From Elusimicrobiota bacterium (lineage in GTDB: Bacteria; Elusimicrobiota; Elusimicrobia; UBA1565; UBA9628), in assembly GCA_030696455.1 (NCBI GenBank), contig JAUYSH010000043.1, positions 1-64,000 on the forward strand: a stretch of DNA of 64,000 nucleotides, read 5' to 3'. How positions within the stretch are numbered: position 1 is the stretch's first letter; every line of letters begins with the position of its first letter. The notes under the pieces are model-generated. The model did not search any database and was not told where the DNA came from. It worked only from the letters and a program-made list of their open reading frames with translations. Both the position numbers and the translations under genes were made by a program. Of this stretch, positions 1-64,000 are shown piece after piece.

Positions 1-784
1 AGTCCGCCTTCTTCCACAAAACCGGCTCCGTCCCCTCCGACAGCCGGGGCTGGGCCTCCGACTACTCCCGCTTCGCCGACGTCCTGCGCCCGGCCTCGGT
101 CGCCGACGACATCACCGTCGCCATCGAGTACCACTGCTCCCCGGTGGGCCGCTCCCGCATCGATGTCCTCTTAGCCGGCAGCGACGGCCGGAACGACAAC
201 GCCCTCATCATCGAGCTCAAGGCCTGGGACACGGCTTCCGCAGCCCCTTTCTAACGGCGTGTGGAAGGGGCACTTCCTCGCCTTATGGCTCGGTCGTCCC
301 CCATCGAGAACATGGTCCTCTCCCCCATCGGCGGCGGCACGGTCAAGCAGCACCCGAACCTGCAGGCGCGCCAGTATAAGGGCATGATCCTGCGCTTCAA
401 CCAGGACATCCTCGAGAAAGGCGTTCAGCTGCACCCGTCCGCCTACCTCTTCAATCTCTACCGGCGCGATCCCGAGCCGCTCGAGGACGCCCGCTATCAA
501 GACCTCCTCTCCGAGTCCCGGCTGTTCCTCGCCAACGACGCGGCCCCGCTCAAGGCCTACCTCGAGCGGCTGGTGCCCCGCAAGGCGAAGAACGACATCC
601 TCTTCCTTCTCGAGCACGGGAAATGGCGGCCGGCGGACGAGCTCATCAGCCGGGTGGGCAGCATGCTCGAGGGCAACGAGGAGTTCACTCTCATCGACGA
701 GCAGGACGAGGCCTTCCGCATCATCCGCCACCAGGTCCTCGGGTGAGGAGGACCGTTCCAAGCGCCATGTCTTCGTGGCGCCGA
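1..784 (+). pseudogene. Truncated DUF2075-type nuclease/helicase remnant (N-terminal part)
   Basis: The reading frame enters from outside the window (third frame). It encodes a PD-(D/E)xK-like domain with SRIDVLLAG followed by ALIIELKAWD, the usual N-terminal nuclease of DUF2075/Schlafen-like helicase proteins. The frame is kept through a 53-bp repeat insertion at 243-295, but the insertion brings a TAA stop at 252. After it the protein resumes (PIENMVLSPIGGG and on to MLEGNEEFTLIDEQDEAFR). A one-base shift near 746 then ends the frame just before the expected Walker A, and homology stops near 784. It is a broken gene without its ATPase. The next part of the family (Walker A region) reappears at about 5,790-5,910. 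Family assignment is from motif memory, not a search. Confidence 0.6.
243..295 (+). repeat. 53-bp stem-loop repeat, copy 1
   Basis: This segment matches 46103-46155 at 48 of 53 positions. It starts with a 7-bp stem (GCCCCTT paired with AAGGGGC, 15-nt loop) followed by a conserved tail ending GGCTCGGTC. Relative to copy 2 the second base pair of the stem is changed on both sides (C-G here, T-A there), a compensatory change. It sits inside the DUF2075 remnant without changing its frame but adds a stop codon. The host sequence reads naturally (DTAS then PIEN) if about 57 bp are removed, so it looks like an insertion. Confidence 0.65.
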
Positions 785-816
785 TTTAGTGTTTCGCCGC
801 CGCCTCTAGATCAACT

Positions 817-835
817 GCTGCACGAACGGTGCAGC
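817..835 (-). terminator. Hairpin downstream of the HigBA-type pair
   Basis: Arms GCTGCAC and GTGCAGC with a 5-nt loop lie 9 bases beyond the antitoxin stop codon on the minus strand. There is no clear T-run, so a rho-independent terminator is possible but not certain. Confidence 0.35.
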
Positions 836-843
836 GACGCAGC

Positions 844-1143
844 TCAAGGGGTGACGATCCGTATCTGGAGGCTGCCCTTCAACGCCCGCGCGATCCGGTC
901 AAGCGTCACCAGCGTCAGATTCTGCCCTCCCTGCTCGATGCGCGAGACCGTCTGCTGCTTCGACTTGATGCGCCGCGCGAGCTCCCCCTGCGTCATCTTC
1001 GCGGCCTCCCGCGCCTTCGTGATCTCGAACGCGACCTTCATCTCGATCTCCGCGTCGGCGTAAAGCTGCCGGAACTCCGGATCCTTCATCTCCACGGCCA
1101 GAAACTCTTCCAGCGTCGTTCCTCGTTTCACGCGTTTCTTCAT
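844..1143 (-). CDS. higA: HigA-like XRE-family antitoxin
   Basis: A 99-residue protein with a C-terminal helix-turn-helix of the Cro/CI (XRE) type: MTQGELARRIKSKQQTVSRI at about residues 54-73 and a following recognition-helix region. It would bind and neutralise the toxin encoded just upstream and repress the shared promoter. The start was set at MKKRVKRG because its ATG overlaps the toxin stop as ATGA (1140-1143), the usual arrangement of translational coupling; an upstream ATG at 1170 would overlap the toxin by 31 bases. Toxin-before-antitoxin order is typical of HigBA. The palindrome at 1510-1531 is the likely operator. Confidence 0.85.
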   Translation of the reverse strand: MKKRVKRGTTLEEFLAVEMKDPEFRQLYADAEIEMKVAFEITKAREAAKMTQGELARRIKSKQQTVSRIEQGGQNLTLVTLDRIARALKGSLQIRIVTP

Positions 1144-1496
1144 ATCCCCTCTGTGCGTCTTTGGATCCACTCCGCTCTTCGGCGACGGGCGCGCGTCAAT
1201 TCCTCGGGCGGCACCTTGTCCTCGTTCTTCAAAAACGCGCTCGTGACGACGATAATGGTCCTTTCATGAAAAAAATACAGGACCCGGTGTTGATGTCCCT
1301 CAGCCGGCACCCGCAGCTCGTATATATCGTTTCCAAGGTAATCGACCATCGGCCTGCGCGCCCAATGCCCCAACTCCTTCAGGCACTCCAACGCGAACCC
1401 GATCTTCGCCTTATGCGCCTTAACCTGCGCCCGGATGTAGTCCAACGCGGGCTCGTCTCCTCGCGTCGTGCGGTAAAACTCCAACCGATACCCCAT
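1140..1496 (-). CDS. higB: HigB/RelE-superfamily toxin (phage Gp49-like, DUF891)
   Basis: A 118-residue protein of the Gp49-like/HigB family. Family features are the opening YRLEFYRTTRGDEPALDYI, the central ELRVPAEGHQHRVLYFFH strand region and the C-terminal ERTIIVVTSAFLKNEDKVP segment. Members are ribosome-associated mRNA endonucleases that are blocked by the partner antitoxin. Length is normal for the family. The ATG at 1496 is preceded by a strong AGGAGGG site 6-12 bases upstream. The gene is first in a two-gene operon with the XRE antitoxin and lies in a region full of other accessory genes, next to an insertion sequence. Confidence 0.85.
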   Translation of the reverse strand: MGYRLEFYRTTRGDEPALDYIRAQVKAHKAKIGFALECLKELGHWARRPMVDYLGNDIYELRVPAEGHQHRVLYFFHERTIIVVTSAFLKNEDKVPPEELTRARRRRAEWIQRRTEGI

Positions 1497-1509
1497 GCGG
1501 CCCTCCTAG

Positions 1510-1531
1510 TATACAGCGTATACGCTGTATA
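1510..1531. promoter_or_regulatory. 22-bp perfect palindrome, likely HigA operator
   Basis: Two 11-base arms (TATACAGCGTA and its exact complement) meet with no spacer, 13 bases upstream of the toxin start. Position and symmetry suit autoregulation by the HTH antitoxin dimer. TATAC/GTATA within it could also serve as a -10-like element. Function is inferred. Confidence 0.6.
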
Positions 1532-1581
1532 TTCAAGGCCCGCCCCGCGGCCTCACTTACCATACGATTGATATGGACGAA

Positions 1582-1862
1582 AAGTTCCATCCCCCAGTCC
1601 GATTTTCACGCCATTTTCCAGGTCCGTCCCTGGAGAATTTAGAACCCGTAAGCAAGGCGTTTGTCGACGGTGAATCAAACTGATATTCGCGGATCGCAAC
1701 CGCTAAAAGCGGATGCCAGAACGCATGATTGTGATTCGTCGGGAGCTGCCTCGATCTGAGCACGTGCGTCATGGGTTTAGCCATTGCACACAATCGTAAC
1801 GAGGGTTCTCCGTACCGTTGCCCTGCTTCCGGGATCAAAATCCTCCAAGCGTCGTTTTATTT
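1582..1862 (-). other. Non-coding 3' region of the IS110 element, candidate bridge RNA
   Basis: No credible gene is seen in these 281 bases. Read on the minus strand (transposase sense) they contain several small hairpins, for example CCGCttttaGCGG and CCAGG/CCTGG. In IS1111-type elements the structured RNA that guides target choice is encoded downstream of the transposase, so this is where it would be expected. The RNA itself is an inference; no target- or donor-binding loop was assigned. Confidence 0.35.
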
Positions 1863-2954
1863 TTAACCCTGCACCGTTCGAGCGATCGACCAGGCAAACG
1901 CGGCTAATTCCCGCGCCACCGCCACGACGGCGACCCCGTGATGTTTGCCCCTGCCGGTCATCCGCCAAAACTTGCGATGCAGCCGGTCCTGCGCAGTCTT
2001 GGCGATCTTCACGATCTCCTCCGGGCAACCCTCCCGGCGTTTGGCGACCGCCGCACTCGTGCCGGCGTGACGGCTGCTCCAGGCGGCTTCAACCAGCACT
2101 CGGCGAATGTGCGCGTTGCCGGCCCGGGTGATGCTTCCCCGGCGGATGCGATTGCCGCTGCTGTGTTCCGAGCTCACCACCCCGACGTAGCTCATGAACT
2201 GCCGCGCCTTTCTAAAACGTCTGAAATCCTGAGCCTCGACGATCAAAGTCACGGCGCTCAGCGTCCCGATTCCCTTCAGGCACATCAACGCCCGTACCAG
2301 TTCCTTGTATTGGGGCTGCTGCGCCAGATCCTCGACCTGCGCATTCAACACTTTCAGTCGACCCAGCACCTCATCGTAGGCGCGCAGGTAGCCCACAAAC
2401 GACTGCTGAAGATTGGGCCATTCGAATTTCTGTCCGCGCAGCCACTGCTCATGCTTCTGGGTCCACGCTCCCGCCTCGCGGAAGATCCGCCCCTGCCTCA
2501 GCAGGAATTTCACCAGCCGGTGCCGCGCCCGCTGCAGGTCTTCGACCGCATCCTCGCGAATGCGCACAAGATCACGCGCCGCTTCCTCCTCGCACGTCGG
2601 CACCCGGATCGCCGTCAGTTCGCCTGCGCGATGCAGACGGGCCAGTTTCTCGGCGTCACGCGCGTCGGCCTTGACCCGGTCGCCGGGCCTGACCGGCGTC
2701 AACGCCGGCGCGATCACCGTGCAGGCATGCCCGAGCTTCGTGATGTGCCGATGCGCGTCGTAGCCGCACGGACCCGCTTCGTAAACGAATTCAGCCGGAC
2801 CCGTCGCCGTCGATTGGAGCACCAGCTTCTCAAGCGCCTTAGGCGTATTTTGAATGGTCAACCTGCGTGTCACCGCGTCAGCGCCGGCCGGCAGCACCGC
2901 CGCGACAATGGTCTCTTTGTGCACATCCAGGCCGACGATGGTTATAATGTTCAT
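1863..2954 (-). CDS. IS110-family transposase (DEDD recombinase)
   Basis: A full-length 363-residue protein. The N-terminal RuvC-like domain carries the DEDD set: Asp10 in IVGLDVHK, Glu59 in FVYEAG, Asp97 and Asp100 in VKADARDAEK. The C-terminal Transposase_20 domain includes LKGIGTLSAVTL (helix-hairpin-helix-like), FMSYVGVVSSEHSSGNRIRR with the candidate nucleophile Ser, and ITRAGNAHIRRVLVEAAW. These enzymes excise and insert a circular element, guided by an RNA from the element in characterised members. No frameshift is seen, so it may be active. The leader hairpin at 2955-3038 covers its ribosome-binding site. Confidence 0.92.
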   Translation of the reverse strand: MNIITIVGLDVHKETIVAAVLPAGADAVTRRLTIQNTPKALEKLVLQSTATGPAEFVYEAGPCGYDAHRHITKLGHACTVIAPALTPVRPGDRVKADARDAEKLARLHRAGELTAIRVPTCEEEAARDLVRIREDAVEDLQRARHRLVKFLLRQGRIFREAGAWTQKHEQWLRGQKFEWPNLQQSFVGYLRAYDEVLGRLKVLNAQVEDLAQQPQYKELVRALMCLKGIGTLSAVTLIVEAQDFRRFRKARQFMSYVGVVSSEHSSGNRIRRGSITRAGNAHIRRVLVEAAWSSRHAGTSAAVAKRREGCPEEIVKIAKTAQDRLHRKFWRMTGRGKHHGVAVVAVARELAAFAWSIARTVQG

Positions 2955-3038
2955 GAACCGACACCTCCCGTGTTATTTGCGGATAGGCTCCTCCCGGAGC
3001 AACCCGCGATTTTAATATCTACGTGGGGGTGTCGGTTC
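2955..3038 (-). promoter_or_regulatory. Leader stem hiding the transposase ribosome-binding site
   Basis: On the minus strand GAACCGACACC (3038-3028) pairs perfectly with GGTGTCGGTTC (2965-2955), which ends directly before the ATG. The Shine-Dalgarno GGGAGGT lies in the 3' arm and opposes CACCCCC in the 5' arm. A smaller hairpin (GCTCC/GGAGC) sits in the loop. Folding would occlude translation start, a plausible brake on transposition. Confidence 0.5.
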
Positions 3039-3113
3039 GTCCATTCTATCTGACCCCCCTAAAAAGTTGCATGCGCCGGGAGCGGGAACCTCGTTTGGCG
3101 GGAGGGCGCGGAG

Positions 3114-4952
3114 CTAAAGCGCGTCGAGAGACTTCATGGCGGCCCGCATCTTGCTCACGAAGGGTGACTCCGCGCCGTGCGTCATCACGAGCTCATGGGT
3201 CGCCCGCGTCATGGCGACATACAGCAGCTTTGCCTCGTCGCCCGGCTCCTCGCTGTGCGCGAAAGGCGCGCCGACGCCGGGGATGCACACCAGCGGGAAC
3301 TCGAGGCCTTTGCTGGCGTGCATGGTCACGACCGCCACGCCGTTCTGGCCCGGCACGAAGGCATGCGTCGCATCCGGCATCTGGAACGGGACCCCCTTCC
3401 GGGAGAACGCCCGACCTACCTCCGCGCCGATGCCCCGGTGGCGGCAGATCACGGCCATGTCGCTCCACGGGGTGCCGTCCTTATTGGCCTCATAAAGAAG
3501 GCCGGCGAAGTAGTCGGCTTCGGCCTGAAGGGTCGGGAACTCGATGAGAAGCGGCTTGGGGCCGCGCCGGCCGGCGCTCATCGGCTGGACGGTCGGGGCG
3601 AACTCCTCCTCCTCGTCTTTGGGAGACAGAAGCTCGTCCGCGAAGGCCCGCGCGACCGCGAGAATCTCCCGCGTGTTCCGGTAATTCAGCTTCAGGATCG
3701 TCGTGCGTCCTTTCGCCTGGACGCCGACGCTGGAGAATGAGAACCTAAGCTTCTTCTTGCCGCCGTAGATCGACTGGGCATCGTCATAGAGAACAAGCAA
3801 GGAGTTGCTGTTCGGGTGGATCATCTGGACGACGAGCTTGAACCACTCCGGCTTGAAGTCATGACCCTCGTCGATGAGCACCGCGTCGTACTGCGCGGCG
3901 GGGATCAGGTTTTTGCCGACGGAATGAATCACCTTATCCACCATCGCCGCAAAAAAGGCGTCCATATCAGTATTCGGCGGGGGCAGGCCCGCGTTATAGG
4001 TCTGCAGTTGTCGCCGGCACCAGGCGTGGAAGCTCACGACGGTGACCTTATTCTGCAGCCCTCTGGCGGCCATCATGCCGCCGAGTTTGGCCGCCAACGC
4101 CTTGTTGTAGCAGAGCACAAGGATCGGCCGCGAGCACGCCTTGGCCAGGTGCTCGGCGCGAAAGCCCAGGATCAAGGTCTTCCCCGAGCCGGCGACACCG
4201 TGGATGACCCGGTGACCCTCACCGAGGCTTCGCGCCAGCTGTTCCTGCTGAAGGTCCATGACCCGAATAAGGTCCGGAATCTCGACAACCTTCTGCGTGA
4301 AATCCTCGAACAGACTTGTTTGGGCGGGAATCCGGATTTCCGGGAACATGTGCCAGCGGATCCGGTCGATCTGAGGCAAAGAAAGCTTGATAGCGAACCG
4401 GACCGGGAACATGTCCCACAGGCGCTTCTGGAAGGCCTCAGGATCGACCGTCTCCGTCATCTCGTCCTGGCAGATGACCAAGTGGGAGGGGATCGCCTCC
4501 CCGAGCCGGTTATCTTCGAACTGCTTCCGGGTTATGCTCGTCAAGACGACGCCATGGCCATAGGGAAAAAGAGGCTTCCCCCGGTGTGGTCCGTCGCGCA
4601 ATACCAATTGCGGGTCCTGCTCCATCCGATTGGTGACGGCAAACATATACTGACGAGCTTGCTCGATAGGATTGGGGACTTGCTTGACGGTCCCGGAGGG
4701 GCAGATAACGACATTACTCTTGTCGATGCTCTGGATCGTGGAAATCTTCCAGTCCTTCACCTCGAGGACCAAAAGGCCGCGGCCGGGATGGAAGATGACG
4801 AAATCCGGATGGAGGGTCCGGTGGCCTATGGAAACGTCATACCAGCACAGGTAATCGTCTTCGAGCTTGTCTTCCAGGCGCTGGGCGAGGCGCCGTTCTC
4901 CCGCCTGCATGCGGGGGCCGCATGCGCCGATAGCTGGTATTAAAGTCGCCAT
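3114..4952 (-). CDS. NERD nuclease domain fused to UvrD-like superfamily 1 helicase
   Basis: A 612-residue two-domain protein. Residues 1-130 form a NERD nuclease-like domain with HPDFVIFHPGRGLLVLEVKDW (Asp50, Glu64, Lys66, a PD-ExK arrangement). Residues from about 235 form an SF1 helicase: Walker A GVAGSGKT (252-259), DEGHD as motif II, NYRNT for motif IV, VVTMHASKGLEFP and LLYVAMTRATHELV as motifs V and VI. Such fusions are thought to process foreign or damaged DNA and are common in defence regions. It follows the DUF2726 gene by 16 bases and is probably cotranscribed with it. The start ATG at 4952 keeps the NERD domain whole. Confidence 0.85.
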   Translation of the reverse strand: MATLIPAIGACGPRMQAGERRLAQRLEDKLEDDYLCWYDVSIGHRTLHPDFVIFHPGRGLLVLEVKDWKISTIQSIDKSNVVICPSGTVKQVPNPIEQARQYMFAVTNRMEQDPQLVLRDGPHRGKPLFPYGHGVVLTSITRKQFEDNRLGEAIPSHLVICQDEMTETVDPEAFQKRLWDMFPVRFAIKLSLPQIDRIRWHMFPEIRIPAQTSLFEDFTQKVVEIPDLIRVMDLQQEQLARSLGEGHRVIHGVAGSGKTLILGFRAEHLAKACSRPILVLCYNKALAAKLGGMMAARGLQNKVTVVSFHAWCRRQLQTYNAGLPPPNTDMDAFFAAMVDKVIHSVGKNLIPAAQYDAVLIDEGHDFKPEWFKLVVQMIHPNSNSLLVLYDDAQSIYGGKKKLRFSFSSVGVQAKGRTTILKLNYRNTREILAVARAFADELLSPKDEEEEFAPTVQPMSAGRRGPKPLLIEFPTLQAEADYFAGLLYEANKDGTPWSDMAVICRHRGIGAEVGRAFSRKGVPFQMPDATHAFVPGQNGVAVVTMHASKGLEFPLVCIPGVGAPFAHSEEPGDEAKLLYVAMTRATHELVMTHGAESPFVSKMRAAMKSLDAL

Positions 4953-4968
4953 AGGGTCGCTTAGCCGC

Positions 4969-5634
4969 CTAAGTCGGGCGCGGAGCCCAACGGCTCACCT
5001 GCTCCCCGTCCGACCCTTCTTTTAGGCCAAGAACGTCCCAGCGAATCTTTGCGGCGTCCGGCTTTCGGGAAACATGCCAACGGATGGTTTTCAGGCCGGC
5101 CTCTTTTAACATCTCATCTCGTTTGGCGTCTTTCGCGGGATCACGATGGCTGGAGTCGTCGAGCTCGATCACCGCGACGATGTCGAAGTTCTGGCTGCAC
5201 ACCATGAAGTCCGCGACCTTCTGCTTCATCATCGCCATGGTCCCGAAATTCTCCTTGCGATCCCCTCCCTCGGTGTAGAGAAATTGGCTGCAGGCGACCT
5301 GGGACAAGACGATGTGGTCGGGTAGGGCCTTAACAAGGCGGCGAAACAGTTCTTGCTCGGCCTCGGTGAGCGGCGACTGCTTCGAATGAAAGCGCGCTGA
5401 TCTTTCAGGTCCCGCCAGGAATCGATCGCGAAACGATTCGACCCTGCCCCCAACGAAGGCCAGGAACTTCAACTTCGCATAGAGCACGAGCACCGCACCG
5501 GCGACACCAATCAACGCAAAAACAAGGACCACCGATAGAAGGGAGAACACCGAAGGGACTACCGACTTCGCCGGCTTCGTTGGGGCCTGCTTTTGAGTGG
5601 AGGACTGCTGAAAGAAAGGGGTAAATCTGGCCAT
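4969..5634 (-). CDS. Membrane-anchored DUF2726 protein (PD-ExK-like)
   Basis: A 221-residue protein with one transmembrane segment (VPSVFSLLSVVLVFALIGVA and on, about residues 26-52) and a C-terminal DUF2726 domain: LTEAEQELFRRLVKALPDH, then KVADFMVCSQ, IVAVIELDDSSH and AGLKTIRWHV. DUF2726 belongs to the restriction-endonuclease-like fold; the D(F)...ELD pattern is the likely active-site region. The domain would face the cytoplasm if the N-terminus is outside or looped. It lies immediately upstream of the NERD-helicase gene. Substrate unknown. The start is the first ATG that gives the complete membrane segment. Confidence 0.7.
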   Translation of the reverse strand: MARFTPFFQQSSTQKQAPTKPAKSVVPSVFSLLSVVLVFALIGVAGAVLVLYAKLKFLAFVGGRVESFRDRFLAGPERSARFHSKQSPLTEAEQELFRRLVKALPDHIVLSQVACSQFLYTEGGDRKENFGTMAMMKQKVADFMVCSQNFDIVAVIELDDSSHRDPAKDAKRDEMLKEAGLKTIRWHVSRKPDAAKIRWDVLGLKEGSDGEQVSRWAPRPT

Positions 5635-5739
5635 CCCATTTGCCGCCTGGACACGGAGTATCTTCAGGGAAGCCTATCATTACACACGCACAGAATCCCA
5701 TGACGTCCTCCCGGGCATTCGCGACGAGGACTCTGTGAT

Positions 5740-5910
5740 CCTTCTTCGCTATCGTATCCATCCGCAGCATCCGCCAACAGCCCTCGACGAAGAGGTCCAA
5801 GCGCGACGTCTTCGTGGTCGAGGGTGGCGCCGGCCACGGGCAAGTCCGTCATCGCGGTGCGTTTGCTGGCCGAGACTCTGATGAAGAAGCGCGATGGCGT
5901 TCTTCGTGGC
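5740..5910 (+). pseudogene. DUF2075 Walker A fragment (decayed)
   Basis: A short stretch reads KRDVFVVEGGAG, then after a one-base insertion TGKSVIAVRLLAETLMKKRD. This is the Walker A segment expected to follow the truncated DUF2075 protein at 1-784. The sequence at 5796-5817 matches 757-778 at 20 of 22 bases, so the same gene position occurs on both sides of the 0.78-5.8 kb block. The fragment ends at the attC-like site at 5911. From 5635 to about 5740 no gene is seen. Confidence 0.5.
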
Positions 5911-5967
5911 GCCGAACGCTTAGCAGAGCGGCGGGCGCAGCCCGGCCGCTCAAGCGTCTGGTTCGGC
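5911..5967 (-). other. attC-like recombination site, downstream end of the cassette
   Basis: On the minus strand the site opens with GCCGAAC and closes with GTTCGGC, exact complements corresponding to R'' and R' boxes. Inside are ACGCTT/AAGCGT and AGCGG/CCGCT arms with unpaired extra bases on one side, then a GGGC/GCCC tip. This is the imperfect palindrome of integron attC sites, with the crossover G/TT at 5917/5916. The stop codon of the preceding gene (5950-5952) lies inside the site, as usual in gene cassettes. The fourth box base is G/C rather than the consensus pyrimidine/purine. Confidence 0.65.
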
Positions 5968-6795
5968 AGGCCGTCTATCGGGATGTGCTTGCCAATAATC
6001 TTCGAGCGCCCCAAACCCCGCCGGCACATGTAGCCAGCCGTTATCTTCGGGAGTGAATGCAAAGTCAGCATACTCTTCAGGCTCTGCGGGCTGCGGGGTT
6101 GTCTTACCCAAGTACCCGTAGAACAGGTGATTAATCTTGCAACCCGACACATGCCCTCTTAGCTCGTGCCAGCGAGCATCCTCATCATAGCCCTCTTCGC
6201 TAAGAGAGCTACGCTCAAAACCCCACACTTCGCATTCAGCTTGAAGTACGCCGCGCCCCATCGCAGTGAAATGCTCCTTAGTGAAGTACTGTTGCGGATC
6301 AATTTCGGACCCAAGAACCACATAGCAATCGAGAACGATTTCCAGCAAGGTCACAAAATGCTGTCGGCACACTGAAACAATATCTTGATGCTCTAATGCC
6401 GGGATTCCGAGTCGATCATCAAAGAAATACTCCGCTTTATCCCCATGGAAAGTGCCGCCGCGGATAGGATAAGGACCGCCGTGAACGTGGTCGTTTCGCA
6501 AATCAAGAAGATATTTGGCAACGGGATCACTTTGCAGGCGCTCTCTATGCGACAGATACCAGGACTCAAAATTAGGGATGTCCTTGAATTGCTGTAGCGC
6601 AAGTGTTGTCGTTCTAGAAGCCGAGAGATACGCGCTCAAGTAGCATTGAAACGCGAATATATCCGTGCCCGCTTTGGCCATAGCGGCGAGAAAGAGCTCG
6701 GCTTCGGCCGTCTTGTGGTCGACTGTATCGAAGGTGTGTTCCATATAGACGGAGATATTTTGGCACATCCACAGCGCCAGCCTGTCCTTCGGCAT
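5950..6795 (-). CDS. Cassette-borne protein with HEPN-like RNDHVH motif
   Basis: A 281-residue, mostly helical soluble protein of unknown function. LLDLRNDHVHGG (about residue 100) fits the R-x4-H signature of HEPN RNases and is preceded by long helices, which suggests but does not prove an RNA-cleaving or nucleotidyl-transfer role. Base composition is lower in GC than the flanks. The gene fills the space between two attC-like sites and its end lies inside one of them, so it is a classic one-gene integron cassette. An ATG at 6801 would straddle the crossover point; the ATG at 6795 (MPKDRLAL) lies just inside the cassette and is preferred. Confidence 0.6.
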   Translation of the reverse strand: MPKDRLALWMCQNISVYMEHTFDTVDHKTAEAELFLAAMAKAGTDIFAFQCYLSAYLSASRTTTLALQQFKDIPNFESWYLSHRERLQSDPVAKYLLDLRNDHVHGGPYPIRGGTFHGDKAEYFFDDRLGIPALEHQDIVSVCRQHFVTLLEIVLDCYVVLGSEIDPQQYFTKEHFTAMGRGVLQAECEVWGFERSSLSEEGYDEDARWHELRGHVSGCKINHLFYGYLGKTTPQPAEPEEYADFAFTPEDNGWLHVPAGFGALEDYWQAHPDRRPAEPDA

Positions 6796-6848
6796 GAACA
6801 TACGAGCTGAGCGGCGTGCAAAGCCCGGCCGCTCTAGCGCGGTTCGGT
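6791..6848 (-). other. attC-like site at the upstream end of the cassette
   Basis: On the minus strand the boxes are ACCGAAC (R'') and GTTCATG (R', joining the next cassette), separated by GCTAGAGCGG and CCGCTCAGC arms and a CCGGGC/GC-rich tip. About 26 bases match the site at 5911-5967, including GAGCGGCCGGGCT. The two sites are in the same orientation and define an 882-bp cassette (5917-6798). R' does not match its own R'' fully, which is normal because those bases belong to the following cassette. Confidence 0.6.
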
Positions 6849-6939
6849 GTCGATAGCTTCCCGCTTTCTAGGACTTTCTGGGCCTTGTGGCGGAATCTTC
6901 TTTTCGATCCAACGGGCCCAAATTCAATAGAATCCAGAT

Positions 6940-8508
6940 ATGACTGACGCCAAAGAGACGGAGCGGGCTGAGCTCCATAAAACCATTTGGCGCATCGCCA
7001 ACGACCTGCGCGGCAGCGTAGACGGCTGGGATTTCAAGACCTATGTGCTCGGCATGCTGTTTTACCGCTTTATCTCGGAGAACCTGTCGGGCTACCTGAA
7101 CGAGCACGAACGCAAGGCTGGCCATAAGAACTTCGACTATACCGCCTTGAGCGACAAAGACGCCAAGCGCGGTCGCGAGACGACTATCGACGATAAGGGG
7201 TTTTACATCTTACCGTCCCAGTTGTTCGCGAACGTACGCAAGCGCGCCCGCACCGACGCCAACCTCAATGAGACTCTCGCCAAAGTCTTCAAGGCCATAG
7301 AAAGCTCGGCCCAGGGTACGGAGAGCGAGGACGACTTAAAAGGGCTATTCGACGACCTGGACGTCAACAGCGCCAAGCTTGGCCCCACTGTGGCTAAGCG
7401 CAATGAAAAGCTGGTCAAGCTACTGGACGCCATCGGCGACCTGCCGCTGGGCTCCGTACCGGGCGCCAGCATCGACCTTTTCGGCGACGCCTACGAATAT
7501 CTCATGCAGATGTACGCCTCCACCGCCGGCAAGTCCGGAGGTGAGTTCTACACCCCGCAGGAGGTCTCGGAGCTTCTCGCCCGCATCACCGTGGCTGGCA
7601 AGACTTCAGTCAACAAGGTCTATGACCCGGCATGCGGCTCGGGCTCTCTTCTACTGAAATTCTCCAAGGTGCTGGGGCCGGGCAAGGTCCGGCAGGGCTT
7701 CTTCGGCCAGGAAGTCAACCTCACCACCTACAACCTTTGCCGCATCAACATGTTCCTGCACGACGTCGGTTACGAGAAGTTCAACATCGCCCACGGCGAC
7801 ACTCTGACCGATCCCGCGCACATGGATGACGAGCCATTCGAGGCCATCGTCTCAAACCCCCCGTATTCCATCAGGTGGGAAGGCGACTCCAACCCGGTCC
7901 TCATCAATGACCCGCGCTTCGCCCCCGCCGGAGTTCTGGCGCCCAAGAGCAAGGCTGACCTGGCCTTCACCATGCACATCTTAAGCTGGCTCGCCACCGA
8001 CGGCACGGCGGCCATCGTAGAGTTCCCGGGCGTACTGTACCGCGGCGGCGCGGAAGCAAAGATCCGCCAATATCTCATCGACAACAACTATATCGACGCC
8101 GTCATCCAGCTTCCGCCAGACCTTTTCTTCGGCACCACCATCGCCACCTGCATCATAATCCTGAAAAAGAGTAAGCGCGACAACAAGACCCTGTTCATCG
8201 ACGCTTCCGCCGAGTTCGTCCGCAGCGGCAACAAAAACAAGTTGACCAAACAGAACCAGGCAAAAATCCTGGCCGCCTTCATTTCGCGCAAGGACACCGC
8301 ACACTTCGCCAAGCTGATAGATAATAAGGCCCTCGAGGAAAACGGCTACAACATCTCGGTCTCTTCATACATCGAGCATAAGGACACGCGCGTGGCCATT
8401 GATATCAAGGCACTGAACGCGGACATCGCGCGCATCGTCAAGCGCCAGACCGAACTTCGCAAGCAGATAGACGCGATCGCAGCTGATTTGGACGGAGATC
8501 GGGCGTGA
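6940..8508 (+). CDS. hsdM: Type I restriction-modification methyltransferase subunit HsdM
   Basis: A 522-residue N6-adenine methyltransferase. An N-terminal helical domain (LHKTIWRIANDLRGSVDGW) is followed by the catalytic domain with SAM-binding DPACGSGSLLL (about 229-239) and catalytic NPPYSIRW (motif IV). GEFYTPQEVSELL just before motif I is typical of the family. It forms a 2:1 complex with HsdS that methylates the target and joins HsdR for cleavage. Length matches EcoR124-type subunits. The stop overlaps the GTG start of hsdS (GTGA at 8505-8508), giving tight coupling. Only about 90 bases separate the gene from the divergent integron cassette. Confidence 0.95.
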   Translation: MTDAKETERAELHKTIWRIANDLRGSVDGWDFKTYVLGMLFYRFISENLSGYLNEHERKAGHKNFDYTALSDKDAKRGRETTIDDKGFYILPSQLFANVRKRARTDANLNETLAKVFKAIESSAQGTESEDDLKGLFDDLDVNSAKLGPTVAKRNEKLVKLLDAIGDLPLGSVPGASIDLFGDAYEYLMQMYASTAGKSGGEFYTPQEVSELLARITVAGKTSVNKVYDPACGSGSLLLKFSKVLGPGKVRQGFFGQEVNLTTYNLCRINMFLHDVGYEKFNIAHGDTLTDPAHMDDEPFEAIVSNPPYSIRWEGDSNPVLINDPRFAPAGVLAPKSKADLAFTMHILSWLATDGTAAIVEFPGVLYRGGAEAKIRQYLIDNNYIDAVIQLPPDLFFGTTIATCIIILKKSKRDNKTLFIDASAEFVRSGNKNKLTKQNQAKILAAFISRKDTAHFAKLIDNKALEENGYNISVSSYIEHKDTRVAIDIKALNADIARIVKRQTELRKQIDAIAADLDGDRA

Positions 8509-9740
8509 GCCGCATAAATAAGCTCATCACCAAGCTCTGCCCGAAAGGCGTGGAGTTTAAGAGTATCGGGGAGATCGCGGATTGCTACGGCGGGGCGACG
8601 CCGGCATCTGGAATGTCGGCCTATTGGGAAAACGGAACCATCCCATGGATGAGCTCGGGCGAAGTTAACAAGGGAACGGTACATGTCACTGACAAACAAA
8701 TAACGCAAGCCGCCTACGACTCTTGCAGCACGAAGATGGTGCCTTCGAATGCGGTGGTCATCGCACTAGCTGGGCAAGGAAAGACTCGAGGAATGGCCGC
8801 CAGGACTCGGCTCGCGCTCTGCACAAATCAATCACTATGCTCAGTAGTCTGCAAAGAATCGATGAGCAGCGATTTTCTCTACCACTACCTCCAAACCCAG
8901 TATCACCAACTGCGCAGCGTGTCGTCCGGTGCTGGCGCGCGAGGCGGCTTGAATCTGCAAATGATTCGAGTCTATCGCATTCCCGTTCCGCCGCTTGAAA
9001 TCCAACGCGAAATCGTAAAAGTCCTTGATACATTTACGGAATTGGAAGCGAAACTCGAGGCCGAACTGGGAGCAAGACAGAAACAGTACAGGCACTACCG
9101 CGATTCGCTGTTGTCTTTTGAAGACTCCACCAAAAGAGAGGGGGTCCGGTGGGTGACTTTGAAAGAGGTTGGCGAGTTCACGCGCGGACGGAGATTCACC
9201 AACGACGATTTCGTGGAGTCAGGGATTCCGTGCATCCACTATGGCGAAGTCTACACCCACTACGGCCTATCCGCTACGGAAACAAAATCGTTCGTGCGAC
9301 CAGAACTGGCTCCGTCCCTTCGCATGGCGAAGACCGGAGATTTGATAATCGCAGGAACAGGCGAGAATGTCGAAGACATCGGCAAGGCTGTCGCGTGGCT
9401 TGGTAAGAGTGAAGTCGCAGTCCACGACGATTGCTACATCTTCAAGCATTCGTTGAATCCAAAGTATGCCGCCCATTTCTTTCAGTCCAGCCGGTTCAAC
9501 GAGCAGAAGGTCAAATATTCCGCAGGCGCCAAAATGATTCGGATTCAGAGCGAAGGCCTGCGAAAGATTCACGTTCCTGTCCCGACTCTTGAAGAGCAAG
9601 CCCGCATCGTTGCGATTCTCGACAAGTTTGATGCACTGACCAACGACCCCTCCACAGGTCTGCCCGCCGAAATAGCCGCGCGGCGCCAGCAATACGAGCA
9701 CTGCCGAGACCGTCTACTTACCTTCAAGGAAGCCGCGTGA
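8505..9740 (+). CDS. hsdS: Type I restriction-modification specificity subunit HsdS
   Basis: A 411-residue protein with two target-recognition domains, each followed by a helical spacer: TRD1 about 15-165, conserved IPVPPLEIQREIVKVLDTFT (about 165-184); TRD2 about 215-365, conserved VPVPTLEEQARIVAILDKFD (about 364-383). The TRDs read the two halves of a split DNA target and the spacers set the gap. GTG start overlaps the hsdM stop. Base composition in the TRDs is lower in GC than in hsdM, as expected for exchangeable specificity modules. Both TRDs appear intact. Confidence 0.92.
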   Translation: MSRINKLITKLCPKGVEFKSIGEIADCYGGATPASGMSAYWENGTIPWMSSGEVNKGTVHVTDKQITQAAYDSCSTKMVPSNAVVIALAGQGKTRGMAARTRLALCTNQSLCSVVCKESMSSDFLYHYLQTQYHQLRSVSSGAGARGGLNLQMIRVYRIPVPPLEIQREIVKVLDTFTELEAKLEAELGARQKQYRHYRDSLLSFEDSTKREGVRWVTLKEVGEFTRGRRFTNDDFVESGIPCIHYGEVYTHYGLSATETKSFVRPELAPSLRMAKTGDLIIAGTGENVEDIGKAVAWLGKSEVAVHDDCYIFKHSLNPKYAAHFFQSSRFNEQKVKYSAGAKMIRIQSEGLRKIHVPVPTLEEQARIVAILDKFDALTNDPSTGLPAEIAARRQQYEHCRDRLLTFKEAA

Positions 9741-12715
9741 GCAAACGCCCGCCCCGCTACGAGCCCATCGCGCTTTCCGACGAGAGCACGGTCGTCGCCG
9801 AGTTCATCCCGGAGAGCCAAGTCCGCGAGAAGGCCTACCAAAGTGAAGCAGACCTCGAACGAGACTTCCTCGAGCGCCTTGAGGCCCAGGGTTACGAGCA
9901 CCTCGCTATCCGCGTAGAAGACGATCTCATCAAGAACCTGCGCCAGCAACTTGAAGCGCTCAACGACATCAAGTTCTCGGACAACGAATGGGAGCGCTTC
10001 TTTAAAGAGAAGATCGCCGGAGCAAACGACGGCATCGTCGAGAAGACCGCGCGCATCCAGGAAGACCACGTCCAAATCCTCAAACGTGACGACGGCAGCG
10101 TCAAAAATATCTACCTGCTCAATAAAGAGCGCATTCACGCCAACCACCTCCAAGTCATCAACCAATACGAGGCGGAAGGGGAGCGCAAGAACCGTTACGA
10201 CGCGACCATCCTGGTCAACGGCCTTCCGTTGGTTCATGTGGAGGTCAAGCGTCGCGGCGTTGACATCCGCGAGGCCTTCAATCAGATAGACCGCTACCAG
10301 CGCGATAGCTTCTGGGCGGGCTCTGGTCTCTTCGAGTATGTCCAGCTCTTCGTCATCAGCAACGGCACCCTCACTAAGTATTACAGCAACACCGTGCGCG
10401 ACGGCCATTTGGCAGAGCTGCGCCGCGCGCGCGCGCGCAAGAAGACCTCGAACAGCTTCGCCTTCACGAGCTGGTGGGCCGATGGACGCAATAAGCCCAT
10501 CACAGAACTAGTCCATTTCACCAAGACCTTCTTCGCCAAACACACGCTCCTGAATGTCCTCACTAGGTTTTGTGTCTTCGACTCGGAACGCAAGCTCCTG
10601 GTCATGCGCCCCTACCAGATTGCCGCCACCGAACGCATCTTACAGCGCATCGCCACCTCCACCAACCATAGGCAGTTGGGCACGACCGCAGCCGGTGGCT
10701 ATATCTGGCATACCACAGGCTCCGGAAAGACACTGACCAGCTTTAAGACGGCGCGGCTCGCCAGCCGCTTGGATGGCCTCGATAAGGTGCTCTTCGTGGT
10801 CGACCGCAAGGACCTGGACTACCAGACCATGAAAGAGTACGACCGCTTCGAGAAGGGCGCGGTCGACGGGACCAACAACACGGCCAAGCTCAAGCAGCAC
10901 CTGGAAGATACGAGCTCCCGCATCATCGTTACGACCATCCAGAAGCTCAGCAAATTCGTCTCCAGCAACAAGAAGCATCCGGTTTATGACCAGCACTGCG
11001 TGGTCATTTTCGACGAATGCCACAGAAGCCAATTCGGCGACATGCACCTGGAGATCACCAAGGTCTTCAAGCGCTACCACCTCTTTGGATTCACCGGTAC
11101 TCCCATCTTCGCGGAGAACGCCCGCTCGGGCGGGCAGCAACGATTGCGCACCACCCAACAGGTCTTCGGCGACGGTCTGCACAAGTACACTATCGTAAAT
11201 GCAATCGACGACAAAAACGTCCTGCCATTCCGTATAGACTTCATCAACACCATCAAGGCCGCCCCGGGGATCAAAGACAAGAAGGTGCCCGCGATCGACA
11301 CAGAGAAAGCTCTGCTCTCTCCCAAGCGCGTGGAGCAGGTCGCTGCATACATTCGTGAACACTACGAACAGAAGACCAAGCGCGGGTTTAATTCGCTTTT
11401 CGCCACCGCCTCCATCGAGGCCGCCAGACGCTACTACGCCGAATTCAAACAACAGCAGGCGCAATTACCCAAAGGTCGTCGCCTCAAGATCGGCCTCATC
11501 TACAGTTTCGCCGCGAACGAGGAGAACCCCGACGGACTGCTTGGCGAAGAGGAGTTCGAGACGGCCGAGCTCGATAAGAGCTCCCGGGATTTCCTGGAAG
11601 GTGCCATCAAAGACTACAACACCCTGTTTAGCACGAACTTCGATACCGGCGAGAGATTCCAGAACTACTACAAGGACCTGTCCCAGCGCCTAAAGAATCG
11701 GGAGCTCGACATCGTGATCGTGGTCAACATGTTCCTGACAGGCTTCGACGCCGCCACGCTCAACACACTCTGGGCGGACAAGAATCTGCGCGCGCACGGG
11801 CTGATCCAAGCCTACTCACGCACCAACCGGATTTTGAACTCGGTCAAAACCTACGGCAACATCGTCACCTTCCGCGACCTGGAGCAAGAAACCAACGACG
11901 CCTTGGCCTTATTCGGCAACGAAGACGCCAAAGGCGTGGTCCTACTAAAGCCCTACGCCGACTATCACGCAGAGTACACGAAGCTCGTCGCCAAGCTCGC
12001 TAATGGCTTCCCTGCCGGCCAAGCGATAGTCGGCGAAGCGGCGAAAAAGGAATTCGCCAAACTCTTCGGTCAGATTCTACGCGTGCGCAATATTCTCACT
12101 GCGTTCGACGACTTCACAGGCGACGCGACTATCACAGAACGCGACTTACAGGACTACCAAAGTCTCTACCTGGACATTCACGCAGACCTACGCAGTGCTG
12201 CCAAAGCCGACAAGGAGTCCATCAACGATGACTTGGTATTCGAACTGGAGTTGGTCAAGCAGGTAGAAGTCAACGTTGACTACATCCTGCTGCTCGTTGA
12301 GAAGTACTTGAAGGCAAAGGACGCGAACGCGAAGGCGGAAATCCGCGCCGGCATCAACCGCTCCGTGGACTCAAGCCCCTCTCTGCGTGACAAGAAGGAC
12401 CTCATCGAGCAATTCGTGGACTCCGTATCCACGTCAAAGTCCCTGGACAATGCTTGGACCACCTTCATCGCCACCAAAAAGCGCGAGGAGCTTTCGCGCA
12501 TCATCGCCGAGGAAGGCCTCGACCCGGAGAAAACAAAGGCGTTCATTGCGGATGCCTTCCGCGACGGAGCTGTTCCAGTTACGGGCGTAGCCATAACGAA
12601 AATCCTGCCGCCCGCCTCCCGTTTCTCCGTGGACGGCGCCCACGCGATCAAGAAGCGGACGGTCTTAAATCGCCTGCTCGCCTTCTTCAGCCGATACTTT
12701 GGCCTCGGCGCATAA
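9737..12715 (+). CDS. hsdR: Type I restriction endonuclease subunit HsdR
   Basis: A 992-residue motor/nuclease. The N-terminal nuclease has Asp155, Glu169 and Lys171 (RYDATILVNGLPLVHVEVKR), the PD-ExK site. The SF2 translocase follows, with Walker A IWHTTGSGKTLTSF, DECH box VIFDECHRSQFGD, FGFTGTPIF, and later motif VI QAYSRTNRIL. The C-terminal helical region binds HsdM. It translocates DNA and cleaves far from the unmethylated site. The GTG start overlaps the hsdS stop (GTGA). All motifs are intact, so the system is probably functional. After it, 12716-12905 holds no gene. Confidence 0.95.
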   Translation: MSKRPPRYEPIALSDESTVVAEFIPESQVREKAYQSEADLERDFLERLEAQGYEHLAIRVEDDLIKNLRQQLEALNDIKFSDNEWERFFKEKIAGANDGIVEKTARIQEDHVQILKRDDGSVKNIYLLNKERIHANHLQVINQYEAEGERKNRYDATILVNGLPLVHVEVKRRGVDIREAFNQIDRYQRDSFWAGSGLFEYVQLFVISNGTLTKYYSNTVRDGHLAELRRARARKKTSNSFAFTSWWADGRNKPITELVHFTKTFFAKHTLLNVLTRFCVFDSERKLLVMRPYQIAATERILQRIATSTNHRQLGTTAAGGYIWHTTGSGKTLTSFKTARLASRLDGLDKVLFVVDRKDLDYQTMKEYDRFEKGAVDGTNNTAKLKQHLEDTSSRIIVTTIQKLSKFVSSNKKHPVYDQHCVVIFDECHRSQFGDMHLEITKVFKRYHLFGFTGTPIFAENARSGGQQRLRTTQQVFGDGLHKYTIVNAIDDKNVLPFRIDFINTIKAAPGIKDKKVPAIDTEKALLSPKRVEQVAAYIREHYEQKTKRGFNSLFATASIEAARRYYAEFKQQQAQLPKGRRLKIGLIYSFAANEENPDGLLGEEEFETAELDKSSRDFLEGAIKDYNTLFSTNFDTGERFQNYYKDLSQRLKNRELDIVIVVNMFLTGFDAATLNTLWADKNLRAHGLIQAYSRTNRILNSVKTYGNIVTFRDLEQETNDALALFGNEDAKGVVLLKPYADYHAEYTKLVAKLANGFPAGQAIVGEAAKKEFAKLFGQILRVRNILTAFDDFTGDATITERDLQDYQSLYLDIHADLRSAAKADKESINDDLVFELELVKQVEVNVDYILLLVEKYLKAKDANAKAEIRAGINRSVDSSPSLRDKKDLIEQFVDSVSTSKSLDNAWTTFIATKKREELSRIIAEEGLDPEKTKAFIADAFRDGAVPVTGVAITKILPPASRFSVDGAHAIKKRTVLNRLLAFFSRYFGLGA

Positions 12716-12905
12716 ACTACCTACTGGCTCCCGGATGCCATAGGGCCCGTTTCTGACGCAGTCGTCTGATTCGAGCGCCGGCAGGAATCAATCTCGCGCT
12801 CGGAGGCCGGCGACGCGAGCTGCGCGCGATTCGCCAGCTTTTTCTTCTAGAGGGGCCACTGACGCTAGTGCAGCCTTTTGGACTACAATTCATCGACGAG
12901 CTCAG

Positions 12906-14132
12906 CTATGCTGCTGCGGGGGTTTCTGGGCGGGCTACCCACGCTCGATAACCGGTGCAATCATACCGCGCGGCCTTGAGCAGATCGATTGATTGGGAAA
13001 TCATCTTTTCAAGAACTGCAGGATCATCGGCCATCACTTGGTCGACATCGCGGGCTGTTAGCTGTTTCGCAATGATCTGCAACGCAAGAATCGCTTCTTT
13101 GGGCGGTTCGACGGGCGCAGCGATTGCATGTGGGCGGACTAGATGGGCCTTATCGGCCAGAGACGCTTGTATCGGGCTGAAGTGGAGACAAATCGAGAGC
13201 ATCTCCGGCTCAGCGTCGCCGCCGATACGATAATAGGCAATATCCCCAGCGGCAACTGCCCAGGCAGGTGTTGCTGAAATGAGTTTCCCGAGAATCCATT
13301 TACAGACCCCGACGCCAAAAAACTTCAGAAATTTAGATTTTGAGAGTAGCATCACCTGTGCTGGAGCTCGAGTTAACGCTTCCAGTTTGTGATCGAGTAA
13401 AGCCTCAAGCTGCTTTGTGAACTCGGGATTTGCGGTCATATTATCTTGGATAACGCCCCAAAGTTTTCGCGCATCCTCGTCATAGACGTCGTCGGGAGCT
13501 GTCCGTGTTGTGAGAAAAAGAACCCAAGGCTCAGTGCGGTTCTTAGTTTGAAGTTCCAGCAGCGCGTGAATGCCATCGTAGTAGGTCGGTACTTTTCGTT
13601 CTGGGCTCTGCTTCTTAGACGCAATTGAGTCGCACAGATCGATGTTTATCACGTCAAAAGTGCCAGCCTCAATTATCGCGGCGCGTGCAATTGTGTCCTC
13701 TTGCGCAACTAATTCGAGACGGGCGCTAACAACTCGCGATTTCGTTGAAATATTTGCGAGCCGGCTTACCTCATCTATCGAGATATTAAGTTGCGTGCCT
13801 TCTTTCTTTGGATCTTTGGTTGAAAAGCCGAGATATCGCAGGCTGAGTTTTTGGCGAACACACAACTCGTGAAGGACCCGAACGTCCAACAGGTCGTCGC
13901 CTGGCAAACTTAAATATTTGAGGGGGCGATCATCGCGGAACTTGATTCCCTTAAGAAGAATGCCAATTTCATGCAACCACTGGTACTTTCGAATCCATTG
14001 CTTCCTGGGTTTGTGCCAGGAAGAGAATTCGCGCTTTTCCTCCTCGTGACGCGGAACTTCGGGATAAATCCCATCGACAAGTGATTCCGAAGAAGCTTGA
14101 ACGGGTTTAGGAGACTGATCGGATTCAGTCAT
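12906..14132 (-). CDS. Unrecognised Rossmann-like protein in Dcm/GHKL/Vsr cluster
   Basis: A 408-residue protein that I cannot assign to a named family. Near residue 72 is YLSLPGDDLLDVRVLHELC followed by LRYLGF, and near 160 is FDVINIDLCDSIA. The spacing and hydrophobic-acidic pattern resemble motif I and motif IV regions of Rossmann-fold methyltransferases such as TcmP-type partners, but no catalytic motif is certain. SSWHKPRKQWIRKYQWL near the N-terminus is basic and aromatic and could bind nucleic acid. It overlaps the GHKL ATPase gene as ATGA (14129-14132) and is the last gene of a three-gene operon, so it likely acts with the ATPase and methyltransferase. Visibly AT-richer than the chromosome on either side. 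Confidence 0.6.
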   Translation of the reverse strand: MTESDQSPKPVQASSESLVDGIYPEVPRHEEEKREFSSWHKPRKQWIRKYQWLHEIGILLKGIKFRDDRPLKYLSLPGDDLLDVRVLHELCVRQKLSLRYLGFSTKDPKKEGTQLNISIDEVSRLANISTKSRVVSARLELVAQEDTIARAAIIEAGTFDVINIDLCDSIASKKQSPERKVPTYYDGIHALLELQTKNRTEPWVLFLTTRTAPDDVYDEDARKLWGVIQDNMTANPEFTKQLEALLDHKLEALTRAPAQVMLLSKSKFLKFFGVGVCKWILGKLISATPAWAVAAGDIAYYRIGGDAEPEMLSICLHFSPIQASLADKAHLVRPHAIAAPVEPPKEAILALQIIAKQLTARDVDQVMADDPAVLEKMISQSIDLLKAARYDCTGYRAWVARPETPAAA

Positions 14133-16045
14133 TCGCTTTTCATGTAGAGCAACACATCAGCAACGGAGCCAAGCAAGTGCTGTTGCTGTTTATAGCTCAG
14201 ACCTTCGAGAAGGCCGAATGCATCCAGAATCTTAATCATCGCTTCCAGCTGAGGTAAGATTCGATCGAATTGTTTCTCGGAGCCAATGTTAAAAACCACG
14301 GCGCCAGCTTTTTGTTCTTTTACGGCGGCCCCATTGAATTCTTTGACGAATTTAACTGGAGAATATTCACCGTCACTAACATTGAGATTCTTCGCCGAAA
14401 AAGCAGCCTTGGCAATAATGTTATTGAGTGATGCCGCACCGGCAAGGACAGCGGCAGTCTTTTGCTCCTTTCGAACCTCCTTAAGGAGCGCCTTGTGCCT
14501 ATTCGTGAATTGCCGAATGGCCTGATGGAGCCACTCTGCGACAATCTGATAGTGCGGATGGGCAAAGTTGAATGATTCACGGTCAATATTTAGCGCGGCG
14601 TCCATGCCTTCGTGTACGAATATTTCTACCGAAATCTGTTTAAGACGTGTCAGTTCCGCTACCTGATACTTCATAAAGGTCTCATCGAATAGCGCACCAC
14701 TTGCTTCGTGAATGCGGATCAGAGAGCCAATGTGGTCCTTAGGAACTATTTTGGGAGTCCAGAGAATGTAGGCTTCGAAGGAAAGAGATCCTCCGCGTAG
14801 CTCTTTCGCAAATTTTGAAAGGTCGGGGGTGTAACTTCCGACGAAGATTAGAGGACCTCCCAGAGGGTTCTCAACCTCAGTTACAGGACGAATGCGCAAT
14901 GGGCGAGATAGCTGGACGTCATCGATAAAGACCGTGAATTTCGATCTACCAGTATCGGAAGGGGATGTGAGACTGATCTTGTCTCTTATCTTCTCACCAG
15001 TCTTCAGCACCACTTCTTCAGCTTGTCCGCCCCGCTCATTGCTCAGACGATATACCCGGGCAGTTCCATCTTGGGCGGTGTCAAAAGGATGTCCATCAAT
15101 ATACTCTAGGGGCGCAGAGAGACTCAGAGTCCAAATCATGCGGAGGTAGTTATCGAGTGACTTTTCGAGGGTTGGATTTCGCTCAGTCGACTCTGCTTCG
15201 CTAACGACCGCGTCGACCAATTTGCGAAATCGGACAGGGGATGAGTCCTGCTGGGCCCACGGCACTCGGGGGGCAATAAGAATCGTCTCGGGATTTTTTA
15301 CATCAATACGCCCAATGTGAAAATTGGGTAGCGTCACAGCTCGTTCAGGATCTTCACGCCGAATGAATTCGGCGCGCGCCCACTCTTCTTCCGACCTCAA
15401 ATTCTCTTTTATTTTTGGGAGAAGGTCTAAGAGGACAATGTCCGTGCCGTGGGATTCAATGTCAATCGCCGGCACTCGCCATATTTCAACATCGCCAGTT
15501 TCGTATTCTGCTCGAGGGCGTTCCTTGCGCACTTCATCTTCAGAGTGGGTGTGCAGAATTACGTCGGCAACCATGCGAAAATCTTGCCCTTTCGTTTTTG
15601 TGATGATCTGAAAGTGGCGCGTAAGTTGGGATACGGCGAACAAGCCGATTCCGGATTTCCCGATGAGCTTGCGCCCCCCCGGGCTGCGACTGGGGTCCTC
15701 TTTTTGAGTCACGCCAAGCGCGACGCCATCTATCGAGCGCTTTGGGCTACCGCCGATGTGGTGGACTAATGAAGCCAGTGATTCTGTCGTGAATCCGTTT
15801 CCGTCGTCTCGAATCCGGATCTGATTGAAACGAGGAGAATCGGTTTGAATTACTACAGAAGTGGCATCTGCGTCATAGGCGTTAGTGATTAGCTCACGAA
15901 TTGCTGACGCAGGTTGACGATAGATTCCGTCCGTAACTCGAGCCAAGACTTGCTGATCAGTCGTTAGTTTCGTCTCGATTCGCGCCCCGCCTATTGGTGC
16001 AGCAAGAATTTCTCTTGCTAAGACGAGCGCCGAATCTTCGATCAT
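14129..16045 (-). CDS. GHKL (Hsp90/MutL/MORC-like) ATPase
   Basis: A 638-residue protein with an N-terminal Bergerat-fold ATPase: N-box ELITNAYDADAT (51-62, Asn55), G1 DDGNGF (80-85), G2 GKSGIGLF (129-136). The remaining two thirds would hold the transducer domain and a helical dimerisation region (EVRKEQKTAAVLAGAASL). It is closer in style to the MORC/MutL-like ATPases described next to restriction-modification genes than to true Hsp90, because it begins directly with the ATPase and lacks Hsp90 signature blocks. ATP-driven dimer clamping on DNA is the expected role. It overlaps the dcm gene at 16042-16045 and the 408-residue gene at 14129. Confidence 0.8.
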   Translation of the reverse strand: MIEDSALVLAREILAAPIGGARIETKLTTDQQVLARVTDGIYRQPASAIRELITNAYDADATSVVIQTDSPRFNQIRIRDDGNGFTTESLASLVHHIGGSPKRSIDGVALGVTQKEDPSRSPGGRKLIGKSGIGLFAVSQLTRHFQIITKTKGQDFRMVADVILHTHSEDEVRKERPRAEYETGDVEIWRVPAIDIESHGTDIVLLDLLPKIKENLRSEEEWARAEFIRREDPERAVTLPNFHIGRIDVKNPETILIAPRVPWAQQDSSPVRFRKLVDAVVSEAESTERNPTLEKSLDNYLRMIWTLSLSAPLEYIDGHPFDTAQDGTARVYRLSNERGGQAEEVVLKTGEKIRDKISLTSPSDTGRSKFTVFIDDVQLSRPLRIRPVTEVENPLGGPLIFVGSYTPDLSKFAKELRGGSLSFEAYILWTPKIVPKDHIGSLIRIHEASGALFDETFMKYQVAELTRLKQISVEIFVHEGMDAALNIDRESFNFAHPHYQIVAEWLHQAIRQFTNRHKALLKEVRKEQKTAAVLAGAASLNNIIAKAAFSAKNLNVSDGEYSPVKFVKEFNGAAVKEQKAGAVVFNIGSEKQFDRILPQLEAMIKILDAFGLLEGLSYKQQQHLLGSVADVLLYMKSE

Positions 16046-17073
16046 TGCTTTACCGTGTCGAGGAGGGCGCGAATTACGCTTTCGGCAAGAGGCGGCGGGA
16101 CCGCGTTGGTTACTTGTTGTAGCTGTACGCCGAAATTTCCATAAATCTGAAATTCATCGGGGAATCCTTGAAGACGCGCAGCCTCTCGAACGGTTATGCT
16201 TCTAGCCTGCGTGGGATGCGCGGGGGGCGCTCGATGGCCGGAAATGAGCGTCTGCGCCGGCTTGTCCAAACGAAGACGTCGATATGAGAGTGGACCTTCT
16301 CCGGGTCCCAGTGCCGCAATCTTCGCGCGGACTTCCTTCGAATGGCGCATCGCAATATGATTGCTTGGCGTTCCCACCACGAGGCGTGCTTTTTGCCGAT
16401 TTTTCAGTCTCACGGGAGGGCGCCCTAATCCCTTAAATGCTTCTTCGACAGTAATTTCCGGCTTCTGGTATTTGGTCAAATTCTTGCGAAATTCTACTTC
16501 AGATATCTTTTTTCGAGTGATAATTAGAAACGCGCGACGTCTGCGCTGGGGCACTCCGTATGTCTGGGCGTTGAGTATAATTCTCAAAACACTATACCCC
16601 CCCTTGAATAGTGGATTGAGAACACTCGCGAGCCTTTTAGAATTTCTGGGGCTAAGTATGGAGGGTACATTCTCAATAATGGCTGCTTCTGGCTGCAAAT
16701 TAACAATCGCCTTACTGACAGCGGTAATTACACGATTGCGCGGATCGAGCGGGTCCCGGGGGCCGGCCACTGAGAACCCCTGGCAGGGGGGACCTGAGAA
16801 TATATACAACGGGACCTTGTCCGAATTGTTTTTAGTCGCTACCGCTCTGCTCTGATCAAGAATTGATTGTTCGCTGATGTCACCTTCGATAATTGACGCA
16901 CCAGGAAAGGCGCTTAAGTACGTTTTGAGTGCAGCGTTATTAATGTCAAGCCCCAGTATGGGCTCTATTCCGCATCGTTGCGCTGCGATTGAGAGTCCGC
17001 CAAGTCCGCAGCAAAGGTCAATTGCGGCGCCAATAGCAGTTTTTTTTGTCGAATTCGAGGCAGAGGGGGGCAT
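16042..17073 (-). CDS. dcm: C5-cytosine DNA methyltransferase (Dcm-type)
   Basis: A 343-residue enzyme with all key motifs: I DLCCGLGGLS (19-28; Leu replaces the usual Phe), IV GPPCQGFS with catalytic Cys97, VI ENVP (134-137), VIII QRRRRAFLI, IX RSITVREAARLQGFPDEF and X QVTNAVPPPLA. The target-recognition region between VIII and IX is short. It transfers methyl groups from SAM to cytosine in a specific site. First gene of a minus-strand operon with the GHKL ATPase and the 408-residue protein, and divergent from vsr across 56 bases, the usual pairing because Vsr repairs T:G mismatches arising from deaminated methylcytosine. Confidence 0.93.
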   Translation of the reverse strand: MPPSASNSTKKTAIGAAIDLCCGLGGLSIAAQRCGIEPILGLDINNAALKTYLSAFPGASIIEGDISEQSILDQSRAVATKNNSDKVPLYIFSGPPCQGFSVAGPRDPLDPRNRVITAVSKAIVNLQPEAAIIENVPSILSPRNSKRLASVLNPLFKGGYSVLRIILNAQTYGVPQRRRRAFLIITRKKISEVEFRKNLTKYQKPEITVEEAFKGLGRPPVRLKNRQKARLVVGTPSNHIAMRHSKEVRAKIAALGPGEGPLSYRRLRLDKPAQTLISGHRAPPAHPTQARSITVREAARLQGFPDEFQIYGNFGVQLQQVTNAVPPPLAESVIRALLDTVKQ

Positions 17074-17129
17074 GGATGTACAATGATTCTAGACGTAGTT
17101 GGGCCCCATTGCAATGATTTATATTAAGT

Positions 17130-17555
17130 ATGACTGACGTCTTTTCTAGGCGGAAAAGATCGGCGGTGATGGCTAGGATTCGATCTACGAAGACTACGCC
17201 AGAAACCCTGATGCAGACCGCTCTACGGCGCCAGGGGAAATTGTTCCTCTGCAATGTTGCAAGTCTTCCAGGCCGCCCAGACATTGTATTTAGCCAAGAG
17301 CGTCTGGTGGTGCAAGTGTTGGGTTGCTTTTGGCATGGTCATAGCTGCATCGACGGACACATTCCGTGGAGTCGACGAAAATACTGGATTCCCAAGTTGA
17401 GAGGTAACAAGAAGAGAGACCGCAGGAACGCAACGCGCTTACGGGGTGCGGGGTGGCGAGTTTTAACGGTCTGGGAATGTCAATGCAAGAAAGAAGGTCT
17501 GCTCAATCGACATGTAGGTCGAATTCTGTCAGCACTTAAAAAACCATCAATGTAA
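17130..17555 (+). CDS. vsr: Very-short-patch mismatch endonuclease Vsr
   Basis: A 141-residue protein with the Vsr signature: SRRKRSAVMARIRSTKTTPE near the N-terminus, catalytic Asp51 in LPGRPDIVF, then VQVLGCFWHGHSC with His and Cys ligands for metal/zinc, and GWRVLTVWEC near the end. It nicks 5' of T in T:G mismatches created by deamination of 5-methylcytosine. Transcribed away from the dcm operon. In some related clusters a Vsr-like protein is thought to act as the restriction nuclease together with a GHKL ATPase, so a role beyond repair is possible here. From 17556 to 17691 nothing is recognised. Confidence 0.93.
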   Translation: MTDVFSRRKRSAVMARIRSTKTTPETLMQTALRRQGKLFLCNVASLPGRPDIVFSQERLVVQVLGCFWHGHSCIDGHIPWSRRKYWIPKLRGNKKRDRRNATRLRGAGWRVLTVWECQCKKEGLLNRHVGRILSALKKPSM

Positions 17556-17691
17556 GCCGTGCGCTCTTTCGGGCGGGAAGATCTCAGGAATAGATTGGTC
17601 GCGGGTCGCGCCCGACCTGCCAACCAGGAAGGGCAAACCCTCCTTTCAGTAGGCTTTATTCGAACAGCTTATCAGCAGATTATAAATTCAT

Positions 17692-17778
17692 CGGAGAGGG
17701 TGGGATTCGAACCCACGGACGCTTTTACACGTCGCCAGTTTTCAAGACTGGTGCCTTAAACCGCTCGGCCACCTCTCC
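17692..17778 (-). tRNA. tRNA-Ser (anticodon UGA)
   Basis: The minus strand folds into a class II cloverleaf: acceptor GGAGAGG/CCTCTCC, D-arm GCCGAGCGGTTTAAGGC, anticodon stem CCAGT/ACTGG with loop CTTGAAA giving UGA, a long variable arm (CGACGT..GCGTC), and T-arm GTGGGTTCGAATCCCAC. Discriminator base is G, as required for serine. CCA is not encoded. Its 3' end points towards the defence cluster on the left, so it could be an integration site for that block. Confidence 0.95.
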
Positions 17779-17787
17779 CTAAATCGA

Positions 17788-18852
17788 TTACGCCAGTTGC
17801 TGAATGGATCCGGCAGCCGCGGTCGCTCGAATCAAGCCCAGCAATTCCCCGCGGATCGCTTTCCAATCATTATCCAGATTCACGGTGCAGACCCGAACCC
17901 GATGTCCCTGGATTGAGTAGCCGGTGCGGAGCTCCGCGCCAACGCTCGGATATAGAAGTATACCCTCCGCGACGGCGTCTTGCCCGCCGTTTTTCTCTAA
18001 ATTCTTAAGGTACGAGAATATCTGATACAGGTTTGAGGAAATCAGCTTCTGCGCGTCGAACCGCCCCTTCAGAGCCTCTTCGTAATACTTCGTGTCGATC
18101 ACCCAAGTCCTGTCATCCGACCTGAGGGTTATATCGGTCACCATTCTGGGAAGGAGAGCCCGATCCTGATCCGAATCCGCCTTGGCGTCCCAGTCGATTA
18201 CCTCGCCACCGACTCTCAAATCCGGACATTCGCGGCGATAAAAATTGAGTACAAAACGCTGGAATAACAGGGGCATCCTTTCGTCCTGAAAGAAATCGAC
18301 GAACTGGCCACCCCTCCCCCTCTCGTCAGGCAAGGCGTGATCGTAAACCAACTCGCACACGCGCATCAAAATCGAGTAGTGGGCGTTATTCTTATTCAGC
18401 TGGAGCTTCCTGAAGAGCGCCCGGCTCAACGGTATCTCCCTGACTCCAACATACCGCTCCCGCAAACTCACGAGCCGCTGCCGCAAGTCGCCGTCAAGCT
18501 CATCCACCCGAGCAAGGCGCGCCAAGCTGCTCTTTAATATCTGATTGTGGAGAATGTCCGCGCTCAATTCCTCATAGACGCACGAGAGCTTCCTTCGCGC
18601 CGGCGACTGCCGCGCGAGCGATTCTCCGAAATCTATGCGGCCGCGAAGAGCGGAGAGCTCTTCTCCGCTCTCGACATAGGACCGATCGAGCCCCCGTTTG
18701 AGGACATGGGTCGCGCCGCCAATCAGAATGTGGGCCAGAAGATCGGCCGCGTTGTGCCCATCCAGGCTTCCCACGTCGACATACCCCGCCTGATCGAGGC
18801 CATCCCAGGCATAGGCGAGCAGGTAGTAGATATTGCGAATCGGAATGGGCAT
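17788..18852 (-). CDS. mcrC: McrC-type 5-methylcytosine restriction subunit
   Basis: A 354-residue McrC homologue. The N-terminal part opens with IPIRNIYYLLAYAWDGL and LRGRIDFGES. The C-terminal PD-(D/E)xK nuclease reads PRMVTDITLRSDDRTWVIDTKYYEE (Asp, Asp-x-Lys), then LISSNLYQIFSYLKN. McrC is the nuclease and GTPase-stimulating partner of McrB in methylation-dependent restriction. It lies 3 bases after the mcrB stop. The presence of a Dcm methyltransferase only 1-3 kb away means the two systems must read different sites or contexts if both are active. Confidence 0.9.
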   Translation of the reverse strand: MPIPIRNIYYLLAYAWDGLDQAGYVDVGSLDGHNAADLLAHILIGGATHVLKRGLDRSYVESGEELSALRGRIDFGESLARQSPARRKLSCVYEELSADILHNQILKSSLARLARVDELDGDLRQRLVSLRERYVGVREIPLSRALFRKLQLNKNNAHYSILMRVCELVYDHALPDERGRGGQFVDFFQDERMPLLFQRFVLNFYRRECPDLRVGGEVIDWDAKADSDQDRALLPRMVTDITLRSDDRTWVIDTKYYEEALKGRFDAQKLISSNLYQIFSYLKNLEKNGGQDAVAEGILLYPSVGAELRTGYSIQGHRVRVCTVNLDNDWKAIRGELLGLIRATAAAGSIQQLA

Positions 18853-18855
18853 TGG

Positions 18856-20973
18856 CTACTTCAGAAGCTTCTCGACTATGCCGTCCACTTCCGCCTGCGT
18901 CTTTTCGAACCAATACTCGCGAAGGAGGGGCGCGATCTCGCGCTGGATAACGCGGGCGTACCACTGGTCGTCTAGCTTTTCGACCCCGGATGCGGGGCAA
19001 AAATAACTGTGGCCGACCCGGTATCCCGCCCCAAGATCCCGATCCTCGACTATGCGCTTATTAAGATCTTCGATGGAGGCTCGGATCTTGGCGACCAGGT
19101 TCCTTGAAGCCCCCCGATCGAGAAGAAGGCGCTCGAACTTGGCGTCGTCGAAACCGGGCGGGATGTCCACGAACGCGAACCTGCGGCGGAGCGCGTAGTC
19201 CACCATGGCCAAGGAGCGATCGGCGGTGTTCATCATCCCGAGGATGAACACGTTGTCCGGAACGAAGAATTCCTGTTGGCCGCCGTCATCCTGGGCAAGG
19301 GAGATCCTCCATTTTGGACCCCGCTTGTCAGCCTCGATGAGAAGCATCAGTTCGCCGAGGATGCGGCTCAGATTCCCGCGGTTAATCTCGTCGATGATGA
19401 GGACGTGGCGCTTATCGGGTCGCGCGCGAGCCTCGTCGCAGAAACGATAGAAAGCCCCCCGCGTCAGGCGGAATCCGTCGCCATCCTTCGCGGGCCGGTA
19501 ACCCTGGACAAAGTCTTCATAACCGTATGATTGGTGAAATTGGACACAATCAACCCGGCTGTCATCGTCCTCGCCGATGAGCGCGTAGGCGATTTTTTTT
19601 GCCATGAACGATTTCCCGACGCCCGGAGGCCCCTGCAAAATAACGTTCTTCTTGCTGTTTAACAGGTCGATGATCTCCGCCAGACGAGGGCGCGGAAGAA
19701 ACAGTTCCTGGGCCGCGTCCTCCAGCGAATAGGCTGACCCGGACGAAATCATCATCGGGGCGCCGGGCGCGTGCGGATAGAAATATCCGAACGTGCTCTG
19801 GTTCAGGAAGGCTTTGTGCGATTTCGTCCAGCGCGTCGCGAGCCGCGCTAAGGAGGGATCGACGGGCGGGTCGAGCTCCTCGATCTCCGACACCTTAAAC
19901 CACGTGCGAAATGAGAATCCGCCGTCGCGCACGCCACTTCGACCCCTGTGACCAGAATCCAAGAGATCGGGCCAGGGGCACTTCGAGCCCTCAAGCCCCG
20001 TGACGAAGTCGACGACGCGCATCCGATACTTAAGCTTTCCGCCGCCGACGTTGATGTAGACAAAGAAAGGCTTACGAAGTTCCGGGAGCGCGGTCTCTTT
20101 TATGCGGAAGCTCCAAACCGACGGCCAGAACTTATTCTTTTTGATGTGACCGCGAATCGCGTCAAGCCTTTCGTCGATGTCCTTCCAAGTGCCGACGAGA
20201 GCCAACTCCTCGCCTTTAAGGTCGTCCTCGCCCACCACGGCTAATTCCGACTCGGACTCCTCCTCTTCTTCCTCGGCGCTTTCCGCGCGCGACTTCCCAT
20301 ATGCCCAGAGCACGTGCTCGACATACCAGTACTTATTTTCAGTTTTGGAATCGAAAGCCGTCTTATAGATGTTCGCCAGCTCATCGTGAATGTCCCAAAA
20401 TTCGATAAAGGCCTGGGCGAGATCGTCCGCTTCCCGATATAGCCCCAACGATTCGAGGGTTTGCCGCGAGTTGTGGTAATAGATCGGAGCGAAGCGGGGA
20501 TCCTGAATCTGCCAAAAGTAGCTGAGCAGATAGGGAACGGAACCGACACGGAAGCCACCTTGAGTTAAGAAACGCGGAATGCCTTCCGCCATTTCCTTGA
20601 TCTTGCTTGCGGCTTCCGCCTTCGACTTAGGCAACGCCAGGCATTTGCGCAAAAAAGCCGCCGTTTCCGCGTCGTCTCGAGAATATTTGGAGATTCCGTT
20701 GACGACCATCTGTCCACTGAAGGACGTAAATCCCCACAAATTATGGCCGAACGCCATCTTGTTGCTTATATCCCGAAATTCCCTAAGGTTCGCGGACCCT
20801 TCGAGGAATTTATCGAGCTCCGGGTGCATATCCTTGAGGGCGTCTTCCCGCGCGCGATCCCAGTCTTTATAATCGTTGTACGTCGTGCCCTGATACGCGA
20901 GCGTAAAACCGCCGCTGCGGAATTTTTCGAGAAGCTCGAGCGCCTTTTCGGTCTGTGCAGGGGAAAGCGGCAT
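18856..20973 (-). CDS. mcrB: McrB-type AAA+ GTPase restriction subunit
   Basis: A 705-residue protein. The C-terminal motor has Walker A LQGPPGVGKSFMAKK (about residue 449), Walker B HVLIIDEINRGNLSRI and the McrB-specific GMMNTADRSLAMVDYALRRR, which replaces the usual NKxD. The long N-terminal region is not the E. coli DUF3578 type. It has a helical domain (about 1-235, with SYFWQIQDPRFAPIYYHNSR), an acidic linker (EEEEEESESE) and a beta-rich domain (about 265-370, WSFRIKETALPELRKPFFVY) that could be a PUA/EVE-like base reader. It loads on modified DNA and translocates with McrC. Confidence 0.88.
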   Translation of the reverse strand: MPLSPAQTEKALELLEKFRSGGFTLAYQGTTYNDYKDWDRAREDALKDMHPELDKFLEGSANLREFRDISNKMAFGHNLWGFTSFSGQMVVNGISKYSRDDAETAAFLRKCLALPKSKAEAASKIKEMAEGIPRFLTQGGFRVGSVPYLLSYFWQIQDPRFAPIYYHNSRQTLESLGLYREADDLAQAFIEFWDIHDELANIYKTAFDSKTENKYWYVEHVLWAYGKSRAESAEEEEEESESELAVVGEDDLKGEELALVGTWKDIDERLDAIRGHIKKNKFWPSVWSFRIKETALPELRKPFFVYINVGGGKLKYRMRVVDFVTGLEGSKCPWPDLLDSGHRGRSGVRDGGFSFRTWFKVSEIEELDPPVDPSLARLATRWTKSHKAFLNQSTFGYFYPHAPGAPMMISSGSAYSLEDAAQELFLPRPRLAEIIDLLNSKKNVILQGPPGVGKSFMAKKIAYALIGEDDDSRVDCVQFHQSYGYEDFVQGYRPAKDGDGFRLTRGAFYRFCDEARARPDKRHVLIIDEINRGNLSRILGELMLLIEADKRGPKWRISLAQDDGGQQEFFVPDNVFILGMMNTADRSLAMVDYALRRRFAFVDIPPGFDDAKFERLLLDRGASRNLVAKIRASIEDLNKRIVEDRDLGAGYRVGHSYFCPASGVEKLDDQWYARVIQREIAPLLREYWFEKTQAEVDGIVEKLLK

Positions 20974-20986
20974 GTCCTATTCCTCC

Positions 20987-21190
20987 CTACTTCTGCAGCA
21001 GCGCGATGAACTCCGCCGCCGCCTGATCATGCAGCTTTTCCCAGAGCCCGGCCACGAAGTAAAACGGCGTCTCCACCCCGGTCGGATCCAGCAGCACCAT
21101 CTTCGTCCCCGCGATCGAGGACACGCGCCCCGTATGCCCCGTGTCCGTGTTCCAGATCACATCCCCGACGCGAAGCTCGGACAGCTCCAC
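20987..21190 (-). CDS. Small conserved-looking protein of unknown function
   Basis: A 67-residue protein starting at GTG: ELSELRVGDVIWNTDTGHTG, then GTKMVLLDPTGVETPFYFVA. The pattern of short beta strands suggests a small SH3-like or KOW-like barrel. It lies one base after the M2 peptidase stop and 13 bases before mcrB in the same direction. It is more likely coupled to the peptidase gene than to McrBC. No function assigned. Confidence 0.5.
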   Translation of the reverse strand: MELSELRVGDVIWNTDTGHTGRVSSIAGTKMVLLDPTGVETPFYFVAGLWEKLHDQAAAEFIALLQK

Positions 21191-21191
21191 C

Positions 21192-22976
21192 TTAGTTCCA
21201 CCCCGTCGTCTGGCCCTTGTTCTGCTCGTCGAGCCAGGCCTTGAGCGGCGCGAAGTACTCGAGCACGGCGGTGGCGTCCATCTGCTTCTGCCCCGTGGCC
21301 GCCTCGAGCGCCTCGGGCCACGGCCGGGAGGAGCCCATCGCCATCATGTCGCCCAGCCGCTTGCCCGCGGCCTTGTCCCCGTAGAAGGAGCAGCGGTGCA
21401 GCGGCCCCTTATGACCGCCCTGCTGACAGAGCGAGCGGTAGAACTGGAATTGAAGGATGTGCGCCAGGAAGTAGCGCGAGTAGGGCGTGTTGGCCGGGAT
21501 GTGGTACTTGGCCCCCGGGTCGAAGTCGGTCTCGGAGCGGGCGACCGGCGGCTTCTGCCCCTGGTATTTGCGCACGAGGTCCCACCACGCCTGGTTGTAG
21601 TTTTCCGGCTTGATCTTGCCCGTGAACACCCCCCAGCGCCACTGGTCCACGAGGAGGCCGAAGGGGATGAAGGAGACGCGCTCCATCGCCATTTTGAGGA
21701 GGAGGTCGATGTCCCCCTCCGGGCCGGGGACGGTGTCGATCAAGCCCACGGTTTTGAGGTACTCCGGCGTGACCGAGAGTGCGATGGTGTCCCCCAGGGC
21801 TTCGTGGAAGCCGTCGTTGGCGGAGCCGCGGAAGAAGTACGGCTGTTTTTCATAGGCCCGCTGATAAAAGTTGTGGCCGAGCTCGTGGTGGATGGTGACG
21901 AAGTCCTCCGCGTTCTGCTTTATGCACATTTTTATGCGGAGGTCCTGGCCGTTCTCGACATCCCAGGCCGAGGCGTGGCAGACGACCTCGCGGTCGCGGG
22001 GGCGGGTGAGCATGGAGCGCTCCCAGAACGTCGGCGGAAGCGCGGGGAAGCCGATGGAGGTGAAGAAGCGCTCGCCGTACTGCACCATGGTCTTCTCGTC
22101 GAGCTTGGCCTTCTTGATCTGTTCGGTGAGATCGAAGGCCGGCTTCGCCTTCGGAGGGGCGACGATGTCGTAGATGTTCTCCCAGGACTGGCCCCACATG
22201 TTGCCGGTGAGCTGCTGGGGGATGAGGCCGTCGTCGCCCATGACGGCTTTGCCGTATTTCTCGGTGAGGCGGCGGCGAACGTAGGTGTGGAGAGCCAAAT
22301 AGAGGGGCTTCATCTGCTCCCACTGGCGGTCGAGCTCGGCGGAGAACTCCTCGGGCTTCATGTCGTAGCCGCTGCGCCAGAGGTCGGCGGTGTCTGCAAA
22401 GCCCAGGTCCTGGGCGCCCTTGTTGGAGAGCTGGGCGAAGCGCTGGTAGCGGGGGCGCATGGGGACCGAGATCGTGCGCCAGCCGGCCCAGACTTCCTGG
22501 AGGCGCTGGGGGTCGCGGGAGGAGCGCAGGACGTCTTCCATGTCGTCGAGCGAGAGGCAGGTGGTGGTGGAGGCGGGGCAGTACTTGCCCTTGCCGTAGG
22601 TGCTCTCGAGCCAGACCTTGGTGTCGGAGAGCTCTTTTTGTTCCTTGGGGTCGAGCGGGGCGGGGGCGGTGACGGTGAGCTTGAGCATGAGGAACTTGCG
22701 CGCGAGGTCGGCGGGGAGCTTGAGCTTGTCGAACTTGCGGGCCTGGCGGGCGAGCTCGGCGGCCTTGGCGGAGTAGGCGTTGTCGGCGTCGCCGGCGAGC
22801 CACTCGGTGGAGTAGTTGATGTTGGTCTGCATCGCCCAGGAGGAGAAGGCGGAGCGGCGGCCGAGGGTCTCCAAGGTCTGCTCGGCGGAGTCCATGAAGG
22901 CTTGGGCGTCCTTGACCGTGGGAGCGGCGGCGGAGGACGGAACGGCGAGGAGGAAGGAGAGGAGGAGGGGGATCAT
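21192..22976 (-). CDS. M2-family zinc metallopeptidase (angiotensin-converting-enzyme-like), secreted
   Basis: A 594-residue protein with signal peptide MIPLLLSFLLAVPSSAAA and the M2 catalytic motif IHHELGHNFYQRAY (HExxH, about residue 360) followed by the third ligand in FHEALGDTIALS. Other family blocks are GMGSSRPWPEAL-like near the C-terminus and WGQSWENIYD. It would act as a periplasmic or secreted peptidyl-dipeptidase removing C-terminal dipeptides. The frame is open further upstream into the palindrome array, but the start at 22976 is chosen because it gives a clean signal peptide and the extra upstream residues are just translated palindromes. Confidence 0.9.
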   Translation of the reverse strand: MIPLLLSFLLAVPSSAAAPTVKDAQAFMDSAEQTLETLGRRSAFSSWAMQTNINYSTEWLAGDADNAYSAKAAELARQARKFDKLKLPADLARKFLMLKLTVTAPAPLDPKEQKELSDTKVWLESTYGKGKYCPASTTTCLSLDDMEDVLRSSRDPQRLQEVWAGWRTISVPMRPRYQRFAQLSNKGAQDLGFADTADLWRSGYDMKPEEFSAELDRQWEQMKPLYLALHTYVRRRLTEKYGKAVMGDDGLIPQQLTGNMWGQSWENIYDIVAPPKAKPAFDLTEQIKKAKLDEKTMVQYGERFFTSIGFPALPPTFWERSMLTRPRDREVVCHASAWDVENGQDLRIKMCIKQNAEDFVTIHHELGHNFYQRAYEKQPYFFRGSANDGFHEALGDTIALSVTPEYLKTVGLIDTVPGPEGDIDLLLKMAMERVSFIPFGLLVDQWRWGVFTGKIKPENYNQAWWDLVRKYQGQKPPVARSETDFDPGAKYHIPANTPYSRYFLAHILQFQFYRSLCQQGGHKGPLHRCSFYGDKAAGKRLGDMMAMGSSRPWPEALEAATGQKQMDATAVLEYFAPLKAWLDEQNKGQTTGWN

Positions 22977-23066
22977 GCGACTAGAATACAAATCCTTGGG
23001 CGGTTCGAAGGCGGCAAATTGACGACTAAGATGCGGCGTGTAAACAGGCGTGAAAACTCGCCTTCG

Positions 23067-23212
23067 ACTTGAAGTCGCAAATTGCGACTTCAAGTTTGAG
23101 GTCACAAATTGTGACCTCAAAATAAGCCAATCAAAATTTATGTTTTACTCCAAATCTTAAGGTTGCAAATTGCAACCTTAAGATCTCAAGGTGCCAAATT
23201 GGCACCTTAAGA
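23067..23212. repeat. Four co-varying palindromes with CAAATTG core
   Basis: Four near-perfect palindromes sit in one intergenic gap: 23067-23095 (14+1+14, perfect), 23095-23121 (13+1+13, perfect), 23154-23184 (15+1+15, perfect) and 23184-23212 (14+1+14, one mismatch). All share the centre CAAATTG, but the next bases differ and stay complementary: GTCG/CGAC, GTCA/TGAC, GTTG/CAAC and GTGC/GCAC. The pairs touch or share an end base and the two pairs are 32 bases apart. A fifth copy is inside the ORF6N relic at 23434-23454. They could be protein-binding operators, transcribed hairpins or remnants of a repeated coding motif. Confidence 0.8.
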
Positions 23213-23248
23213 CAGGGAACAATTCGGGGGGCTCAATCGTATGAAGGC

Positions 23249-23581
23249 ATGGATATAGACAAAGTCGTCCCCCTGATTCATGTCGTCCGAGGTCAAAGAG
23301 TCATGCTGGACGAAGATCTCGCGCGCTTATACGGCGTCGCCACGAAATACCTCAATCAACAAGTTCAACGAAATCGCTCTGATTTTCCGGCGGATTTCAT
23401 GTTTCGCTTGACCGCGGAGGAAAGCGATCGTCTAAGGTCACAAATTGTGACCTTGGAGGGCGGAGAAGGCCCTGCTCGGTCTGGAGAAGGAGCAGGGGGA
23501 GCACGCGGCCGCGATCCACGAGCTGTTCGCGGAGTTCCGGCGGCTGGCGGACGCGTCCGGGCCTGGCGGCAAGGCGGTATA
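23249..23581 (+). pseudogene. Decayed ORF6N/KilA-N-type DNA-binding protein
   Basis: The N-terminus is a standard ORF6N domain: IHVVRGQRVMLDEDLARLYGV, LNQQVQRNRSDFPADFMFRL, then LRSQIVTLE. Right after this the frame loses family similarity. In the +1 frame a typical helical C-terminus follows (EKALLGLEKEQGEHAAAI up to a TAA at 23579). The middle of the gene, including the usual AFTEQGVAML block, is missing, so an internal deletion with a frameshift has occurred. The break lies beside the palindrome at 23434-23454, whose bases encode RSQIVTL. These proteins are common in phages and mobile elements. Confidence 0.65.
23434..23454. repeat. Fifth CAAATTG palindrome, inside the ORF6N relic
   Basis: Arms AAGGTCACAA and TTGTGACCTT (10+1+10, perfect) lie in the codons for RSQIVTL. 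The sequence matches the second intergenic palindrome almost exactly (GAGGTCACAA there). The deletion in the ORF6N gene starts just after this palindrome. Confidence 0.8.
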
Positions 23582-23591
23582 ACTGTTATAC
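23577..23591. promoter_or_regulatory. Likely BrnA operator
   Basis: A perfect inverted repeat GTATAAC-T-GTTATAC lies 12 bases before the toxin start. BrnA antitoxins autorepress their operon through such short symmetric sites; TATAAC/TATACT may also form the -10 element. Confidence 0.5.
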
Positions 23592-23603
23592 TTCAAGAAA
23601 CCG

Positions 23604-23888
23604 GTGCGATTTGAGTTCGATCCCGGGAAGAGCCGCCGCAACTGGGAGCGGCATGGGATCGATTTCGAGGAGGCGCAGGAGCTGTGGGCGCAGCCCCACG
23701 TCGTCATCGCCGCTAAAACCGTCGCCAAAGAGATCCGCTATACGCTGGTGGCGGCGATGGACGGCGACTGCTGGGCGGCCGTCTTCACGATGAGGGGCGA
23801 GACCGTGCGCTTGATCAGCTGCCACCGGGCGGATAGACGGCTGGAGAGGATTTATGAAGAGCAAGAACAAAAGAAAAACGACTCCTAA
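23604..23888 (+). CDS. brnT: BrnT-family ribonuclease toxin
   Basis: A 94-residue BrnT toxin: FEFDPGKSRRNWERHGIDFE at the N-terminus, then the RelE-like strands and the end VRLISCHRADRRLERIYEE with the conserved Arg/His-rich active-site region. It cleaves RNA and is neutralised by BrnA. The frame starts at GTG with the conserved FEFD directly after it; no upstream ATG is available. It overlaps brnA by 35 bases, typical for this module, so the two are translated together. Confidence 0.9.
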   Translation: MRFEFDPGKSRRNWERHGIDFEEAQELWAQPHVVIAAKTVAKEIRYTLVAAMDGDCWAAVFTMRGETVRLISCHRADRRLERIYEEQEQKKNDS

Positions 23889-24129
23889 ACCGATCACCGG
23901 CGAGGAGTTCGACCGGATGTTCGACGAGGGCAAGGACATCACGCCCTATCTCGATCTGGAGCGCGCGGTCTTTGTGCGGCCCAAGATCAAGCGGGTCAAC
24001 GTCGACTTCCCGGACTGGATGGTCAAAAAGCTCGACGAGGAGGCCGACAAGCTCAATGTCTCTCGTCAGGCGATCATCAAGATGTGGCTGCGGGAGCGCC
24101 TCGACCCCCGGCGACGCTTCACGCGCTGA
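23854..24129 (+). CDS. brnA: BrnA-family antitoxin
   Basis: A 91-residue antitoxin with a basic start and a C-terminal ribbon-helix-helix: RVNVDFPDWMVKKLDEEADK then LNVSRQAIIKMWLRERLD. DMITPYLDLER-like residues before the RHH (KDITPYLDLERA) form the toxin-binding segment. It binds the toxin and, as a dimer, represses the promoter, probably at 23577-23591. The overlap with brnT and adjacent palindromic terminator at 24142 define a complete two-gene unit. Confidence 0.9.
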   Translation: MKSKNKRKTTPKPITGEEFDRMFDEGKDITPYLDLERAVFVRPKIKRVNVDFPDWMVKKLDEEADKLNVSRQAIIKMWLRERLDPRRRFTR

Positions 24130-24141
24130 TCAAACGCCTCC

Positions 24142-24169
24142 GGCCGGCTGTTTCCGGAAACAGCCGGCC
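24142..24169. terminator. 28-bp perfect palindrome between convergent genes
   Basis: Arms GGCCGGCTGTTTCC and the exact complement meet without a loop, 12 bases after brnA and before the convergent small-protein genes. It could act as a bidirectional terminator, although T-runs are absent. The central 16 bases CTGTTTCCGGAAACAG occur again at 55084-55099, also between convergent genes. Confidence 0.5.
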
Positions 24170-24195
24170 CGGGCGGTTCCTCCCCCCATCGCGCG

Positions 24196-24474
24196 CTAGT
24201 AAAGGTGCTGCTTCTCCTCCCGGTCGAGGATCTCCTCGTCGCTGAGCTCCTCGTCGCGCTTGTCGGCCCCGGGCCTTTCGCCCCCGTATTCGAGGGGCGT
24301 CTCGCCGCCCACGCGCTCGATGATCGTCTCCTCGATGAGCACGGGCGTGAAGACGGGCATGGCTTTCTTCATGCGGGAGGGGTTGCCCCGCCGCAGCGAC
24401 TTGCGGTGGGACTTGCTCCGGCTGGCGGCCGGGTGGCGCTTTTTAGAGGTCTTCTTCTTTGTCTGGGTCTTCAT
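24196..24474 (-). CDS. Small charged protein with basic N-terminus and acidic C-terminus
   Basis: A 92-residue protein with a Lys/Arg/Ser-rich first half (KKKTSKKRHPAASRSKSHRK) and an acidic second half (DKRDEELSDEEILDREEK). The start at 24474 has a strong GGAGGAGG site 7 bases upstream. Low complexity makes homology hard to judge. It is the last of six small genes read in the same direction, each with its own strong ribosome-binding site. No function assigned. Confidence 0.5.
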   Translation of the reverse strand: MKTQTKKKTSKKRHPAASRSKSHRKSLRRGNPSRMKKAMPVFTPVLIEETIIERVGGETPLEYGGERPGADKRDEELSDEEILDREEKQHLY

Positions 24475-24601
24475 CGTCGTCCTCCTCCCGCGGATGGCCG
24501 TAGCTGCCGCCTCCGCCCTCGTCGCCGTCGAGGCTTCCCTCGATGATCTGCTCCTCACCGGCTTCCTCTTCACGCTCCTCGCCCGGATTGGGTCCTTTCA
24601 T
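24443..24601 (-). CDS. Small acidic Gly/Glu/Asp-rich protein
   Basis: A 52-residue acidic protein: MKGPNPGEEREEEAGEEQII, then DEGGGGSYGHPREEDDDEDP. It starts at 24601 behind GGGGAGG and overlaps the next gene by 32 bases in another frame. Its YGHPREEDDDE stretch resembles YGRPAEQGGEDDE in the protein at 24849-25040, which suggests the two are paralogues. Function unknown; disordered by composition. Confidence 0.45.
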   Translation of the reverse strand: MKGPNPGEEREEEAGEEQIIEGSLDGDEGGGGSYGHPREEDDDEDPDKEEDL

Positions 24602-24660
24602 AAAAGCCTCCCCCCGCGGGTCGCCGGGCCCCTCAGGGAGCCCCGGCGACGGCGGGCGCC

Positions 24661-24816
24661 CTATGCGGGCGTCAGCCTGTCCAGCGCGCGGTTGAACATC
24701 CCCTCGGACCGGCTCTTGACGGTCCGTCGGCGGCCGATGCGCTTGGTCTTCTTGGCGACCGTCTTCCGTCCGCGGGTGAAGCGGCTCGTCGCGGCGGGTC
24801 TCTTTTTGGTTTTCAT
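24661..24816 (-). CDS. Small highly basic protein
   Basis: A 51-residue protein rich in Lys and Arg: MKTKKRPAATSRFTRGRKTV, then KKTKRIGRRRTVKSRS. It starts at 24816 behind AGGAGG. Composition suits nucleic-acid binding, and it lies between acidic small proteins of the same cluster. It could be a histone-like or ribosome-associated peptide, but that is only composition-based. Confidence 0.45.
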   Translation of the reverse strand: MKTKKRPAATSRFTRGRKTVAKKTKRIGRRRTVKSRSEGMFNRALDRLTPA

Positions 24817-24848
24817 GTCACGCCTCCTGCGTCTTGCGACGCGGATCG

Positions 24849-25040
24849 TCAGATCAGCTCGTCGTCCTCGCCCCCCTGCTCCGCGGGCCGGCCGTAGCCG
24901 GGGTCCTCCCCGGCGTCGGGCGAATCCGGATCGCGGTCGACGCCGAGTTCTCCGTTGGTGCCGCCCAAGTCGTCGGGGACATCGTCCTTGACGGGGTCGG
25001 GCTGCTCTTCCCGGCCGGCTCTTTTCTTTTTGGGCCTCAT
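24849..25040 (-). CDS. Small acidic protein with basic N-terminus
   Basis: A 63-residue protein: MRPKKKRAGREEQPDPVKDD at the start, then DAGEDPGYGRPAEQGGEDDE near the end. AGGAGG lies 6 bases before the ATG. Similar in layout to the 52-residue protein at 24443-24601. Disordered by composition; function unknown. Confidence 0.5.
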   Translation of the reverse strand: MRPKKKRAGREEQPDPVKDDVPDDLGGTNGELGVDRDPDSPDAGEDPGYGRPAEQGGEDDELI

Positions 25041-25052
25041 CTCAGCACCTCC

Positions 25053-25268
25053 TCAAGCGTGTTTCGGTCGCGTCCTTCTCGGCGGCGGGGGGCCTTGAGC
25101 GAACACGCCCTCGTCGCTTTCGCCGGTGTCATCGGGGGAGCGCGGCGGGGCGTAGGTCCCCGCCTGGTCTTCGGAATCCAGGGGCCTGATGCGGCCGGAG
25201 TCCAGCCGCGGCGGCGCGACGGGCCGCCGGCGGGGCTTCGGCTTGGCTTTGATGCGTGTCCGCGGCAT
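25053..25268 (-). CDS. Small Pro/Arg-rich protein
   Basis: A 71-residue protein starting MPRTRIKAKPKPRRRPVAPP and ending in a Pro/Arg-rich tail. The start at 25268 has GGAGGAGG about 6 bases upstream, better than the longer frame start at 25316. Same direction as the neighbouring small genes. Function unknown. Confidence 0.45.
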   Translation of the reverse strand: MPRTRIKAKPKPRRRPVAPPRLDSGRIRPLDSEDQAGTYAPPRSPDDTGESDEGVFAQGPPPPRRTRPKHA

Positions 25269-25343
25269 AAGGCCTCCTCCCGCCCATAGGATAGACGGAC
25301 GGCCGGAAAAACCCATGGACGCCGGGTCAACGTCTGTTGACGC

Positions 25344-25511
25344 TTAGACTTCGGGAGCGGGCGCGCGCATCTCGTCGGCGGCCGAGAGCACCTCGCCGTT
25401 GAGGTCCTGGGGAAGGGGGCGCGGCGCGGCGCCTTCCGGGCGCTCTCCCCGCATGGCTTGCCAGATCACGGCTCCCGCGGCGCCGATCAGGACGTAGAGA
25501 AGTTTTTTCAT
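25344..25511 (-). CDS. Small membrane-anchored protein
   Basis: A 55-residue protein with an N-terminal membrane segment (MKKLLYVLIGAAGAVIWQAM) and a Pro/Glu-rich tail ending APAPEV. ACAGGAGG precedes the ATG. First of the six small genes and the only one with a hydrophobic segment; it may be membrane-anchored with a cytoplasmic or periplasmic tail. Function unknown. Confidence 0.5.
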   Translation of the reverse strand: MKKLLYVLIGAAGAVIWQAMRGERPEGAAPRPLPQDLNGEVLSAADEMRAPAPEV

Positions 25512-25580
25512 GGAAGGGCCTCCTGTGTCGGCACAGGATAGCTTCGCGCGGGCGCGCGGCACAGTGAGGCGAGGTGACGC

Positions 25581-26633
25581 TTAGTTGTCGAGCTCGCCGA
25601 GCTCGGCCAAGCCGTTGATGGCGGCGCTGCGCACGCCGGGGTTGGGATCGGCGCGCAGCTTTTTCAAGGCGGAGACGGCGCGCGGGCCGCCCAGGCGCGT
25701 CAGCGCGCGCGCGACCGAGAGGCGCACCCCGGCGTCGGGGGCCTTGAAGGCCTCGACGAGGACGAGCACGGCGCGCGGGTTCTCGGTCTTGCCCAAGGTC
25801 TCGGCGGCGAGCGGGGCCAGGGGGCTGTCGGGCTTGAGCATCATCTTCTCGAGGTGCTTGAGGCCGGCGTCGCGGTCGAGCTTGACGAGGTAGTAGGCGG
25901 CGAGCAGTCCGACCTTGTCCTCGCCGGGATCGCCGGTGAGGAAGCCCTGCAGGCGGGCGAGGGCTTCCTTCTTGCCGAGCTTGGCGAGGCCGTAGGAGGC
26001 CTCGACCTCGATGAACTTGTCGGGGTTGACGGCGGCCTGCTCGAGGGTGGAGAAGGCGCGCTTGTCGCCGATGTCGCCCAGGGCCTCGAGGATGGCTTGG
26101 AGCAGGTTGCCGGTGGCCCCCCCGGCCAATTGCTGCAGCGCGGGCACCGCGTCGCGGACCTCCAGGCGCCCCAGGCCGCGCACGGCCTGCTCGACGACGC
26201 GCGGGTCGGGGTCGTTGAGCGCCTCGGAGAGGATGCGCACCGCCTGGGCGCCGCCGAGGCGGGAGAGCGAGTCGAGGATCTTCTCGCGCAGGACCTGCAG
26301 GTGGCCGGGCAGCTCGCCCAGCTGAAGGGTCATCGAGCGCAGGTAGTCCCAGGCGCCGGAGAGCGGCTCGACGGCGCGCGGGTCGCCGGCCAGGCCCAGG
26401 GCTTCGACGTAGGCCGAGGACTCCCGGGGGTTGCCGCGCTTGACGTCGAAGGCGAGCAGCAGCGCGTCGACGGCCTTCTTGTCCTTGGTGCGTCCGAGCG
26501 GGCCCGCCATGCGGATGCGCTCGTCGGTCTTGGCGGCTTCGAAGGAGGCGATCAAGTTTTTCACCTTGGGTTTTCGGGCCTGCGCGGCGGAGCCGAGCAG
26601 CAGGGCCGCCAGCACGACGAGCGAGATTCTCAC
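25581..26633 (-). CDS. Secreted HEAT-repeat protein
   Basis: A 350-residue protein with signal peptide VRISLVVLAALLLGSAAQA and about nine HEAT/PBS-lyase-type helical repeats, for example DPDPRVVEQAVRGLGRLEVR, DAGVRLSVARALTRLGGPRA and NPGVRSAAINGLAELGEL. Such repeats form curved protein-binding scaffolds. The start is set at GTG 26633 because it gives a good signal peptide; the frame is open much further upstream but that part overlaps other genes and is not protein-like. Partner unknown. Probably periplasmic. Confidence 0.75.
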   Translation of the reverse strand: MRISLVVLAALLLGSAAQARKPKVKNLIASFEAAKTDERIRMAGPLGRTKDKKAVDALLLAFDVKRGNPRESSAYVEALGLAGDPRAVEPLSGAWDYLRSMTLQLGELPGHLQVLREKILDSLSRLGGAQAVRILSEALNDPDPRVVEQAVRGLGRLEVRDAVPALQQLAGGATGNLLQAILEALGDIGDKRAFSTLEQAAVNPDKFIEVEASYGLAKLGKKEALARLQGFLTGDPGEDKVGLLAAYYLVKLDRDAGLKHLEKMMLKPDSPLAPLAAETLGKTENPRAVLVLVEAFKAPDAGVRLSVARALTRLGGPRAVSALKKLRADPNPGVRSAAINGLAELGELDN

Positions 26634-26739
26634 CCGGGAAGCATACCGTGTCGGGGGCGTTCTGTCGAGGGGCGATGCAACTTTTTGGGGGGTTCGATCG
26701 TCTGGTAAGAGGGGCCGCGGGCCCCCAGGAGGACGTTTC

Positions 26740-26895
26740 ATGAAAGAAGAGACGACGGGACGCGAGACGCGGCGCCTGCTGGCGCGGCTGAAGAGGATGG
26801 AGGAGACGGAGGCGTCCGAGCAGGCGCGCGACGAGGCGCAGCGGCTGCTGCTCTCGCGCCACCTGGCGCGCCTGCGGGCCAAGGGGCGGGCTTGA
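26740..26895 (+). CDS. Small coiled-coil protein
   Basis: A 51-residue Arg/Glu/Leu-rich helix: RRLLARLKRMEETEASEQAR then LLLSRHLARLRAKGRA. AGGAGG lies 8 bases before the ATG at 26740. It could be a free regulatory peptide; no homologue is recognised. It ends 12 bases before the operator of the following toxin-antitoxin pair. Confidence 0.4.
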   Translation: MKEETTGRETRRLLARLKRMEETEASEQARDEAQRLLLSRHLARLRAKGRA

Positions 26896-26907
26896 CGGAC
26901 GGGGCCT

Positions 26908-26932
26908 TTCGTATTACACTTTGTAATACGAA
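26908..26932. promoter_or_regulatory. Operator overlapping the antitoxin start codon
   Basis: Inverted repeat TTCGTATTACA, 3-base spacer, TGTAATACGAA (perfect 11-bp arms). Its last base is the A of the antitoxin ATG. No Shine-Dalgarno is seen, so the transcript may be leaderless or nearly so, and antitoxin binding would block transcription start directly. Confidence 0.6.
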
Positions 26933-27222
26933 TGAACAAGAAAGTGACCATCACCCTGAGATTGACCGTCGACGAAGAAAAGATCCTCGACCGGATCGCC
27001 CGCGCGCATGGGGCGACCCGATCGGAGGCGATCCGCACCGCCCTGATCGGCGAGGCCGCTCGCATCGCTCGGACGGAGAACCTCTCCGGGCACGACCAGC
27101 TTAAGCGCTACATCCCCGCCGAAGGCAGCTGGAAAGGCGGGAAAAAACCCTCCGCCCTCGACAGCGCGCGGATCTGGGCCGAGGATTTGGAGGCGAAGCA
27201 TCGTGCGCTGCGCCCTCGTTGA
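26932..27222 (+). CDS. Ribbon-helix-helix antitoxin of a PIN-domain module
   Basis: A 96-residue protein with an N-terminal RHH fold: KKVTITLRLTVDEEKILDRI and HGATRSEAIRTALIGEAAR. The C-terminal tail (LKRYIPAEGSWKGGKKPSAL) would bind the toxin. It overlaps the PIN toxin gene by 20 bases. The palindrome at its start codon is the obvious binding site for the RHH dimer. VapB-like role by position and fold. Confidence 0.8.
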   Translation: MNKKVTITLRLTVDEEKILDRIARAHGATRSEAIRTALIGEAARIARTENLSGHDQLKRYIPAEGSWKGGKKPSALDSARIWAEDLEAKHRALRPR

Positions 27223-27619
27223 CACGAACGTCCTCATCGGGTATCTCGATCCGGACGACGCGCAGCATGACCGCGCGGTCCGGGGGCTGGAAGAGACTCT
27301 CGGGAAGCAAACGACGACCTGGCCCGTCATCGCGGAAGCGGCCCATATTTTGGGCCGGCGCGGCTGGCGATTCCAAGAGGCGCTGCTCGCGATGATCGAA
27401 GGGGGATCCCTGACGCTCGCGCCTTTGACGGAAGCGGATGCGCCCCGCATCAGGGCGCTGATGTCAAAATATCGCAACCGCCCCATGGATCTCGCCGACG
27501 CGACCTTGCTGAGAGTCGCGGAACGCGACGGCATCGACACGATCGTGTCCTTGGACCGAGATTTTCACGTGTACCGGGCGGCCGGCATCGGAGCGCTCAA
27601 AATACTTCCCCGCTCCTAG
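27203..27619 (+). CDS. vapC: PIN-domain ribonuclease toxin (VapC-like)
   Basis: A 138-residue PIN domain with acidic active-site residues in ALVDTNVLIGYLD (Asp7), the Glu in VIAEAAHIL, and RPMDLADATLLRVAE then IVSLDRDFHVYR (Asp cluster). VapC toxins cut tRNA or rRNA in a metal-dependent manner. The GTG start inside the antitoxin gene gives the conserved CALVDTN start; the overlap is normal for such modules. The end is followed by an 18-bp palindrome. Confidence 0.85.
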   Translation: MRCALVDTNVLIGYLDPDDAQHDRAVRGLEETLGKQTTTWPVIAEAAHILGRRGWRFQEALLAMIEGGSLTLAPLTEADAPRIRALMSKYRNRPMDLADATLLRVAERDGIDTIVSLDRDFHVYRAAGIGALKILPRS

Positions 27620-27634
27620 ACACCCGGGCAAAGT

Positions 27635-27652
27635 ACTCCCATCGATGGGAGT
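27635..27652. terminator. 18-bp palindrome after the PIN toxin gene
   Basis: ACTCCCATC and GATGGGAGT form a perfect loop-free palindrome 16 bases after the stop codon. It may terminate the toxin-antitoxin transcript. A GCCTGGCACC half-site of the long palindrome family follows at 27663-27672. Confidence 0.35.
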
Positions 27653-27732
27653 GACTCTACATGCCTGGCACCGCCCGCGGCCCGTAACATTCACGACTTG
27701 CGCTCCGGACGGCTTCCTCTTATACTTCGCAC

Positions 27733-28671
27733 GTGGATCCCGTCACGCATACCTTGCTGGGCTTGGCCGTGGGCGAGACGTTCTTCAAGTCCCGGCTCGG
27801 GAGCCGGGCGCTTTGGGTCTCGGCCGTGGCGGCCAACCTGCCCGACATCGACACCGTCGTCCTGCTCACCGGCGACCCGAGCGCGGTGATCCTGCGGCGG
27901 TCCTTCGGTCACTCCCTGGCGCTGCTGCCGCTGTGGATCGCGGGTTTGACGTGGATTTTCAAGAGGAAATACGAAGATTTGGAGACGAGCGACCTGGCCG
28001 TGATGATCACGGCGGGCTGCGCGGGACACCTGCTCTTCGACCTGATCAACTCCTTCGGGGTGCAGCTGCTGTGGCCGTTCTCCACGGCGCGTCCGGAGAT
28101 CGGTGCCATCTTCATCATCGACCTGGCCCTGGCGGGCTTCCTGGCCGCCCCCCACCTGGCGCGCCTGAAGGCCTCGTGGCGGCCCGCGCTGGGCGGGCTG
28201 AGCGGGGCGGCCTTGGTGGCGGTCGCGTTCTACCTGGCCCTGGCCCTCTCGGCGCGGCAGCTGGCGGCGGGACAGCTCGCCGAGCAGACGGGAGGGCGCG
28301 GCTTTCAGTACGTCTTCCCCGAGCCGCTCGGCGCCCACCGCTGGCGGGGCGTGGTCAAGGAGCCGGGCGCGTGGAGGACCTACCTCATCGACGTGTCCAA
28401 GCGCACGGCGGTCCCCGGGCCGGTGTTCCCGGACGACGCGATGACGGCCCCGGCGCTCGCCGCGAAGGACACCGCGTTCGGCCGGCGCCTGATGACCTTT
28501 TTCAAGGCGCCGGTGTGGACCGTGGAGGCCCGCCCGGACGGCGGCGCCGTCGTGTCGGTTCAGGACCTGAGGTTCGTCAGCCTCGTGCTGCCGCGCGAGA
28601 ATCCCTTCCGGTACGAGTTCGACGCCCCCCGCGGGGGCGAGGCCGAACCCCGCCGAGTGAAGATTTGGTAG
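27733..28671 (+). CDS. YdjM-family membrane-bound metal-dependent hydrolase-like protein
   Basis: A 312-residue membrane protein. The first 160 residues match YdjM (formerly DUF457): MDPVTHTLLGLAVGE with the conserved His, NLPDIDTVVLL, RRSFGHSLALLPLW, and AGHLLFDLINSFGVQLLWPF. These His/Asp residues sit on or near membrane helices and probably bind metal. The C-terminal half is a soluble domain of unknown role (from about residue 190). GTG start directly precedes the conserved DPVTHT. In some bacteria members are SOS-regulated; no such site is seen here. Histidine kinase follows after 13 bases. Confidence 0.8.
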   Translation: MDPVTHTLLGLAVGETFFKSRLGSRALWVSAVAANLPDIDTVVLLTGDPSAVILRRSFGHSLALLPLWIAGLTWIFKRKYEDLETSDLAVMITAGCAGHLLFDLINSFGVQLLWPFSTARPEIGAIFIIDLALAGFLAAPHLARLKASWRPALGGLSGAALVAVAFYLALALSARQLAAGQLAEQTGGRGFQYVFPEPLGAHRWRGVVKEPGAWRTYLIDVSKRTAVPGPVFPDDAMTAPALAAKDTAFGRRLMTFFKAPVWTVEARPDGGAVVSVQDLRFVSLVLPRENPFRYEFDAPRGGEAEPRRVKIW

Positions 28672-28684
28672 GTTAAAGGAACAC

Positions 28685-30220
28685 ATGGCCGCCACGAACG
28701 CGCAGACGTTGGAGCTTTTGCTTGAGGTTGGAAGGCTGCTCTCTTCCAAGCTCGAACTGGGCTCCTTGCTGACGTCGGTGCTCGAGCTCTCCACGAAGGT
28801 CGTGGATGCCGAAAGCGCGTCCCTGTTATTGTTGGACGAGAAGACCCAAGAGCTCTATTTCGACGTGGCCCTGGGCCTGGGCCCCGACGCCGCCAAGGTC
28901 CGCCTCAAGCTCGGCCAGGGCATCGCCGGCTCGGTGGCCAAGAGCCGCGAGCCCGAGATCATCAACGCGGTGCGCCAGGACCCGCGCTGGTCGCCGGCGA
29001 TGGACGCGCAGTCCGGGTTCGTCACGCGCTCGATACTGGCGGTGCCGATGCTGATCAAGGGACATCTCGTGGGCGTGCTCGAGGCGATCAACAAGAACGG
29101 CGGGGACTTCACCGAGGCCGACCGGCTCGCCTTCGAGGCCTTCGCCTCCCAGGCGGCGGTCGCCATCGACAACGCGCGCCTGTTCACCTCGCTCAAGGAC
29201 GAGCGCTTCAAGCTCGCCACCGTCTTCGCCCAGATGACCGACGGGGCGGCGCTCACCGACGCCGCGGGCACCGTCCTGCTCGCCAACGAGGCCGCCGCCA
29301 AGCTGCTGGGGACGGAACTTCATGAGCTCGCCGACGGTCTCAACGGCATGGTGGTCACCCCGTCGATCGCGGACCTGCTGTCCGGCGAGAAGCCCGTGGT
29401 CGACTTCGCCGCGGTGCGCAAGGAGCCCACTTTGCTGGTGCTCGAGGGCCGGGTCACGCGCGCCTCGCTCGGCGACGCCGAGGGACGCCTGTTCATCTTC
29501 CGCGACCGCACCGAGGCCCACCGCCAGGAGAAGCTCAAGCGCACCTTCCTGAGCCTGATCTCCCACAAGCTGCGCACGCCGCTGGCCGCCGTCACCGGCT
29601 TCGCCGACATCCTGGCCGACGAGCTCAACGCCGACACCGACCCGATGTGGGCCAAGGCCGTCAGGACCATCCGCTCCCAGGGCGGCAAGGTCAGCGAGCT
29701 CGTCGACAAGCTCCTGAGCTACACGACCATCGAGAGCCCCGACACCCAGATCAACGCCGAGCCCTTCGCGCTCGACGACGCGGTCAAGGACGCGGTGGCC
29801 GCCCTCGAGGGGCTCATCGCGGAGCGCGCGGCGAAGGTGGACGCGCCCCCCACCGGCCACGTCCTCGTCGGCGACCGGCGCATGATCACCGAGGCGCTCA
29901 AGAACCTCCTCGACAACGCCATCAAGTTCAATTCGAAGCACTCCCCCGTCGCCGTCCTGCGCGCCCAGGCCGAGGGCGACTGGGCCGCGCTGACGGTGGC
30001 CGACACGGGGCCGGGCGTGCCGCCCGAGGACCTCGAGCGCGTCTTCTCGCGGTTCCACCAGGTCGAGAAGGACTTCACCGGCCAGCAGGAGGGCATGGGC
30101 CTGGGCCTCGCCTTCGTGCGCAAGGTCGCCGAGCTGCACGGCGGCAGCGCGGTGCTGCGCTCCAAGCTCGGCGAAGGGGCGACGGTGACGCTCACCTTGC
30201 CGCGCAAGAGGGACGCGTGA
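28685..30220 (+). CDS. Soluble GAF/PAS sensor histidine kinase
   Basis: A 511-residue kinase without membrane segments. GAF domain about 8-165 (LGQGIAGSVAKSREPEIIND-like block and AVPMLIKGHLVGVLE), a PAS-like domain about 175-285, HisKA with phospho-acceptor His in FLSLISHKLRTPLAAV, and HATPase with NLLDNAIKFNS (N-box), VADTGPGVP (G1) and GMGLGLAFV (G2). It would sense a cytoplasmic ligand and phosphorylate an unlinked response regulator. AAAGGA precedes the ATG. Its stop overlaps the GTG of the tldD gene. Confidence 0.9.
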   Translation: MAATNAQTLELLLEVGRLLSSKLELGSLLTSVLELSTKVVDAESASLLLLDEKTQELYFDVALGLGPDAAKVRLKLGQGIAGSVAKSREPEIINAVRQDPRWSPAMDAQSGFVTRSILAVPMLIKGHLVGVLEAINKNGGDFTEADRLAFEAFASQAAVAIDNARLFTSLKDERFKLATVFAQMTDGAALTDAAGTVLLANEAAAKLLGTELHELADGLNGMVVTPSIADLLSGEKPVVDFAAVRKEPTLLVLEGRVTRASLGDAEGRLFIFRDRTEAHRQEKLKRTFLSLISHKLRTPLAAVTGFADILADELNADTDPMWAKAVRTIRSQGGKVSELVDKLLSYTTIESPDTQINAEPFALDDAVKDAVAALEGLIAERAAKVDAPPTGHVLVGDRRMITEALKNLLDNAIKFNSKHSPVAVLRAQAEGDWAALTVADTGPGVPPEDLERVFSRFHQVEKDFTGQQEGMGLGLAFVRKVAELHGGSAVLRSKLGEGATVTLTLPRKRDA

Positions 30221-31596
30221 TTCTGGGCGGCGAGGCCGCCGGCTACGGCGAAGCGCTCGCCGGCGCCGACTACGGGGAGGTCTTCCTCGAGGAGTGGTCC
30301 TGGCGCACCGCGCGCCTCGAGGACGGCTCGGTGCGCGACATCGGCGCCAGCTCCGAGCGCGGCCTGAGCCTGCGCCTGCTCAAGCGCGACGGCGCCCTCG
30401 TGCAGACCTTTTTCGGCAGCGCCCAGGACCCCTCGCCCGCCGCCGCCTTCCGCCTGCGCGAGCGCCTCTCGCCCGGCGCCCCCGGCCGCGGGCCGTCGTT
30501 TCGCGCCCCGCGCCGCGCCGTCCCGGCGTGCCGGCTCGACCCCGCTTCGGTGCCGCTCGAGCGCAAGCTGGCGCTGCTGCGCGCCATCGACCGCGCCGCC
30601 CGCGAGCGGTCCCCGCTCGTGCGCCAGGTGACCGTCGTCTACGGCGACCGCCGCAAGGACACGCGCGTGCTCAACAGCGAGGGGTCCGACCTTTTCCAGA
30701 GCCGGGTCTCGACGAACCTGACGGTGTCCGTCGTCGCCGGGCGCGGCGGGATGCTGCAGACCGGCGTCGAGGTCGTCGGCGCCCAGCGCGGCTGGGAGGT
30801 CTTCGACGACGACTCCGCCCTCGCGGCGGCGCGCCGCGCGGCGGGGCGCGCGCTGGCGAAGCTCGACGCGCCCAAGGCCAAGGCCGGCGAGATGGCCGTC
30901 GTGCTGGCCGCCTCCGCCGGAGGCACCTTCATCCACGAGGCGCTCGGCCACTCCCTCGAGGTCGACCACGTGCGGGAAGGCTCGTCGCCCGCGTACCGCG
31001 GGCGGCTCGGCCGGGCCGTGGCGCCGGACATTATCACCGTCATCGACGACCCGACCTTGCCCTTTCAGCGCGGCTCCTTCGCCTTCGACGACGAGGGCGT
31101 CGAGGCCCGCCCCACCGCGCTCGTTAAGAACGGAGTCCTGACGGACTTCCTCTACGATCGCGCCTGCGCCCTGAGCGAGGGCCGCGCGTCCAACGGCCAC
31201 GGCCGCCGGGAGTCCTTCGCCTCGCGGCCGATCCCGCGCATGTCGAACCTCTACATCGCGCCGGGCAAGGACGACCCGGCCAAGATCATCAAGGAGCTGA
31301 AAAAAGGTCTTCTGGTGACCCGTATGGGCGGCGGGCAGGTGGACACCGCGAGCGGCGAGTTCGTTTTCGAGGTGGACGAGGGCTGGCGAGTGGAGAACGG
31401 GAAGATCATGCACCTCGTGCGCGACGCCAACCTGCTCGGCGTCGGGCCCGAGGCGCTCAAGTCCATCGATCGCGTGGGTTGGGACATCGGCTGGGGCATC
31501 GGCATGTGCGGCAAGGAAGGGCAGAACGTCGCGGTCAGCGACGGCCAGCCCACGATCCGCATGCCCAAGCTCGTCGTGGGAGGCAGTCATGACTAA
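30217..31596 (+). CDS. tldD: TldD/PmbA-family metalloprotease
   Basis: A 459-residue TldD homologue with the family zinc motif in GGTFIHEALGHSLEVDH (HExxxH), then GSFAFDDEGVEARPTALVKNG-type blocks (FDDEGVEA, LVKNGVL) and MSNLYIAPG, GGGQVDTASGEFVFEV. The partner PmbA/TldE is not in the window. TldD with TldE degrades unfolded peptides and matures some ribosomal natural products in other bacteria. The start is GTG at 30217, overlapping the kinase stop as GTGA; upstream open frame belongs to the kinase region and is not protein-like. Confidence 0.9.
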   Translation: MILGGEAAGYGEALAGADYGEVFLEEWSWRTARLEDGSVRDIGASSERGLSLRLLKRDGALVQTFFGSAQDPSPAAAFRLRERLSPGAPGRGPSFRAPRRAVPACRLDPASVPLERKLALLRAIDRAARERSPLVRQVTVVYGDRRKDTRVLNSEGSDLFQSRVSTNLTVSVVAGRGGMLQTGVEVVGAQRGWEVFDDDSALAAARRAAGRALAKLDAPKAKAGEMAVVLAASAGGTFIHEALGHSLEVDHVREGSSPAYRGRLGRAVAPDIITVIDDPTLPFQRGSFAFDDEGVEARPTALVKNGVLTDFLYDRACALSEGRASNGHGRRESFASRPIPRMSNLYIAPGKDDPAKIIKELKKGLLVTRMGGGQVDTASGEFVFEVDEGWRVENGKIMHLVRDANLLGVGPEALKSIDRVGWDIGWGIGMCGKEGQNVAVSDGQPTIRMPKLVVGGSHD

Positions 31597-32029
31597 GTGG
31601 CTCGTGATGGCGGCGATATTGGTCGGATCGGCCGGCATGCAGCTTTCGGCCGCAGGCCGAAAGAAGGAGAAGCCCATGGAGTGGAAAGGACAGTACGGCG
31701 GCCCCATCGACCCCGGGACCATGGTCGCGGCCGACGAGGGCGCGTGGACGCGCCTGTGGCTGATGGTCGGCTCGGACCCGCCCCCGCTCGACTTCAAGAA
31801 GTTCTTCGCCGTCGCCGTCTTCGCGGGCGAGCGCCCGACGGGCGGCTACGCCGTGGAGTTCCTCGACGCCGTGCCCAAGGGCATGGACGTGGTCGTGCGC
31901 TACCGCGTCAACGAGCCCACGGGCTTCTCCACGCAGGCCATCGCCCAGCCCTGGAAGATCCGCGCGTTCCCGCGCGTGCGCGGCAAGGTCTTCGTCGAGG
32001 AAGCCAAGCCGGAGAGCAAGAAGAAGTGA
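31589..32029 (+). CDS. PrcB-like secreted protein
   Basis: A 146-residue protein with a signal peptide (MTKWLVMAAILVGSAGMQLS) and a PrcB C-terminal-like domain: FFAVAVFAGERPTGGYAVEF, VVVRYRVNEPTGFSTQAIAQ, PWKIRAFPR. PrcB was first described as part of a protease complex in spirochaetes. Its gene overlaps the tldD stop by 8 bases and its own stop overlaps the next GTG, so it belongs to a run of coupled genes. Likely periplasmic or lipid-associated. Confidence 0.75.
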   Translation: MTKWLVMAAILVGSAGMQLSAAGRKKEKPMEWKGQYGGPIDPGTMVAADEGAWTRLWLMVGSDPPPLDFKKFFAVAVFAGERPTGGYAVEFLDAVPKGMDVVVRYRVNEPTGFSTQAIAQPWKIRAFPRVRGKVFVEEAKPESKKK

Positions 32030-32763
32030 CCGGGCTCCTCCTCGCCTTCGCGCTGGCGCTGTCCGCCTCCGCGGCGCCCCCCGTCCTGCCCGACATGGCC
32101 GTCTCTCGCTCCACGCCGGGCTGGTCGAAGCAGGGCAAGTCCCTGGTGCTCTACGACGCCGCCGGCGAGCTGTCCTTCGAGATCGGCCTGCTGCGCGAGG
32201 ATCTCGGCCCCGTCACGCGCGAGGTCACCGGCGACGTCTCCCCCGACGGCCGCGCCGCGTGGACGCTCGAGCGCAAGCTCACCTGGAACAACTCGCGCAA
32301 CAAGCTGCTCGAGTCGCGGCGGGTGCTCAAGATCCACGGCTCCACGGGGCAGACCCTGTTCAGCGACAACGCGGTGGACCTCCCGGAAAAGGGCGAGCCG
32401 GTCGTGTTCTCGGCGGACTCCAAGGTCATCCTGCTCGCCTGCCACTTCGGCGAGTCCTGGTCGGTCGAGGCGCGCGACTGGGCGGGCGGGACGACGCTCA
32501 AGGCCGGCCCCTTCCCCCGCCTCGTGAGCATCGCGCTGACGCCGGGAGGGCGCTACGCGGTGGCGCGCTGGGGCGTGCCGGACAAGAGCGACACGCACTC
32601 GTTCTTCGACCTGTGGACGAAGGCGCGCAAGGACATCGAGACCTCGGACCTCACCTTGGGACTGGCGCGCATCGGCGACGACGGGGTGGTGAGGTCGGGA
32701 AGGAGAGATGTTTTCAGTTTTAGAACGGAAAAATCAACGGCAACGGAAGGGGAGCGGAAATGA
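32026..32763 (+). CDS. Secreted protein of unknown function
   Basis: A 245-residue protein starting at GTG (GTGA overlap with the PrcB-like gene) with signal peptide VTGLLLAFALALSASAAPPV. The mature part is beta-rich with repeated strand-turn units (KSLVLYDAAGELSFEI, VVFSADSKVILLACHFGE, VSIALTPGGRYAVARW) that look like two or three blades of a propeller-type fold. No family recognised. ATGA overlap with the next gene shows it is cotranscribed. Confidence 0.65.
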   Translation: MTGLLLAFALALSASAAPPVLPDMAVSRSTPGWSKQGKSLVLYDAAGELSFEIGLLREDLGPVTREVTGDVSPDGRAAWTLERKLTWNNSRNKLLESRRVLKIHGSTGQTLFSDNAVDLPEKGEPVVFSADSKVILLACHFGESWSVEARDWAGGTTLKAGPFPRLVSIALTPGGRYAVARWGVPDKSDTHSFFDLWTKARKDIETSDLTLGLARIGDDGVVRSGRRDVFSFRTEKSTATEGERK

Positions 32764-34346
32764 GGGCCGCTCTGCTGACGATCCTATTGGCTGGAGCTTC
32801 GGCCGGCGCCTCTGACGGCGAGCCTTCGTCGGCGCCGGCCGGCACGGAAGTAGGGGGAGATCAAACCGAAGCGATCGCGGAGATGAGACGGCAGCTGGAG
32901 GCCGACCCGGGCCTTCAGGAAGCCCTCGTGGATCGCATCATGAACTCCAAGATCGCGGGCGCCATCAGCTCGGAAAAAGACCAAGGCAAAAAGCGCGGCA
33001 CCGTCCGCGAATGGATGCAGAGCGACCTTGGCTCGGCGGCGGAGATCGCGCTGGGGCTGGCTCGCGACGAGGCGTCGGGCACCCATCTCTTCGAGAACAG
33101 CCTGGTCAAGCAGATCCGGATGACGTATCAGCGCAACGACACCAACCGCGGCGCCTTCGGCGTCCTCAAGAGCGCGGCGAAGACCTCCAAGCTGATGGGC
33201 AAGCCCGATCAGGAGGCCGGCGAGGAGGAGCGGCGCGAGCTGATCCGCACGATGTTCGAAGGCCAGGGCGCCCAGAGCGAGAAGGTGATCACCGGTCAGG
33301 CCCCCGAGGGCAAGGCCGCCTCGGAGGCGCCGCCGAGCGCCGCGTTCGCCAACACGTTCTACGACCGCCTCTCCGCCGGCAACGTCCGCGGCTACTCCCC
33401 CCAGCTCATGGCCCTGCAGAGCGCCCTCAACACCCGCCGCCCGCCGGGCGCGCCCGCGCTCATCGAGACGGGCAAGCTCGACCACGCGACCTTGTCCTAT
33501 CCCGCCTTCGGCCTCAAGTACGACCTCGGCAACCTCGACGAGCGCCTGCGCCGCGCGCGCATAGGCGAGCTCGCCCATCTCAGCGGCACGCGCTTGAGCG
33601 AGCGCGACTGGAAGGATCCCGGCCTCGAGGCGCGCCTGCTCGCGAAGGTCCCGGCGGACAAGCTCGGCAAGAGCTTCGCCGCCCGCGCCGCCGCCAACAC
33701 GCGCGCCCGCGCCGCACTCGCCGCCTTCGAGGCCGCCGCCGACAAGAGCCGCGACCCGAACCGGATCACCAAGGGCCTGCTCGTCGAACTGTCCGGCCGC
33801 CAGCGCGAGGCCGCCCGCTGGCTCACCGCGGCGGCCCTCGAAGAGGAGCTGGCCCGCATCGAGTCGGAGGAGGGCTTCCTGACCGGAGACCTGCTCGCCC
33901 TCATCGAGGCGGCCCCCGCGCCCGCCCCGGTCCGGGAGTCCTACAAGAGCCGCGGCGTCTCCTACTCGCAGCGCCTGGCCGCGATAAAGGCCAACGCCCG
34001 CGCCGCGCTCGACGCCCTGCAGTCCGACGCCTGGCTCTCGCGCCTGGGCGAGATCGACAAGATGATGGGCGAGAACCAGGGGCTGCGCCGCAACATCTCC
34101 CGAGACATCTCCAACTACCGGCTGGTCCCGTTCCGGATCAGCGAGGCCGTGCTCCGTCAGCCGCGCTGGCGCGAGTATCTCGACGACCTGCTCGTGCGCT
34201 ACGCCCAGCGCACCTCCTACGGCCGCGAGGTCGCCGCCCGCCGCGGCAAGCTCTCCCGCTTCCTCGGCATCTTCGGCCAGATCGCCTCCGGCGACCTCAA
34301 CGGCGCCGACGTCTCCCTCGTCAACGCCGAAGGCGGCCGAAGATAG
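32760..34346 (+). CDS. Large secreted helical protein of unknown function
   Basis: A 528-residue protein with a signal peptide (MRAALLTILLAGASAGASDG) and a long, largely helical, charged body rich in Ala, Arg, Glu and Leu. Features include EEERRELIRTMFEGQGAQSE and a central tract of short helices. No membrane segments besides the signal and no known domain. It ends a coupled series tldD - prcB-like - secreted - secreted, which suggests a shared envelope role. Start overlaps the preceding stop as ATGA. Confidence 0.65.
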   Translation: MRAALLTILLAGASAGASDGEPSSAPAGTEVGGDQTEAIAEMRRQLEADPGLQEALVDRIMNSKIAGAISSEKDQGKKRGTVREWMQSDLGSAAEIALGLARDEASGTHLFENSLVKQIRMTYQRNDTNRGAFGVLKSAAKTSKLMGKPDQEAGEEERRELIRTMFEGQGAQSEKVITGQAPEGKAASEAPPSAAFANTFYDRLSAGNVRGYSPQLMALQSALNTRRPPGAPALIETGKLDHATLSYPAFGLKYDLGNLDERLRRARIGELAHLSGTRLSERDWKDPGLEARLLAKVPADKLGKSFAARAAANTRARAALAAFEAAADKSRDPNRITKGLLVELSGRQREAARWLTAAALEEELARIESEEGFLTGDLLALIEAAPAPAPVRESYKSRGVSYSQRLAAIKANARAALDALQSDAWLSRLGEIDKMMGENQGLRRNISRDISNYRLVPFRISEAVLRQPRWREYLDDLLVRYAQRTSYGREVAARRGKLSRFLGIFGQIASGDLNGADVSLVNAEGGRR

Positions 34347-34348
34347 GA

Positions 34349-34414
34349 TGGTGTCAGGCATGTCGTTCTTTGCATAACTCAGGAGTTATGCAAAGAACGA
34401 CATGCCTGACACCA
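34349..34414. repeat. 66-bp perfect inverted repeat, GGTGTCAGGC family
   Basis: Two perfect 32-base arms with a 2-base centre. The left arm begins TGGTGTCAGGCATGTCGTTC and the right arm is its complement. It lies 2 bases after one stop codon and 12 before the convergent patatin gene's end, where it could fold into a very stable hairpin and stop transcription in both directions. The outer 10 bases match the ends of the inverted repeat at 40768-40848, although the inner sequences differ. Confidence 0.85.
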
Positions 34415-34425
34415 ATTAAGACCCC

Positions 34426-36462
34426 TTAAGGGCGGAAGGCGGGGATGAGGGCTTTCAGGCGGGGGAGGGCCTCTTCGGCGGAGCGCTCGCCGGCGAGGAT
34501 GATCTCGCCGGCGCGGTGGAGCTCGGTCCAGGAGAAGCCCTTCAGGTCGGGGAACATGGTCACGTCGGCGATGTCGAGGCGCGACTGGGCGACCTCGTAC
34601 TCCATCGTGTAGATCATCTGGAAGAACACTTCCGGGAAGTTCGGGGCGCGGAAGGCTTTGGGCAGGACGGGCATCGCGGCCTGACGCAAAGTCTCCAGGT
34701 TGAGCGGCTGGTCCAATAGGCGCAGGCGATGGCGGTCGTGCAGCTTGGACTTGCGCTCGCTGGCGGGCACGGTCAAGTTGACGGCGAGCAGGATGTCCGC
34801 GCCCATGTCGGCGATCACGCGCGTGGGCACCGGGTTGACGATTCCGCCGTCGACGAGCCAGCGGCCGGAAAGCTGGGTCGGCTCGAAGATCAACGGAAGG
34901 CCGCACGAGGCGCGGATCGCCTCGGCCACGCGCCCCTGCTTGAGGACGACCTCCTCGCCGGTCTCGATGTCGGCGGCGACGCAGGCGAAGGGGATCTCCA
35001 TGTCGGAGAATTCCCGCGAGCCCATGTAGGAGCGGATGAAGCGCAGCAAGGTGTCGCCGGCGAACAGGCCCGAGCGCGGCACGGTCAGGTCCCAGAACAG
35101 GTTCTCGTACACCCAGGCCTTGTCGATGCGCAGGGCCAGCTCCTCGATCTCCTCGGGCTCGTAGCCGGCGGCGTAGCAGCCCGCGATGAGCGAGCCCATC
35201 GAGGTGCCGGCGATCATGTCGATGGGGATGCCCTCGCGCTTGAGCACCTTGAGCACGCCGATCGTCGCGTGGCCGAGCGCCGCGCCGGTGCCGAGGGCGA
35301 TGCCGACCTGGACGCCGCCGATGCGCCGGGCCAGGTGGCCGAGCATCTTCGCGGCCTTGGGCTCGACGGCGAAGGCCGAGTCGGCGCGGCCGTCGCGCTC
35401 GTAGGCCTCGTTGGCCTCCTCGCTCCACGGCACGACGAGGCGCTCGGCGCCGATGAGCAGGGGCGCGTCCTCGGGCTCGAGGTCGCCGATCCACAGGCGC
35501 AGCAGGCGGCGGGCCTCCTCGGCCAGCGGCGGCACCTCGGCCTCCATGTGGCGGTACTGCGGGCGCATGGCGTCGCAGCCCGCCATCAGGATCAGGTCGG
35601 CCTCGGTGAGTGCCGCGCGTTCGACGTCGCCGCGCGGCCCGCCCAGGCACAGCAAAGCCAGCTCGTGGCTGTCGCGCACGGCGTTGAGGAATAGGTAAAG
35701 CTGGCTGAAGAGCCGGCCGCCCAAGGTCGACGGCGACACCGACAGGATGCGCACGCCCGACGGATGCTCCTGGGCCAGCGCGGCCAGGGCGGCGGGGTCG
35801 CGCAGGTTCGCCGCGCGCAGGGCGGTTTCCGTGGTCGGCTTGGGCTTGAGGCCGGCGGCGCGCGCGATGTCGCCGGGCTCCGGCGAGAGGTCGACGACGA
35901 GCACCTTCTTGCGGGTCTGGCCCGCGAGCTCGGCACCCAGGCGCCAGGCGATGAGCGCGCGCTCGCGCCGGGGCAGGGCGCTGTCGAAGGCGACGAGACG
36001 GGCCTGGTCGGAGGACGGCCGCGGAGAAACGGCCTGGCCGCCCTCGATGAGGCGGCTGGCGAGCGTGCGCGAGAGGTGAAGCAGGATCGGCGGATGCTCG
36101 CGCAGGCACTCCTCGAAGTCCTTGCGGGGAAGCTTCAGCAGCTCGCTCGTCGCGTCCACGCGGACGGTGGCCGAGCGGGGCCCGCCGGTAAGCATGCCGG
36201 TCTCGCCGATGACGTCGCCGCGGCCGAGGTAGGCCACGAGGGTCTCCTTGCCCTCGACGGCGCGGTAGCGGCGCGCGTGGCCGGAGACGATCAAATAGAG
36301 AGCGTCGGACTCGTCGCCCTGCTTGAAGACCGTGGCCCCCTTGGGCAGGGAGAGCAGCTGCAGGCGCGCGGCGAGCTTGCCGCGGTCCTCGACGGAAAGG
36401 CCCGCGAACAGGGGCGTCCTTTTTAGGAAGGACTCCCAAGGCTGGATCTCCTCTGGCTTCAT
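34426..36462 (-). CDS. Cyclic-nucleotide-binding, patatin-like phospholipase (NTE-type)
   Basis: A 678-residue protein. Residues 10-135 are a cNMP-binding domain (PLFAGLSVEDRGKLAARLQ, GDVIGETGMLTGGPRSATVR). A middle region (about 150-370) resembles the P-loop-less NTE linker. The patatin domain has GIALGTGAALGHATIGVLKV, nucleophile Ser in GTSMGSLI and the catalytic Asp in VDGGIVNPVP. It probably hydrolyses lysophospholipids at the inner membrane, with activity tuned by a nucleotide or other ligand. The start ATG overlaps the Nudix stop as ATGA, so the two form an operon. Confidence 0.88.
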   Translation of the reverse strand: MKPEEIQPWESFLKRTPLFAGLSVEDRGKLAARLQLLSLPKGATVFKQGDESDALYLIVSGHARRYRAVEGKETLVAYLGRGDVIGETGMLTGGPRSATVRVDATSELLKLPRKDFEECLREHPPILLHLSRTLASRLIEGGQAVSPRPSSDQARLVAFDSALPRRERALIAWRLGAELAGQTRKKVLVVDLSPEPGDIARAAGLKPKPTTETALRAANLRDPAALAALAQEHPSGVRILSVSPSTLGGRLFSQLYLFLNAVRDSHELALLCLGGPRGDVERAALTEADLILMAGCDAMRPQYRHMEAEVPPLAEEARRLLRLWIGDLEPEDAPLLIGAERLVVPWSEEANEAYERDGRADSAFAVEPKAAKMLGHLARRIGGVQVGIALGTGAALGHATIGVLKVLKREGIPIDMIAGTSMGSLIAGCYAAGYEPEEIEELALRIDKAWVYENLFWDLTVPRSGLFAGDTLLRFIRSYMGSREFSDMEIPFACVAADIETGEEVVLKQGRVAEAIRASCGLPLIFEPTQLSGRWLVDGGIVNPVPTRVIADMGADILLAVNLTVPASERKSKLHDRHRLRLLDQPLNLETLRQAAMPVLPKAFRAPNFPEVFFQMIYTMEYEVAQSRLDIADVTMFPDLKGFSWTELHRAGEIILAGERSAEEALPRLKALIPAFRP

Positions 36463-37004
36463 CTCTTGACCGCGCAAGCTAAAAGGCCGACCACGGTCTT
36501 CGAGTCGCGGATCTTGCCGCGGCGCACGAGCTCGACGGCCTTGTCGAAGGGCATGATGACGGTCTCGATGAACTCGTCCTCGTCGGCGTTCACCTGTCCC
36601 GGCTTGAGGCCCGTCGCGACGAACAGGTGCAGGACCTCGTCGGCGAAGGCGGGCGTGGGCCAGTATTGGATCAGCGGCTTGAACTTGGCCGCCGTGTAGC
36701 CGGTCTCCTCGGCGAGCTCGCGCTTGATGCAGGTCAGGATGGACTCGCGCGGGTCGAGCTTGCCGGCGGGAAGCTCGAGGGTGACCTCGCCGACGGGGTG
36801 GCGGTACTGGCGGACGAGGACGACGGTGTCCTTGTCGAGAAAGGGCACCACGCCGACGGCGCCGGGGTGAGAGATGTACTCGCGCGTGGCGAGCTTGCCG
36901 TTGGGAAGCTTCACCGTGTCCACGTCGAAGTTCACGGCCCGGCCGCGCCAGATCGTTTTCTTGCTGACGAAGGTCTCGATCAGGCCGGCGTCGCGCTTTT
37001 TCAT
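36459..37004 (-). CDS. Nudix hydrolase, ADP-ribose pyrophosphatase-like
   Basis: A 181-residue Nudix enzyme with a complete box GKLDPRESILTCIKRELAEE-TGY (G-x5-E-x7-REUxEExGU). The N-terminal part (FVSKKTIWRGRAVNFDVDTV, REYISHPGAVGVVPF) and VRQYRHPVGEVTLELPAG match ADP-ribose pyrophosphatases that split ADP-ribose into AMP and ribose 5-phosphate. The ATG at 37004 was chosen over longer alternatives because it lacks additional upstream similarity. Divergent from dnaE with 167 bases between. Confidence 0.88.
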   Translation of the reverse strand: MKKRDAGLIETFVSKKTIWRGRAVNFDVDTVKLPNGKLATREYISHPGAVGVVPFLDKDTVVLVRQYRHPVGEVTLELPAGKLDPRESILTCIKRELAEETGYTAAKFKPLIQYWPTPAFADEVLHLFVATGLKPGQVNADEDEFIETVIMPFDKAVELVRRGKIRDSKTVVGLLACAVKR

Positions 37005-37171
37005 CGCGCCGCATTGTAGCAAAGGGCGCATGGCCGACGGTCACGACGGTCGCGCCTCGATTGCGCTCGCGTAGTCGCGTCCGGGGGGATGACGCCGACG
37101 CGATCGAAGCGGGCGAGGCCGCCCGACGAGGGAGGCGTCATTTGGTATGATGTAGCCTCGCGTCCCCTCCC

Positions 37172-40100
37172 ATGTCAAAGCCCGAGTTCGTCCACCTCCA
37201 CAACCACTCCGAATACTCCCTGATGGACGGGGTCATCCGGCTCTCGGACAAGGACGGCAAGCCCTCGCAGGCGCTCAAGGACCTCGCTAACTCCGGGGCC
37301 AAGGGCTTCGCGATCACCGACCACGGGAACATGTACGGCGCCGTCGAGTTCTATTCCAACGCGAAGGCCGTCGGGCTCAAGGCCATCATCGGCTGCGAGA
37401 TGTACATCTCCAAGGGCACGCGCTTCGACCGCGGCCACTCTCAGAAGGAGAACTGCCATCTGACGGTCCTCGCCAAGAATTTCGAGGGCTACCAGAATCT
37501 GATGGAGCTGTGCTCGATCGCCTTTACCGAAGGTTATTATTACGATCCACGCATCGACAAGGAATTGCTCGCCAAGCACTCCAAAGGCCTCGTCGTCCTG
37601 TCGGGCTGTCTGAAATCCGAGCTGAACCAGTCCATCCTGTCCGGAGACCTCACCCAATCCGAAAAGCTGGTGACGTGGTTCCGGGACAACCTCGAGCAGG
37701 ATTCCTACTACCTCGAGATCATGGACCACGGCATCGAGAAGCAGAAGCAGGTGACCGCGGCCCTGCTCGAGCTCAACAAGCGCACGGGCATCCCCCTCGT
37801 CGCGACCAACGACTGCCATTACTGGAAGCCCGACGACCACGAGGCGCACGACGCGCGCGTGTGCATCGCCACCGGCCGCAAGATGGCCGACACTGAACGC
37901 CTGAAGTTCGACTCCCACGATTTCTACATCAAGTCCCCCGAGGAGATGCACAAGCTGTTCGGCGGCTTCGCCCCGGAATCGCTGAGCAACACGCTCAAGA
38001 TCGCCGAGATGTGCAACCTCAAGATCCCGATGGACCAGATGCTCCTCCCGGAATTCAAGGTCCCCGCGGGGTTCGACCAGGACTCCTATCTCGAGCACCT
38101 CTGCCTCGAGGGCATGAAGGAGCGCTTCCCCGCCGGCTACCGCCCGGAATACGCGGAGCGCCTGGCCTACGAATTGGGCGTGATCAAGCGCATGGGCTTC
38201 TCCGGCTACTTCCTGATCGTCTGGGACTTCATCAAGCACGCGCGCTCCATCGGCGTGCCCGTCGGCCCCGGCCGCGGGTCCGGCGCCGGCGCGATCGTGG
38301 CCTACGCCCTGCGCATCACCAACGCCGACCCCATCGAGCACCGCCTGCTCTTCGAGCGCTTCCTGAACCCGGACCGCAAGTCGATGCCCGACCTCGACAT
38401 CGACTTCGCCGACACCGGCCGCGACCGGATCATCGCGTACGTGCGCGAGAAGTACGGCAAGGAGTGCGTGGCGCAGATCATCACCTTCGGCTCGCTCGGA
38501 GCCAAGCTCGTCATCCGCGACGTCGGGCGCGTTTTGGACATGCCGCTCATGCAGATCGACGAGATCGCCAAGAAGATCCCCGTCGGCCCCAACGTGCACC
38601 TGCACGAGGCGATGCAGGGCCCCGAGCTGGTCGAGCTGGCCAAGGACCCGCAGGTCAAGCGTCTGCTCGAGCTGTCGCTGAAGCTCGAGGGCCTCAAGCG
38701 CCACACCGGCGTGCACGCGGCCGGCACGCTCATCACGAAGGAGCACGTGGTCAAGTACACGCCGCTGGCCAAGGGTGCTAAGTCCGACGTGATCACGACG
38801 CAGTACGACGGCGACGTGTGCCCGAAGCTCGGCCTGCTCAAGGTCGATTTTTTGGGCCTGCGCACTTTGTCGATCATCGACGACGCGGTCAAGTTCGTCA
38901 AGAAGCGCCACAGCCCGGACTTCGACATCGACGCGATCCCGATGGACGACCCGAAGACGTATGAGATGCTGCGCACCGCCAAGTCGCTCGCGGTGTTCCA
39001 GCTCGATTCCCAGGGCATCCGCGACCTCCTGTTCCGCATCAAGCCCACCGTCTTCGACGACATCGTCTCCTTGATCGCCCTTTTCCGCCCCGGCCCGATG
39101 CAAAGCGGCATGCTCGACATGTTCGTCAACCGCAAGCACGGCAAGGAGGAGGTCGCCTACGAGACGCCGCTGCTCGAGCCGATCCTCAAGGACACCTACG
39201 GCTGCATGGTCTTCCAAGAGCAGGTCATGGAGATCTCCAAGAAGCTGGCGGGCTTCACGCCCGGCGAGGCCGACGGCCTGCGCAAGGCGATGGGCAAGAA
39301 AATCTTCGAGGACTTGGAGAAGATGCGCAGCAAGTTCATCACGGGCTGCGCCGCGAACAAGATCAAGGACAAGATCGCGACGAAGATCTACGACCAGATG
39401 GTGAAGTTCGGCGGCTACGGCTTCAACAAGTCCCATTCGGTCGCCTACGGCCTCGTCGCCTACCAGACCGCCTACCTCAAGGCGAACTACCCCATCGAGT
39501 TCATGACCGCGGTGCTGACCAGCGAGATCGGGCATTCGTCGATCGGCGCGGAAGATAAAGAGAACAAACTGGTGACGTACCTCGAAGAAGCAAGGCGCAT
39601 GGGGATGAAGATATTACCCCCCGACGTCAACGAATCGAGGACTCAATTCGACATCCAAAACAACGAAATTCGATTCGGCCTTCTGGCGATCAAGAACGTT
39701 GGGTCCGGAGCCGCCGAATCCATCGTGACGGCCGCGGGAGAGAAGAAGTTCACCTCCCTCGATGATTTCTGCTCGCGCGTCGATCTGCACGCCATCAACA
39801 AGAAAGCGGTCGAGTCGTTGATCAAAGCCGGAGCCCTCGACTCGCTGCGCCCGCATGAGCCGCCCCCGGCGGCGAGAGCCCGCCTTTTGTTGTCCGTTGA
39901 TGAGTCCGTCGGGCGCCAGCAGAAGATGAAGGCCGACCTCGACAAGGGCCAGGGCCTGCTCTTCGGCGCGGCCCCGGCGCCGGCGTCGAAGGAGCTCTCC
40001 GGGGCCGACGCCGCGGTCAAGCCTTTGTCGGAGCACGACACCTTGACCTACGAGCGCGAGGTCCTGGGCTTCTATTTCTCCGGCCATCCGCTGATGTCGG

Positions 40101-40723
40101 TCAAGGCGCAACTCAAGGCCACCGCGACGCACGAGGTGGCCCAGCTCTCGCCCGCGATCACCGCGCCCGTGCGCATGGCCGGCATGATCAGCAAGATGCG
40201 GAAGATGATCTCGAAGAAGACCGGGGAGCCGTGGGTCATCATCACCCTCGAGGACCTCACCGGCGAGGTGACCTTGCTGTGCTTCCCGAAGACCTACGCC
40301 GCGGGCGTCAACACCCTCGCCAAGATCGGCGCCTTCGTGGCCGCCACGGGGCGACTGTCGTTTAAAGGCGAGGACGCCGGCGCCGGCACGCCCGAGATCA
40401 TCGTCGACGACATGACCCCGCTCGACTCCTCGGCGACCAGGTTCGCCAAGCGCCTGCGCCTGAAATGCGACGCCACCGTCGGCACCGAGAAGCTCGAGGC
40501 CCTGCGCGACGTGCTCGAGCGCTTCGAGGGTCCCTGCCCCGTCGCCCTCGAGCAGGAAACCCCGGAGGGCGTGGCGATGCTCGACGTCGACCAGCGCGTC
40601 AACCTCAACCAGGCCCTGTTCGAGGCCATCGAGGCCATCCTCGGCCCCCGCTGCTGGAACATCGACGCCTCCGGCGCCCCCGCCGTCATCGCCCCGCGCA
40701 AGTGGGGCGGCAAGCCCTCCTAA
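37172..40723 (+). CDS. dnaE: DNA polymerase III alpha subunit DnaE
   Basis: An 1183-residue replicative polymerase. N-terminal PHP domain (VHLHNHSEYSLMDGVI, GFAITDHGNMYG), catalytic palm with GPGRGSGAGAIVAYAL and PDLDIDFADTGRDRII, fingers (GYGFNKSHSVAYGLVAYQTA), helix-hairpin-helix region and a C-terminal OB domain (VRMAGMISKMRKMISKKTGE, then WVIITLEDLTGEVTLLCF). Length matches DnaE1-type subunits. It performs chromosomal DNA synthesis in the polymerase III holoenzyme. No intein or frameshift is seen. Confidence 0.97.
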   Translation: MSKPEFVHLHNHSEYSLMDGVIRLSDKDGKPSQALKDLANSGAKGFAITDHGNMYGAVEFYSNAKAVGLKAIIGCEMYISKGTRFDRGHSQKENCHLTVLAKNFEGYQNLMELCSIAFTEGYYYDPRIDKELLAKHSKGLVVLSGCLKSELNQSILSGDLTQSEKLVTWFRDNLEQDSYYLEIMDHGIEKQKQVTAALLELNKRTGIPLVATNDCHYWKPDDHEAHDARVCIATGRKMADTERLKFDSHDFYIKSPEEMHKLFGGFAPESLSNTLKIAEMCNLKIPMDQMLLPEFKVPAGFDQDSYLEHLCLEGMKERFPAGYRPEYAERLAYELGVIKRMGFSGYFLIVWDFIKHARSIGVPVGPGRGSGAGAIVAYALRITNADPIEHRLLFERFLNPDRKSMPDLDIDFADTGRDRIIAYVREKYGKECVAQIITFGSLGAKLVIRDVGRVLDMPLMQIDEIAKKIPVGPNVHLHEAMQGPELVELAKDPQVKRLLELSLKLEGLKRHTGVHAAGTLITKEHVVKYTPLAKGAKSDVITTQYDGDVCPKLGLLKVDFLGLRTLSIIDDAVKFVKKRHSPDFDIDAIPMDDPKTYEMLRTAKSLAVFQLDSQGIRDLLFRIKPTVFDDIVSLIALFRPGPMQSGMLDMFVNRKHGKEEVAYETPLLEPILKDTYGCMVFQEQVMEISKKLAGFTPGEADGLRKAMGKKIFEDLEKMRSKFITGCAANKIKDKIATKIYDQMVKFGGYGFNKSHSVAYGLVAYQTAYLKANYPIEFMTAVLTSEIGHSSIGAEDKENKLVTYLEEARRMGMKILPPDVNESRTQFDIQNNEIRFGLLAIKNVGSGAAESIVTAAGEKKFTSLDDFCSRVDLHAINKKAVESLIKAGALDSLRPHEPPPAARARLLLSVDESVGRQQKMKADLDKGQGLLFGAAPAPASKELSGADAAVKPLSEHDTLTYEREVLGFYFSGHPLMSVKAQLKATATHEVAQLSPAITAPVRMAGMISKMRKMISKKTGEPWVIITLEDLTGEVTLLCFPKTYAAGVNTLAKIGAFVAATGRLSFKGEDAGAGTPEIIVDDMTPLDSSATRFAKRLRLKCDATVGTEKLEALRDVLERFEGPCPVALEQETPEGVAMLDVDQRVNLNQALFEAIEAILGPRCWNIDASGAPAVIAPRKWGGKPS

Positions 40724-40767
40724 CCGGCGACGTCAAACAGGCGGAAAACAGACGGTGCCAAACAGAC

Positions 40768-40848
40768 GGTGCCAGGCCTCCCATTATCCCATTACTCCCG
40801 AATAAAAACCTCGATTGAGAGTAATGGGATAATGGGAGGCCTGGCACC
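40768..40848. repeat. Long inverted repeat, GGTGCCAGGC family
   Basis: Perfect 30-base arms (left arm begins GGTGCCAGGCCTCCC) with a 21-base loop, 45 bases after dnaE. Just before it a 14-base unit ending CGGTGCCA is repeated in tandem (40747-40774). The outer 10 bases belong to the same GGTGYCAGGC family as 34349-34414. It may terminate dnaE transcription. The inner half of each arm is AT-richer than the neighbourhood. Confidence 0.85.
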
Positions 40849-40923
40849 TTTCTTCCTATGTTGCGCTTGTGACGCCAGGGTAAAATGGTTAGAATTCACA
40901 AGCTGTTTATATAAGGAGAGGGA

Positions 40924-41307
40924 ATGGCCGACATCAAGAAGCGCATCCTAGTCGCCGACGACGATCCGGATCTTCTCGACCTGCTCATGATGGACCTCGC
41001 CTATCAGGGCTACGAGGTCCTCTCGGCCGTCAACGGAAAGGACGCCCTTCAGACCGCCCTCAAGGAGCCGCTCGACCTCGTGCTCCTCGACGTGATGATG
41101 CCCTACATCGACGGCTACCACGTCGCCTACGAGCTCACCAACAAGCTCGGCGCCAAGGCTCCGCGCATCATGATCATGACCAGCCGCGACACGGTCAAGG
41201 AAAAGGGCATCGCCTTGATGAGCGGCGCCACCGAGGTCCTTCAGAAGCCTTTCGAGATGGCCAAACTCCACGAGCGCATCGCCGCGGTTCTGGCGAAACC
41301 CGCTTGA
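40924..41307 (+). CDS. Single-domain response regulator
   Basis: A 127-residue receiver domain without an output domain: acidic pocket ADDDPD (11-16), phospho-acceptor Asp56 in LVLLDVMMP, Thr/Ser in IMTSRD and Lys in LQKPFEMAKL. It would pass phosphate in a relay or act by protein contact, CheY-like. AAGGAGAG precedes the ATG, with TATATA-type promoter sequence just upstream. ATGA-like overlap with the following frame (41304) but the next protein likely starts at 41325. A kinase is encoded 11 kb away, partner not known. Confidence 0.9.
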   Translation: MADIKKRILVADDDPDLLDLLMMDLAYQGYEVLSAVNGKDALQTALKEPLDLVLLDVMMPYIDGYHVAYELTNKLGAKAPRIMIMTSRDTVKEKGIALMSGATEVLQKPFEMAKLHERIAAVLAKPA

Positions 41308-41324
41308 TTCAACAGGATTTATCG

Positions 41325-42116
41325 ATGAAATTCCGATTCGCGCTGCTGTCCGCCCTGCTCCTCCTGGGAACCTCCGGCCTCCGCGCCGAGGAGCCCACCT
41401 CCTCCGCGGTCAAGATCAAGCCCAAGGCCGCGCGCGCCGCCCACGCCGCCGGCGGCGGCGTGACCCCCGACACCGACGTCATCGACGCTCCGACGACCGC
41501 GGTGCTCGACAACTACGGCTACTCGGCCCGCTCGCGCTTCTACTCGCGGGGCGGCCTGCTGCAGTATCTCTCCTTCGGGGTCTACCCCGGCATCAACCTC
41601 GGCGCCTCCGCCGCGATCGACGGCCTCATCGGCGACGAGCGCAAGGTGCGCATGCGCGCGCCGACGGCGCAGGTCAAGTACCGCTTCTACGAGGGCGACG
41701 CCGACATGCCTTCCTTCGCGGTCGGCTTCGACGGCCAGGGCTACAAATACAACGCCGGCATCCGCCGCTTCAACCAGCGCCAGCGGGGCTTCTATGTCGT
41801 GGCCAGCAAGGAGCTCGGCGTGCCCGGCCTCCAGCTCCACCCGTCGTTCAACGTCTCCGATTTCGACTCGAACGGCATCTTCGGCGCCATCCCGCTCTCG
41901 ATCAACATCCGCGACAAGGCCTCCATCCTGCTCGAGTGGGACAATATCGCGAACTGGAGCGACTCCCGGCTCAACGCAGGGCTACGAGCTTACCTTACCC
42001 CGAATTTTCACGTGGACTTCGCCGTGCGCGCGCTCGGCGCGGGCGGAGACTACAGCGACGGCACCCCGCGGGGGCCGGAACGAGTCGTGCAGCTCAAGTA
42101 TTCCAACAGCTTTTGA
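41325..42116 (+). CDS. Putative outer-membrane beta-barrel protein (YjbH-like, tentative)
   Basis: A 263-residue protein with signal peptide MKFRFALLSALLLLGTSGLR, a Pro/Ala-rich spacer, and then alternating strands typical of a barrel (LQYLSFGVYPGINLGASAAI, AQVKYRFYEGDADMPSFAVG, FHVDFAVRALGAGGDYSDG). It ends KYSNSF; a C-terminal Phe is the usual recognition signal for outer-membrane barrel assembly. The GGLLQYLSFGVYPG region recalls YjbH-type exopolysaccharide proteins, but this is weak. The start at 41325 gives a clean signal peptide. Confidence 0.6.
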   Translation: MKFRFALLSALLLLGTSGLRAEEPTSSAVKIKPKAARAAHAAGGGVTPDTDVIDAPTTAVLDNYGYSARSRFYSRGGLLQYLSFGVYPGINLGASAAIDGLIGDERKVRMRAPTAQVKYRFYEGDADMPSFAVGFDGQGYKYNAGIRRFNQRQRGFYVVASKELGVPGLQLHPSFNVSDFDSNGIFGAIPLSINIRDKASILLEWDNIANWSDSRLNAGLRAYLTPNFHVDFAVRALGAGGDYSDGTPRGPERVVQLKYSNSF

Positions 42117-42134
42117 AGCGGAGAGATCTTTCAC

Positions 42135-43160
42135 ATGGCTAAGAGAATCGCGATCCTCACCGGCGGCGGAGACTGCCCCGGCCTCAACCCGGCGATCCGG
42201 GGCGTCGTCCTGAAGGCGGCCAAGCTCGGCTACGAGTGCGTCGGCATCCAGGAAGGCTGGAAGGGCATGATCAACGGCACGGCCAAGCCCATCGGCCCCG
42301 ACGACGTCCGCGAGATGGTGGGCCGCGGCGGCACGATGCTCGGCACGTCGCGCACGAACCCCTACAAGAAGGAGGGCGGCGTCGAGGGCGTGCTGAACAC
42401 CTTCAAGAAGCTCGACCTCCACGCGCTCGTCGCGATGGGCGGCGAGGACACGCTCGGCGTGGCGAACAAGCTTTACAAGGAGCACAAGGTCAACGTCGTC
42501 GGCGTGCCCAAGACGATGGACAACGACCTCGACGCCACGGACGCGACCTTCGGTTTTGATACCGCCGCCACGCTGGCGATGGAAGCCGTCGAACGTCTGC
42601 GCGACACCGGCCGCTCCCACCGCCGCATCATGGTCCTCGAGGTCATGGGCCGCCACGCCGGCTGGGTCGCCCTCTACACCGCCATCGGCGGCGGCGCCGA
42701 CTACCTGTGCCTGCCCGAGCGCCCCGTCGACGTCAAGGACATGTGCGAGAAGCTCAAGGCCGCGCACGCCAAGCGCCAGGTCGCCATCGTCGTGGCCTCC
42801 GAGGCCGTCGACATCCCCGGCGAGAAGAAGGAGGAGGCGCTCGACGAGTTCGGGCACATGATCCTCAAGGACCGCGGCGTCGCCGAGCGCCTGACCAAGA
42901 TCATCGAAGCGGAGACCAAGATCGAGACCCGCTCCGCCGTCATCGGCCATATGCAGCGCGGCGGCGCTCCCACTCTCTTCGACCGGATTTTAGGAACGCG
43001 GGTGGGCGTCCTCGCCGCGGACCTCGTTCATGCGGGCAAGTTCGGCCACATGGCGGCGCTCAAGGGCGACGCCGTGGTCGCCGTCAGCCTCGAAGCCGCG
43101 ACCGCCAAGCTCAAGACCGTGACGCCCGAGTGGCTTAAATTCTCGGACGATCTGCTCTGA
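42135..43160 (+). CDS. pfkA: 6-phosphofructokinase, probably PPi-dependent type
   Basis: A 341-residue phosphofructokinase: ILTGGGDCPGLNPAIRGVVL, ALVAMGGEDTLGVANKLY, VVGVPKTMDNDLDATDATFG, VLEVMGRHAGWVAL. In ATP-using enzymes the two diagnostic positions are Gly (GGDG and PGT); here they are Asp (GGED) and Lys (PKT), the pair that marks PPi-dependent enzymes. GGED instead of GGDD is an unusual variant at the preceding position. It phosphorylates fructose 6-phosphate in glycolysis, reversibly if PPi is the donor. GGAGAGAT precedes the ATG. Confidence 0.92.
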   Translation: MAKRIAILTGGGDCPGLNPAIRGVVLKAAKLGYECVGIQEGWKGMINGTAKPIGPDDVREMVGRGGTMLGTSRTNPYKKEGGVEGVLNTFKKLDLHALVAMGGEDTLGVANKLYKEHKVNVVGVPKTMDNDLDATDATFGFDTAATLAMEAVERLRDTGRSHRRIMVLEVMGRHAGWVALYTAIGGGADYLCLPERPVDVKDMCEKLKAAHAKRQVAIVVASEAVDIPGEKKEEALDEFGHMILKDRGVAERLTKIIEAETKIETRSAVIGHMQRGGAPTLFDRILGTRVGVLAADLVHAGKFGHMAALKGDAVVAVSLEAATAKLKTVTPEWLKFSDDLL

Positions 43161-43175
43161 CCTGACCGGAGAACG

Positions 43176-43754
43176 ATGGGCAACGACACGAAAGCCGGCG
43201 ACGACCAGCGGTTCCAGCGCAAGACGGTCCTCGTCAAGCGCGCGCTGCAGCTGAAGTACATCGGGATGGTGTTCCTGAGCGTGCTGGTCGCGTCCATGAT
43301 CGTGGGCGGCGACGTCTACTATTCCCTGATGAGGGTCATGTTGACGGAGTGCCCGTCGGTCACCGACCGCGTCGTGCAGTTCAATACCGTTCTGCTCGTC
43401 AAGGTCGCTCTTTATCTCGGTCTGATGCTGCTGATCTCCTTGTATGTCTCGCATCGGTTCGCCGGTCCTATCTACCGCTTTGAAAAGAGCTGCCAGTCGC
43501 TGAGCTCCGGCGACCTCACCCACCGCGTCTCGCTGCGCACCGGCGACGAGCTGATGGAGCTCCAGGAGGAGTTCAACGGCATGGCCGCCTCGCTGCAGGC
43601 GCTGCTCCAGAAGGACCGCAACCTGGCCCACCGGCTCTCCGAGCGGATCGAGGAGATCGCCAAGCGCCTGCCCGCCGAGGCCGGCGGCGCGCGAGACGAC
43701 CTCAAGGCCTTCAAGCTCGAGCTCGACCATCTGACCAAGTCGTTCAAACTCTAG
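43176..43754 (+). CDS. Two-transmembrane HAMP-domain protein without output domain
   Basis: A 192-residue membrane protein: cytoplasmic basic start, TM1 (YIGMVFLSVLVASMIVGGDV, about 30-49), a short extracytoplasmic loop of about 25 residues, TM2 (VALYLGLMLLISLYV), then a HAMP domain (FAGPIYRFEKSCQSLSSGDL) and a C-terminal coiled coil. It lacks a kinase, cyclase or methyl-accepting domain, so it may signal through contact with other proteins. The start ATG is 15 bases after the Pfk stop, so they are probably cotranscribed. Confidence 0.8.
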   Translation: MGNDTKAGDDQRFQRKTVLVKRALQLKYIGMVFLSVLVASMIVGGDVYYSLMRVMLTECPSVTDRVVQFNTVLLVKVALYLGLMLLISLYVSHRFAGPIYRFEKSCQSLSSGDLTHRVSLRTGDELMELQEEFNGMAASLQALLQKDRNLAHRLSERIEEIAKRLPAEAGGARDDLKAFKLELDHLTKSFKL

Positions 43755-43831
43755 ATGTTAAAGGCACTTCCATACCGACATCCGTGCCGGGCCGCTCGCG
43801 GCCCGGCCTGACCGCGCCCGCCGCACCGCCC

Positions 43832-45130
43832 ATGCTCAACCGACTCCTCGCCGCCACGCTTTCCCTCGTCCTCGCGGGAGCGCCCGCCATCGCCGCGAAC
43901 GGCGGCGAGGCGCCTAATAGGGCGTCGCTCGAGCGGGTCTACACCCTCGACGAGACCCTGCGCCTGATGCGCAACGATCCCAAGCTGCAGAGCGCCGAGC
44001 AGGGCGTGCTCATCGCGGACGCGCGGGTCACCGAGGCGCGCCTGCGCTTCCTGCCCGACATCGGCCTGCAGGCGAGCGCCACCAAATATCACGCCCGCTA
44101 TCCGTTCGCGCTGTCCCCCGAATTCCGCAGCCTGCTGCTGTTCCCCGGAGCGGCGAGCGAGAACATCTACTCCGGCCGAGCCTATTTCAACATGCCTCTG
44201 TACGAGGGCCGGCGCACGATGAACACGCTGCGGCTGGCGCAGGCGTCGCAGAAGCAGGCCCTGTCGGACCGCGAGTCGGTCCGGCTCGACGTGCGCCTGC
44301 GCGCGATGGAGGCCTTCTACCGCCTCCTGCTCGCCCAGGAGCGCGCCGCGGCGTTCTCCCGGTACCTGGAGAGCGTCGAGGCGTCGGCGGGCAAGGGCGA
44401 CCTCGGGCCGTGGGAGCGCGTCGAGTCGGAGGCCACGCTCGGCGCCGCGCGCTCGCGCGCCGCGGAGGCCCGCCACGCGCTCGACGACGCGCGCCTGCAG
44501 TTCCTCAATACCTTGAGCCTCGAGCTCGACACCCCCTTCCGCGTGTCGGGCGAACTCGCGACCCGTCCGGTGCGGGCGGAGGTCGAAAAGGCCGTGATCT
44601 GGGCGATGGAACTGCGCCCCGAGCTCCAGTCGCAGACCTATCGCGTGCAGATGGACGCCATCGGCGTGAACCTCGCCATCGGCCGCCGCAATCCGACCGT
44701 TTTTCTCGCCGGCGACTACGAGCTGACCGCCCAGCGCTTCCCCCTCAAGAACAACAACTGGGACGTGACCCTCGGCATCAAGGTCCCCTTCGCCTACGAC
44801 TTCTGGAGCCAGATCAAGCAGAAGCGCGCCGAGCAGCGCCAGGGCGAGCTGACCCGCGCGGAGCTGCAGGACCGCGTGCGCCTCGAGGTGCGCCAGGCGG
44901 CCGAGACTTTGCGCTGGTGGCAGGAGGAATGGCCGCGCCGCGAGAGCCAGTGGAAGAAGATCCAGTCCCTCTACGACGAGGCCGCCGGCAAGCCCGGTGC
45001 TGCGCTTTCGCGCCTGAGGGCCCTCAACGGCGTCCTCGAGCTGCAGCTCTCCCATCTCGCCGCCGTGACGGAGCACATCCTGGCCCGGGCGCGCTTCGAG
45101 CGCGCGGTCGGCCGGGAGCTCCCTCAGTGA
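43832..45130 (+). CDS. TolC-family outer-membrane efflux protein
   Basis: A 432-residue protein with signal peptide MLNRLLAATLSLVLAGAPAI and the paired coiled-coil/strand architecture of OEP proteins: YTLDETLRLMRNDPKLQSAE, then GRAYFNMPLYEGRRTMNTLR and, in the second half, GIKVPFAYDFWSQIKQKRAE. It would form a trimeric channel across the outer membrane for an export system whose inner-membrane parts are not in the window. A GTG at 43784 is possible but ATG 43832 gives the better signal peptide. The stop overlaps the next GTG (GTGA). Confidence 0.85.
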   Translation: MLNRLLAATLSLVLAGAPAIAANGGEAPNRASLERVYTLDETLRLMRNDPKLQSAEQGVLIADARVTEARLRFLPDIGLQASATKYHARYPFALSPEFRSLLLFPGAASENIYSGRAYFNMPLYEGRRTMNTLRLAQASQKQALSDRESVRLDVRLRAMEAFYRLLLAQERAAAFSRYLESVEASAGKGDLGPWERVESEATLGAARSRAAEARHALDDARLQFLNTLSLELDTPFRVSGELATRPVRAEVEKAVIWAMELRPELQSQTYRVQMDAIGVNLAIGRRNPTVFLAGDYELTAQRFPLKNNNWDVTLGIKVPFAYDFWSQIKQKRAEQRQGELTRAELQDRVRLEVRQAAETLRWWQEEWPRRESQWKKIQSLYDEAAGKPGAALSRLRALNGVLELQLSHLAAVTEHILARARFERAVGRELPQ

Positions 45131-46101
45131 ACCGGCCGGCGGCCGCGGCGCTGCTCTCGGCGCTGCTCTCGGCCCCGGCCGCGGCGGCGCCGGACCTGAG
45201 CCCCGACGCCCTCCTGCGCGACCACCTGTGGCGCGAGGTCCGCCAGGCCCCGGCGTCCCGCCGCCCCAAGGTCGGACTCGTGCTGTCGGCGGGGTCGCTG
45301 CGCGCGGTCGCGCACGTCGGCGTCATCCACGCCCTCGAGGACGCCGGCTTCCCCGTGGACATGGTCGCGGGCACCTCGATGGGCGCGGTCATCGGCGCGA
45401 TGTACGCCTCGGGCCTGCCGCCCAAGCGCCTGCGGGATTTCGCCACCTCGATCAATGTCGGCAGCGGCAACAATCTCACCGCGGCGAGCCTGATCTCCCT
45501 GCTGCTGTTCGACAAGCTGCTGTCCTCGGAGAACACCGAGCTCTTGCTGCGCAAGCACATCGGCGGCGCCCGCTTCGACCAGACGCTCAAGCCTTTCGCC
45601 TGCGTGGCGATGGACGTCTACACGGGCGAGAAGGTCATCTTTCGCGACGGCGACGTGGCCACGGCGGTGCGCGCGAGCATGAACCTGCCCGGCATCTTCA
45701 GACCCATCGAGTACCGCCACCGCTTCCTGGTCGACGGCGGCGTCGTCGACTACATCCCCGTCGACGCCGCCAAGCTCCTCGGCGCGGAGTGGACGATCGC
45801 GAGCGTCACCGAGACGGACTACACGACCTCGCGGCCGGAGAACGTGCTGGAGTCGCTGCTGCAGGTCATCGACATCCGAGGCTCTTACTTATCCCGAGAA
45901 CAGCGCAAGCAGGCCGACTTCATCATCGAGCCGCCCGTCGGCGACATCGGCATGTTCGAGGATCACCGCATACTCGAGGCCATCGACAAGGGCGCCGTCA
46001 TGGCGGCCGCGCGCCTCGAGGCGGCCAAGGAAAGCCTGATCCTGGCCTCGATCCCCAAGCTCCGCGCCGGCTGGGGCCCGAAGGAGGCCAAGCCCGAATG
46101 A
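45127..46101 (+). CDS. Secreted patatin-like phospholipase
   Basis: A 324-residue protein with a signal peptide (VNRPAAAALLSALLSAPAAA), the serine-elbow GTSMGAVIGAMYASG and catalytic Asp in VDGGVVDYIPV, so the Ser-Asp dyad is present. The oxyanion region reads VLSAGSLRAVAHVGVIHALE, lacking the usual GGGxRG start, which may lower activity or change the substrate. It would act on envelope lipids in the periplasm. GTG start overlaps the TolC-type gene; its stop overlaps the next ATG (46098-46101). Confidence 0.85.
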   Translation: MNRPAAAALLSALLSAPAAAAPDLSPDALLRDHLWREVRQAPASRRPKVGLVLSAGSLRAVAHVGVIHALEDAGFPVDMVAGTSMGAVIGAMYASGLPPKRLRDFATSINVGSGNNLTAASLISLLLFDKLLSSENTELLLRKHIGGARFDQTLKPFACVAMDVYTGEKVIFRDGDVATAVRASMNLPGIFRPIEYRHRFLVDGGVVDYIPVDAAKLLGAEWTIASVTETDYTTSRPENVLESLLQVIDIRGSYLSREQRKQADFIIEPPVGDIGMFEDHRILEAIDKGAVMAAARLEAAKESLILASIPKLRAGWGPKEAKPE

Positions 46102-47105
46102 GGTCCCTTTCTTGCGGCGTGTGGAAGGGACATTTCCTCGCCTTATGGCTCGGTCAGCCCCTCCTCATACTGCTGCTTATGGCGGGGCCCGCGCGCGCGT
46201 GGCGCCTGTGGGGCGAGCCGTCGGACAAGAAGATCCGCCCGGTGCAGGAGCTCGCCGACGCGCGCAAGAGCGCGGAGGTCGTCGCCGCGCTGACGCCCGA
46301 CTTCATGCAGACCCTGCGCGGGACCGACCTGCGCCAGGCCTATGTCCTCAAGGGCGACGGCCTCTCCGCGCTGGGCCGCGTCGACGAGGCTCTCGGCGTC
46401 TACCAGCTCGGCGTCCGCCTGTTCCCCAAGAACGTCGACCTGCTCACGCGCCAGGGCGACGTGCTTCACTCCACCGGCCTCGACGAGCAGGCCCGCGCCT
46501 TTTATCTGCGGGCGCTGATCTACGAGCCGCGGCACTTCGGCGCCCACCTGGGCCTGGCCGAGATCGACCGGCGCCTGGGCTTCTTCGACCGCTCCGCATC
46601 GCACTACGAGATCGCGCTCGAGACGCTCGAGAAGCGCGCCGACGTTTGGCGTTCCTACGCCGAGACTTTGCTCGCGCAGCGCGACTGGACGACCGCCGAA
46701 CTGGCCATCGCGCGCGCGATCTCCCTCGATGGGCAGAACGCCGACGGCCATGTCCTGACCGCATTCGCCCGCCGCGCCCAGGGCGATCTGCCCGGCGCGC
46801 TGGCGGCCCTCGACGAGGCCCAGGCGCGCGGGGCCGGCGTCGGCGCGCGCCGCGCCCGGGCCCTGTGGCTCGTCGAGGCCGGAAAGCCGGCGGAGGCGCT
46901 CGCGCAGGCCGACGCCGTCCTCAAGGAGGTTCCGGGGGACGGGGCGGCCCTGTGGGCCCGCGCCCGGGCCCTGATTTCCCTTGGGCGCGACTCCGACGCG
47001 CGCAGGGTCCTCGCGAACCTGGCCGATCCGGCGCGCTTCGACCTAGCCGCGCGCGCGGCCCGCGGCCTGGGCTCCGCGCTCGCCGCGCCGGGGGACCCGA
47101 GATGA
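46098..47105 (+). CDS. TPR-repeat protein with N-terminal hydrophobic segment
   Basis: A 335-residue protein. After the hydrophobic LLILLLMAGPARA signal-like segment come about seven TPR units, for example AYVLKGDGLSALGRVDEALG, DLLTRQGDVLHSTGLDEQAR and ARALISLGRDSDARRVLANL. TPRs bind partner proteins; the protein probably works in the periplasm. The first 19 residues (MRSLSCGVWKGHFLALWLG) are encoded by the 53-bp stem-loop repeat, which lies 2 bases after the ATG. The ATG overlaps the patatin stop, and the stop overlaps dapF, so expression is coupled. Confidence 0.75.
   Translation: MRSLSCGVWKGHFLALWLGQPLLILLLMAGPARAWRLWGEPSDKKIRPVQELADARKSAEVVAALTPDFMQTLRGTDLRQAYVLKGDGLSALGRVDEALGVYQLGVRLFPKNVDLLTRQGDVLHSTGLDEQARAFYLRALIYEPRHFGAHLGLAEIDRRLGFFDRSASHYEIALETLEKRADVWRSYAETLLAQRDWTTAELAIARAISLDGQNADGHVLTAFARRAQGDLPGALAALDEAQARGAGVGARRARALWLVEAGKPAEALAQADAVLKEVPGDGAALWARARALISLGRDSDARRVLANLADPARFDLAARAARGLGSALAAPGDPR
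46103..46155 (+). repeat. 53-bp stem-loop repeat, copy 2, in the TPR gene
   Basis: Stem GTCCCTT/AAGGGAC with a 15-nt loop, followed by the same tail as copy 1 (243-295). 48 of 53 positions agree; the stem differs by one compensatory pair. The repeat is read in frame as GVWKGHFLALWLG, adding hydrophobic residues to the start of the TPR protein. Confidence 0.65.
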
Positions 47106-47881
47106 ACGTCCCCTTCTGGAAGCTCACGGGCGCGGGCAACGACTTCGTGCTGCTCTCGGGCCTGCCCAAGGGGAAATCCGGCGCGGCCCTGGCGCGGGCC
47201 CTGTGCGACCGGCGCTCCGGCGTCGGAGCCGACGGTCTTCTGGTCATGTCCCGCCGCGCGGGGAAGGTCCGCCTCGACTATTGGAACGCTGACGGCTCCG
47301 CCGCGTTCTGCGGCAACGGCTCGCGCTGCGCGGCGCTGTGGGCGGCGGCGAGGGGCTGGGTGAAGGGAAAGGAATTCACGCTGGACACCAACCGCGGGCC
47401 GCTGACGGCGCGGCTGACGGGGAAGGGGCGGGCCGAGGTGACGATGCCCTCGCCGAGAGGGCTGCGTTTGGGCGTCAACGTCAAAACGGAAGGGCGCTCG
47501 CTCCAGGCGCATTATGTCGACACGGGGGTCCCTCACGCCGTCGTGTTCGTGCCCGACATAGACAAGGTGCGGGTCGACAAAGTCGGACGGGCCCTTCGCG
47601 TCCACAAGGCCTTCGGGCGCGCGGGCGCCAACGTCGATTTCGTGGAGATAAGAAAAAATCTGCTGTTCGTTCGAACGTACGAACGAGGCGTCGAAGCCGA
47701 AACGCTCGCGTGCGGCACCGGGGTCGTCGCCGCCGCGTTCGTGTCCCGCGTGCTCGGCTTCGACCGTTCGCCCGTTCGCGTCGCGGTCCGCGGAGGAGAC
47801 GCCCTTTGCGTTTCGTTCGACGACGGCCCCCGCCTGGAAGGCCCCGGCAAGATCGTGTTCTCTGGAGAGGTCACCTTATGA
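47102..47881 (+). CDS. dapF: Diaminopimelate epimerase DapF
   Basis: A 259-residue enzyme that interconverts LL- and meso-diaminopimelate for lysine and peptidoglycan synthesis. Both catalytic cysteines are present: FCGNGSRC (first Cys) and ETLACGTGVVAA (second Cys), with substrate-binding GAGNDFV and NVDFVEI. Length is a little below the usual 270-280. ATG start overlaps the TPR stop as ATGA and the stop overlaps dapA as ATGA, so the two dap genes are coupled. Confidence 0.95.
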   Translation: MNVPFWKLTGAGNDFVLLSGLPKGKSGAALARALCDRRSGVGADGLLVMSRRAGKVRLDYWNADGSAAFCGNGSRCAALWAAARGWVKGKEFTLDTNRGPLTARLTGKGRAEVTMPSPRGLRLGVNVKTEGRSLQAHYVDTGVPHAVVFVPDIDKVRVDKVGRALRVHKAFGRAGANVDFVEIRKNLLFVRTYERGVEAETLACGTGVVAAAFVSRVLGFDRSPVRVAVRGGDALCVSFDDGPRLEGPGKIVFSGEVTL

Positions 47882-48759
47882 AGCTCGAAGGCTCCTACGT
47901 CGCGCTCGTCACCCCGTTCGACCGGGAAGGCCGCCTCGATGAGGACGCCTACCGCCGGCTGATCCGCCGCCAGCTCAAGGCCGGCACGCGCGGCCTGGTG
48001 CCCTGCGGCTCCACGGGCGAGGCCGCGACCTTGCTGCACGAGGAATACCGCCGCGCCATCGAGATCGCCTGCGACGAGTCCCGCGGCGAGGTCCCCGTCA
48101 TCGCCGGCGTGGGCGCGAACGCGACCTGGAAGGCCGTCGAGTCCGCGCGCGAGGCCGAGAGCCTCGGCGCCGACGCGCTCCTCGTGCTCGCCCCCTACTA
48201 CAACAAGCCGACCCAGGATGGGATTTATCAGCACTTCCGCGCCGTCGCGCGCGAGTCCCGCCTGCCCATCGTCGTCTACAACATCCCCGGCCGCACGGGC
48301 GTGAACATACTCCCCAAGACTTTGGCGCGCCTGGCCAAGGATTTTCCCACGATCGTGGCGGTCAAGGAGGCGGCCGGCTCCCTCGACCAGGTCTCGGAGA
48401 TTTTGACGCTGACGAAGCCGGGCTTCACCGTCCTCTCCGGCGACGACTCTCTGACGCTGCCGATGATGTCTATCGGCGCGCGCGGCGTCGTTTCGGTCGT
48501 CGCCAATATCGCGCCGCGTGCAACGCAGGCCTTGTGCGCGGCCGCGCTCAAAGGCGATTACAAGCGCGCCGCCGCCCTGCATCTCAAGCTCTTCCCCCTG
48601 ATCAAGTCCCTGTTCGTCGAGACCAATCCGATCCCGGTCAAGGCCGCCCTGTCGATGATGGGGCTGTGCCGCCCGGAGCCGCGCCTGCCGCTGACCCCTC
48701 TCACGACCGAAAATCGCCCCACGCTGAAGAAGGCGCTCAAGGAGTTCAACCTCATATGA
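47878..48759 (+). CDS. dapA: 4-hydroxy-tetrahydrodipicolinate synthase DapA
   Basis: A 293-residue class I aldolase. It condenses pyruvate with aspartate semialdehyde in the first committed step to lysine/DAP. Motifs: ALVTPFDREGRLDEDAYRRL, PCGSTGEAATL, VIAGVGANAT, APYYNKPTQDGIYQHF, VYNIPGRTGVN (Tyr), and Schiff-base Lys in IVAVKEAAG. Stop and start overlap with dapF and the peptide transporter genes (ATGA on both sides). Confidence 0.96.
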   Translation: MKLEGSYVALVTPFDREGRLDEDAYRRLIRRQLKAGTRGLVPCGSTGEAATLLHEEYRRAIEIACDESRGEVPVIAGVGANATWKAVESAREAESLGADALLVLAPYYNKPTQDGIYQHFRAVARESRLPIVVYNIPGRTGVNILPKTLARLAKDFPTIVAVKEAAGSLDQVSEILTLTKPGFTVLSGDDSLTLPMMSIGARGVVSVVANIAPRATQALCAAALKGDYKRAAALHLKLFPLIKSLFVETNPIPVKAALSMMGLCRPEPRLPLTPLTTENRPTLKKALKEFNLI

Positions 48760-50162
48760 CCACCGCCGACGCCGCCTTCCCCGTACCGGCCGTCAAAGCC
48801 GCGGGCTTCCCGCCCCAGATCAAGTACATCGTCGGCAACGAGCTGTGCGAGCGCTTCAGCTACTACGGCATGCGCGCCATCCTCACCGTGTTCATGGTCT
48901 CGCATCTCGCGATGCCCAAGAACGAGGCGACGGCCGTGTACCACTACTTCGTCTCGGCCTGCTACTTCACGCCGCTGCTCGGCGCGTGGCTCTCCGACCG
49001 CTACTGGGGCAAGTACAAGACGATCATGACGCTCTCGATCGTGTACTGCTTGGGCCATCTCGTGCTCGCTTTATTCGAGACCAAGACCGGGATCTACTTC
49101 GGCCTGGGCCTGATCGCCCTCGGCAGCGGCGGCATCAAGCCGTGCGTGTCCGCGCACGTCGGCGACCAGTTCACCGACAAGAACAAGGAGCTGGTCCCGA
49201 AGATCTTCGACGTCTTCTACTTCGCGATCAACTTCGGCTCCTTCTTCTCGACCTTGCTGACACCCTGGATCCTCGTCAAGTACGGCCCCTCCTGGGCGTT
49301 CGGCATTCCCGGCATCCTGATGGCCGTCGCGACCGTCGTGTTCTGGGCGGGGCGCAAGCAGTTCGTCAACGTCCCCCCGACGGGCAAGACCGGCAAGGCC
49401 GGCTTCGTTCCGATCGCGTGGGCGGCCCTCAGCGGCAAGCGCAAGGAGGGCGGCGACTTCCTGAGCGCCGCCGAGGGCAAGTACGCCCCCGACGAGGTCG
49501 AGGGCGCGCGGGCGGCCATGGGCATCTTCAAGGTGTTCGCGACGGTCTCCGTGTTCTGGGCGCTTTTCGACCAGCACGGCTCGTCGTGGGTGCTCCAGGC
49601 CCAGCAGATGAACCTGGACTTCCTCGGCATCAAGTTCGAGGCCTCGCAGATCTCGGCGCTGAACCCGATCATGGTCATGGTGCTGATCCCGATCTTCTCC
49701 AAGGGCATATACCCCGGCGTCGAGAAGCTCACCGGCTGGGCGATGACGCCCCTGCGGCGCATGTCGGGCGGCATGGTCATCGCGGCGAGCTCGTTCGCCG
49801 CCGCGGCCATGATCCAGTCGGCGATCGACGCCGGCGGCGTGCCCTCCATCGGCTGGCAGTTCATCCCCTACCTGCTGATCACGGTCGCCGAGATCATGGT
49901 CTCGATCACCGGCCTCGAGTTCGCCTACACGCAGGCGCCGCGCGCGATGAAGAGCACGATCATGAGCTTCTGGCTCCTGACCGTGTTCGCCGGAAACATG
50001 CTGACCGCCTACGTCTCCGAGATCAACAAGTTCCAGGGCGCGGCGTTCTTCTGGTTCTTCGCCGCGCTGATGCTCGGCTTCTCGGGGGTGTTCATCTGGA
50101 GCGCGTCGCGCTACAAGGTGCGCGAATACCTCGAGGACGGCACGGCTCCCGTCGGTCATTAA
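48756..50162 (+). CDS. POT-family proton-coupled oligopeptide transporter
   Basis: A 468-residue inner-membrane MFS protein with about 12-14 helices. The POT signature ELCERFSYYGMRAILTVFM (ExxERFxYY) is on helix 1 and GSGGIKPCVSAHVGDQF plus FYFAINFGSFFSTLLTPWI are the second family block. It takes up di- and tripeptides with protons. Its start overlaps dapA, so peptide uptake is cotranscribed with DAP synthesis, perhaps linked to reuse of wall peptides, which is inference. Confidence 0.92.
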   Translation: MTTADAAFPVPAVKAAGFPPQIKYIVGNELCERFSYYGMRAILTVFMVSHLAMPKNEATAVYHYFVSACYFTPLLGAWLSDRYWGKYKTIMTLSIVYCLGHLVLALFETKTGIYFGLGLIALGSGGIKPCVSAHVGDQFTDKNKELVPKIFDVFYFAINFGSFFSTLLTPWILVKYGPSWAFGIPGILMAVATVVFWAGRKQFVNVPPTGKTGKAGFVPIAWAALSGKRKEGGDFLSAAEGKYAPDEVEGARAAMGIFKVFATVSVFWALFDQHGSSWVLQAQQMNLDFLGIKFEASQISALNPIMVMVLIPIFSKGIYPGVEKLTGWAMTPLRRMSGGMVIAASSFAAAAMIQSAIDAGGVPSIGWQFIPYLLITVAEIMVSITGLEFAYTQAPRAMKSTIMSFWLLTVFAGNMLTAYVSEINKFQGAAFFWFFAALMLGFSGVFIWSASRYKVREYLEDGTAPVGH

Positions 50163-50165
50163 CGG

Positions 50166-51110
50166 ATGGGCGAGATCCGGAAGGCGTCGGAGGTCGACGA
50201 GGGCGCGCTGCGCCTCTTCTACGCCGACGCCTTTCCGGATAGGGCCGCGTTCCTCGGCGCGCACTGGCGCTGGCTGTACCGCGTCGGGCGGTTCCCCGGC
50301 GTCGAGCCGCTCGTCCTCCTCGACGGCGAGCGGGTGATCGGCCACGCCGGGGCCGTCCCCGTCGTCCTGGACCGGCTGGGCGCGCGGCAGACGGCGATCT
50401 GGTTCGTCGACTTCGCGATACTGCCCGAATTCCAGGGCCGGCGCCTCGGCGCCGAGCTGACGCGCGCCTGGATGGCGCTATGTCCCGACCGCGTCACCTT
50501 CTGCAACGACCGGTCGATCCGGGTCTTCCGAAAATTCGGCTGGCGCGAGCGCTTCGACGCGGACGTCCGCTCCTTGCCCATCATCGGGGCCGCCCGCCCG
50601 GCCTACCGCCTCCTGCTCGCGGGCGCGCCGCGGCTCTCCGTCGGGCCGCTGCCCGCCTCCCCCGCCGAGCTGACGACCGTGCTCGAGGATTCCTCCCCCG
50701 CGCCCGTGCGCGTCCTGCGCGATGAGGACTGGGCCCGATGGCGGCTCTACGAGAATCCGCGAAGCGCGGAATACCGGCTCGCGGAGCACGAGGGCGTCAA
50801 AGCCGTGGTGAGGCTGTTCGACAGCCTGGGCCGGCGGCGCGCGCACCTGCTCCACGTCGGCCCCGGGACCGCCGCCGCGCGCGCGGCGCTCGTCGCGGGC
50901 TTCGCGCGCTGGGCCGTCGAGCAAGGCGCGGGCCGCGCCTGGATGGCGACCAACGATCAGGCTCTGCTGGCCGCGGCCTCCTGGCGCCTGCCTCGCGGCT
51001 ACGGCCTGCGCTTCGCCTGGCACAGCGACGACGCGGCCGTCGGCCAGGCCCTGTTCGAGGGCCTCTCCACGCAGGCGCTCGACAGCGACCACGACCTCAT
51101 GTTCCCATGA
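50166..51110 (+). CDS. GNAT-family N-acetyltransferase
   Basis: A 314-residue protein. The first half is a GNAT domain (GERVIGHAGAVPVVL, FVDFAILPEFQGRRLGAELT with the acetyl-CoA loop Q-G-R-R-L-G, FCNDRSIRVFRKFGW). The second half (from about 170) looks like a second, degenerate GNAT-like unit or a specific C-terminal domain. Substrate unknown; placement before a polysaccharide deacetylase and away from ribosomal genes suggests a sugar or small-molecule target. The stop overlaps the deacetylase ATG (ATGA). Confidence 0.8.
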   Translation: MGEIRKASEVDEGALRLFYADAFPDRAAFLGAHWRWLYRVGRFPGVEPLVLLDGERVIGHAGAVPVVLDRLGARQTAIWFVDFAILPEFQGRRLGAELTRAWMALCPDRVTFCNDRSIRVFRKFGWRERFDADVRSLPIIGAARPAYRLLLAGAPRLSVGPLPASPAELTTVLEDSSPAPVRVLRDEDWARWRLYENPRSAEYRLAEHEGVKAVVRLFDSLGRRRAHLLHVGPGTAAARAALVAGFARWAVEQGAGRAWMATNDQALLAAASWRLPRGYGLRFAWHSDDAAVGQALFEGLSTQALDSDHDLMFP

Positions 51111-52093
51111 AAACGGCCGCGCTCTCGGCCGCCTTGAGGCTCGGTCTCGATCGTCCTTTGCGTTGGCTGCGGCGCAAGAGCGCCGTGGTCCTCATGTACC
51201 ACGGCTTCACCGACCGCCCTTCCGACGGGCTCGTCAACTATCAGGGCAACCGCCTCCAGCAGGAGACCTTTCGCCGCCAGCTCGCTTTTCTCAAGGACCA
51301 CTGCCATCTCGTGACCTTGCGCCAGGTCGCGGCCTCGCTCTCGGGCGGGCCGGCCCTGCCCGACTACGCCGTCGCGCTGAGCATCGACGACGGCTACGAG
51401 TCGGTTTACACCTTGGGCTTCCCCGTCCTGCGCGAGGCCAAGGCGCCCGCGACCTTGTTCGTCGCCACCCAGTTCGTCGACGAACGCATCCCGCTTTGGC
51501 CCGACCGCCTCGAGCACGCCTTCGCGGGCGCCCCGGGCGACGCCGCCGCGCGCCGCGAGGTCCTCAAGGGCCTGCAGCGCCGCGCCAAGGGCCTCGTTCC
51601 CGATCAGCGCGAGCGCCTGATCGCCCCCATCGAAGCCGAGCTGGGGAGAGCCTTGATCCTCGATGCTTCCGCCCCCGAGACCTACCGCCCCGTGACCTGG
51701 GCGCAGGGCAAGGAGATGGCCGACTCGGGCCTCGTCGAGATCGGCAGCCACACCCACACCCACACCATCGTCACGCTTCTCGATGAGGAATCCGCGCGCC
51801 GGGAGCTCGCCCTCTCGAAGTCCCTCGTGGAGAAGAACGTCCAGCGCCCCTGCGACCTGTTCTGCTACCCCAACGGCGACTACGACGACTTCAGCCCCAA
51901 GACGTCGCTCTACCTGAAGGACGCCGGCTACCGCTGCGGCCTGACCACCGTCGCCGGCTTCGTCGCCCCCGGCTCCGATCCCTTCGAGATGCTCCGCTTC
52001 GGGACCGACGACCGCGACTCCTTCGAGAAGTTCCGCATGACCTTCAGCCTCGGCCGCAACCTCCTCCAAGCCGCCCGCCGCGGACTGGCCTAG
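51107..52093 (+). CDS. Polysaccharide deacetylase (NodB-type, CE4)
   Basis: A 328-residue deacetylase-like protein with the first metal motif ALSIDDGYESVY (Asp-Asp), the HxxxH motif in IGSHTHTHTIVTLLD, and later CYPNGDYDDFS. VVLMYHGFTD at about 27-36 is the usual N-terminal block of the xylanase/chitin-deacetylase group. It removes N- or O-acetyl groups from a cell-surface polysaccharide. No signal peptide is obvious, so the location is uncertain. Overlaps the GNAT gene. Confidence 0.88.
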   Translation: MKTAALSAALRLGLDRPLRWLRRKSAVVLMYHGFTDRPSDGLVNYQGNRLQQETFRRQLAFLKDHCHLVTLRQVAASLSGGPALPDYAVALSIDDGYESVYTLGFPVLREAKAPATLFVATQFVDERIPLWPDRLEHAFAGAPGDAAARREVLKGLQRRAKGLVPDQRERLIAPIEAELGRALILDASAPETYRPVTWAQGKEMADSGLVEIGSHTHTHTIVTLLDEESARRELALSKSLVEKNVQRPCDLFCYPNGDYDDFSPKTSLYLKDAGYRCGLTTVAGFVAPGSDPFEMLRFGTDDRDSFEKFRMTFSLGRNLLQAARRGLA

Positions 52094-52162
52094 GCCCTCG
52101 CGCATCGGCTCCGGGGCCTTTCGGCCCTTCCGCCGCCCCACGGATCGCGCCATAATGTTTCG

Positions 52163-52744
52163 GTGAAGCTTTGGCTCGTCCTCCTGTTGGCGGCGCCCGC
52201 CTCCGCGCGCGTCGTGGAAGCCCCCGTCCGCGCGGCTCCCGCCGCCCTGGCCGGCCCCGCGTCCTTGGGCTCCGCGGCTGTATCCTTCGACGGCGCGGGG
52301 CCGCTTCGGCCCTGGCTCGAGGTCCCCGGCACCCCGTTCCTGAGGCTGGGCTCGAGCCTCATCGACACGAGGGCCTTCGGCGCGACCGAGCTGCTCAAGG
52401 CCGTCAGCCAGACCGACGGCCGCCCCGTGATCGGCATCTTCGAGACCGGCACGGCGCGCGTGCTCAACGCCTTCTCGCTCGGCTCCTGGGGGGTGCGCGG
52501 CCACAGCGACGCGCTGCCCCCGGGACGCGATCGCTCCGAGCTCGGCGGCTACTCTTTTCAGCTGCGGCGGGACGGGCGGCCCGCCTTCGCCGGCTCCGGG
52601 TCGGTCCCGGCCACGATCACCCCCGCCGTCGAGCGCGCCGTCCTGCGCCACCTCGGCGTCCGCCCCGCTCACCTGAGCCCCGCGGAACGCATGCGCCGGC
52701 TGTGGCTGCGCGTGCTCGATTGGGCCGCCGCACTCGCCAAATAG
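52163..52744 (+). CDS. Secreted protein of unknown function
   Basis: A 193-residue protein starting at GTG with signal peptide VKLWLVLLLAAPASARVVEA. The mature part has no known motif; it contains FDGAGPLRPWLEVPGTPFLR and a C-terminal helical segment. It lies 69 bases after the deacetylase and 13 before the HAD phosphatase. Function unknown. Confidence 0.6.
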   Translation: MKLWLVLLLAAPASARVVEAPVRAAPAALAGPASLGSAAVSFDGAGPLRPWLEVPGTPFLRLGSSLIDTRAFGATELLKAVSQTDGRPVIGIFETGTARVLNAFSLGSWGVRGHSDALPPGRDRSELGGYSFQLRRDGRPAFAGSGSVPATITPAVERAVLRHLGVRPAHLSPAERMRRLWLRVLDWAAALAK

Positions 52745-52757
52745 CTAGAATCCCGGG

Positions 52758-53318
52758 ATGAAGCCCCGCCCCAAGGCCGTCTTCATCGACCGCGACGGCG
52801 TGCTCATCCGCGACGCGGATTATCTGGCCACGACCGAAGGTCTTTCCGTCTTCAAAGGCTCCCCCCGGGCGCTCAGGCTGCTGCGCGCGGCGGGCTTCAA
52901 GATCGTCATCGTCACCAACCAGTCCGGCGTCGCCCGCGGCTTCTTCACCGACGCGGCCGTGCGCAAGATCCACGCCGAACTCCGGCGCCGTCTCGCTCGC
53001 GCCGGAGCGAAATGGGACGCGATCTATTATTCTCCCCACGGCCCCGACAGCGGCCACTCCTGGCGCAAGCCCGGGACGGGCATGCTCCTCGCGGCCAAGA
53101 AGAAGCTCGGGCTGGACCTGAAAGGCTCCTTCATGATCGGCGACAAGACCTCGGACATCGAGTGCGCCCGCCGGGCGGGCTGCGCCTCGGTCCTCGTGCT
53201 CACCGGCAGCGCCGGGCGGGACAAGGCCTTCAAGGCCAAGCCCGATGCCGTTCGCCGAGACATCCTCTCCGCGGCGCGTTGGATCGCCAAAAAGAATTCG
53301 ACGAATTTGCGAGCCTGA
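52758..53318 (+). CDS. HAD-family heptose-bisphosphatase-like phosphatase (GmhB-like)
   Basis: A 186-residue HAD-IIIA phosphatase: AVFIDRDGVLIRDADYLATT (DxD nucleophile motif), IVTNQSGVARGFF, RKPGTGML and SFMIGDKTSDIECARRAG. This matches D-glycero-D-manno-heptose-1,7-bisphosphate 7-phosphatase. The zinc-binding Cys/His loop of E. coli GmhB (CxH..CxC) is not present; the region reads YSPHGPDSGHSWRKP, so the metal site is lost or altered. A related sugar- or histidinol-phosphatase role is possible. Confidence 0.8.
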   Translation: MKPRPKAVFIDRDGVLIRDADYLATTEGLSVFKGSPRALRLLRAAGFKIVIVTNQSGVARGFFTDAAVRKIHAELRRRLARAGAKWDAIYYSPHGPDSGHSWRKPGTGMLLAAKKKLGLDLKGSFMIGDKTSDIECARRAGCASVLVLTGSAGRDKAFKAKPDAVRRDILSAARWIAKKNSTNLRA

Positions 53319-53349
53319 CACCAAGGGGGCTCGAAAGGTAGAATGACGC

Positions 53350-53940
53350 ATGAAGCGCATCCTGAGCAGGGCCAAGCTGGGGCTGAGCGAGACGTTGTTC
53401 GCCGCCGCCGCCGCCTTATCCAAGAGACCCGAGGTGAATCCGATGCAAGCCGAGAAGACGAAGGGGCGCATCTACGAGTTCGAGATGCTCAGCATCGACG
53501 GCAAGCCCGTCAAGCTCTCGAAGTACAAAGGCCACGCGCTGCTCATCGTCAACACGGCGTCGCTGTGCGGCTTCACCCCGCAGTACACGGACCTCGAGGC
53601 GCTGCACCAGAAATACAAGGATAAGGGCCTGCGCATCGCGGCCTTCCCCGCCAACGAGTTCGGCGCCCAGGAGCCCGGCTCCGACGCGGACATCAAGAGC
53701 TTCTGCCTGACCAAGTTCGCCCTTTCCTTCGACCTCTACTCGAAGATCTCCGTGAAGGGTCCGGGCATCCACCCGCTGTACAAGTTCCTGACGACGGAAG
53801 CGGGGTTCAACGGCGACATCCCCTGGAACTTCTCTAAATATTTAGTCAATAAGGAGGGCCTGGTCGTCGCGCGCTTCGGCCCCGACGCCAATCCCGCCGG
53901 CAAGGAGATCGAGTCCAAGGTCGAGGCCACGCTCGCATGA
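53350..53940 (+). CDS. Glutathione peroxidase-family protein (Cys type)
   Basis: A 196-residue thiol peroxidase: VNTASLCGFTPQYTDLEALH with peroxidatic Cys (TGC codon, not selenocysteine), FPANEFGAQEPGSDADIKSF with the Gln, and IPWNFSKYLVNKEG with the Trp of the catalytic set. It reduces peroxides, usually with thioredoxin rather than glutathione in bacteria. The N-terminal 35 residues are poorly conserved and could start later at MQAEKTKG. The stop overlaps the next ATG. Confidence 0.9.
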   Translation: MKRILSRAKLGLSETLFAAAAALSKRPEVNPMQAEKTKGRIYEFEMLSIDGKPVKLSKYKGHALLIVNTASLCGFTPQYTDLEALHQKYKDKGLRIAAFPANEFGAQEPGSDADIKSFCLTKFALSFDLYSKISVKGPGIHPLYKFLTTEAGFNGDIPWNFSKYLVNKEGLVVARFGPDANPAGKEIESKVEATLA

Positions 53941-54962
53941 GCGAGCCGCTATTTTCCATCGTCCTGCCCACCTACAACCGGGCGCACATGCTGCCCGGGG
54001 CCCTGGCCACCGTCGCCGGGCAGACCTTCGGCGACTATGAGGTCCTGATCGTCGACGACGGGTCCATGGACGAGACGCCGGAGATGATCCAGGAGTGGTG
54101 CAAGGATAAACGGTTCAAGTACACCCGAGTTCCCAAGAACATCGGGAACATGGCGTGCCGCAACATGGCGCTCGAGATGGCGGCGGGGACCTGGATCACG
54201 AACATCGATTCGGATGATTTTTGGACGCTCGACCGCCTTCAGAAGTTCGCCGATTTCTTTAAAGCCCGCCCGAACGCCGGATTCGTTTTTTCCGACGGCT
54301 GGCTGCACCGGTACGACCGCCTCATCGGGACCGCTTTTCCGCCGGGCATGAAGATCGAGGAAGGCAAGGTGCCCGGCCACTACGCCGTCGGGGAAGAGTT
54401 TTTACCTTACCTCACGACGAATCTGGCGATTCCTCGCGCGCTGTACAAGAAGTACGGCCACTATCGCTCGGACATGATCATTCTGGACAACGAACTTTAC
54501 GCCCGGATGCTCGCGGACGGCGTGGAGGTGGGCGTGATCTACGAGCGCCTGGCCGTGCGGCGCATCCACGAAGGGCAGGTCACGCACAAGTGGCTCGAGG
54601 AGTATCCCGAGGGGATGGCCGCCCTCGTCGCCGGCGGCACGCCGCCCGATATTTTAGAGGCCGAGAAGCGCAAGATCGTGCGCGAGATCGCTTCCTACCT
54701 CGTCAAGAACCTGCAGCCCGAGAAGGCGCGCGAGTTCATGCTCAAGGAGCTCGGCGAGGAAGCCAAGTCGACGGCCGTCTACAAGTCGACCTTCGTGCCC
54801 GCCCCGCTGCTCGCCGCGGCGAAGGAGGCGCGCAAGGCCTGGCTCATGGCGCGCCACAACCGCGCGCTGGCGACCGCCGAGGAGCGCGCGGTGTACGCCC
54901 TGATCGACCCCCTCATCGACGCCGAGAACGCGCGCCTGAGCGCGAAAGCCGCCGCGAAATAA
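53937..54962 (+). CDS. GT2-family glycosyltransferase
   Basis: A 341-residue protein with a GT-A domain: FSIVLPTYNRAHMLPGALAT, VLIVDDGSMDETPEMI, and WITNIDSDDFWTLDRL (DxD metal site). A C-terminal helical part follows. It transfers a sugar from a nucleotide donor to a glycan or lipid acceptor. It overlaps the peroxidase gene by 4 bases and is the last plus-strand gene before the convergent polysaccharide operon. Confidence 0.87.
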   Translation: MSEPLFSIVLPTYNRAHMLPGALATVAGQTFGDYEVLIVDDGSMDETPEMIQEWCKDKRFKYTRVPKNIGNMACRNMALEMAAGTWITNIDSDDFWTLDRLQKFADFFKARPNAGFVFSDGWLHRYDRLIGTAFPPGMKIEEGKVPGHYAVGEEFLPYLTTNLAIPRALYKKYGHYRSDMIILDNELYARMLADGVEVGVIYERLAVRRIHEGQVTHKWLEEYPEGMAALVAGGTPPDILEAEKRKIVREIASYLVKNLQPEKAREFMLKELGEEAKSTAVYKSTFVPAPLLAAAKEARKAWLMARHNRALATAEERAVYALIDPLIDAENARLSAKAAAK

Positions 54963-55183
54963 TCGCTCCGGCGAAGATTCCGAGTTAGCCCCGATTTCCC
55001 ACCGGTGGAATCGCGGGGACGGCTTCAGGCCGATCGATCCAGGTCCTTTTCGTCAACAACAAAAGACCGCGCCTCATGGTCGACTGTTTCCGGAAACAGT
55101 TGGGGCGCCAAGCCTCGCAGGCGAGCGATGCCTGCGTCCGGGGTGCCCTCGCAGCAGCACTCTCCGCGAGGACAGCTCCTCGA
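54963..55183. other. Convergent intergenic region with palindromes
   Basis: No gene is seen. The region has a CCCCG..CCACCGGTGG..CGGGG hairpin near 54992-55018, a GGTC-TTTT/AAAAGACC inverted repeat near 55046-55070, and an 18-bp palindrome (ACTGTTTCC/GGAAACAGT) at 55083-55100 whose central 16 bases recur at 24148-24163. Terminator function for the convergent operons is likely. Confidence 0.5.
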
Positions 55184-57775
55184 TCACTTCTTCGGGAGGA
55201 CGATCCAGCCCGTCGGGACCGGCTGGCCGGGGACGATCTGCGTGCCCGGCGCCACCGCGGCGGGCTTAAGCCGCCCTTCGGCCTGGGCGCGGCGGTAGGT
55301 GACCTCGAGGTTTTTCTTGGCCATCTCGAAGTTCTGGTCGTAGGAGAGCGCCACGCGGTAGGCCTGCTCGGCCTCGGGGAAGCGGTCGGCCATGAACAGG
55401 GCGTTGGCCATGCTCGTGTAGGCCTCGGCGGACTCGCGCAGGCGGTTGGACTCGCCGACGTGGTGATGGACCCAGCCGCCGTCGAGGTGAGTGTAGGCCT
55501 GATAGGAGAGGATGGTCTTGCGCAGCCAGGGCTTTTCGAGCAAGGAGGGCGCGACCGCGCACTGAGACGCGTCGATAAAAGCCTGGTAGGTCTTCACCGC
55601 CTCGTCGTACTGCTTGCGGATCATGAAGATCTGGGCCATGCGGTAGAAGTTCGGGGCGAAGACCGGGTCGATCTGGTAGTAGAGCCGGAAGCGCGTCATC
55701 GCCATGTCGAGGTACTTCTCGGCTTCCTCAGGCCTGCCGTTATTGGTCGCCCACTCGGCGCGGCGCAAATGCAGGTTGCCGATCTGGTGATGCATCTGGA
55801 CGTAGTTCGGCGCCAGCTTGCGGACCTCCTCGTACCAGTACATCGCGCGCTCGTAGTCGTCGCGGGCGACGTTGTCGGTGTCTCCCCAGTTGGGCAGATA
55901 CGCCTTCGTCATGTTGAAGCGGTCGTTGAAGACATTACCCAAAAAATATTTTGACATCACGAAGTCGGGATTCAATCTGTTGACGATGAGGTAATTCCCG
56001 ACGGCGGGTTCCCACTGCCGTTCTTTTGAAAAGTAGATGGCGACGTTGTGGTGGATGTCGGCCTTGAAGTAGCCCCAGAACTGGTACAGCGGCGCCAGCA
56101 TCGCGAGCACGAGCATGGGCACGACCGGGCTCTCCGAGAGAAGGCAGAGGCGGATCATCTTCCAGCCGAGCCACAGCATGCAGGCGGCGAAGACGCCCCA
56201 GGCGAGCCACCACTGCAGCAGCTCCCCGCCGCCGGGCACGCGCGAGAGCGGCCCCTGAAGCATGGAGAACTCCCCGAACATGCCGCCGAACGGGACCTGG
56301 CGCAACTGGCTCCAGCCCTTGAAGAGCGCGTAATAGAGCACGCCGCCGGCCGCGGCCAGACGCAACGGCCAGATCAGCATCTCCGAAACCGTCGTCCACG
56401 CGGAGGCCGCGCCGGGGACGGCCGGCGCCTCGGGCTCGCGGGGGTGGAGCTCGTAGAGCGCCCGGCCGCGCGCGAGGTTGACGATCAGGCCCGACAGCAG
56501 GCCCAGATAGACGCCCGAGGAGACGAAGCGCATGCTGACGTCGAAGGTGTTGTGGGCGAGCATGCCCATGAACGCGACGATCACGCCGATCAGGTCCAGC
56601 GCGCGCGGCGGCGGACGGCCGTCCTTGAGCATGGCCGACGTCGTCAGCTGCCCGAGCGACCGGAAGCCCACGACCAAGGTGCTCAGGACGAGCCAGAGGA
56701 AGATGCCGAAGCCGAGGATGCCGTTGTCGAAGAGCTGCTCGAGATACTCGTTCTCGGCGTGGTCGGTCTCGGTGTTGTGCTTGCCCTCGATGTGGAAGAT
56801 GGCGGGGCGGCGGAACGCGGGGTAGAGCGGAGGGAAGGAGCCCACGCCCGAGCCGGTCCACGGCTGGGTGCGGATCATCTCCCAGGTCGCCTCCCAGGTG
56901 AACAGGCGGAAGTTGATCGAGACGACGCGGCCCATCAGGTCCTTGGCCGTGTAGCCGACGAAGCCCAGCACCAGGACGGCGACCAGGCCGAGCAGGCGCT
57001 TGCGGATGGGCTTGGTCTGCTCGGCGAAGAACACCAGCGAGATCACGCCGAAGATGAAGCACACCATCGCGAAGCCGAGCCAGGCGCCCTTCGTGCCCGT
57101 CTTGATGAGGTTGAGCAGCAGCAGGCCGATCAGGACCATCAGGCTCCAGCGCCGGGTCTTGAACCACTGCGTGAGCAGGATCGGGAACATGATGACGAGG
57201 AAGTTCCCATAGAAGTTCGGGTTGCCGTAGGTCGAGAACACGCGGTCGGAGAACGCGCCGCGCCAGACGAACGGGTCGATGCCCTTGCCCACGCCGCGCG
57301 GGAACATCGAGTTGTCGATGAACTGGAGGGTCCCGTAGCCGATCGCGATCCAGGCCGTCCAGATGAGGACCTTGAAGAGGCGCCCGACGGCCGCCTCGTC
57401 GAACTCGTAGATCGTGATCAGGGCCACGATCATGTAGAACATGTGGCGCAGGAAGAAGTCCGTGCTCGACATGTGGTACGGCGCCTTCAGATAGGAGAAC
57501 ACGCCCCAGCCCAGGTAGGCGAGGAACGGCGACAGGCAGACCAGGTCCTCCCGGTTCAGGGCGTGCTTGCCGGCGACGGCCAGGCGCGCGAGCCACATCG
57601 TCAGCAGGCCCAGTCCGCCCATCTGCATCATCGAGATCTTCACCTGCGCGGAGTCGTAGGTGCGCAGGAAGAACAGCGAGGAGATCAGAAGGTACAGGAC
57701 CGGAAGCCAGGTGGTGATCGCCCTGTGGGCGTAGGTTTCCGCGTCGGCCCTCAGGTCGCGCCGTTGTTCAGCCAT
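55184..57775 (-). CDS. O-antigen ligase/polymerase-like protein with C-terminal TPR domain
   Basis: An 863-residue protein. The first half has 12 or more membrane helices and the Wzy_C/O-antigen-ligase pattern, for example GVGSFPPLYPAFRRP in a large extracytoplasmic loop, plus ENEYLEQLFDNGILGFGIFL. The C-terminal 250 residues hold several TPR units (YWYEEVRKLAPNYVQMHHQI, EAVKTYQAFIDAS, ANALFMADRFPEAEQAYRVA). It probably joins or polymerises surface glycan on lipid carrier in the periplasm; the TPR part may bind partners. The ATG overlaps the upstream glycosyltransferase stop by 8 bases. Confidence 0.78.
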   Translation of the reverse strand: MAEQRRDLRADAETYAHRAITTWLPVLYLLISSLFFLRTYDSAQVKISMMQMGGLGLLTMWLARLAVAGKHALNREDLVCLSPFLAYLGWGVFSYLKAPYHMSSTDFFLRHMFYMIVALITIYEFDEAAVGRLFKVLIWTAWIAIGYGTLQFIDNSMFPRGVGKGIDPFVWRGAFSDRVFSTYGNPNFYGNFLVIMFPILLTQWFKTRRWSLMVLIGLLLLNLIKTGTKGAWLGFAMVCFIFGVISLVFFAEQTKPIRKRLLGLVAVLVLGFVGYTAKDLMGRVVSINFRLFTWEATWEMIRTQPWTGSGVGSFPPLYPAFRRPAIFHIEGKHNTETDHAENEYLEQLFDNGILGFGIFLWLVLSTLVVGFRSLGQLTTSAMLKDGRPPPRALDLIGVIVAFMGMLAHNTFDVSMRFVSSGVYLGLLSGLIVNLARGRALYELHPREPEAPAVPGAASAWTTVSEMLIWPLRLAAAGGVLYYALFKGWSQLRQVPFGGMFGEFSMLQGPLSRVPGGGELLQWWLAWGVFAACMLWLGWKMIRLCLLSESPVVPMLVLAMLAPLYQFWGYFKADIHHNVAIYFSKERQWEPAVGNYLIVNRLNPDFVMSKYFLGNVFNDRFNMTKAYLPNWGDTDNVARDDYERAMYWYEEVRKLAPNYVQMHHQIGNLHLRRAEWATNNGRPEEAEKYLDMAMTRFRLYYQIDPVFAPNFYRMAQIFMIRKQYDEAVKTYQAFIDASQCAVAPSLLEKPWLRKTILSYQAYTHLDGGWVHHHVGESNRLRESAEAYTSMANALFMADRFPEAEQAYRVALSYDQNFEMAKKNLEVTYRRAQAEGRLKPAAVAPGTQIVPGQPVPTGWIVLPKK

Positions 57776-58508
57776 GGGGGGTTGATTCTACCTTTTCACC
57801 GTCCGCCGCGGTCACCGCCCGGCCCATCGAGATCTCGCGCAGCAAGGTCTTGACGAAGACCACGCCCGTCGGCCAGGATTCCGCCGTGCTCTGGCCGCCG
57901 AGGCGCGGGTACTCGTGCGTCGGCATTTCGCCGATCGCCATGCCGAGCTTCATCATGCGGATCGACATCTGGTACTCGATGGGGAAGCCGTCGGCGTCGC
58001 ACGCGCAGCGCCTCAAGGATTCCGCGCGCACCGCGCGGAACCCGTTGATCGTGTCCTCGACATAGAGGCCGCGGTTCCAGAGGAGGTTGGCGGCCAAGGT
58101 GAAGAGCTGGTTGACCCACTTGCGGGGGCGGAACCAGTGCACGTCCTCCTCGTTGTAGGCGCCCTTCATCATGCGCGAGGCGACGACGAGGTCGGAGCCG
58201 TCGGCCTCGATCTTCTCGAAGATGCGCGGGATGTCCTCGGGGTCCTCGTTGCCGTCGGGGCTGTAGTAGCAGATCGTCTCGGCGCCGGTGAGCTCGAGGG
58301 CGAGGCGGAAGGCGACGCCGCGGCCGCGGCGGGGCTGGGGCACGACCTTCAGCCCCTTGGACTCGAGGAACTCGACGGTGCCGTCCTTGGAGCCGCCGTC
58401 GATGGCCATGACCTCGTCCGCGGCGCTCAGCGGGAGGCGGTCGAAGATCTTGGGCAGGGCCTCGATCTCGTTGTAGGTCAGTAAAACTAATAGTCTTTTG
58501 CCTCTCAC
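57768..58508 (-). CDS. GT2-family glycosyltransferase (DPM/GtrB-like)
   Basis: A 246-residue GT-A protein: RLLVLLTYNEIEALPKIFDR, AADEVMAIDGGSKDGTVEFL and YYSPDGNEDPEDIP (DxN/D site), then ASRMMKGAYNEEDVHW. Size and motifs suit polyprenyl-phosphate sugar synthases or similar. GTG start (GTGA overlap with the upstream SDR). Member of the surface-glycan operon. Confidence 0.82.
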   Translation of the reverse strand: MRGKRLLVLLTYNEIEALPKIFDRLPLSAADEVMAIDGGSKDGTVEFLESKGLKVVPQPRRGRGVAFRLALELTGAETICYYSPDGNEDPEDIPRIFEKIEADGSDLVVASRMMKGAYNEEDVHWFRPRKWVNQLFTLAANLLWNRGLYVEDTINGFRAVRAESLRRCACDADGFPIEYQMSIRMMKLGMAIGEMPTHEYPRLGGQSTAESWPTGVVFVKTLLREISMGRAVTAADGEKVESTPHG

Positions 58509-59491
58509 TGAAGATTCTCTCTATACCACGCGATCGTGCGTCGCAGGCCTTCGTCGAGATGTATCGTTGCCGTAAAGCCAAGAACACGCCGTGCTTTCTT
58601 CGTATCGCACGCCCTGCGAGGCTGGCCCGACGGTTTTGAAGGGTCGAATATGAGCTTCGTCTTTTCGGCCCCCGCCGCCCGCAAAACGGCCTTGGCCAGA
58701 TCCTTGATCGAGACCTCGTCCGCTGAGCCGATGTTCACCGGGTCCGCGTTCGGATATTTCTCGGCCACGTCGAGCAAGCCCCGCGCGAAATCCTCGACAT
58801 ACAAGAACGCGCGCGTCGACTTGCCGTCGCCCCAGACCTTGAGCGGGCTCTCCCCCTCGCAGACGCGGCGCACCAAGGCGGCGATGACGTGCGATTTGTC
58901 GAGGTCGAAGTGGTCGCGCGGGCCGTAGGCGTTGTAGGGGCGCACGATGGCGACGCTCATGCCGAATTCCTCGGCATAGGCGCGGCCGATGTACTCGCCC
59001 ATGCGCTTGGCCCAGCCGTAGCCGCGGTTGGTGAGCTCCGGCTCGTCGCGGAAGCCCTCGGTCTCGGGCGTGGGAATCTTGCAGTCGCGGGGATAGACGC
59101 AGGCGGTGCTGACGACGAGGTAGCGCTTGACGCCCTCGAGCCTCGCGGCCTCGAGCACGTTGAGCTGCAAGGTCATGTTGTCGCGGAACAGGCCGGCGTG
59201 ATGCTTGCTGTTATAGCCCACCCCGCCCACCACGCCGGCGAGGTTCAAGACCACGTCCTGGCCCTTGCAGGCCTTGCGGCAGAATCGGGGGTCGCGCAGG
59301 TCGCCCTTGATCACGCGCAGCCAGGGGTTGCGCAGGACCTCGGACAGGTTGCGCTTGTTCTCCTTGCTCATGCGGCCGGCCACGGTGACGCGGACCTCCT
59401 TGTGACGGCGCAGAAGAAGCTCCACGACGTGGCTGCCGATGAACCCCCCGCCGCCGGTGACGAGGACCTTCTTGCGGTCCCAGAAGCTCAT
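58505..59491 (-). CDS. NAD-dependent epimerase/reductase, GDP-fucose-synthase-like SDR
   Basis: A 328-residue extended SDR with VLVTGGGGFIGSHVVELLLR (dinucleotide-binding GxxGxxG), STACVYPRD (Ser of the active site) and RGYGWAKRMGEYI (YxxxK). The FDLDKSHVIAALVRRVCEGE segment resembles GDP-L-fucose synthase. It would epimerise and/or reduce a 4-keto-6-deoxy nucleotide sugar. The His-containing PLP enzyme in the same operon would make such a substrate, as in colitose synthesis. ATGA overlap with the upstream gene. Confidence 0.85.
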   Translation of the reverse strand: MSFWDRKKVLVTGGGGFIGSHVVELLLRRHKEVRVTVAGRMSKENKRNLSEVLRNPWLRVIKGDLRDPRFCRKACKGQDVVLNLAGVVGGVGYNSKHHAGLFRDNMTLQLNVLEAARLEGVKRYLVVSTACVYPRDCKIPTPETEGFRDEPELTNRGYGWAKRMGEYIGRAYAEEFGMSVAIVRPYNAYGPRDHFDLDKSHVIAALVRRVCEGESPLKVWGDGKSTRAFLYVEDFARGLLDVAEKYPNADPVNIGSADEVSIKDLAKAVLRAAGAEKTKLIFDPSKPSGQPRRACDTKKARRVLGFTATIHLDEGLRRTIAWYRENLQ

Positions 59492-60645
59492 GGCGCGTCC
59501 TCACGGGGAAGATGGGCGAAGGCGCCGAGCGCGATGGACAGCGAGACGAGCACCGTGCCGCAGATGACCGACAGCGCGCCGAGCAGGACCCAGGCCCAGT
59601 GGCGGGTGATGTGGCCGGTCGTCGCGTACTCGACGACGGTGGGCCAGTTCACCGCGATGGCGGCCAGCCACAGGGTCGCGCCGGCGAGGGCGGCCGTCTC
59701 GCGGATAGCGGGGCGGTCCACCCATGACACGGGGCGGCCCAGGGCGGCGTTGGAGGCTTTCTGCGCGAGCACGCCGATCGCCGCGAAGATGGCCCCGCAC
59801 ACCGACAAGGTCAGCACGGTGAGCAGGCGATAGATCATCCACTCCGAAATGCCGTCTCCCCCGAGATAGGCGCGCGCGGGGAGCAGGGCGAGGCCGGCGG
59901 CGGCGACGAGGAAGAGGGCCGCGAGCGGCCCGAACACGCGCAGCGGGAAGTAGGCGAAGACGGTCCCCAGGATCACGCGCAGAAAGCGCACGCCGTCGCG
60001 GACCACGGAGAGCTTGGACTGGCCGACGCGCTCCGCGTAGGAGATCGGCCGCTCGACGAAGACGCCGCCCATGCAGGCGACCCGGGCCGTCATCGCGGGC
60101 GTGAAGTGCAGGCCGGTCGGCAGCGGAGCCAGGCGCGGCAGAAGGGAGCGCTTGAACACGCGCATGCCGCTGGCGGTGTCCGTCAGGCTGACCCCGGTCA
60201 GCGCGCGGATCAGCAGCGCGTAGAGCCGGTTGCCGATGGTGCGCACGAAGGGCATCCGCGAACCGGCGTGCAGGCGCGCGCCCACGGCCATGTCGGCCTT
60301 CGCCTCGCGCAGCGCCAGGATGAGGCCCCTGAATTCGAGGGGGTCGCAGGTGCCGTCGGCGTCGAGGAAGGAGAGCAGGTCCCCCGAGGAGGCGCGAAAG
60401 CCGGTCATCAGCGCCGCGCCGTAGCCCTTGTTCTTCTCGTGCGCGACGACCTTGGCCTCGGTCCAGCGGCGGGCCTTCTCGAGGGTTTTGTCGCGGGAGC
60501 CGTCGTCGACAAGTATCACTTCCACGCCGGAAAGACCCGCGTCCTTGATCAAGGCGGCCCGGGCGTCAAGGCAGCTCTTAAGGATGGCGTCGACCGAATC
60601 TTCCTCGTTGTAAGCCGGGATGATGATCGAAAGTTTCTCGTTCAT
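59488..60645 (-). CDS. GT2-family glycosyltransferase with C-terminal membrane helices
   Basis: A 385-residue protein. Residues 1-230 are a GT-A domain (LSIIIPAYNEEDSVDAILKS, EVILVDDGSRDKTLEKARRW, LLSFLDADGTCDPLEFRGLI). The rest has four or more membrane helices (LAALFLVAAAGLALLPARAY and others), as in DPM1-like or undecaprenyl-phosphate sugar transferases. It likely loads a sugar on a polyprenyl carrier. Coupled by ATGA overlaps at both ends. Confidence 0.85.
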   Translation of the reverse strand: MNEKLSIIIPAYNEEDSVDAILKSCLDARAALIKDAGLSGVEVILVDDGSRDKTLEKARRWTEAKVVAHEKNKGYGAALMTGFRASSGDLLSFLDADGTCDPLEFRGLILALREAKADMAVGARLHAGSRMPFVRTIGNRLYALLIRALTGVSLTDTASGMRVFKRSLLPRLAPLPTGLHFTPAMTARVACMGGVFVERPISYAERVGQSKLSVVRDGVRFLRVILGTVFAYFPLRVFGPLAALFLVAAAGLALLPARAYLGGDGISEWMIYRLLTVLTLSVCGAIFAAIGVLAQKASNAALGRPVSWVDRPAIRETAALAGATLWLAAIAVNWPTVVEYATTGHITRHWAWVLLGALSVICGTVLVSLSIALGAFAHLPREDAP

Positions 60646-61337
60646 GGCTTGGTTCCCACGGCCAGCAGCGAAAGGCCGACGGGCGGGCCGACGAGGTTCT
60701 CAAGCCAGAACAGCAGCGGCGCGACCTTGTTGAACAGGCCCATCTGGCCGGCGGGCAGGTCCTTGCGGCGCAGGATCGTGCCGTTCAAGAACCAGCCGGC
60801 GATGCCGAAAAGATTGAAGGTGGATTCGTGGACGACGACGAAGCCCGCCGTCTTGAGCTTCTCATTGAGCTCGGAGCGCTCGTAACGGCGGAAATGGCCG
60901 TCATGGGAGTCGAGCGGATTGAACAGCCACCGGTGCGCCGGCACGACAAGAACGAGCTTTCCCCCGGGCTTGAGAAGGCCGAGGAAGCGCGACAAGGTTC
61001 CCCGATCGTTTTCTATGTGCTCGAGCACGTTCATGCACACGATGGTATCAAAGGCCCGGCCGCGCAGGGAAACGGGCGCCTCGGGGGCGCCGATGTCGGC
61101 GACGAGGTATTCGAGGCCGGGGCGCGCGCCCAGGCGGCGGCGCGCCTCCTCGAGGAACTCGGGCACGATCTCCACGCCGAAGACCTTCCCCCGGGTCAGG
61201 AGCTTCTGGGTGAAGATGCCGATGCCCATGCCGACCTCGAGTATGTCCGCGCCGATGAAGGCCTGAACGCGGTTCCAGACCTCGTCGTTGAAACGGTCGG
61301 CGGCGGAGAGCGTCTCGAGACGGATCAAGGTCGTCAT
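60642..61337 (-). CDS. Class I SAM-dependent methyltransferase
   Basis: A 231-residue methyltransferase with motif I ILEVGMGIGIFTQKLL, LEYLVADIGAPEA, VCMNVLEHIENDRGTL and KPGGKLVLVVPAHRWLFN. It probably methylates a sugar or lipid intermediate of the surface glycan. The ATG at 61337 gives the ATGA overlap with the preceding glycosyltransferase, matching the rest of the operon; a start at 61346 is also open. Hydrophobic C-terminal stretch near VAPLLFWLENLVGPPVGLSL. Confidence 0.85.
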   Translation of the reverse strand: MTTLIRLETLSAADRFNDEVWNRVQAFIGADILEVGMGIGIFTQKLLTRGKVFGVEIVPEFLEEARRRLGARPGLEYLVADIGAPEAPVSLRGRAFDTIVCMNVLEHIENDRGTLSRFLGLLKPGGKLVLVVPAHRWLFNPLDSHDGHFRRYERSELNEKLKTAGFVVVHESTFNLFGIAGWFLNGTILRRKDLPAGQMGLFNKVAPLLFWLENLVGPPVGLSLLAVGTKP

Positions 61338-62029
61338 GAGCGCCACCCGCGCAGCTTGAGCAGCATGCGCACGTACGCCGGCGCCAGGCGCAGGGCCGAG
61401 GCCTTCGAGGCGCCGTCCAGGCGGGGCTCGTAGCGGAACGGGATCTCGAGGACCTTCCCCCCGCGCGACAGAATGCCGACGAGCAGCTCCTGCTGGATCG
61501 TGAAATCATTCGCCGTCGCGGCGGCGCACGCGGCGCGCGCCGGCTCGCCGCGATAGAGGCGAAAGCCCCCGGAGGAGTCCCGCGCGGGCAGGTCCAGCAC
61601 GAGGCGCGCGACCACGTTGAGCGAACGGCTCAGGATCTGGCGCAGAGGCCCCATCACGGCCGAGCCGCCGGGAATGTAGCGCGAGGCGATGACGAGGTCC
61701 CAGCCCCCGCGGCTGGCCCACATGTCCGCGAGGATCTCGGGGGGATGCGAGCCGTCGGCGTCGATGACCGCGACCCACGGGGAGTTCGTCGCGAGCAGGC
61801 CCTCGCGCAGGGCGCCGCCGAGGCCCTTGCCCGTCTGCGTCAGCACCCGCGCGCCGCCGGCCGCGGCGACGGCCACGGTCTCGTCGGTCGAGCGGCCGTC
61901 CACGACGAGCACCTCGCCGCGCAAGGCGAGACGCTTGAACGTTTCCTTCAAGCGCGGCAGGACCAGGCGCAGGGCGCCCTCCTCGTTGAGCGTCGGAACG
62001 ACCACGGTCAGGTCGAAGGCCTCGCTCAT
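61334..62029 (-). CDS. GT2-family glycosyltransferase (polyprenyl-phosphate type)
   Basis: A 231-residue GT-A protein: LTVVVPTLNEEGALRLVLPR, VLVVDGRSTDETVAVAAAGG, VAVIDADGSHPPEILADMWA (DxD) and RLYRGEPARAACAA. Matches dolichol-phosphate-mannose-synthase-like enzymes without membrane tail. Start at 62029 is the ATG that overlaps the stop of the upstream gene; a longer upstream frame is not protein-like. Coupled to the methyltransferase gene. Confidence 0.85.
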   Translation of the reverse strand: MSEAFDLTVVVPTLNEEGALRLVLPRLKETFKRLALRGEVLVVDGRSTDETVAVAAAGGARVLTQTGKGLGGALREGLLATNSPWVAVIDADGSHPPEILADMWASRGGWDLVIASRYIPGGSAVMGPLRQILSRSLNVVARLVLDLPARDSSGGFRLYRGEPARAACAAATANDFTIQQELLVGILSRGGKVLEIPFRYEPRLDGASKASALRLAPAYVRMLLKLRGWRS

Positions 62030-62979
62030 GGCCGGGAGTACGCGTCGTACAGCGCGAGGTAGAGGGTCGGCGACAGGACGGCCAGGGCCGTCGTCGCGGC
62101 GCGAAAGCGCGCGTGACGGGTCTTGGGCAAAGACCGCAGGCCCTCGCGCCAGGCGCGCGCCGCCTCGAGCGGCCGGGCGCGCAAGGCCTCGAGCAGGACG
62201 CGGCGGCGCCACAGCTCGAGGCGCTCCGCCTCGAGCGCCTGCGCCGAGCGCTCCCGTCCCGCCGCGGCGAGCCAGCGGTCGCGGTGGGCGCCGTAATTGG
62301 CCCGGTCGACGAAGTCGCGCTCGATCTTGGCCGGATCCTCGAGCCCGCCCGCGCACCAGTTCGCGCCGTGCATGCGGTGCAGTCCCAGGACCGATGGGAT
62401 GTTGGCGAGCTCGCCGAAGAACAGGGCGTGGGCGGTCAGGAAGTCGTCGAGGTAGTAGAACAGGTCCTTGGGGATGGGCAAGAGCTTTTGAAGCGTCTCG
62501 CGCCGGAACGCCAGGCCCGAGGTCGCGGTGAACTCGGTGCGGCCCTCGATGTAGTCCTCGAGAACGTAGCGGGCGGGCCAGGCGGGGAAGCGGCGGGGAA
62601 GCGGGGAGAGCTTGGCGTCGGTGTCGTGCAAATAATGTTGGACGGCGACGACTTTCGGGTCCTTGAACGCCGAGACCACGGCCTGGAGCTTTCCGGGCAG
62701 AAAAACGTCATCCGAATCGAGAAGGCAGACGATGTCCCCCGTGGCAGCGGCGAGGCCATTATTGAAGGCGGAGGCTTGTCCCTGCCGCGCCTGAAGCAAC
62801 GACTTCACGCGCGGGGCGTATGAAGAAAGAATCTCTCGGGATTCATCGGTCGAGCCGTCGTCAACGACGACGATTTCAACGGCAACGTCGTCGAGGACTT
62901 GCGCGAGGACCGAGTCGAGGGTCTCTTTGAGAAAGCGGCCGTAGTTGTGATTATCGATAACGACCGAAACCTTGATCAT
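62026..62979 (-). CDS. GT2-family glycosyltransferase
   Basis: A 317-residue GT-A protein: KVSVVIDNHNYGRFLKETLD, VEIVVVDDGSTDESREILSS, IVCLLDSDDVFLPGKLQAVV (DxD) followed by a helical C-terminal part. It transfers a sugar to a growing glycan. ATG lies one base after the PLP enzyme stop; its own stop overlaps the next gene as ATGA. Confidence 0.85.
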   Translation of the reverse strand: MIKVSVVIDNHNYGRFLKETLDSVLAQVLDDVAVEIVVVDDGSTDESREILSSYAPRVKSLLQARQGQASAFNNGLAAATGDIVCLLDSDDVFLPGKLQAVVSAFKDPKVVAVQHYLHDTDAKLSPLPRRFPAWPARYVLEDYIEGRTEFTATSGLAFRRETLQKLLPIPKDLFYYLDDFLTAHALFFGELANIPSVLGLHRMHGANWCAGGLEDPAKIERDFVDRANYGAHRDRWLAAAGRERSAQALEAERLELWRRRVLLEALRARPLEAARAWREGLRSLPKTRHARFRAATTALAVLSPTLYLALYDAYSRP

Positions 62980-62980
62980 C

Positions 62981-64000
62981 TTAGCGCGACCGGAAATACG
63001 CGCGGAACTGCTCGACCACGTAATCGGCGTCGTTCGCGGTCATATATTGGTGGCAGCCGATATAAAAACCGGACCGGTTGAGGGCCTTGGCGACCGGGTA
63101 TTTCGCCTCGATGTCGCCGAAAAGTTTCTTGTACACCGGCTGATTCAACAACGGCAACATGTCTCTTGTCTCAACCCCCCGATCCTCCAGGAAGTTCACG
63201 AGCGGCGCCTTGTCCTCGTTCTTGAGCACGAGGCCGTAGAGCATGAAGGTGTGGTCGCGGTCCGGGGGGCTGAACGGCAGCTGGAGGCGGTCCTCGAACT
63301 CCTTGAGCCCGGCGCTCAGGCGCGCGGCCATGCCGGTGCGCGCGGCGACGATGGCGTCCTTCTCCTCGAGCTGGGCCAGGCCCAGGGCCGCCTCGAGCTC
63401 GGTGGCGCGGTAGCTGTGACCCACGGAAACGAATTGGAATCGTTTCGAGACGATCTCATGGAGCTTCTTGCCCGTCGCGTCCTTGTCGTCGTCGATGGAG
63501 AGGTAGATCGAGTCCCGCCCGTGGTTCATCAGGGATCTCAGCCGGACCGCGAGGTCGGGATCGCTCGTCGTCGCCAGGCCGCCGACGCCGGTGACGATGT
63601 AGTGTGCGATGTAGGTCGAGAAGCAGCCGATGTCGCCGAGCGAACCCACCTTGCGGCCCTTATACTTGGCGAACATGGTTTCGGCGGAGTCCTCGATGAT
63701 GGACAGGCCGCGCTTGCGCGCGATCGCCGAGATCGGGGTCATGTCGGCGGGCAGGCCGAGCAGGTGGACCGGGATCACGGCGCGCGTCTTCGGGCCGATC
63801 GCGGCCTCGAGCTTGGCGGGGTCGAGCGTGTAGGTGCGCGGGTCAACGTCGGCGAACACCGGGACCATGCGGTTGTGCAGGACGATGTTCGAGGTCGCGA
63901 TGAAGGTCACCGACGGGACGACCACCTCGTCGCCGTCGGCCCAGCCGTGCTTCTCCTTGAGGGCCTGAAGCGCGATCTGCAAAGCGCTCGTGCCCGAGTT
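62981..64000 (-). CDS. PLP-dependent sugar 3-dehydratase-like (ColD/E1-type), partial at window end
   Basis: The first 340 residues seen belong to the DegT/DnrJ/EryC1/StrS fold; the N-terminus lies beyond 64000. NSGTSALQIALQAL, DEVVVPSVTFIATSNIVL, IEDSAETMFAKYKGRKVGSL are family blocks. At the position of the PLP-binding Lys the protein has His (GCFSTYIAHYIVTGVGG; aminotransferases have Lys). His at this place defines the dehydratases ColD (GDP-4-keto-6-deoxymannose 3-dehydratase) and E1/RfbH. So it probably removes the 3-hydroxyl to give a 3,6-dideoxy sugar rather than transaminating. First seen gene of the minus-strand glycan operon. Confidence 0.82.
   Translation of the reverse strand, partial: NSGTSALQIALQALKEKHGWADGDEVVVPSVTFIATSNIVLHNRMVPVFADVDPRTYTLDPAKLEAAIGPKTRAVIPVHLLGLPADMTPISAIARKRGLSIIEDSAETMFAKYKGRKVGSLGDIGCFSTYIAHYIVTGVGGLATTSDPDLAVRLRSLMNHGRDSIYLSIDDDKDATGKKLHEIVSKRFQFVSVGHSYRATELEAALGLAQLEEKDAIVAARTGMAARLSAGLKEFEDRLQLPFSPPDRDHTFMLYGLVLKNEDKAPLVNFLEDRGVETRDMLPLLNQPVYKKLFGDIEAKYPVAKALNRSGFYIGCHQYMTANDADYVVEQFRAYFRSR

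Follow-up and report, generated by a model that had tools for sequence, protein, structure and literature searches.

Clusters of attC sites without an integrase are known as CALIN, and by default IntegronFinder 2.0 reports such clusters when they contain at least two attC sites (PMC9024848). Cassette insertions at attG sites in bacterial genomes are also known [Loot et al. 2024, as cited in PMC12901181]. With respect to cassette-borne proteins, an "integron cassette HEPN" family represented by PDB 3jrt has been described and was proposed to act as an RNase in stress or dormancy [Anantharaman et al. 2013, PMC3710099]. The HEPN motif corresponds to R-x4-6-H with a polar residue following the R and is located at the end of helix 3; in some HEPN families the H is replaced or lost (PMC3710099). 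A literature search found no publication on integrons in Elusimicrobiota.

Here, we discuss a single gene cassette in a 64,000-bp stretch of an Elusimicrobiota genome (4.0 Mb, 147 contigs), and this stretch is referred to as the window. The cassette is an already known kind of object; the host lineage is little described and the protein family that it carries is poorly described. The best overall explanation, which we regard as fairly likely when all of its parts are taken together, combines a true cassette, insertion at a secondary site, and a HEPN-like product.

The cassette and its attC sites

The cassette and its ends comprise the following features.

5911-5967, minus strand: attC site 1, 57 bp, the downstream cassette end (R'' at 5961-5967, R' at 5911-5917), matched by the covariance model.
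5917-6798, minus strand: gene cassette, 882 bp, from the TT of the upstream R' box (GTTCATG, 6793-6799) to the G of the downstream R' box (GTTCGGC, 5911-5917).
5950-6744, minus strand: cassette gene from its likely start, 264 amino acids, with the HEPN-like motif RNDHVH; close relatives start at the equivalent of M18.
6793-6848, minus strand: attC site 2, degenerate or partial (R'' at 6842-6848, R' at 6793-6799), recognized by a stem-only model match and by its likeness to site 1.

We hold with high confidence that this unit is a true integron gene cassette situated outside any integron. The preliminary description had proposed two same-direction attC-like sites flanking one gene, a unit of 882 bp, and a stop codon inside the downstream site, and each of these points is borne out. 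Both sites are present with a spacing of 883 bp and have the same direction, and their cores are identical at 30 of 35 bases; the 882 bp represent the distance between the G^TT cuts of the two R' boxes, while R'' and R' of site 1 enclose the stop codon (5950-5952). The attC sites are read on the minus strand and so is the gene, i.e., the orientation of the cassette gene is the attC orientation. The protein of 281 residues given earlier corresponds to an ATG at 6795; the true start, however, is probably at 6744 (264 amino acids), because the residue matching M18 is the first one in every close relative. Upstream of the gene, a promoter was looked for and none was found. The cassette gene was not found in the 58 relatives searched, and its GC3 of 0.55 is below that of the hsd and NERD helicase genes of the same region (0.62-0.81). 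Its absence from relatives and its lower GC3 fit a recent arrival.

On the minus strand, site 1 reads GCCGAAC-CAGAC-GCTTGAGCGGCCGGGC-TGC-GCCCGCCGCTCTGC-TAAGC-GTTCGGC. The R'' (GCCGAAC) and R' (GTTCGGC) boxes are complementary at 7/7 positions, and in the L''/L' stem two bases are extrahelical on the L'' arm, a T (position 15/16) and a C (position 23/24). The extrahelical positions are those found in the lineage's own attC sites, in keeping with the one-sided extra bases that had been noted in the inner arms. The exact R''/R' complementarity noted earlier holds for site 1 but not for site 2, where R'' (ACCGAAC) and R' (GTTCATG) pair at four of seven positions and the R' box is off consensus.

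An attC covariance model, which had been suggested as a check, was built from 39 attC sites in arrays of this genome and its relatives with the window sequences excluded. Thirteen of its 16 pairs show two-sided changes, and the two extrahelical bases correspond to its unpaired columns 16 and 23. In a search with every filter disabled, site 1 is the top match of the 64-kb window at 36.6 bits (E = 5.5e-8, or 3.4e-6 across the 4.0-Mb genome), a score to be read with the fact that the training sites consist of joined arms with the variable loop removed, which somewhat favors short sites. In negative-control DNA (50 kb and 26 kb), the highest score was 11.7 bits. Site 2 is the second-best match in the window and matches by its stem only, at 15.2 bits and with an E value (0.059 in 64 kb) that is not significant alone; the best interpretation is that it terminated at least one upstream cassette since lost. 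A strict Python scan for attC patterns missed the window sites, and relaxed Python scans served as a guide with the covariance model as the test. An Rfam scan of the window identified tRNA only. Elsewhere in the window, at 40757-40866, there is a long near-perfect inverted repeat (GGTGCCAGGCCTCCCATTATCCCATTACTC and its complement) with a short spacer, which is not attC according to the model.

Across the genome, 18 attC matches were recovered at E <= 1, site 1 included (16 further). The others include matches beside integrases on contigs C40, C117, and C54 and additional ones on C22, C33, C68, C130, C132, and C141. The window sites are 56-57 bp long vs 74-82 bp for the other attC sites in the genome. 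The sister species G001 and G015, on the other hand, have 58-bp attC sites with the same build as the window sites. In a four-sequence alignment of the window sites and those of G001 and G015, 89% of the cells pair, compared to 21-45% in slid controls, and the short sites of the sister species differ from the window sites by compensatory two-sided changes at three stem pairs. The shared short build and the compensatory changes assign the window sites to the lineage's own attC repertoire.

The lineage is rich in integrons. Three full integron integrases scoring over the TIGR02249 cut-off are encoded elsewhere in this genome, where a search for one had been advised, and the reported absence of an integrase from the 64-kb window is uncontradicted. 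Of the 58 genomes in the relatives search, 20 have one or more integron integrases and 31 have attC sites. At the three integrase loci (L018, L017, and L016), the integrase and the cassettes have the same direction and intI lies upstream of the cassettes, opposite to the arrangement in classical class 1 integrons. The same genome also carries single or paired attC sites without a nearby integrase match (L074, 4973-5046 on C22; L075, 6132-6210 on C141; L073, 4623-4950 on C33), and on C141 a cassette gene likewise ends inside attC. Large attC arrays are present in the sister species G010 (L062; C1, 2929606-2959691 and 3468162-3477650), which has 43 attC matches in its genome, apparently in two clusters, one of which adjoins an integrase gene with an in-frame stop (TAG).

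The cassette protein and its relatives

The cassette protein had been described as belonging to no recognizable family. In terms of profiles this stands, since no match was obtained in Pfam, NCBIfam, PADLOC, or PHROG (PHROG 19262 included), no known HEPN profile recognizes the protein, and sequence searches of the PDB gave no meaningful match. Intermediates, however, link it to a known phage protein. Relatives at approximately 30-35% identity are encoded on plasmids or contigs of Rhizobium, Methylobacterium, Herbaspirillum, and Roseomonas and on one viral contig; a pattern-based search of genome contigs returned none with the single protein and two with an alignment. The alphaproteobacterial relatives match PHROG 19262, i.e., lambda Ea47, and a Nocardia relative aligns to lambda Ea47, whose identity was confirmed, with 30% identity over 212 residues (E = 6e-25). 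As judged from these alignments, the family of the window protein includes lambda Ea47 through the Rhizobium and Nocardia intermediates. No attC sites were detected beside the plasmid, proteobacterial, and viral-contig relatives, and the family is not visibly cassette-borne there.

The motif RNDHVH, which the preliminary description reported as an R-x4-H HEPN signature, is present and conforms to the R-x4-6-H pattern. The signature is weaker than had been stated, as neither profile nor structure searches identified HEPN and the H is not general in the family. In an alignment of 12 members, the R and N of the motif RN-x3-[H/K] are invariant (12/12), while the last position is H in three (the window protein, Pseudomonas aeruginosa pF023, and the Arthrobacter sp. 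U41 plasmid) and K in nine, among them lambda Ea47. Structural modeling, likewise suggested earlier, was performed with AlphaFold2 and resulted in poor models, with pLDDT 36 without an alignment and 48 with a four-row alignment. A Foldseek search against the PDB with this low-confidence model (best pLDDT 48) gave noise only and no significant fold match. In the low-confidence model, a predicted helix ends with the motif and a hairpin comes next, and the helices and the motif position are compatible with HEPN.

On the basis of motif and predicted helices, a HEPN reading of the window protein is plausible, and there is about an even chance that the protein has RNA-cutting activity, which makes this step from protein to activity the weakest point of the overall explanation. 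Its role would then likely be that of a toxin or an abortive-defense RNase. In this scenario, the HEPN-like product with its RN-x3-H active-site motif would cut RNA when triggered and might function as a toxin or abortive-defense effector or as a dormancy effector. The competing view, to which we give a substantial but somewhat less than even chance, is that the protein is non-catalytic and HEPN-like, or an unrelated helical protein, for example one that binds nucleic acids or a phage protein like lambda Ea47. The K in place of H in nine of the 12 members, lambda Ea47 included, agrees with such a protein, as do the missing HEPN profile match and the poor structure models. It is less readily reconciled with the invariant R-N pair, with an H at HEPN spacing in three separate members, or with the motif position where a predicted helix ends ahead of a hairpin, which is compatible with the HEPN description in PMC3710099. 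The gene neighborhoods also speak against it: PIN-domain genes adjoin the relatives in Herbaspirillum, Paraburkholderia, and Arthrobacter (L025, L022, and L108), and methylase or restriction genes adjoin those in Rhizobium and Paraburkholderia. A more tentative suggestion, possible but on balance improbable, is that a single new HEPN-like RNase family, with either H or K at the catalytic position, unites the cassette protein with lambda Ea47 and the plasmid proteins linked to PIN genes.

The probable insertion point in a helicase gene

The cassette is part of a defense island, which covers approximately 1-21 kb of the window beside a tRNA-Ser gene (17692-17778). The island contains DUF2075 copy A, a HigBA-like pair, an IS110-like transposase gene, NERD-UvrD, DUF2726, the cassette, hsdMSR, an HSP90-like ATPase with a cytosine methylase, and McrBC, and parts of it are 97-99% identical to the relative G016. 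The features discussed here are as follows.

5-778, plus strand: DUF2075-type gene, truncated second copy (allele A), the last 303 bp of which are 98% identical to G016.
3114-4952, minus strand: NERD-UvrD helicase gene (Pfam NERD and UvrD; PADLOC NERD+UvrD, E = 5e-176).
4969-5634, minus strand: gene for a DUF2726 protein (Pfam), adjoining the cassette.
5758-5917, plus strand: fragment of a DUF2075-type helicase gene (allele B), cut at GCGCCGAA|C, with homology to G016, G001, and G029 ending exactly at GAAC/GAA.
6940-12715, plus strand: type I restriction-modification genes hsdM, hsdS, and hsdR, to the right of the cassette; hsdM was identified by N6_Mtase and HsdM_N, and hsdS and hsdR by position and sequence reading only.

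The name DUF2075-type comes from reading the sequence and not from a profile search. In the same island, a gene for 408 amino acids (12906-14132, GC3 0.51) is located beside the genes for the HSP90-like ATPase and the methylase; it has no Pfam or PADLOC match and is a possible third part of a defense system.

The allele B fragment is homologous to G016, G001, and G029 as far as GCGCCGAAC; read on the minus strand, this sequence is the R' box G^TTCGGC, and the homology ends exactly at the predicted crossover. In G016 and G029 the helicase gene is intact and runs straight through this breakpoint. Moreover, the six R' bases TTCGGC of site 1 are helicase codons of the host, which is what integrase-mediated joining to a secondary site would produce. 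We consider it likely that the cassette was inserted by an integrase at a secondary (attG-type) site. The host junction is at G^TT inside a gene that is intact elsewhere. On the far side host sequence does not resume: the distal half of the helicase gene is absent from the contig (C113), and the interval 6849-6939 matches no relative. With the far-side host sequence missing, the event is described as working like an attG insertion and not as a proven one.

In G001, the helicase gene (L099 3731, contig C306) is broken at the same nucleotide (G^TT) and joined to an antisense ORF6N-like gene near the contig end, and no attC is detectable at this breakpoint. The break in G001 may represent a second integrase event, and thus a hotspot, or plain microhomology. 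Because of this case, the breakpoint alone is no proof of cassette insertion.

In the proposed mechanism, one of the lineage's integrases would recombine the folded bottom strand of the cassette attC with GTTCGGC on the antisense strand of the DUF2075-type helicase gene. At least one further cassette would once have been present upstream, with site 2 as its end. This upstream cassette and the distal half of the helicase gene would then have been lost when the island was rearranged next to hsdMSR. The preliminary description had left the choice between an isolated insertion and the end of an array. This choice is narrowed in part: the left edge is a G^TT junction in the helicase gene, and site 2 resembles the terminus of one or more additional cassettes on the other side.

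Alternatively, the locus could be the decayed end of a resident integron array without an integrase (a classical CALIN), to which the helicase fragment was joined by a later rearrangement. The two same-direction attC-like sites imply that there were once at least two cassettes, attC clusters without a neighboring integrase match exist elsewhere in the genome (C33, C130, and C132), and the island is heavily rearranged, all of which would suit this origin. A later rearrangement, however, would have had to end the helicase homology at the exact R' crossover, with TTCGGC of R' being helicase codons, and the 57-bp attC is unlike the 74-82-bp sites of the resident arrays; we therefore regard a decayed array as unlikely. 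It is highly improbable, and we reject it, that the repeats are chance hairpins, transcription terminators, or REP-like elements around an ordinary gene: both sites do form strong GC-rich hairpins flanking a single gene, but neither hairpin carries a T-run, the core with fewer than two mismatches occurs nowhere else in the genome, the held-out covariance model gives E = 5.5e-8 with the extrahelical bases in place, and the sister species keep short attC sites with compensatory changes. Neither of the two outcomes that the preliminary description had named as refuting was therefore obtained, since an attC model does match and the repeats are not terminators found throughout the genome.

Comparison with known systems

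With integrase-mediated insertion at a secondary site as the preferred reading, the locus documents a cassette living outside integrons in an integron-rich lineage, with base-level evidence for insertion into a gene of a defense island. It shares with cassettes of integrons and CALIN an attC end with R and L boxes and extrahelical bases, a single gene in the same direction with its stop inside attC, and no neighboring integrase. It differs from CALIN in having one full-strength and one partial attC site, where the IntegronFinder default needs at least two. Like the attG insertions, as far as these are described in the citing paper, the window cassette meets host DNA at a G^TT triplet within a gene that is not part of an integron; unlike them, within the same limits of that source, it has two attC-like sites instead of one and lacks the far-side host sequence.

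A HEPN-type motif in a protein borne by an integron cassette is a feature in common with the 3jrt family. The window protein belongs to a different, uncatalogued family, and a profile search of PDB chains gave no match to 3jrt at E <= 10. With lambda Ea47 (PHROG 19262), the window protein shares the wider family, via the Rhizobium and Nocardia intermediates, and the RN-x3-[H/K] motif. Lambda Ea47 differs in its length (410 amino acids) and longer C-terminal part, in having K for H, and in being phage-borne. An unannotated family of plasmid and phage proteins that includes lambda Ea47 is tied to the HEPN motif, which provides a concrete test for a long-unexplained lambda gene. If these proteins did constitute one HEPN-like RNase family, the integrons of this lineage would use attG sites to place defense RNases directly into defense islands, and what lambda Ea47 does would become testable. 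Relative to the described systems, this locus adds a base-exact insertion site in a defense-island gene and connects a cassette gene with lambda Ea47 and the HEPN motif.

What the first reader, a model, noticed from the sequence alone, without database searches (positions are those of the whole stretch)
12906..17555. Dcm - GHKL ATPase - unrecognised Rossmann-like protein - Vsr cluster
Three minus-strand genes overlap by ATGA and a divergent vsr lies 56 bases away. MORC/MutL-like GHKL ATPases next to Dcm and Vsr have been described by comparative genomics as parts of restriction-like systems, but the usual helicase or Z1-type and clear nuclease partners are missing here. Instead a 408-residue protein with LPGDDLLDVR and FDVINIDLCDS follows the ATPase. 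Vsr or this protein may supply the effector. The block is visibly AT-richer than its surroundings, which suggests transfer as one unit.
Basis: partly seen in the sequence, partly recalled or inferred. Interest (0 to 1): 0.65.

Follow-up and report, generated by a model that had tools for sequence, protein, structure and literature searches.

The report
Three-gene methylase–ATPase anti-phage cassette
This is a mobile set of three genes found together (a DNA methylase, a clamp-like ATPase and a protein of unknown job that folds like a methylase), sometimes with a repair gene, and its places in bacterial and prophage DNA suggest that it defends against phages by a mechanism not yet worked out.

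Summary
In detail: Dcm, GHKL ATPase and the 408-aa protein overlap by ATGA on the minus strand, a divergent vsr starts 56 bases away, and the block is the most AT-rich stretch of the 64 kb. In 22 distinct loci the unit is Dcm–GHKL–408-aa protein (22 of 22, found from either end); Vsr was seen in only 5 of 22, so it is unlikely to be the effector. Many copies are bare three-gene prophage cassettes. One lies between P2-type gpA and portal genes, a published antiviral hotspot. The 408-aa protein belongs to a named but functionless NCBI family (NF047698). Its AlphaFold model has a class I methyltransferase fold without the usual SAM loop; invariant residues gather at the cofactor-side strand ends, and a divergent homologue lacks the motif-I stretch. 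No nuclease signature was found in ATPase or partner. Best reading: a paraMORC-type restriction-like defence in which Dcm marks self and an ATP-driven GHKL clamp plus a repurposed methyltransferase-fold partner acts on unmarked DNA. The effector chemistry is not shown. New variant of a known kind (GHKL restriction-modification systems, Iyer 2008).

The parts
12906..14132 (-). 408-aa partner, NF047698 (PP_RS20740 family), class I methyltransferase-like fold without a GxG loop
   Evidence: NCBIfam 360 bits, cut-off 200; AF2 pLDDT 81.2, pTM 0.82; best VIA match 3axs Z 13.8, rmsd 4.3, 235 aligned
14129..16045 (-). paraMORC-like GHKL + S5 (Hsp90/MORC/MutL-type) ATPase, 638 aa
   Evidence: PF13589 53.9 bits; AF2 pLDDT 72.3; VIA 6xlg Hsc82 Z 16.4, 5ix2 MORC3 Z 16.1; ELITNAYDA and NIDRESFN motifs
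16042..17073 (-). Dcm-type C5-cytosine methyltransferase, 343 aa
   Evidence: PF00145 187.7 bits; GPPCQGFS, IIENV, PQRRRR
17130..17555 (+). Vsr mismatch endonuclease, 141 aa, accessory, divergent
   Evidence: TIGR00632 123.5 bits, cut-off 97.85; 1cw0 E 3.3e-27 with active-site region aligned

Best explanation
A horizontally moved restriction-like anti-phage cassette of the paraMORC kind. Dcm methylates a cytosine motif in the host genome (self mark; inferred from intact motifs). The GHKL+S5 ATPase forms an ATP-gated dimeric clamp on DNA (inferred from fold and intact motifs). The methyltransferase-fold partner, translated just after it, is its obligate second subunit and engages DNA, most likely reading the unmodified site or holding the catalytic pocket, so that unmarked phage DNA is cleaved, trapped or otherwise blocked (inferred). 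Vsr is an optional accessory that repairs T:G mismatches left by deamination of 5-methylcytosine (inferred from the E. coli pair). Shown: gene content, obligate linkage of the three genes, folds, intact Dcm, ATPase and Vsr motifs, mobile-element contexts. Not shown: methylation, restriction, complex formation, effector chemistry.
For: Triad in 22 of 22 distinct loci, detected from the partner side and independently from the GHKL side (18 of 18 viral-contig loci, 7 of them new). In the window's phylum, full-length GHKL relatives occur in 2 of 288 genomes (the second, G084, as two pieces), both with the partner. Same-strand overlapping genes in the window. Window context: type I R-M (hsdM, hsdS, hsdR) and McrBC-like genes on the two sides. 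Prophage contexts: L018 triad between a gpA-like gene (phrog_91) and a portal gene (phrog_68), the region that PMC9122126 describes as an antiviral hotspot (passages); L020 triad between integrase (phrog_1) and a cI-like repressor (phrog_4), like the second hotspot type in that paper. Related GHKL proteins: the N-terminal part matches the BbrUII/HgiDII restriction enzyme model (67 bits) and PADLOC type II REase models; VcSduA, a GHKL-nuclease fusion, needs its ATPase and nuclease residues for defence (PMC12137116, passages).
Against: No nuclease domain was recognised in GHKL or partner, so cleavage is not supported directly. PADLOC has no model for the partner (0 of 6 partner proteins scanned). 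P2-type hotspots also carry genes that are not defence genes (PMC9122126). Most compared loci are viral contigs, chosen by the collection searched. No match in E. coli genomes, phage records or plasmids, so there is no experimental strain at hand. The mirror-tree signal is modest.
Confidence: 0.55

Rival explanations
1. The partner is an active enzyme (SAM-dependent or binding another nucleotide-like cofactor) that adds a second DNA, RNA or protein modification, so the cassette is a modification-plus-clamp system (BREX-like block, no cleavage).
For: Class I methyltransferase fold; 15 of 36 invariant residues lie at the C-terminal ends of strands 1-5, 4.9 expected; one glycine of the loop is kept in most members.
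Against: No GxG at the motif I position in 15 of 15 sequences (the two GxG found in L005 lie away from motif I); L012 has YLGLAERDLLDL there, without that glycine; the divergent homologue in L013 lacks the motif-I stretch; no sequence relation to Dcm or TcmP found.
Confidence: 0.17
2. A private very-short-patch repair and maintenance set: Dcm, a MutL-like ATPase and Vsr keep methylated cytosines from mutating; the partner is an adaptor.
For: Dcm, Vsr and a MutL-like ATPase are the known VSP players (stated in PMC2292703); Vsr active-site region intact.
Against: Vsr seen in only 5 of 22 loci; in L006 it also lies beside a second C5 methylase and Eco29kI-type genes; the conserved unit is the triad, carried by prophages.
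Confidence: 0.1
3. Phage-serving modification: Dcm protects the element's own DNA from host restriction or sets gene expression, with GHKL and partner as regulators.
For: Frequent in prophage contigs.
Against: Also in chromosomal defence surroundings (window); an ATPase clamp and partner would be unneeded for simple protection, yet are present in 22 of 22 loci.
Confidence: 0.13

Closest known systems
MORC/paraMORC restriction-modification systems (Iyer, Abhiman, Aravind 2008, PMC2292703)
   Same: GHKL+S5 ATPase encoded with C5 methylase and sometimes Vsr, patchy and mobile
   Different: Helicase and RE-fold nuclease are the usual partners there; here neither is in the unit, and a methyltransferase-fold protein takes the place. 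Figure 2 of that paper (not held) shows uncharacterised X1-X3 and Z1-Z3 domains; I could not check whether one of them is this partner.
BbrUII/HgiDII-type restriction enzymes (NF050001)
   Same: GHKL protein next to a C5 methylase, named by NCBIfam as the restriction enzyme; N-terminal ATPase region matches
   Different: Score 67 against a cut-off of 550 bits; the rest of the protein does not match; separate partner here
Shedu type with GHKL (VcSduA, paraMORC3; PMC12137116)
   Same: GHKL ATPase in anti-phage defence
   Different: Nuclease domain DUF4263 fused there; none found here
HEF_HK + Response_reg_2 modules (PMC8011034)
   Same: GHKL gene + downstream Rossmann-like gene + C5 methylase
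   Different: Receiver-like partner, unrelated by profile comparison; a locus resembling this kind is elsewhere in the same genome (L040)
P. putida PP_RS20740 (NF047698)
   Same: Same protein family
   Different: Known only from a furfural-tolerance mutation V338F (PMC9630843, passages); no link to methylase or ATPase made in the passages seen

Membership tests
NF047698 PP_RS20740 family (408-aa protein) | score at or above 200 bits | tested here: met
   360 bits; 6 of 7 further partners scanned also pass, L013 does not (62 bits)
Class I SAM methyltransferase (408-aa protein) | seven-strand Rossmann-like fold with the strand 6-7 hairpin | tested here: met
   AF2 elements; VIA Z 13.8 to 3axs, and other methyltransferases at Z 11-12.7; Foldseek E 4.9e-5, TM-scores low at 0.25-0.33
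Class I SAM methyltransferase (408-aa protein) | motif I glycine loop (GxG) for SAM | tested here: not met
   0 of 15 have GxG at motif I
Class I SAM methyltransferase (408-aa protein) | SAM binding and methyl transfer | not testable with these tools
   needs purified protein
C5-cytosine methyltransferase (Dcm) | PF00145 with PCQ and ENV motifs | tested here: met
Vsr | TIGR00632 cut-off and alignment over the active-site region | tested here: met
   123.5 bits, cut-off 97.85
MORC proper (GHKL protein) | GhXhhpXXRhl motif in S5 | tested here: not met
   pattern absent in 14 of 15 GHKL proteins including the window's; only L013 matches
paraMORC (GHKL protein) | GHKL with intact motifs plus S5 domain, in an R-M context, without the MORC motif | tested here: met
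paraMORC5 | C-terminal domain with HxH | tested here: inconclusive
   HPH present in 14 of 15, but it lies next to the S5 region and the 2008 alignment is not held
paraMORC3 / Shedu | fused PD-(D/E)xK (DUF4263) domain | tested here: not met
   no such Pfam match at E<=1 in the window GHKL nor at E<=10 in three homologues
BbrUII/HgiDII restriction enzyme | NF050001 at 550 bits | tested here: not met
   67.2 bits
HEF_HK / Response_reg_2 | PF19191 and PF19192 matches | tested here: not met
   no match; hhalign prob 0.2 to PF19192 protein L025
Restriction-modification system | methylation-dependent restriction | not testable with these tools
   needs plating and methylome assays

The most novel reading that the evidence does not exclude
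The NF047698 protein is a methyltransferase fold that lost SAM use and became the DNA reader or effector of an ATP-driven GHKL clamp: a nuclease-less, methylation-gated immune system in which Dcm acts as the antidote.
Probability: 0.25. Interest if true: 0.75.

Novelty: new variant of a known kind. Interest (0 to 1): 0.52.

Why it matters
GHKL/MORC ATPases in restriction-like operons were predicted in 2008, and how they act remains largely open. A minimal three-gene version without helicase, without a recognisable nuclease and dispensable of Vsr, small enough to clone (about 4 kb), makes the question directly testable and bears on how MORC, Hsp90 and MutL-type clamps read DNA methylation. It also gives a context to a protein family (PP_RS20740) known until now only by name and a furfural-tolerance mutation.

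Tried and rejected
Vsr as effector: rejected because it was seen in only 5 of 22 loci. Relation to Response_reg_2/HEF_HK: PF19192 gave 0 of 198 genomes in the phylum and 2 of 229 in the class of Caballeronia; hhalign found nothing. Relation to TcmP, an idea from memory: hhalign prob 0.1. Relation to Dcm itself by duplication: prob 0.1. PDB sequence searches gave nothing usable for the partner. Fold searches put the partner only among methyltransferase-fold proteins; absence of a nuclease fold from those lists is not evidence of absence. E. coli genomes, phages and plasmids: no partner found; one viral scan with the L013 homologue found none. Att repeats or an insertion boundary of the block: nothing convincing. 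Promoter and terminator scan: not above chance for terminators, 8 against a mean of 4.1 for promoters, not used. Mirror-tree: Spearman GHKL-partner 0.73 over 11 representatives, but 0.50 without window and L013, against 0.45-0.46 for pairs with Dcm: weak, not used as proof. No complex prediction was possible. Paper searches for this unit; none of the listings showed it, but only an open-access library was searched and figures are not held.
Full report
What is there. The window holds Dcm (16042-17073, -), a GHKL ATPase (14129-16045, -) and a 408-aa protein (12906-14132, -) with 4-base overlaps, and a divergent vsr (17130-17555, +) 56 bases from dcm. All four genes have GC3 near 0.50 while neighbouring hsdS, hsdR and mcrBC-like genes have 0.62-0.77, and the block is the AT-richest 4.65 kb of the window. 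Type I R-M genes lie on one side (6940-12715) and a tRNA-Ser and McrC- and McrB-like genes on the other.

Family of the 408-aa protein. Pfam, PADLOC and PHROGs have no model for it; NCBIfam has NF047698, PP_RS20740 family, 360 bits against a cut-off of 200, without a function. It is rare: over the cut-off in 1 of 294 genomes drawn from the window's phylum, the window's own, and in 2 of 369 of the class of Caballeronia, one of them the starting genome. In one search two further genomes matched below the cut-off: G084, a true divergent homologue (hhalign probability 97.5), and G037 (18.8 bits, not followed).

Conservation of the order. Relatives came from a genome scan (2 loci), class and phylum searches and a viral-contig scan with a partner alignment (11 loci). 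Dcm and GHKL lie beside the partner in all of them. To test the linkage from the other side I scanned viral contigs with the GHKL alignment: 18 loci, all 18 with Dcm and partner, 7 of them new. After removing repeats of the same contig or prophage (L007, L024 and L073 are the L006 element; L071, L075, L080-L085, L087, L088 repeat earlier ones) there are 22 distinct loci: window, L005, L006, L012, L013, L014-L023, L072, L074, L076, L077, L078, L079, L086. Triad 22 of 22; Vsr 5 of 22 (window, L005, L006, L013, L072). Several of the 22 are close relatives of each other (for example L014/L017 and L018/L019/L022), so the number of independent lineages is smaller, about ten by my reading of that table. 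The stretches differ in length, so a Vsr beyond an edge could be missed: L079 starts at its dcm; L020, L021, L023, L078 and L086 have an integrase-like gene directly upstream (phrog match made for L020 only). Gene order is Dcm-GHKL-partner on one strand in most; in L006 and L076 dcm is inverted and downstream, in L005 it is downstream. In L086 the GHKL gene is split in two frames.

Dcm exchange. The window Dcm is 28-31% identical to the Dcm of 13 of the 14 compared loci, which among themselves share 41-98%; its closest in that set is L013 (37%), and L072 is closer still (46%). The window GHKL shows no such distance (37-43% to the same 13). So Dcm lineages have been exchanged while GHKL and partner stayed together. 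The three loci with a window-like Dcm (window, L013, L072) all have Vsr; of the other 19, two do (L005, L006), and in L006 Vsr also neighbours an Eco29kI-type methylase and nuclease pair.

Mobile context. In L014-L023 the triad is a bare cassette in proviral contigs. Flanks identified by PHROGs (10 flanking proteins scanned): L018 gpA-like replication gene on one side and portal on the other; L022 a repressor upstream; L014 tail fibre and primosomal genes; L015 NinB; L016 tail and endolysin; L020 integrase and cI-like repressor. PMC9122126 (passages only) places an antiviral hotspot of P2-like phages between gpA and the portal gene, and another, in Vibrionaceae, between cI and integrase of a P2-related phage.

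Structure of the partner. AlphaFold2 with 12 sequences gives pLDDT 81.2, pTM 0.82: five parallel-type strands alternating with helices, then a strand 6-7 hairpin, as in class I methyltransferases. VIA-align: 3axs Trm1 Z 13.8 (rmsd 4.3, 235 aligned), many other methyltransferases at Z 11-12.7, and also GRAS-domain plant regulators at Z about 11, that I recall as methyltransferase-like folds used for regulation. Foldseek agrees but with low TM-scores. None of 15 sequences has GxG at motif I; D80, D83, N163, D165, C167, T208, T209 and R210 are invariant in the 12-row alignment and 15 of 36 invariant residues sit at strand ends on the cofactor side, 4.9 expected, P 9e-6 by a simple hypergeometric count that ignores clustering along the chain. 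L013 lacks the motif-I stretch in the alignment but keeps NLD and WxxFxTxR. I read this as a methyltransferase scaffold with a kept pocket and a changed use.

Structure of the ATPase. GHKL and S5 parts (28-522) match Hsp90 (Z 16.4), MORC3 (16.1), SMCHD1 (15.8), topoisomerase VI-B (14.7) and MutL (14.6); model confidence is moderate (72.3). NIDRES(F/Y)N, which I liken from memory to the Hsp90 middle-domain motif with the ATP-contacting arginine, is in 14 of 15 and as NIDRASFR in L013. The MORC-specific motif is absent in 14 of 15. HPH follows the S5 part in 14 of 15, a lead to paraMORC5, not a proof. The part after about residue 522 (a long helix and a small, poorly predicted region) is barely tested.

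How it probably works. GHKL clamps act with a nuclease in the same chain or a separate one (PMC2292703, read); in VcSduA ATPase and nuclease residues are both needed for defence (PMC12137116, passages). Here the gene that follows the ATPase and never leaves it in our sample is the methyltransferase-fold protein. The best-supported reading is that Dcm marks self, and the clamp with its partner acts on unmarked DNA. Vsr is optional and most likely limits C-to-T mutation at methylated sites, as in E. coli. Steps beyond gene content and fold are inference.

Results against. No nuclease signature was found, so destruction of DNA is not supported directly; the partner might be an active enzyme of another kind. 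No experimental data exist for any triad in the papers seen. The furfural paper (PMC9630843, passages) found a V338F mutation in PP_RS20740 that helped tolerance, which my reading does not explain.

Novelty. The theme is known since 2008; the partner, its fold and the obligate three-gene unit were not found in the searches named under Tried and rejected. PADLOC of 2023 does not cover the partner. I rate it a new variant of a known kind.

Noticed in passing
L040 (own genome, contig C74), 3718-10399 minus: A second Dcm/GHKL locus: a Vsr-Dcm fusion (573 aa), a 703-aa protein with an N-terminal HATPase_c_3 and a C-terminal HATPase_c, a receiver-like 401-aa protein without Pfam match, and two further ORFs; it resembles the HEF_HK/Response_reg_2 modules of PMC8011034.
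   Followed up: partly
L013:10702-12120: A Dcm with an N-terminal stretch like the endonuclease III iron-sulfur end (PF10576 19.9 bits, cut-off 20.5), next to the divergent GHKL-340aa-Vsr set: a possible link of base-excision repair to the methylase.
   Followed up: partly
window 3114-12715 and 17788-20973: Defence island: NERD-UvrD helicase, DUF2726 protein, type I R-M hsdM-hsdS-hsdR, McrC- and McrB-like pair.
   Followed up: partly
L006:1276-3969: A C5 methylase followed by an Eco29kI restriction endonuclease and a second weak Eco29kI-like protein, beside the Vsr of the Pusillimonas element.
   Followed up: no
L072:9829-10419 and L040:3718-4767: Two ORFs near Vsr-bearing loci share, by eye, a RARDxxxCVLC...-type stretch that looks like an HNH motif; no Pfam match for the L040 one at E<=0.01.
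   Followed up: no
L086:2246-4230: The GHKL gene is split into two frames in this viral contig, while Dcm and partner are open.
   Followed up: no
L028 (Acinetobacter wuhouensis plasmid, 1-8433): Tn7-like transposition genes followed by Dcm, a GHKL ATP-binding protein and an exoribonuclease-annotated gene, without the NF047698 partner.
   Followed up: no
window 23067-23453: Four copies of a 24-base palindromic repeat around CACAAATTGTG, spacing 27, 61 and 275.
   Followed up: no
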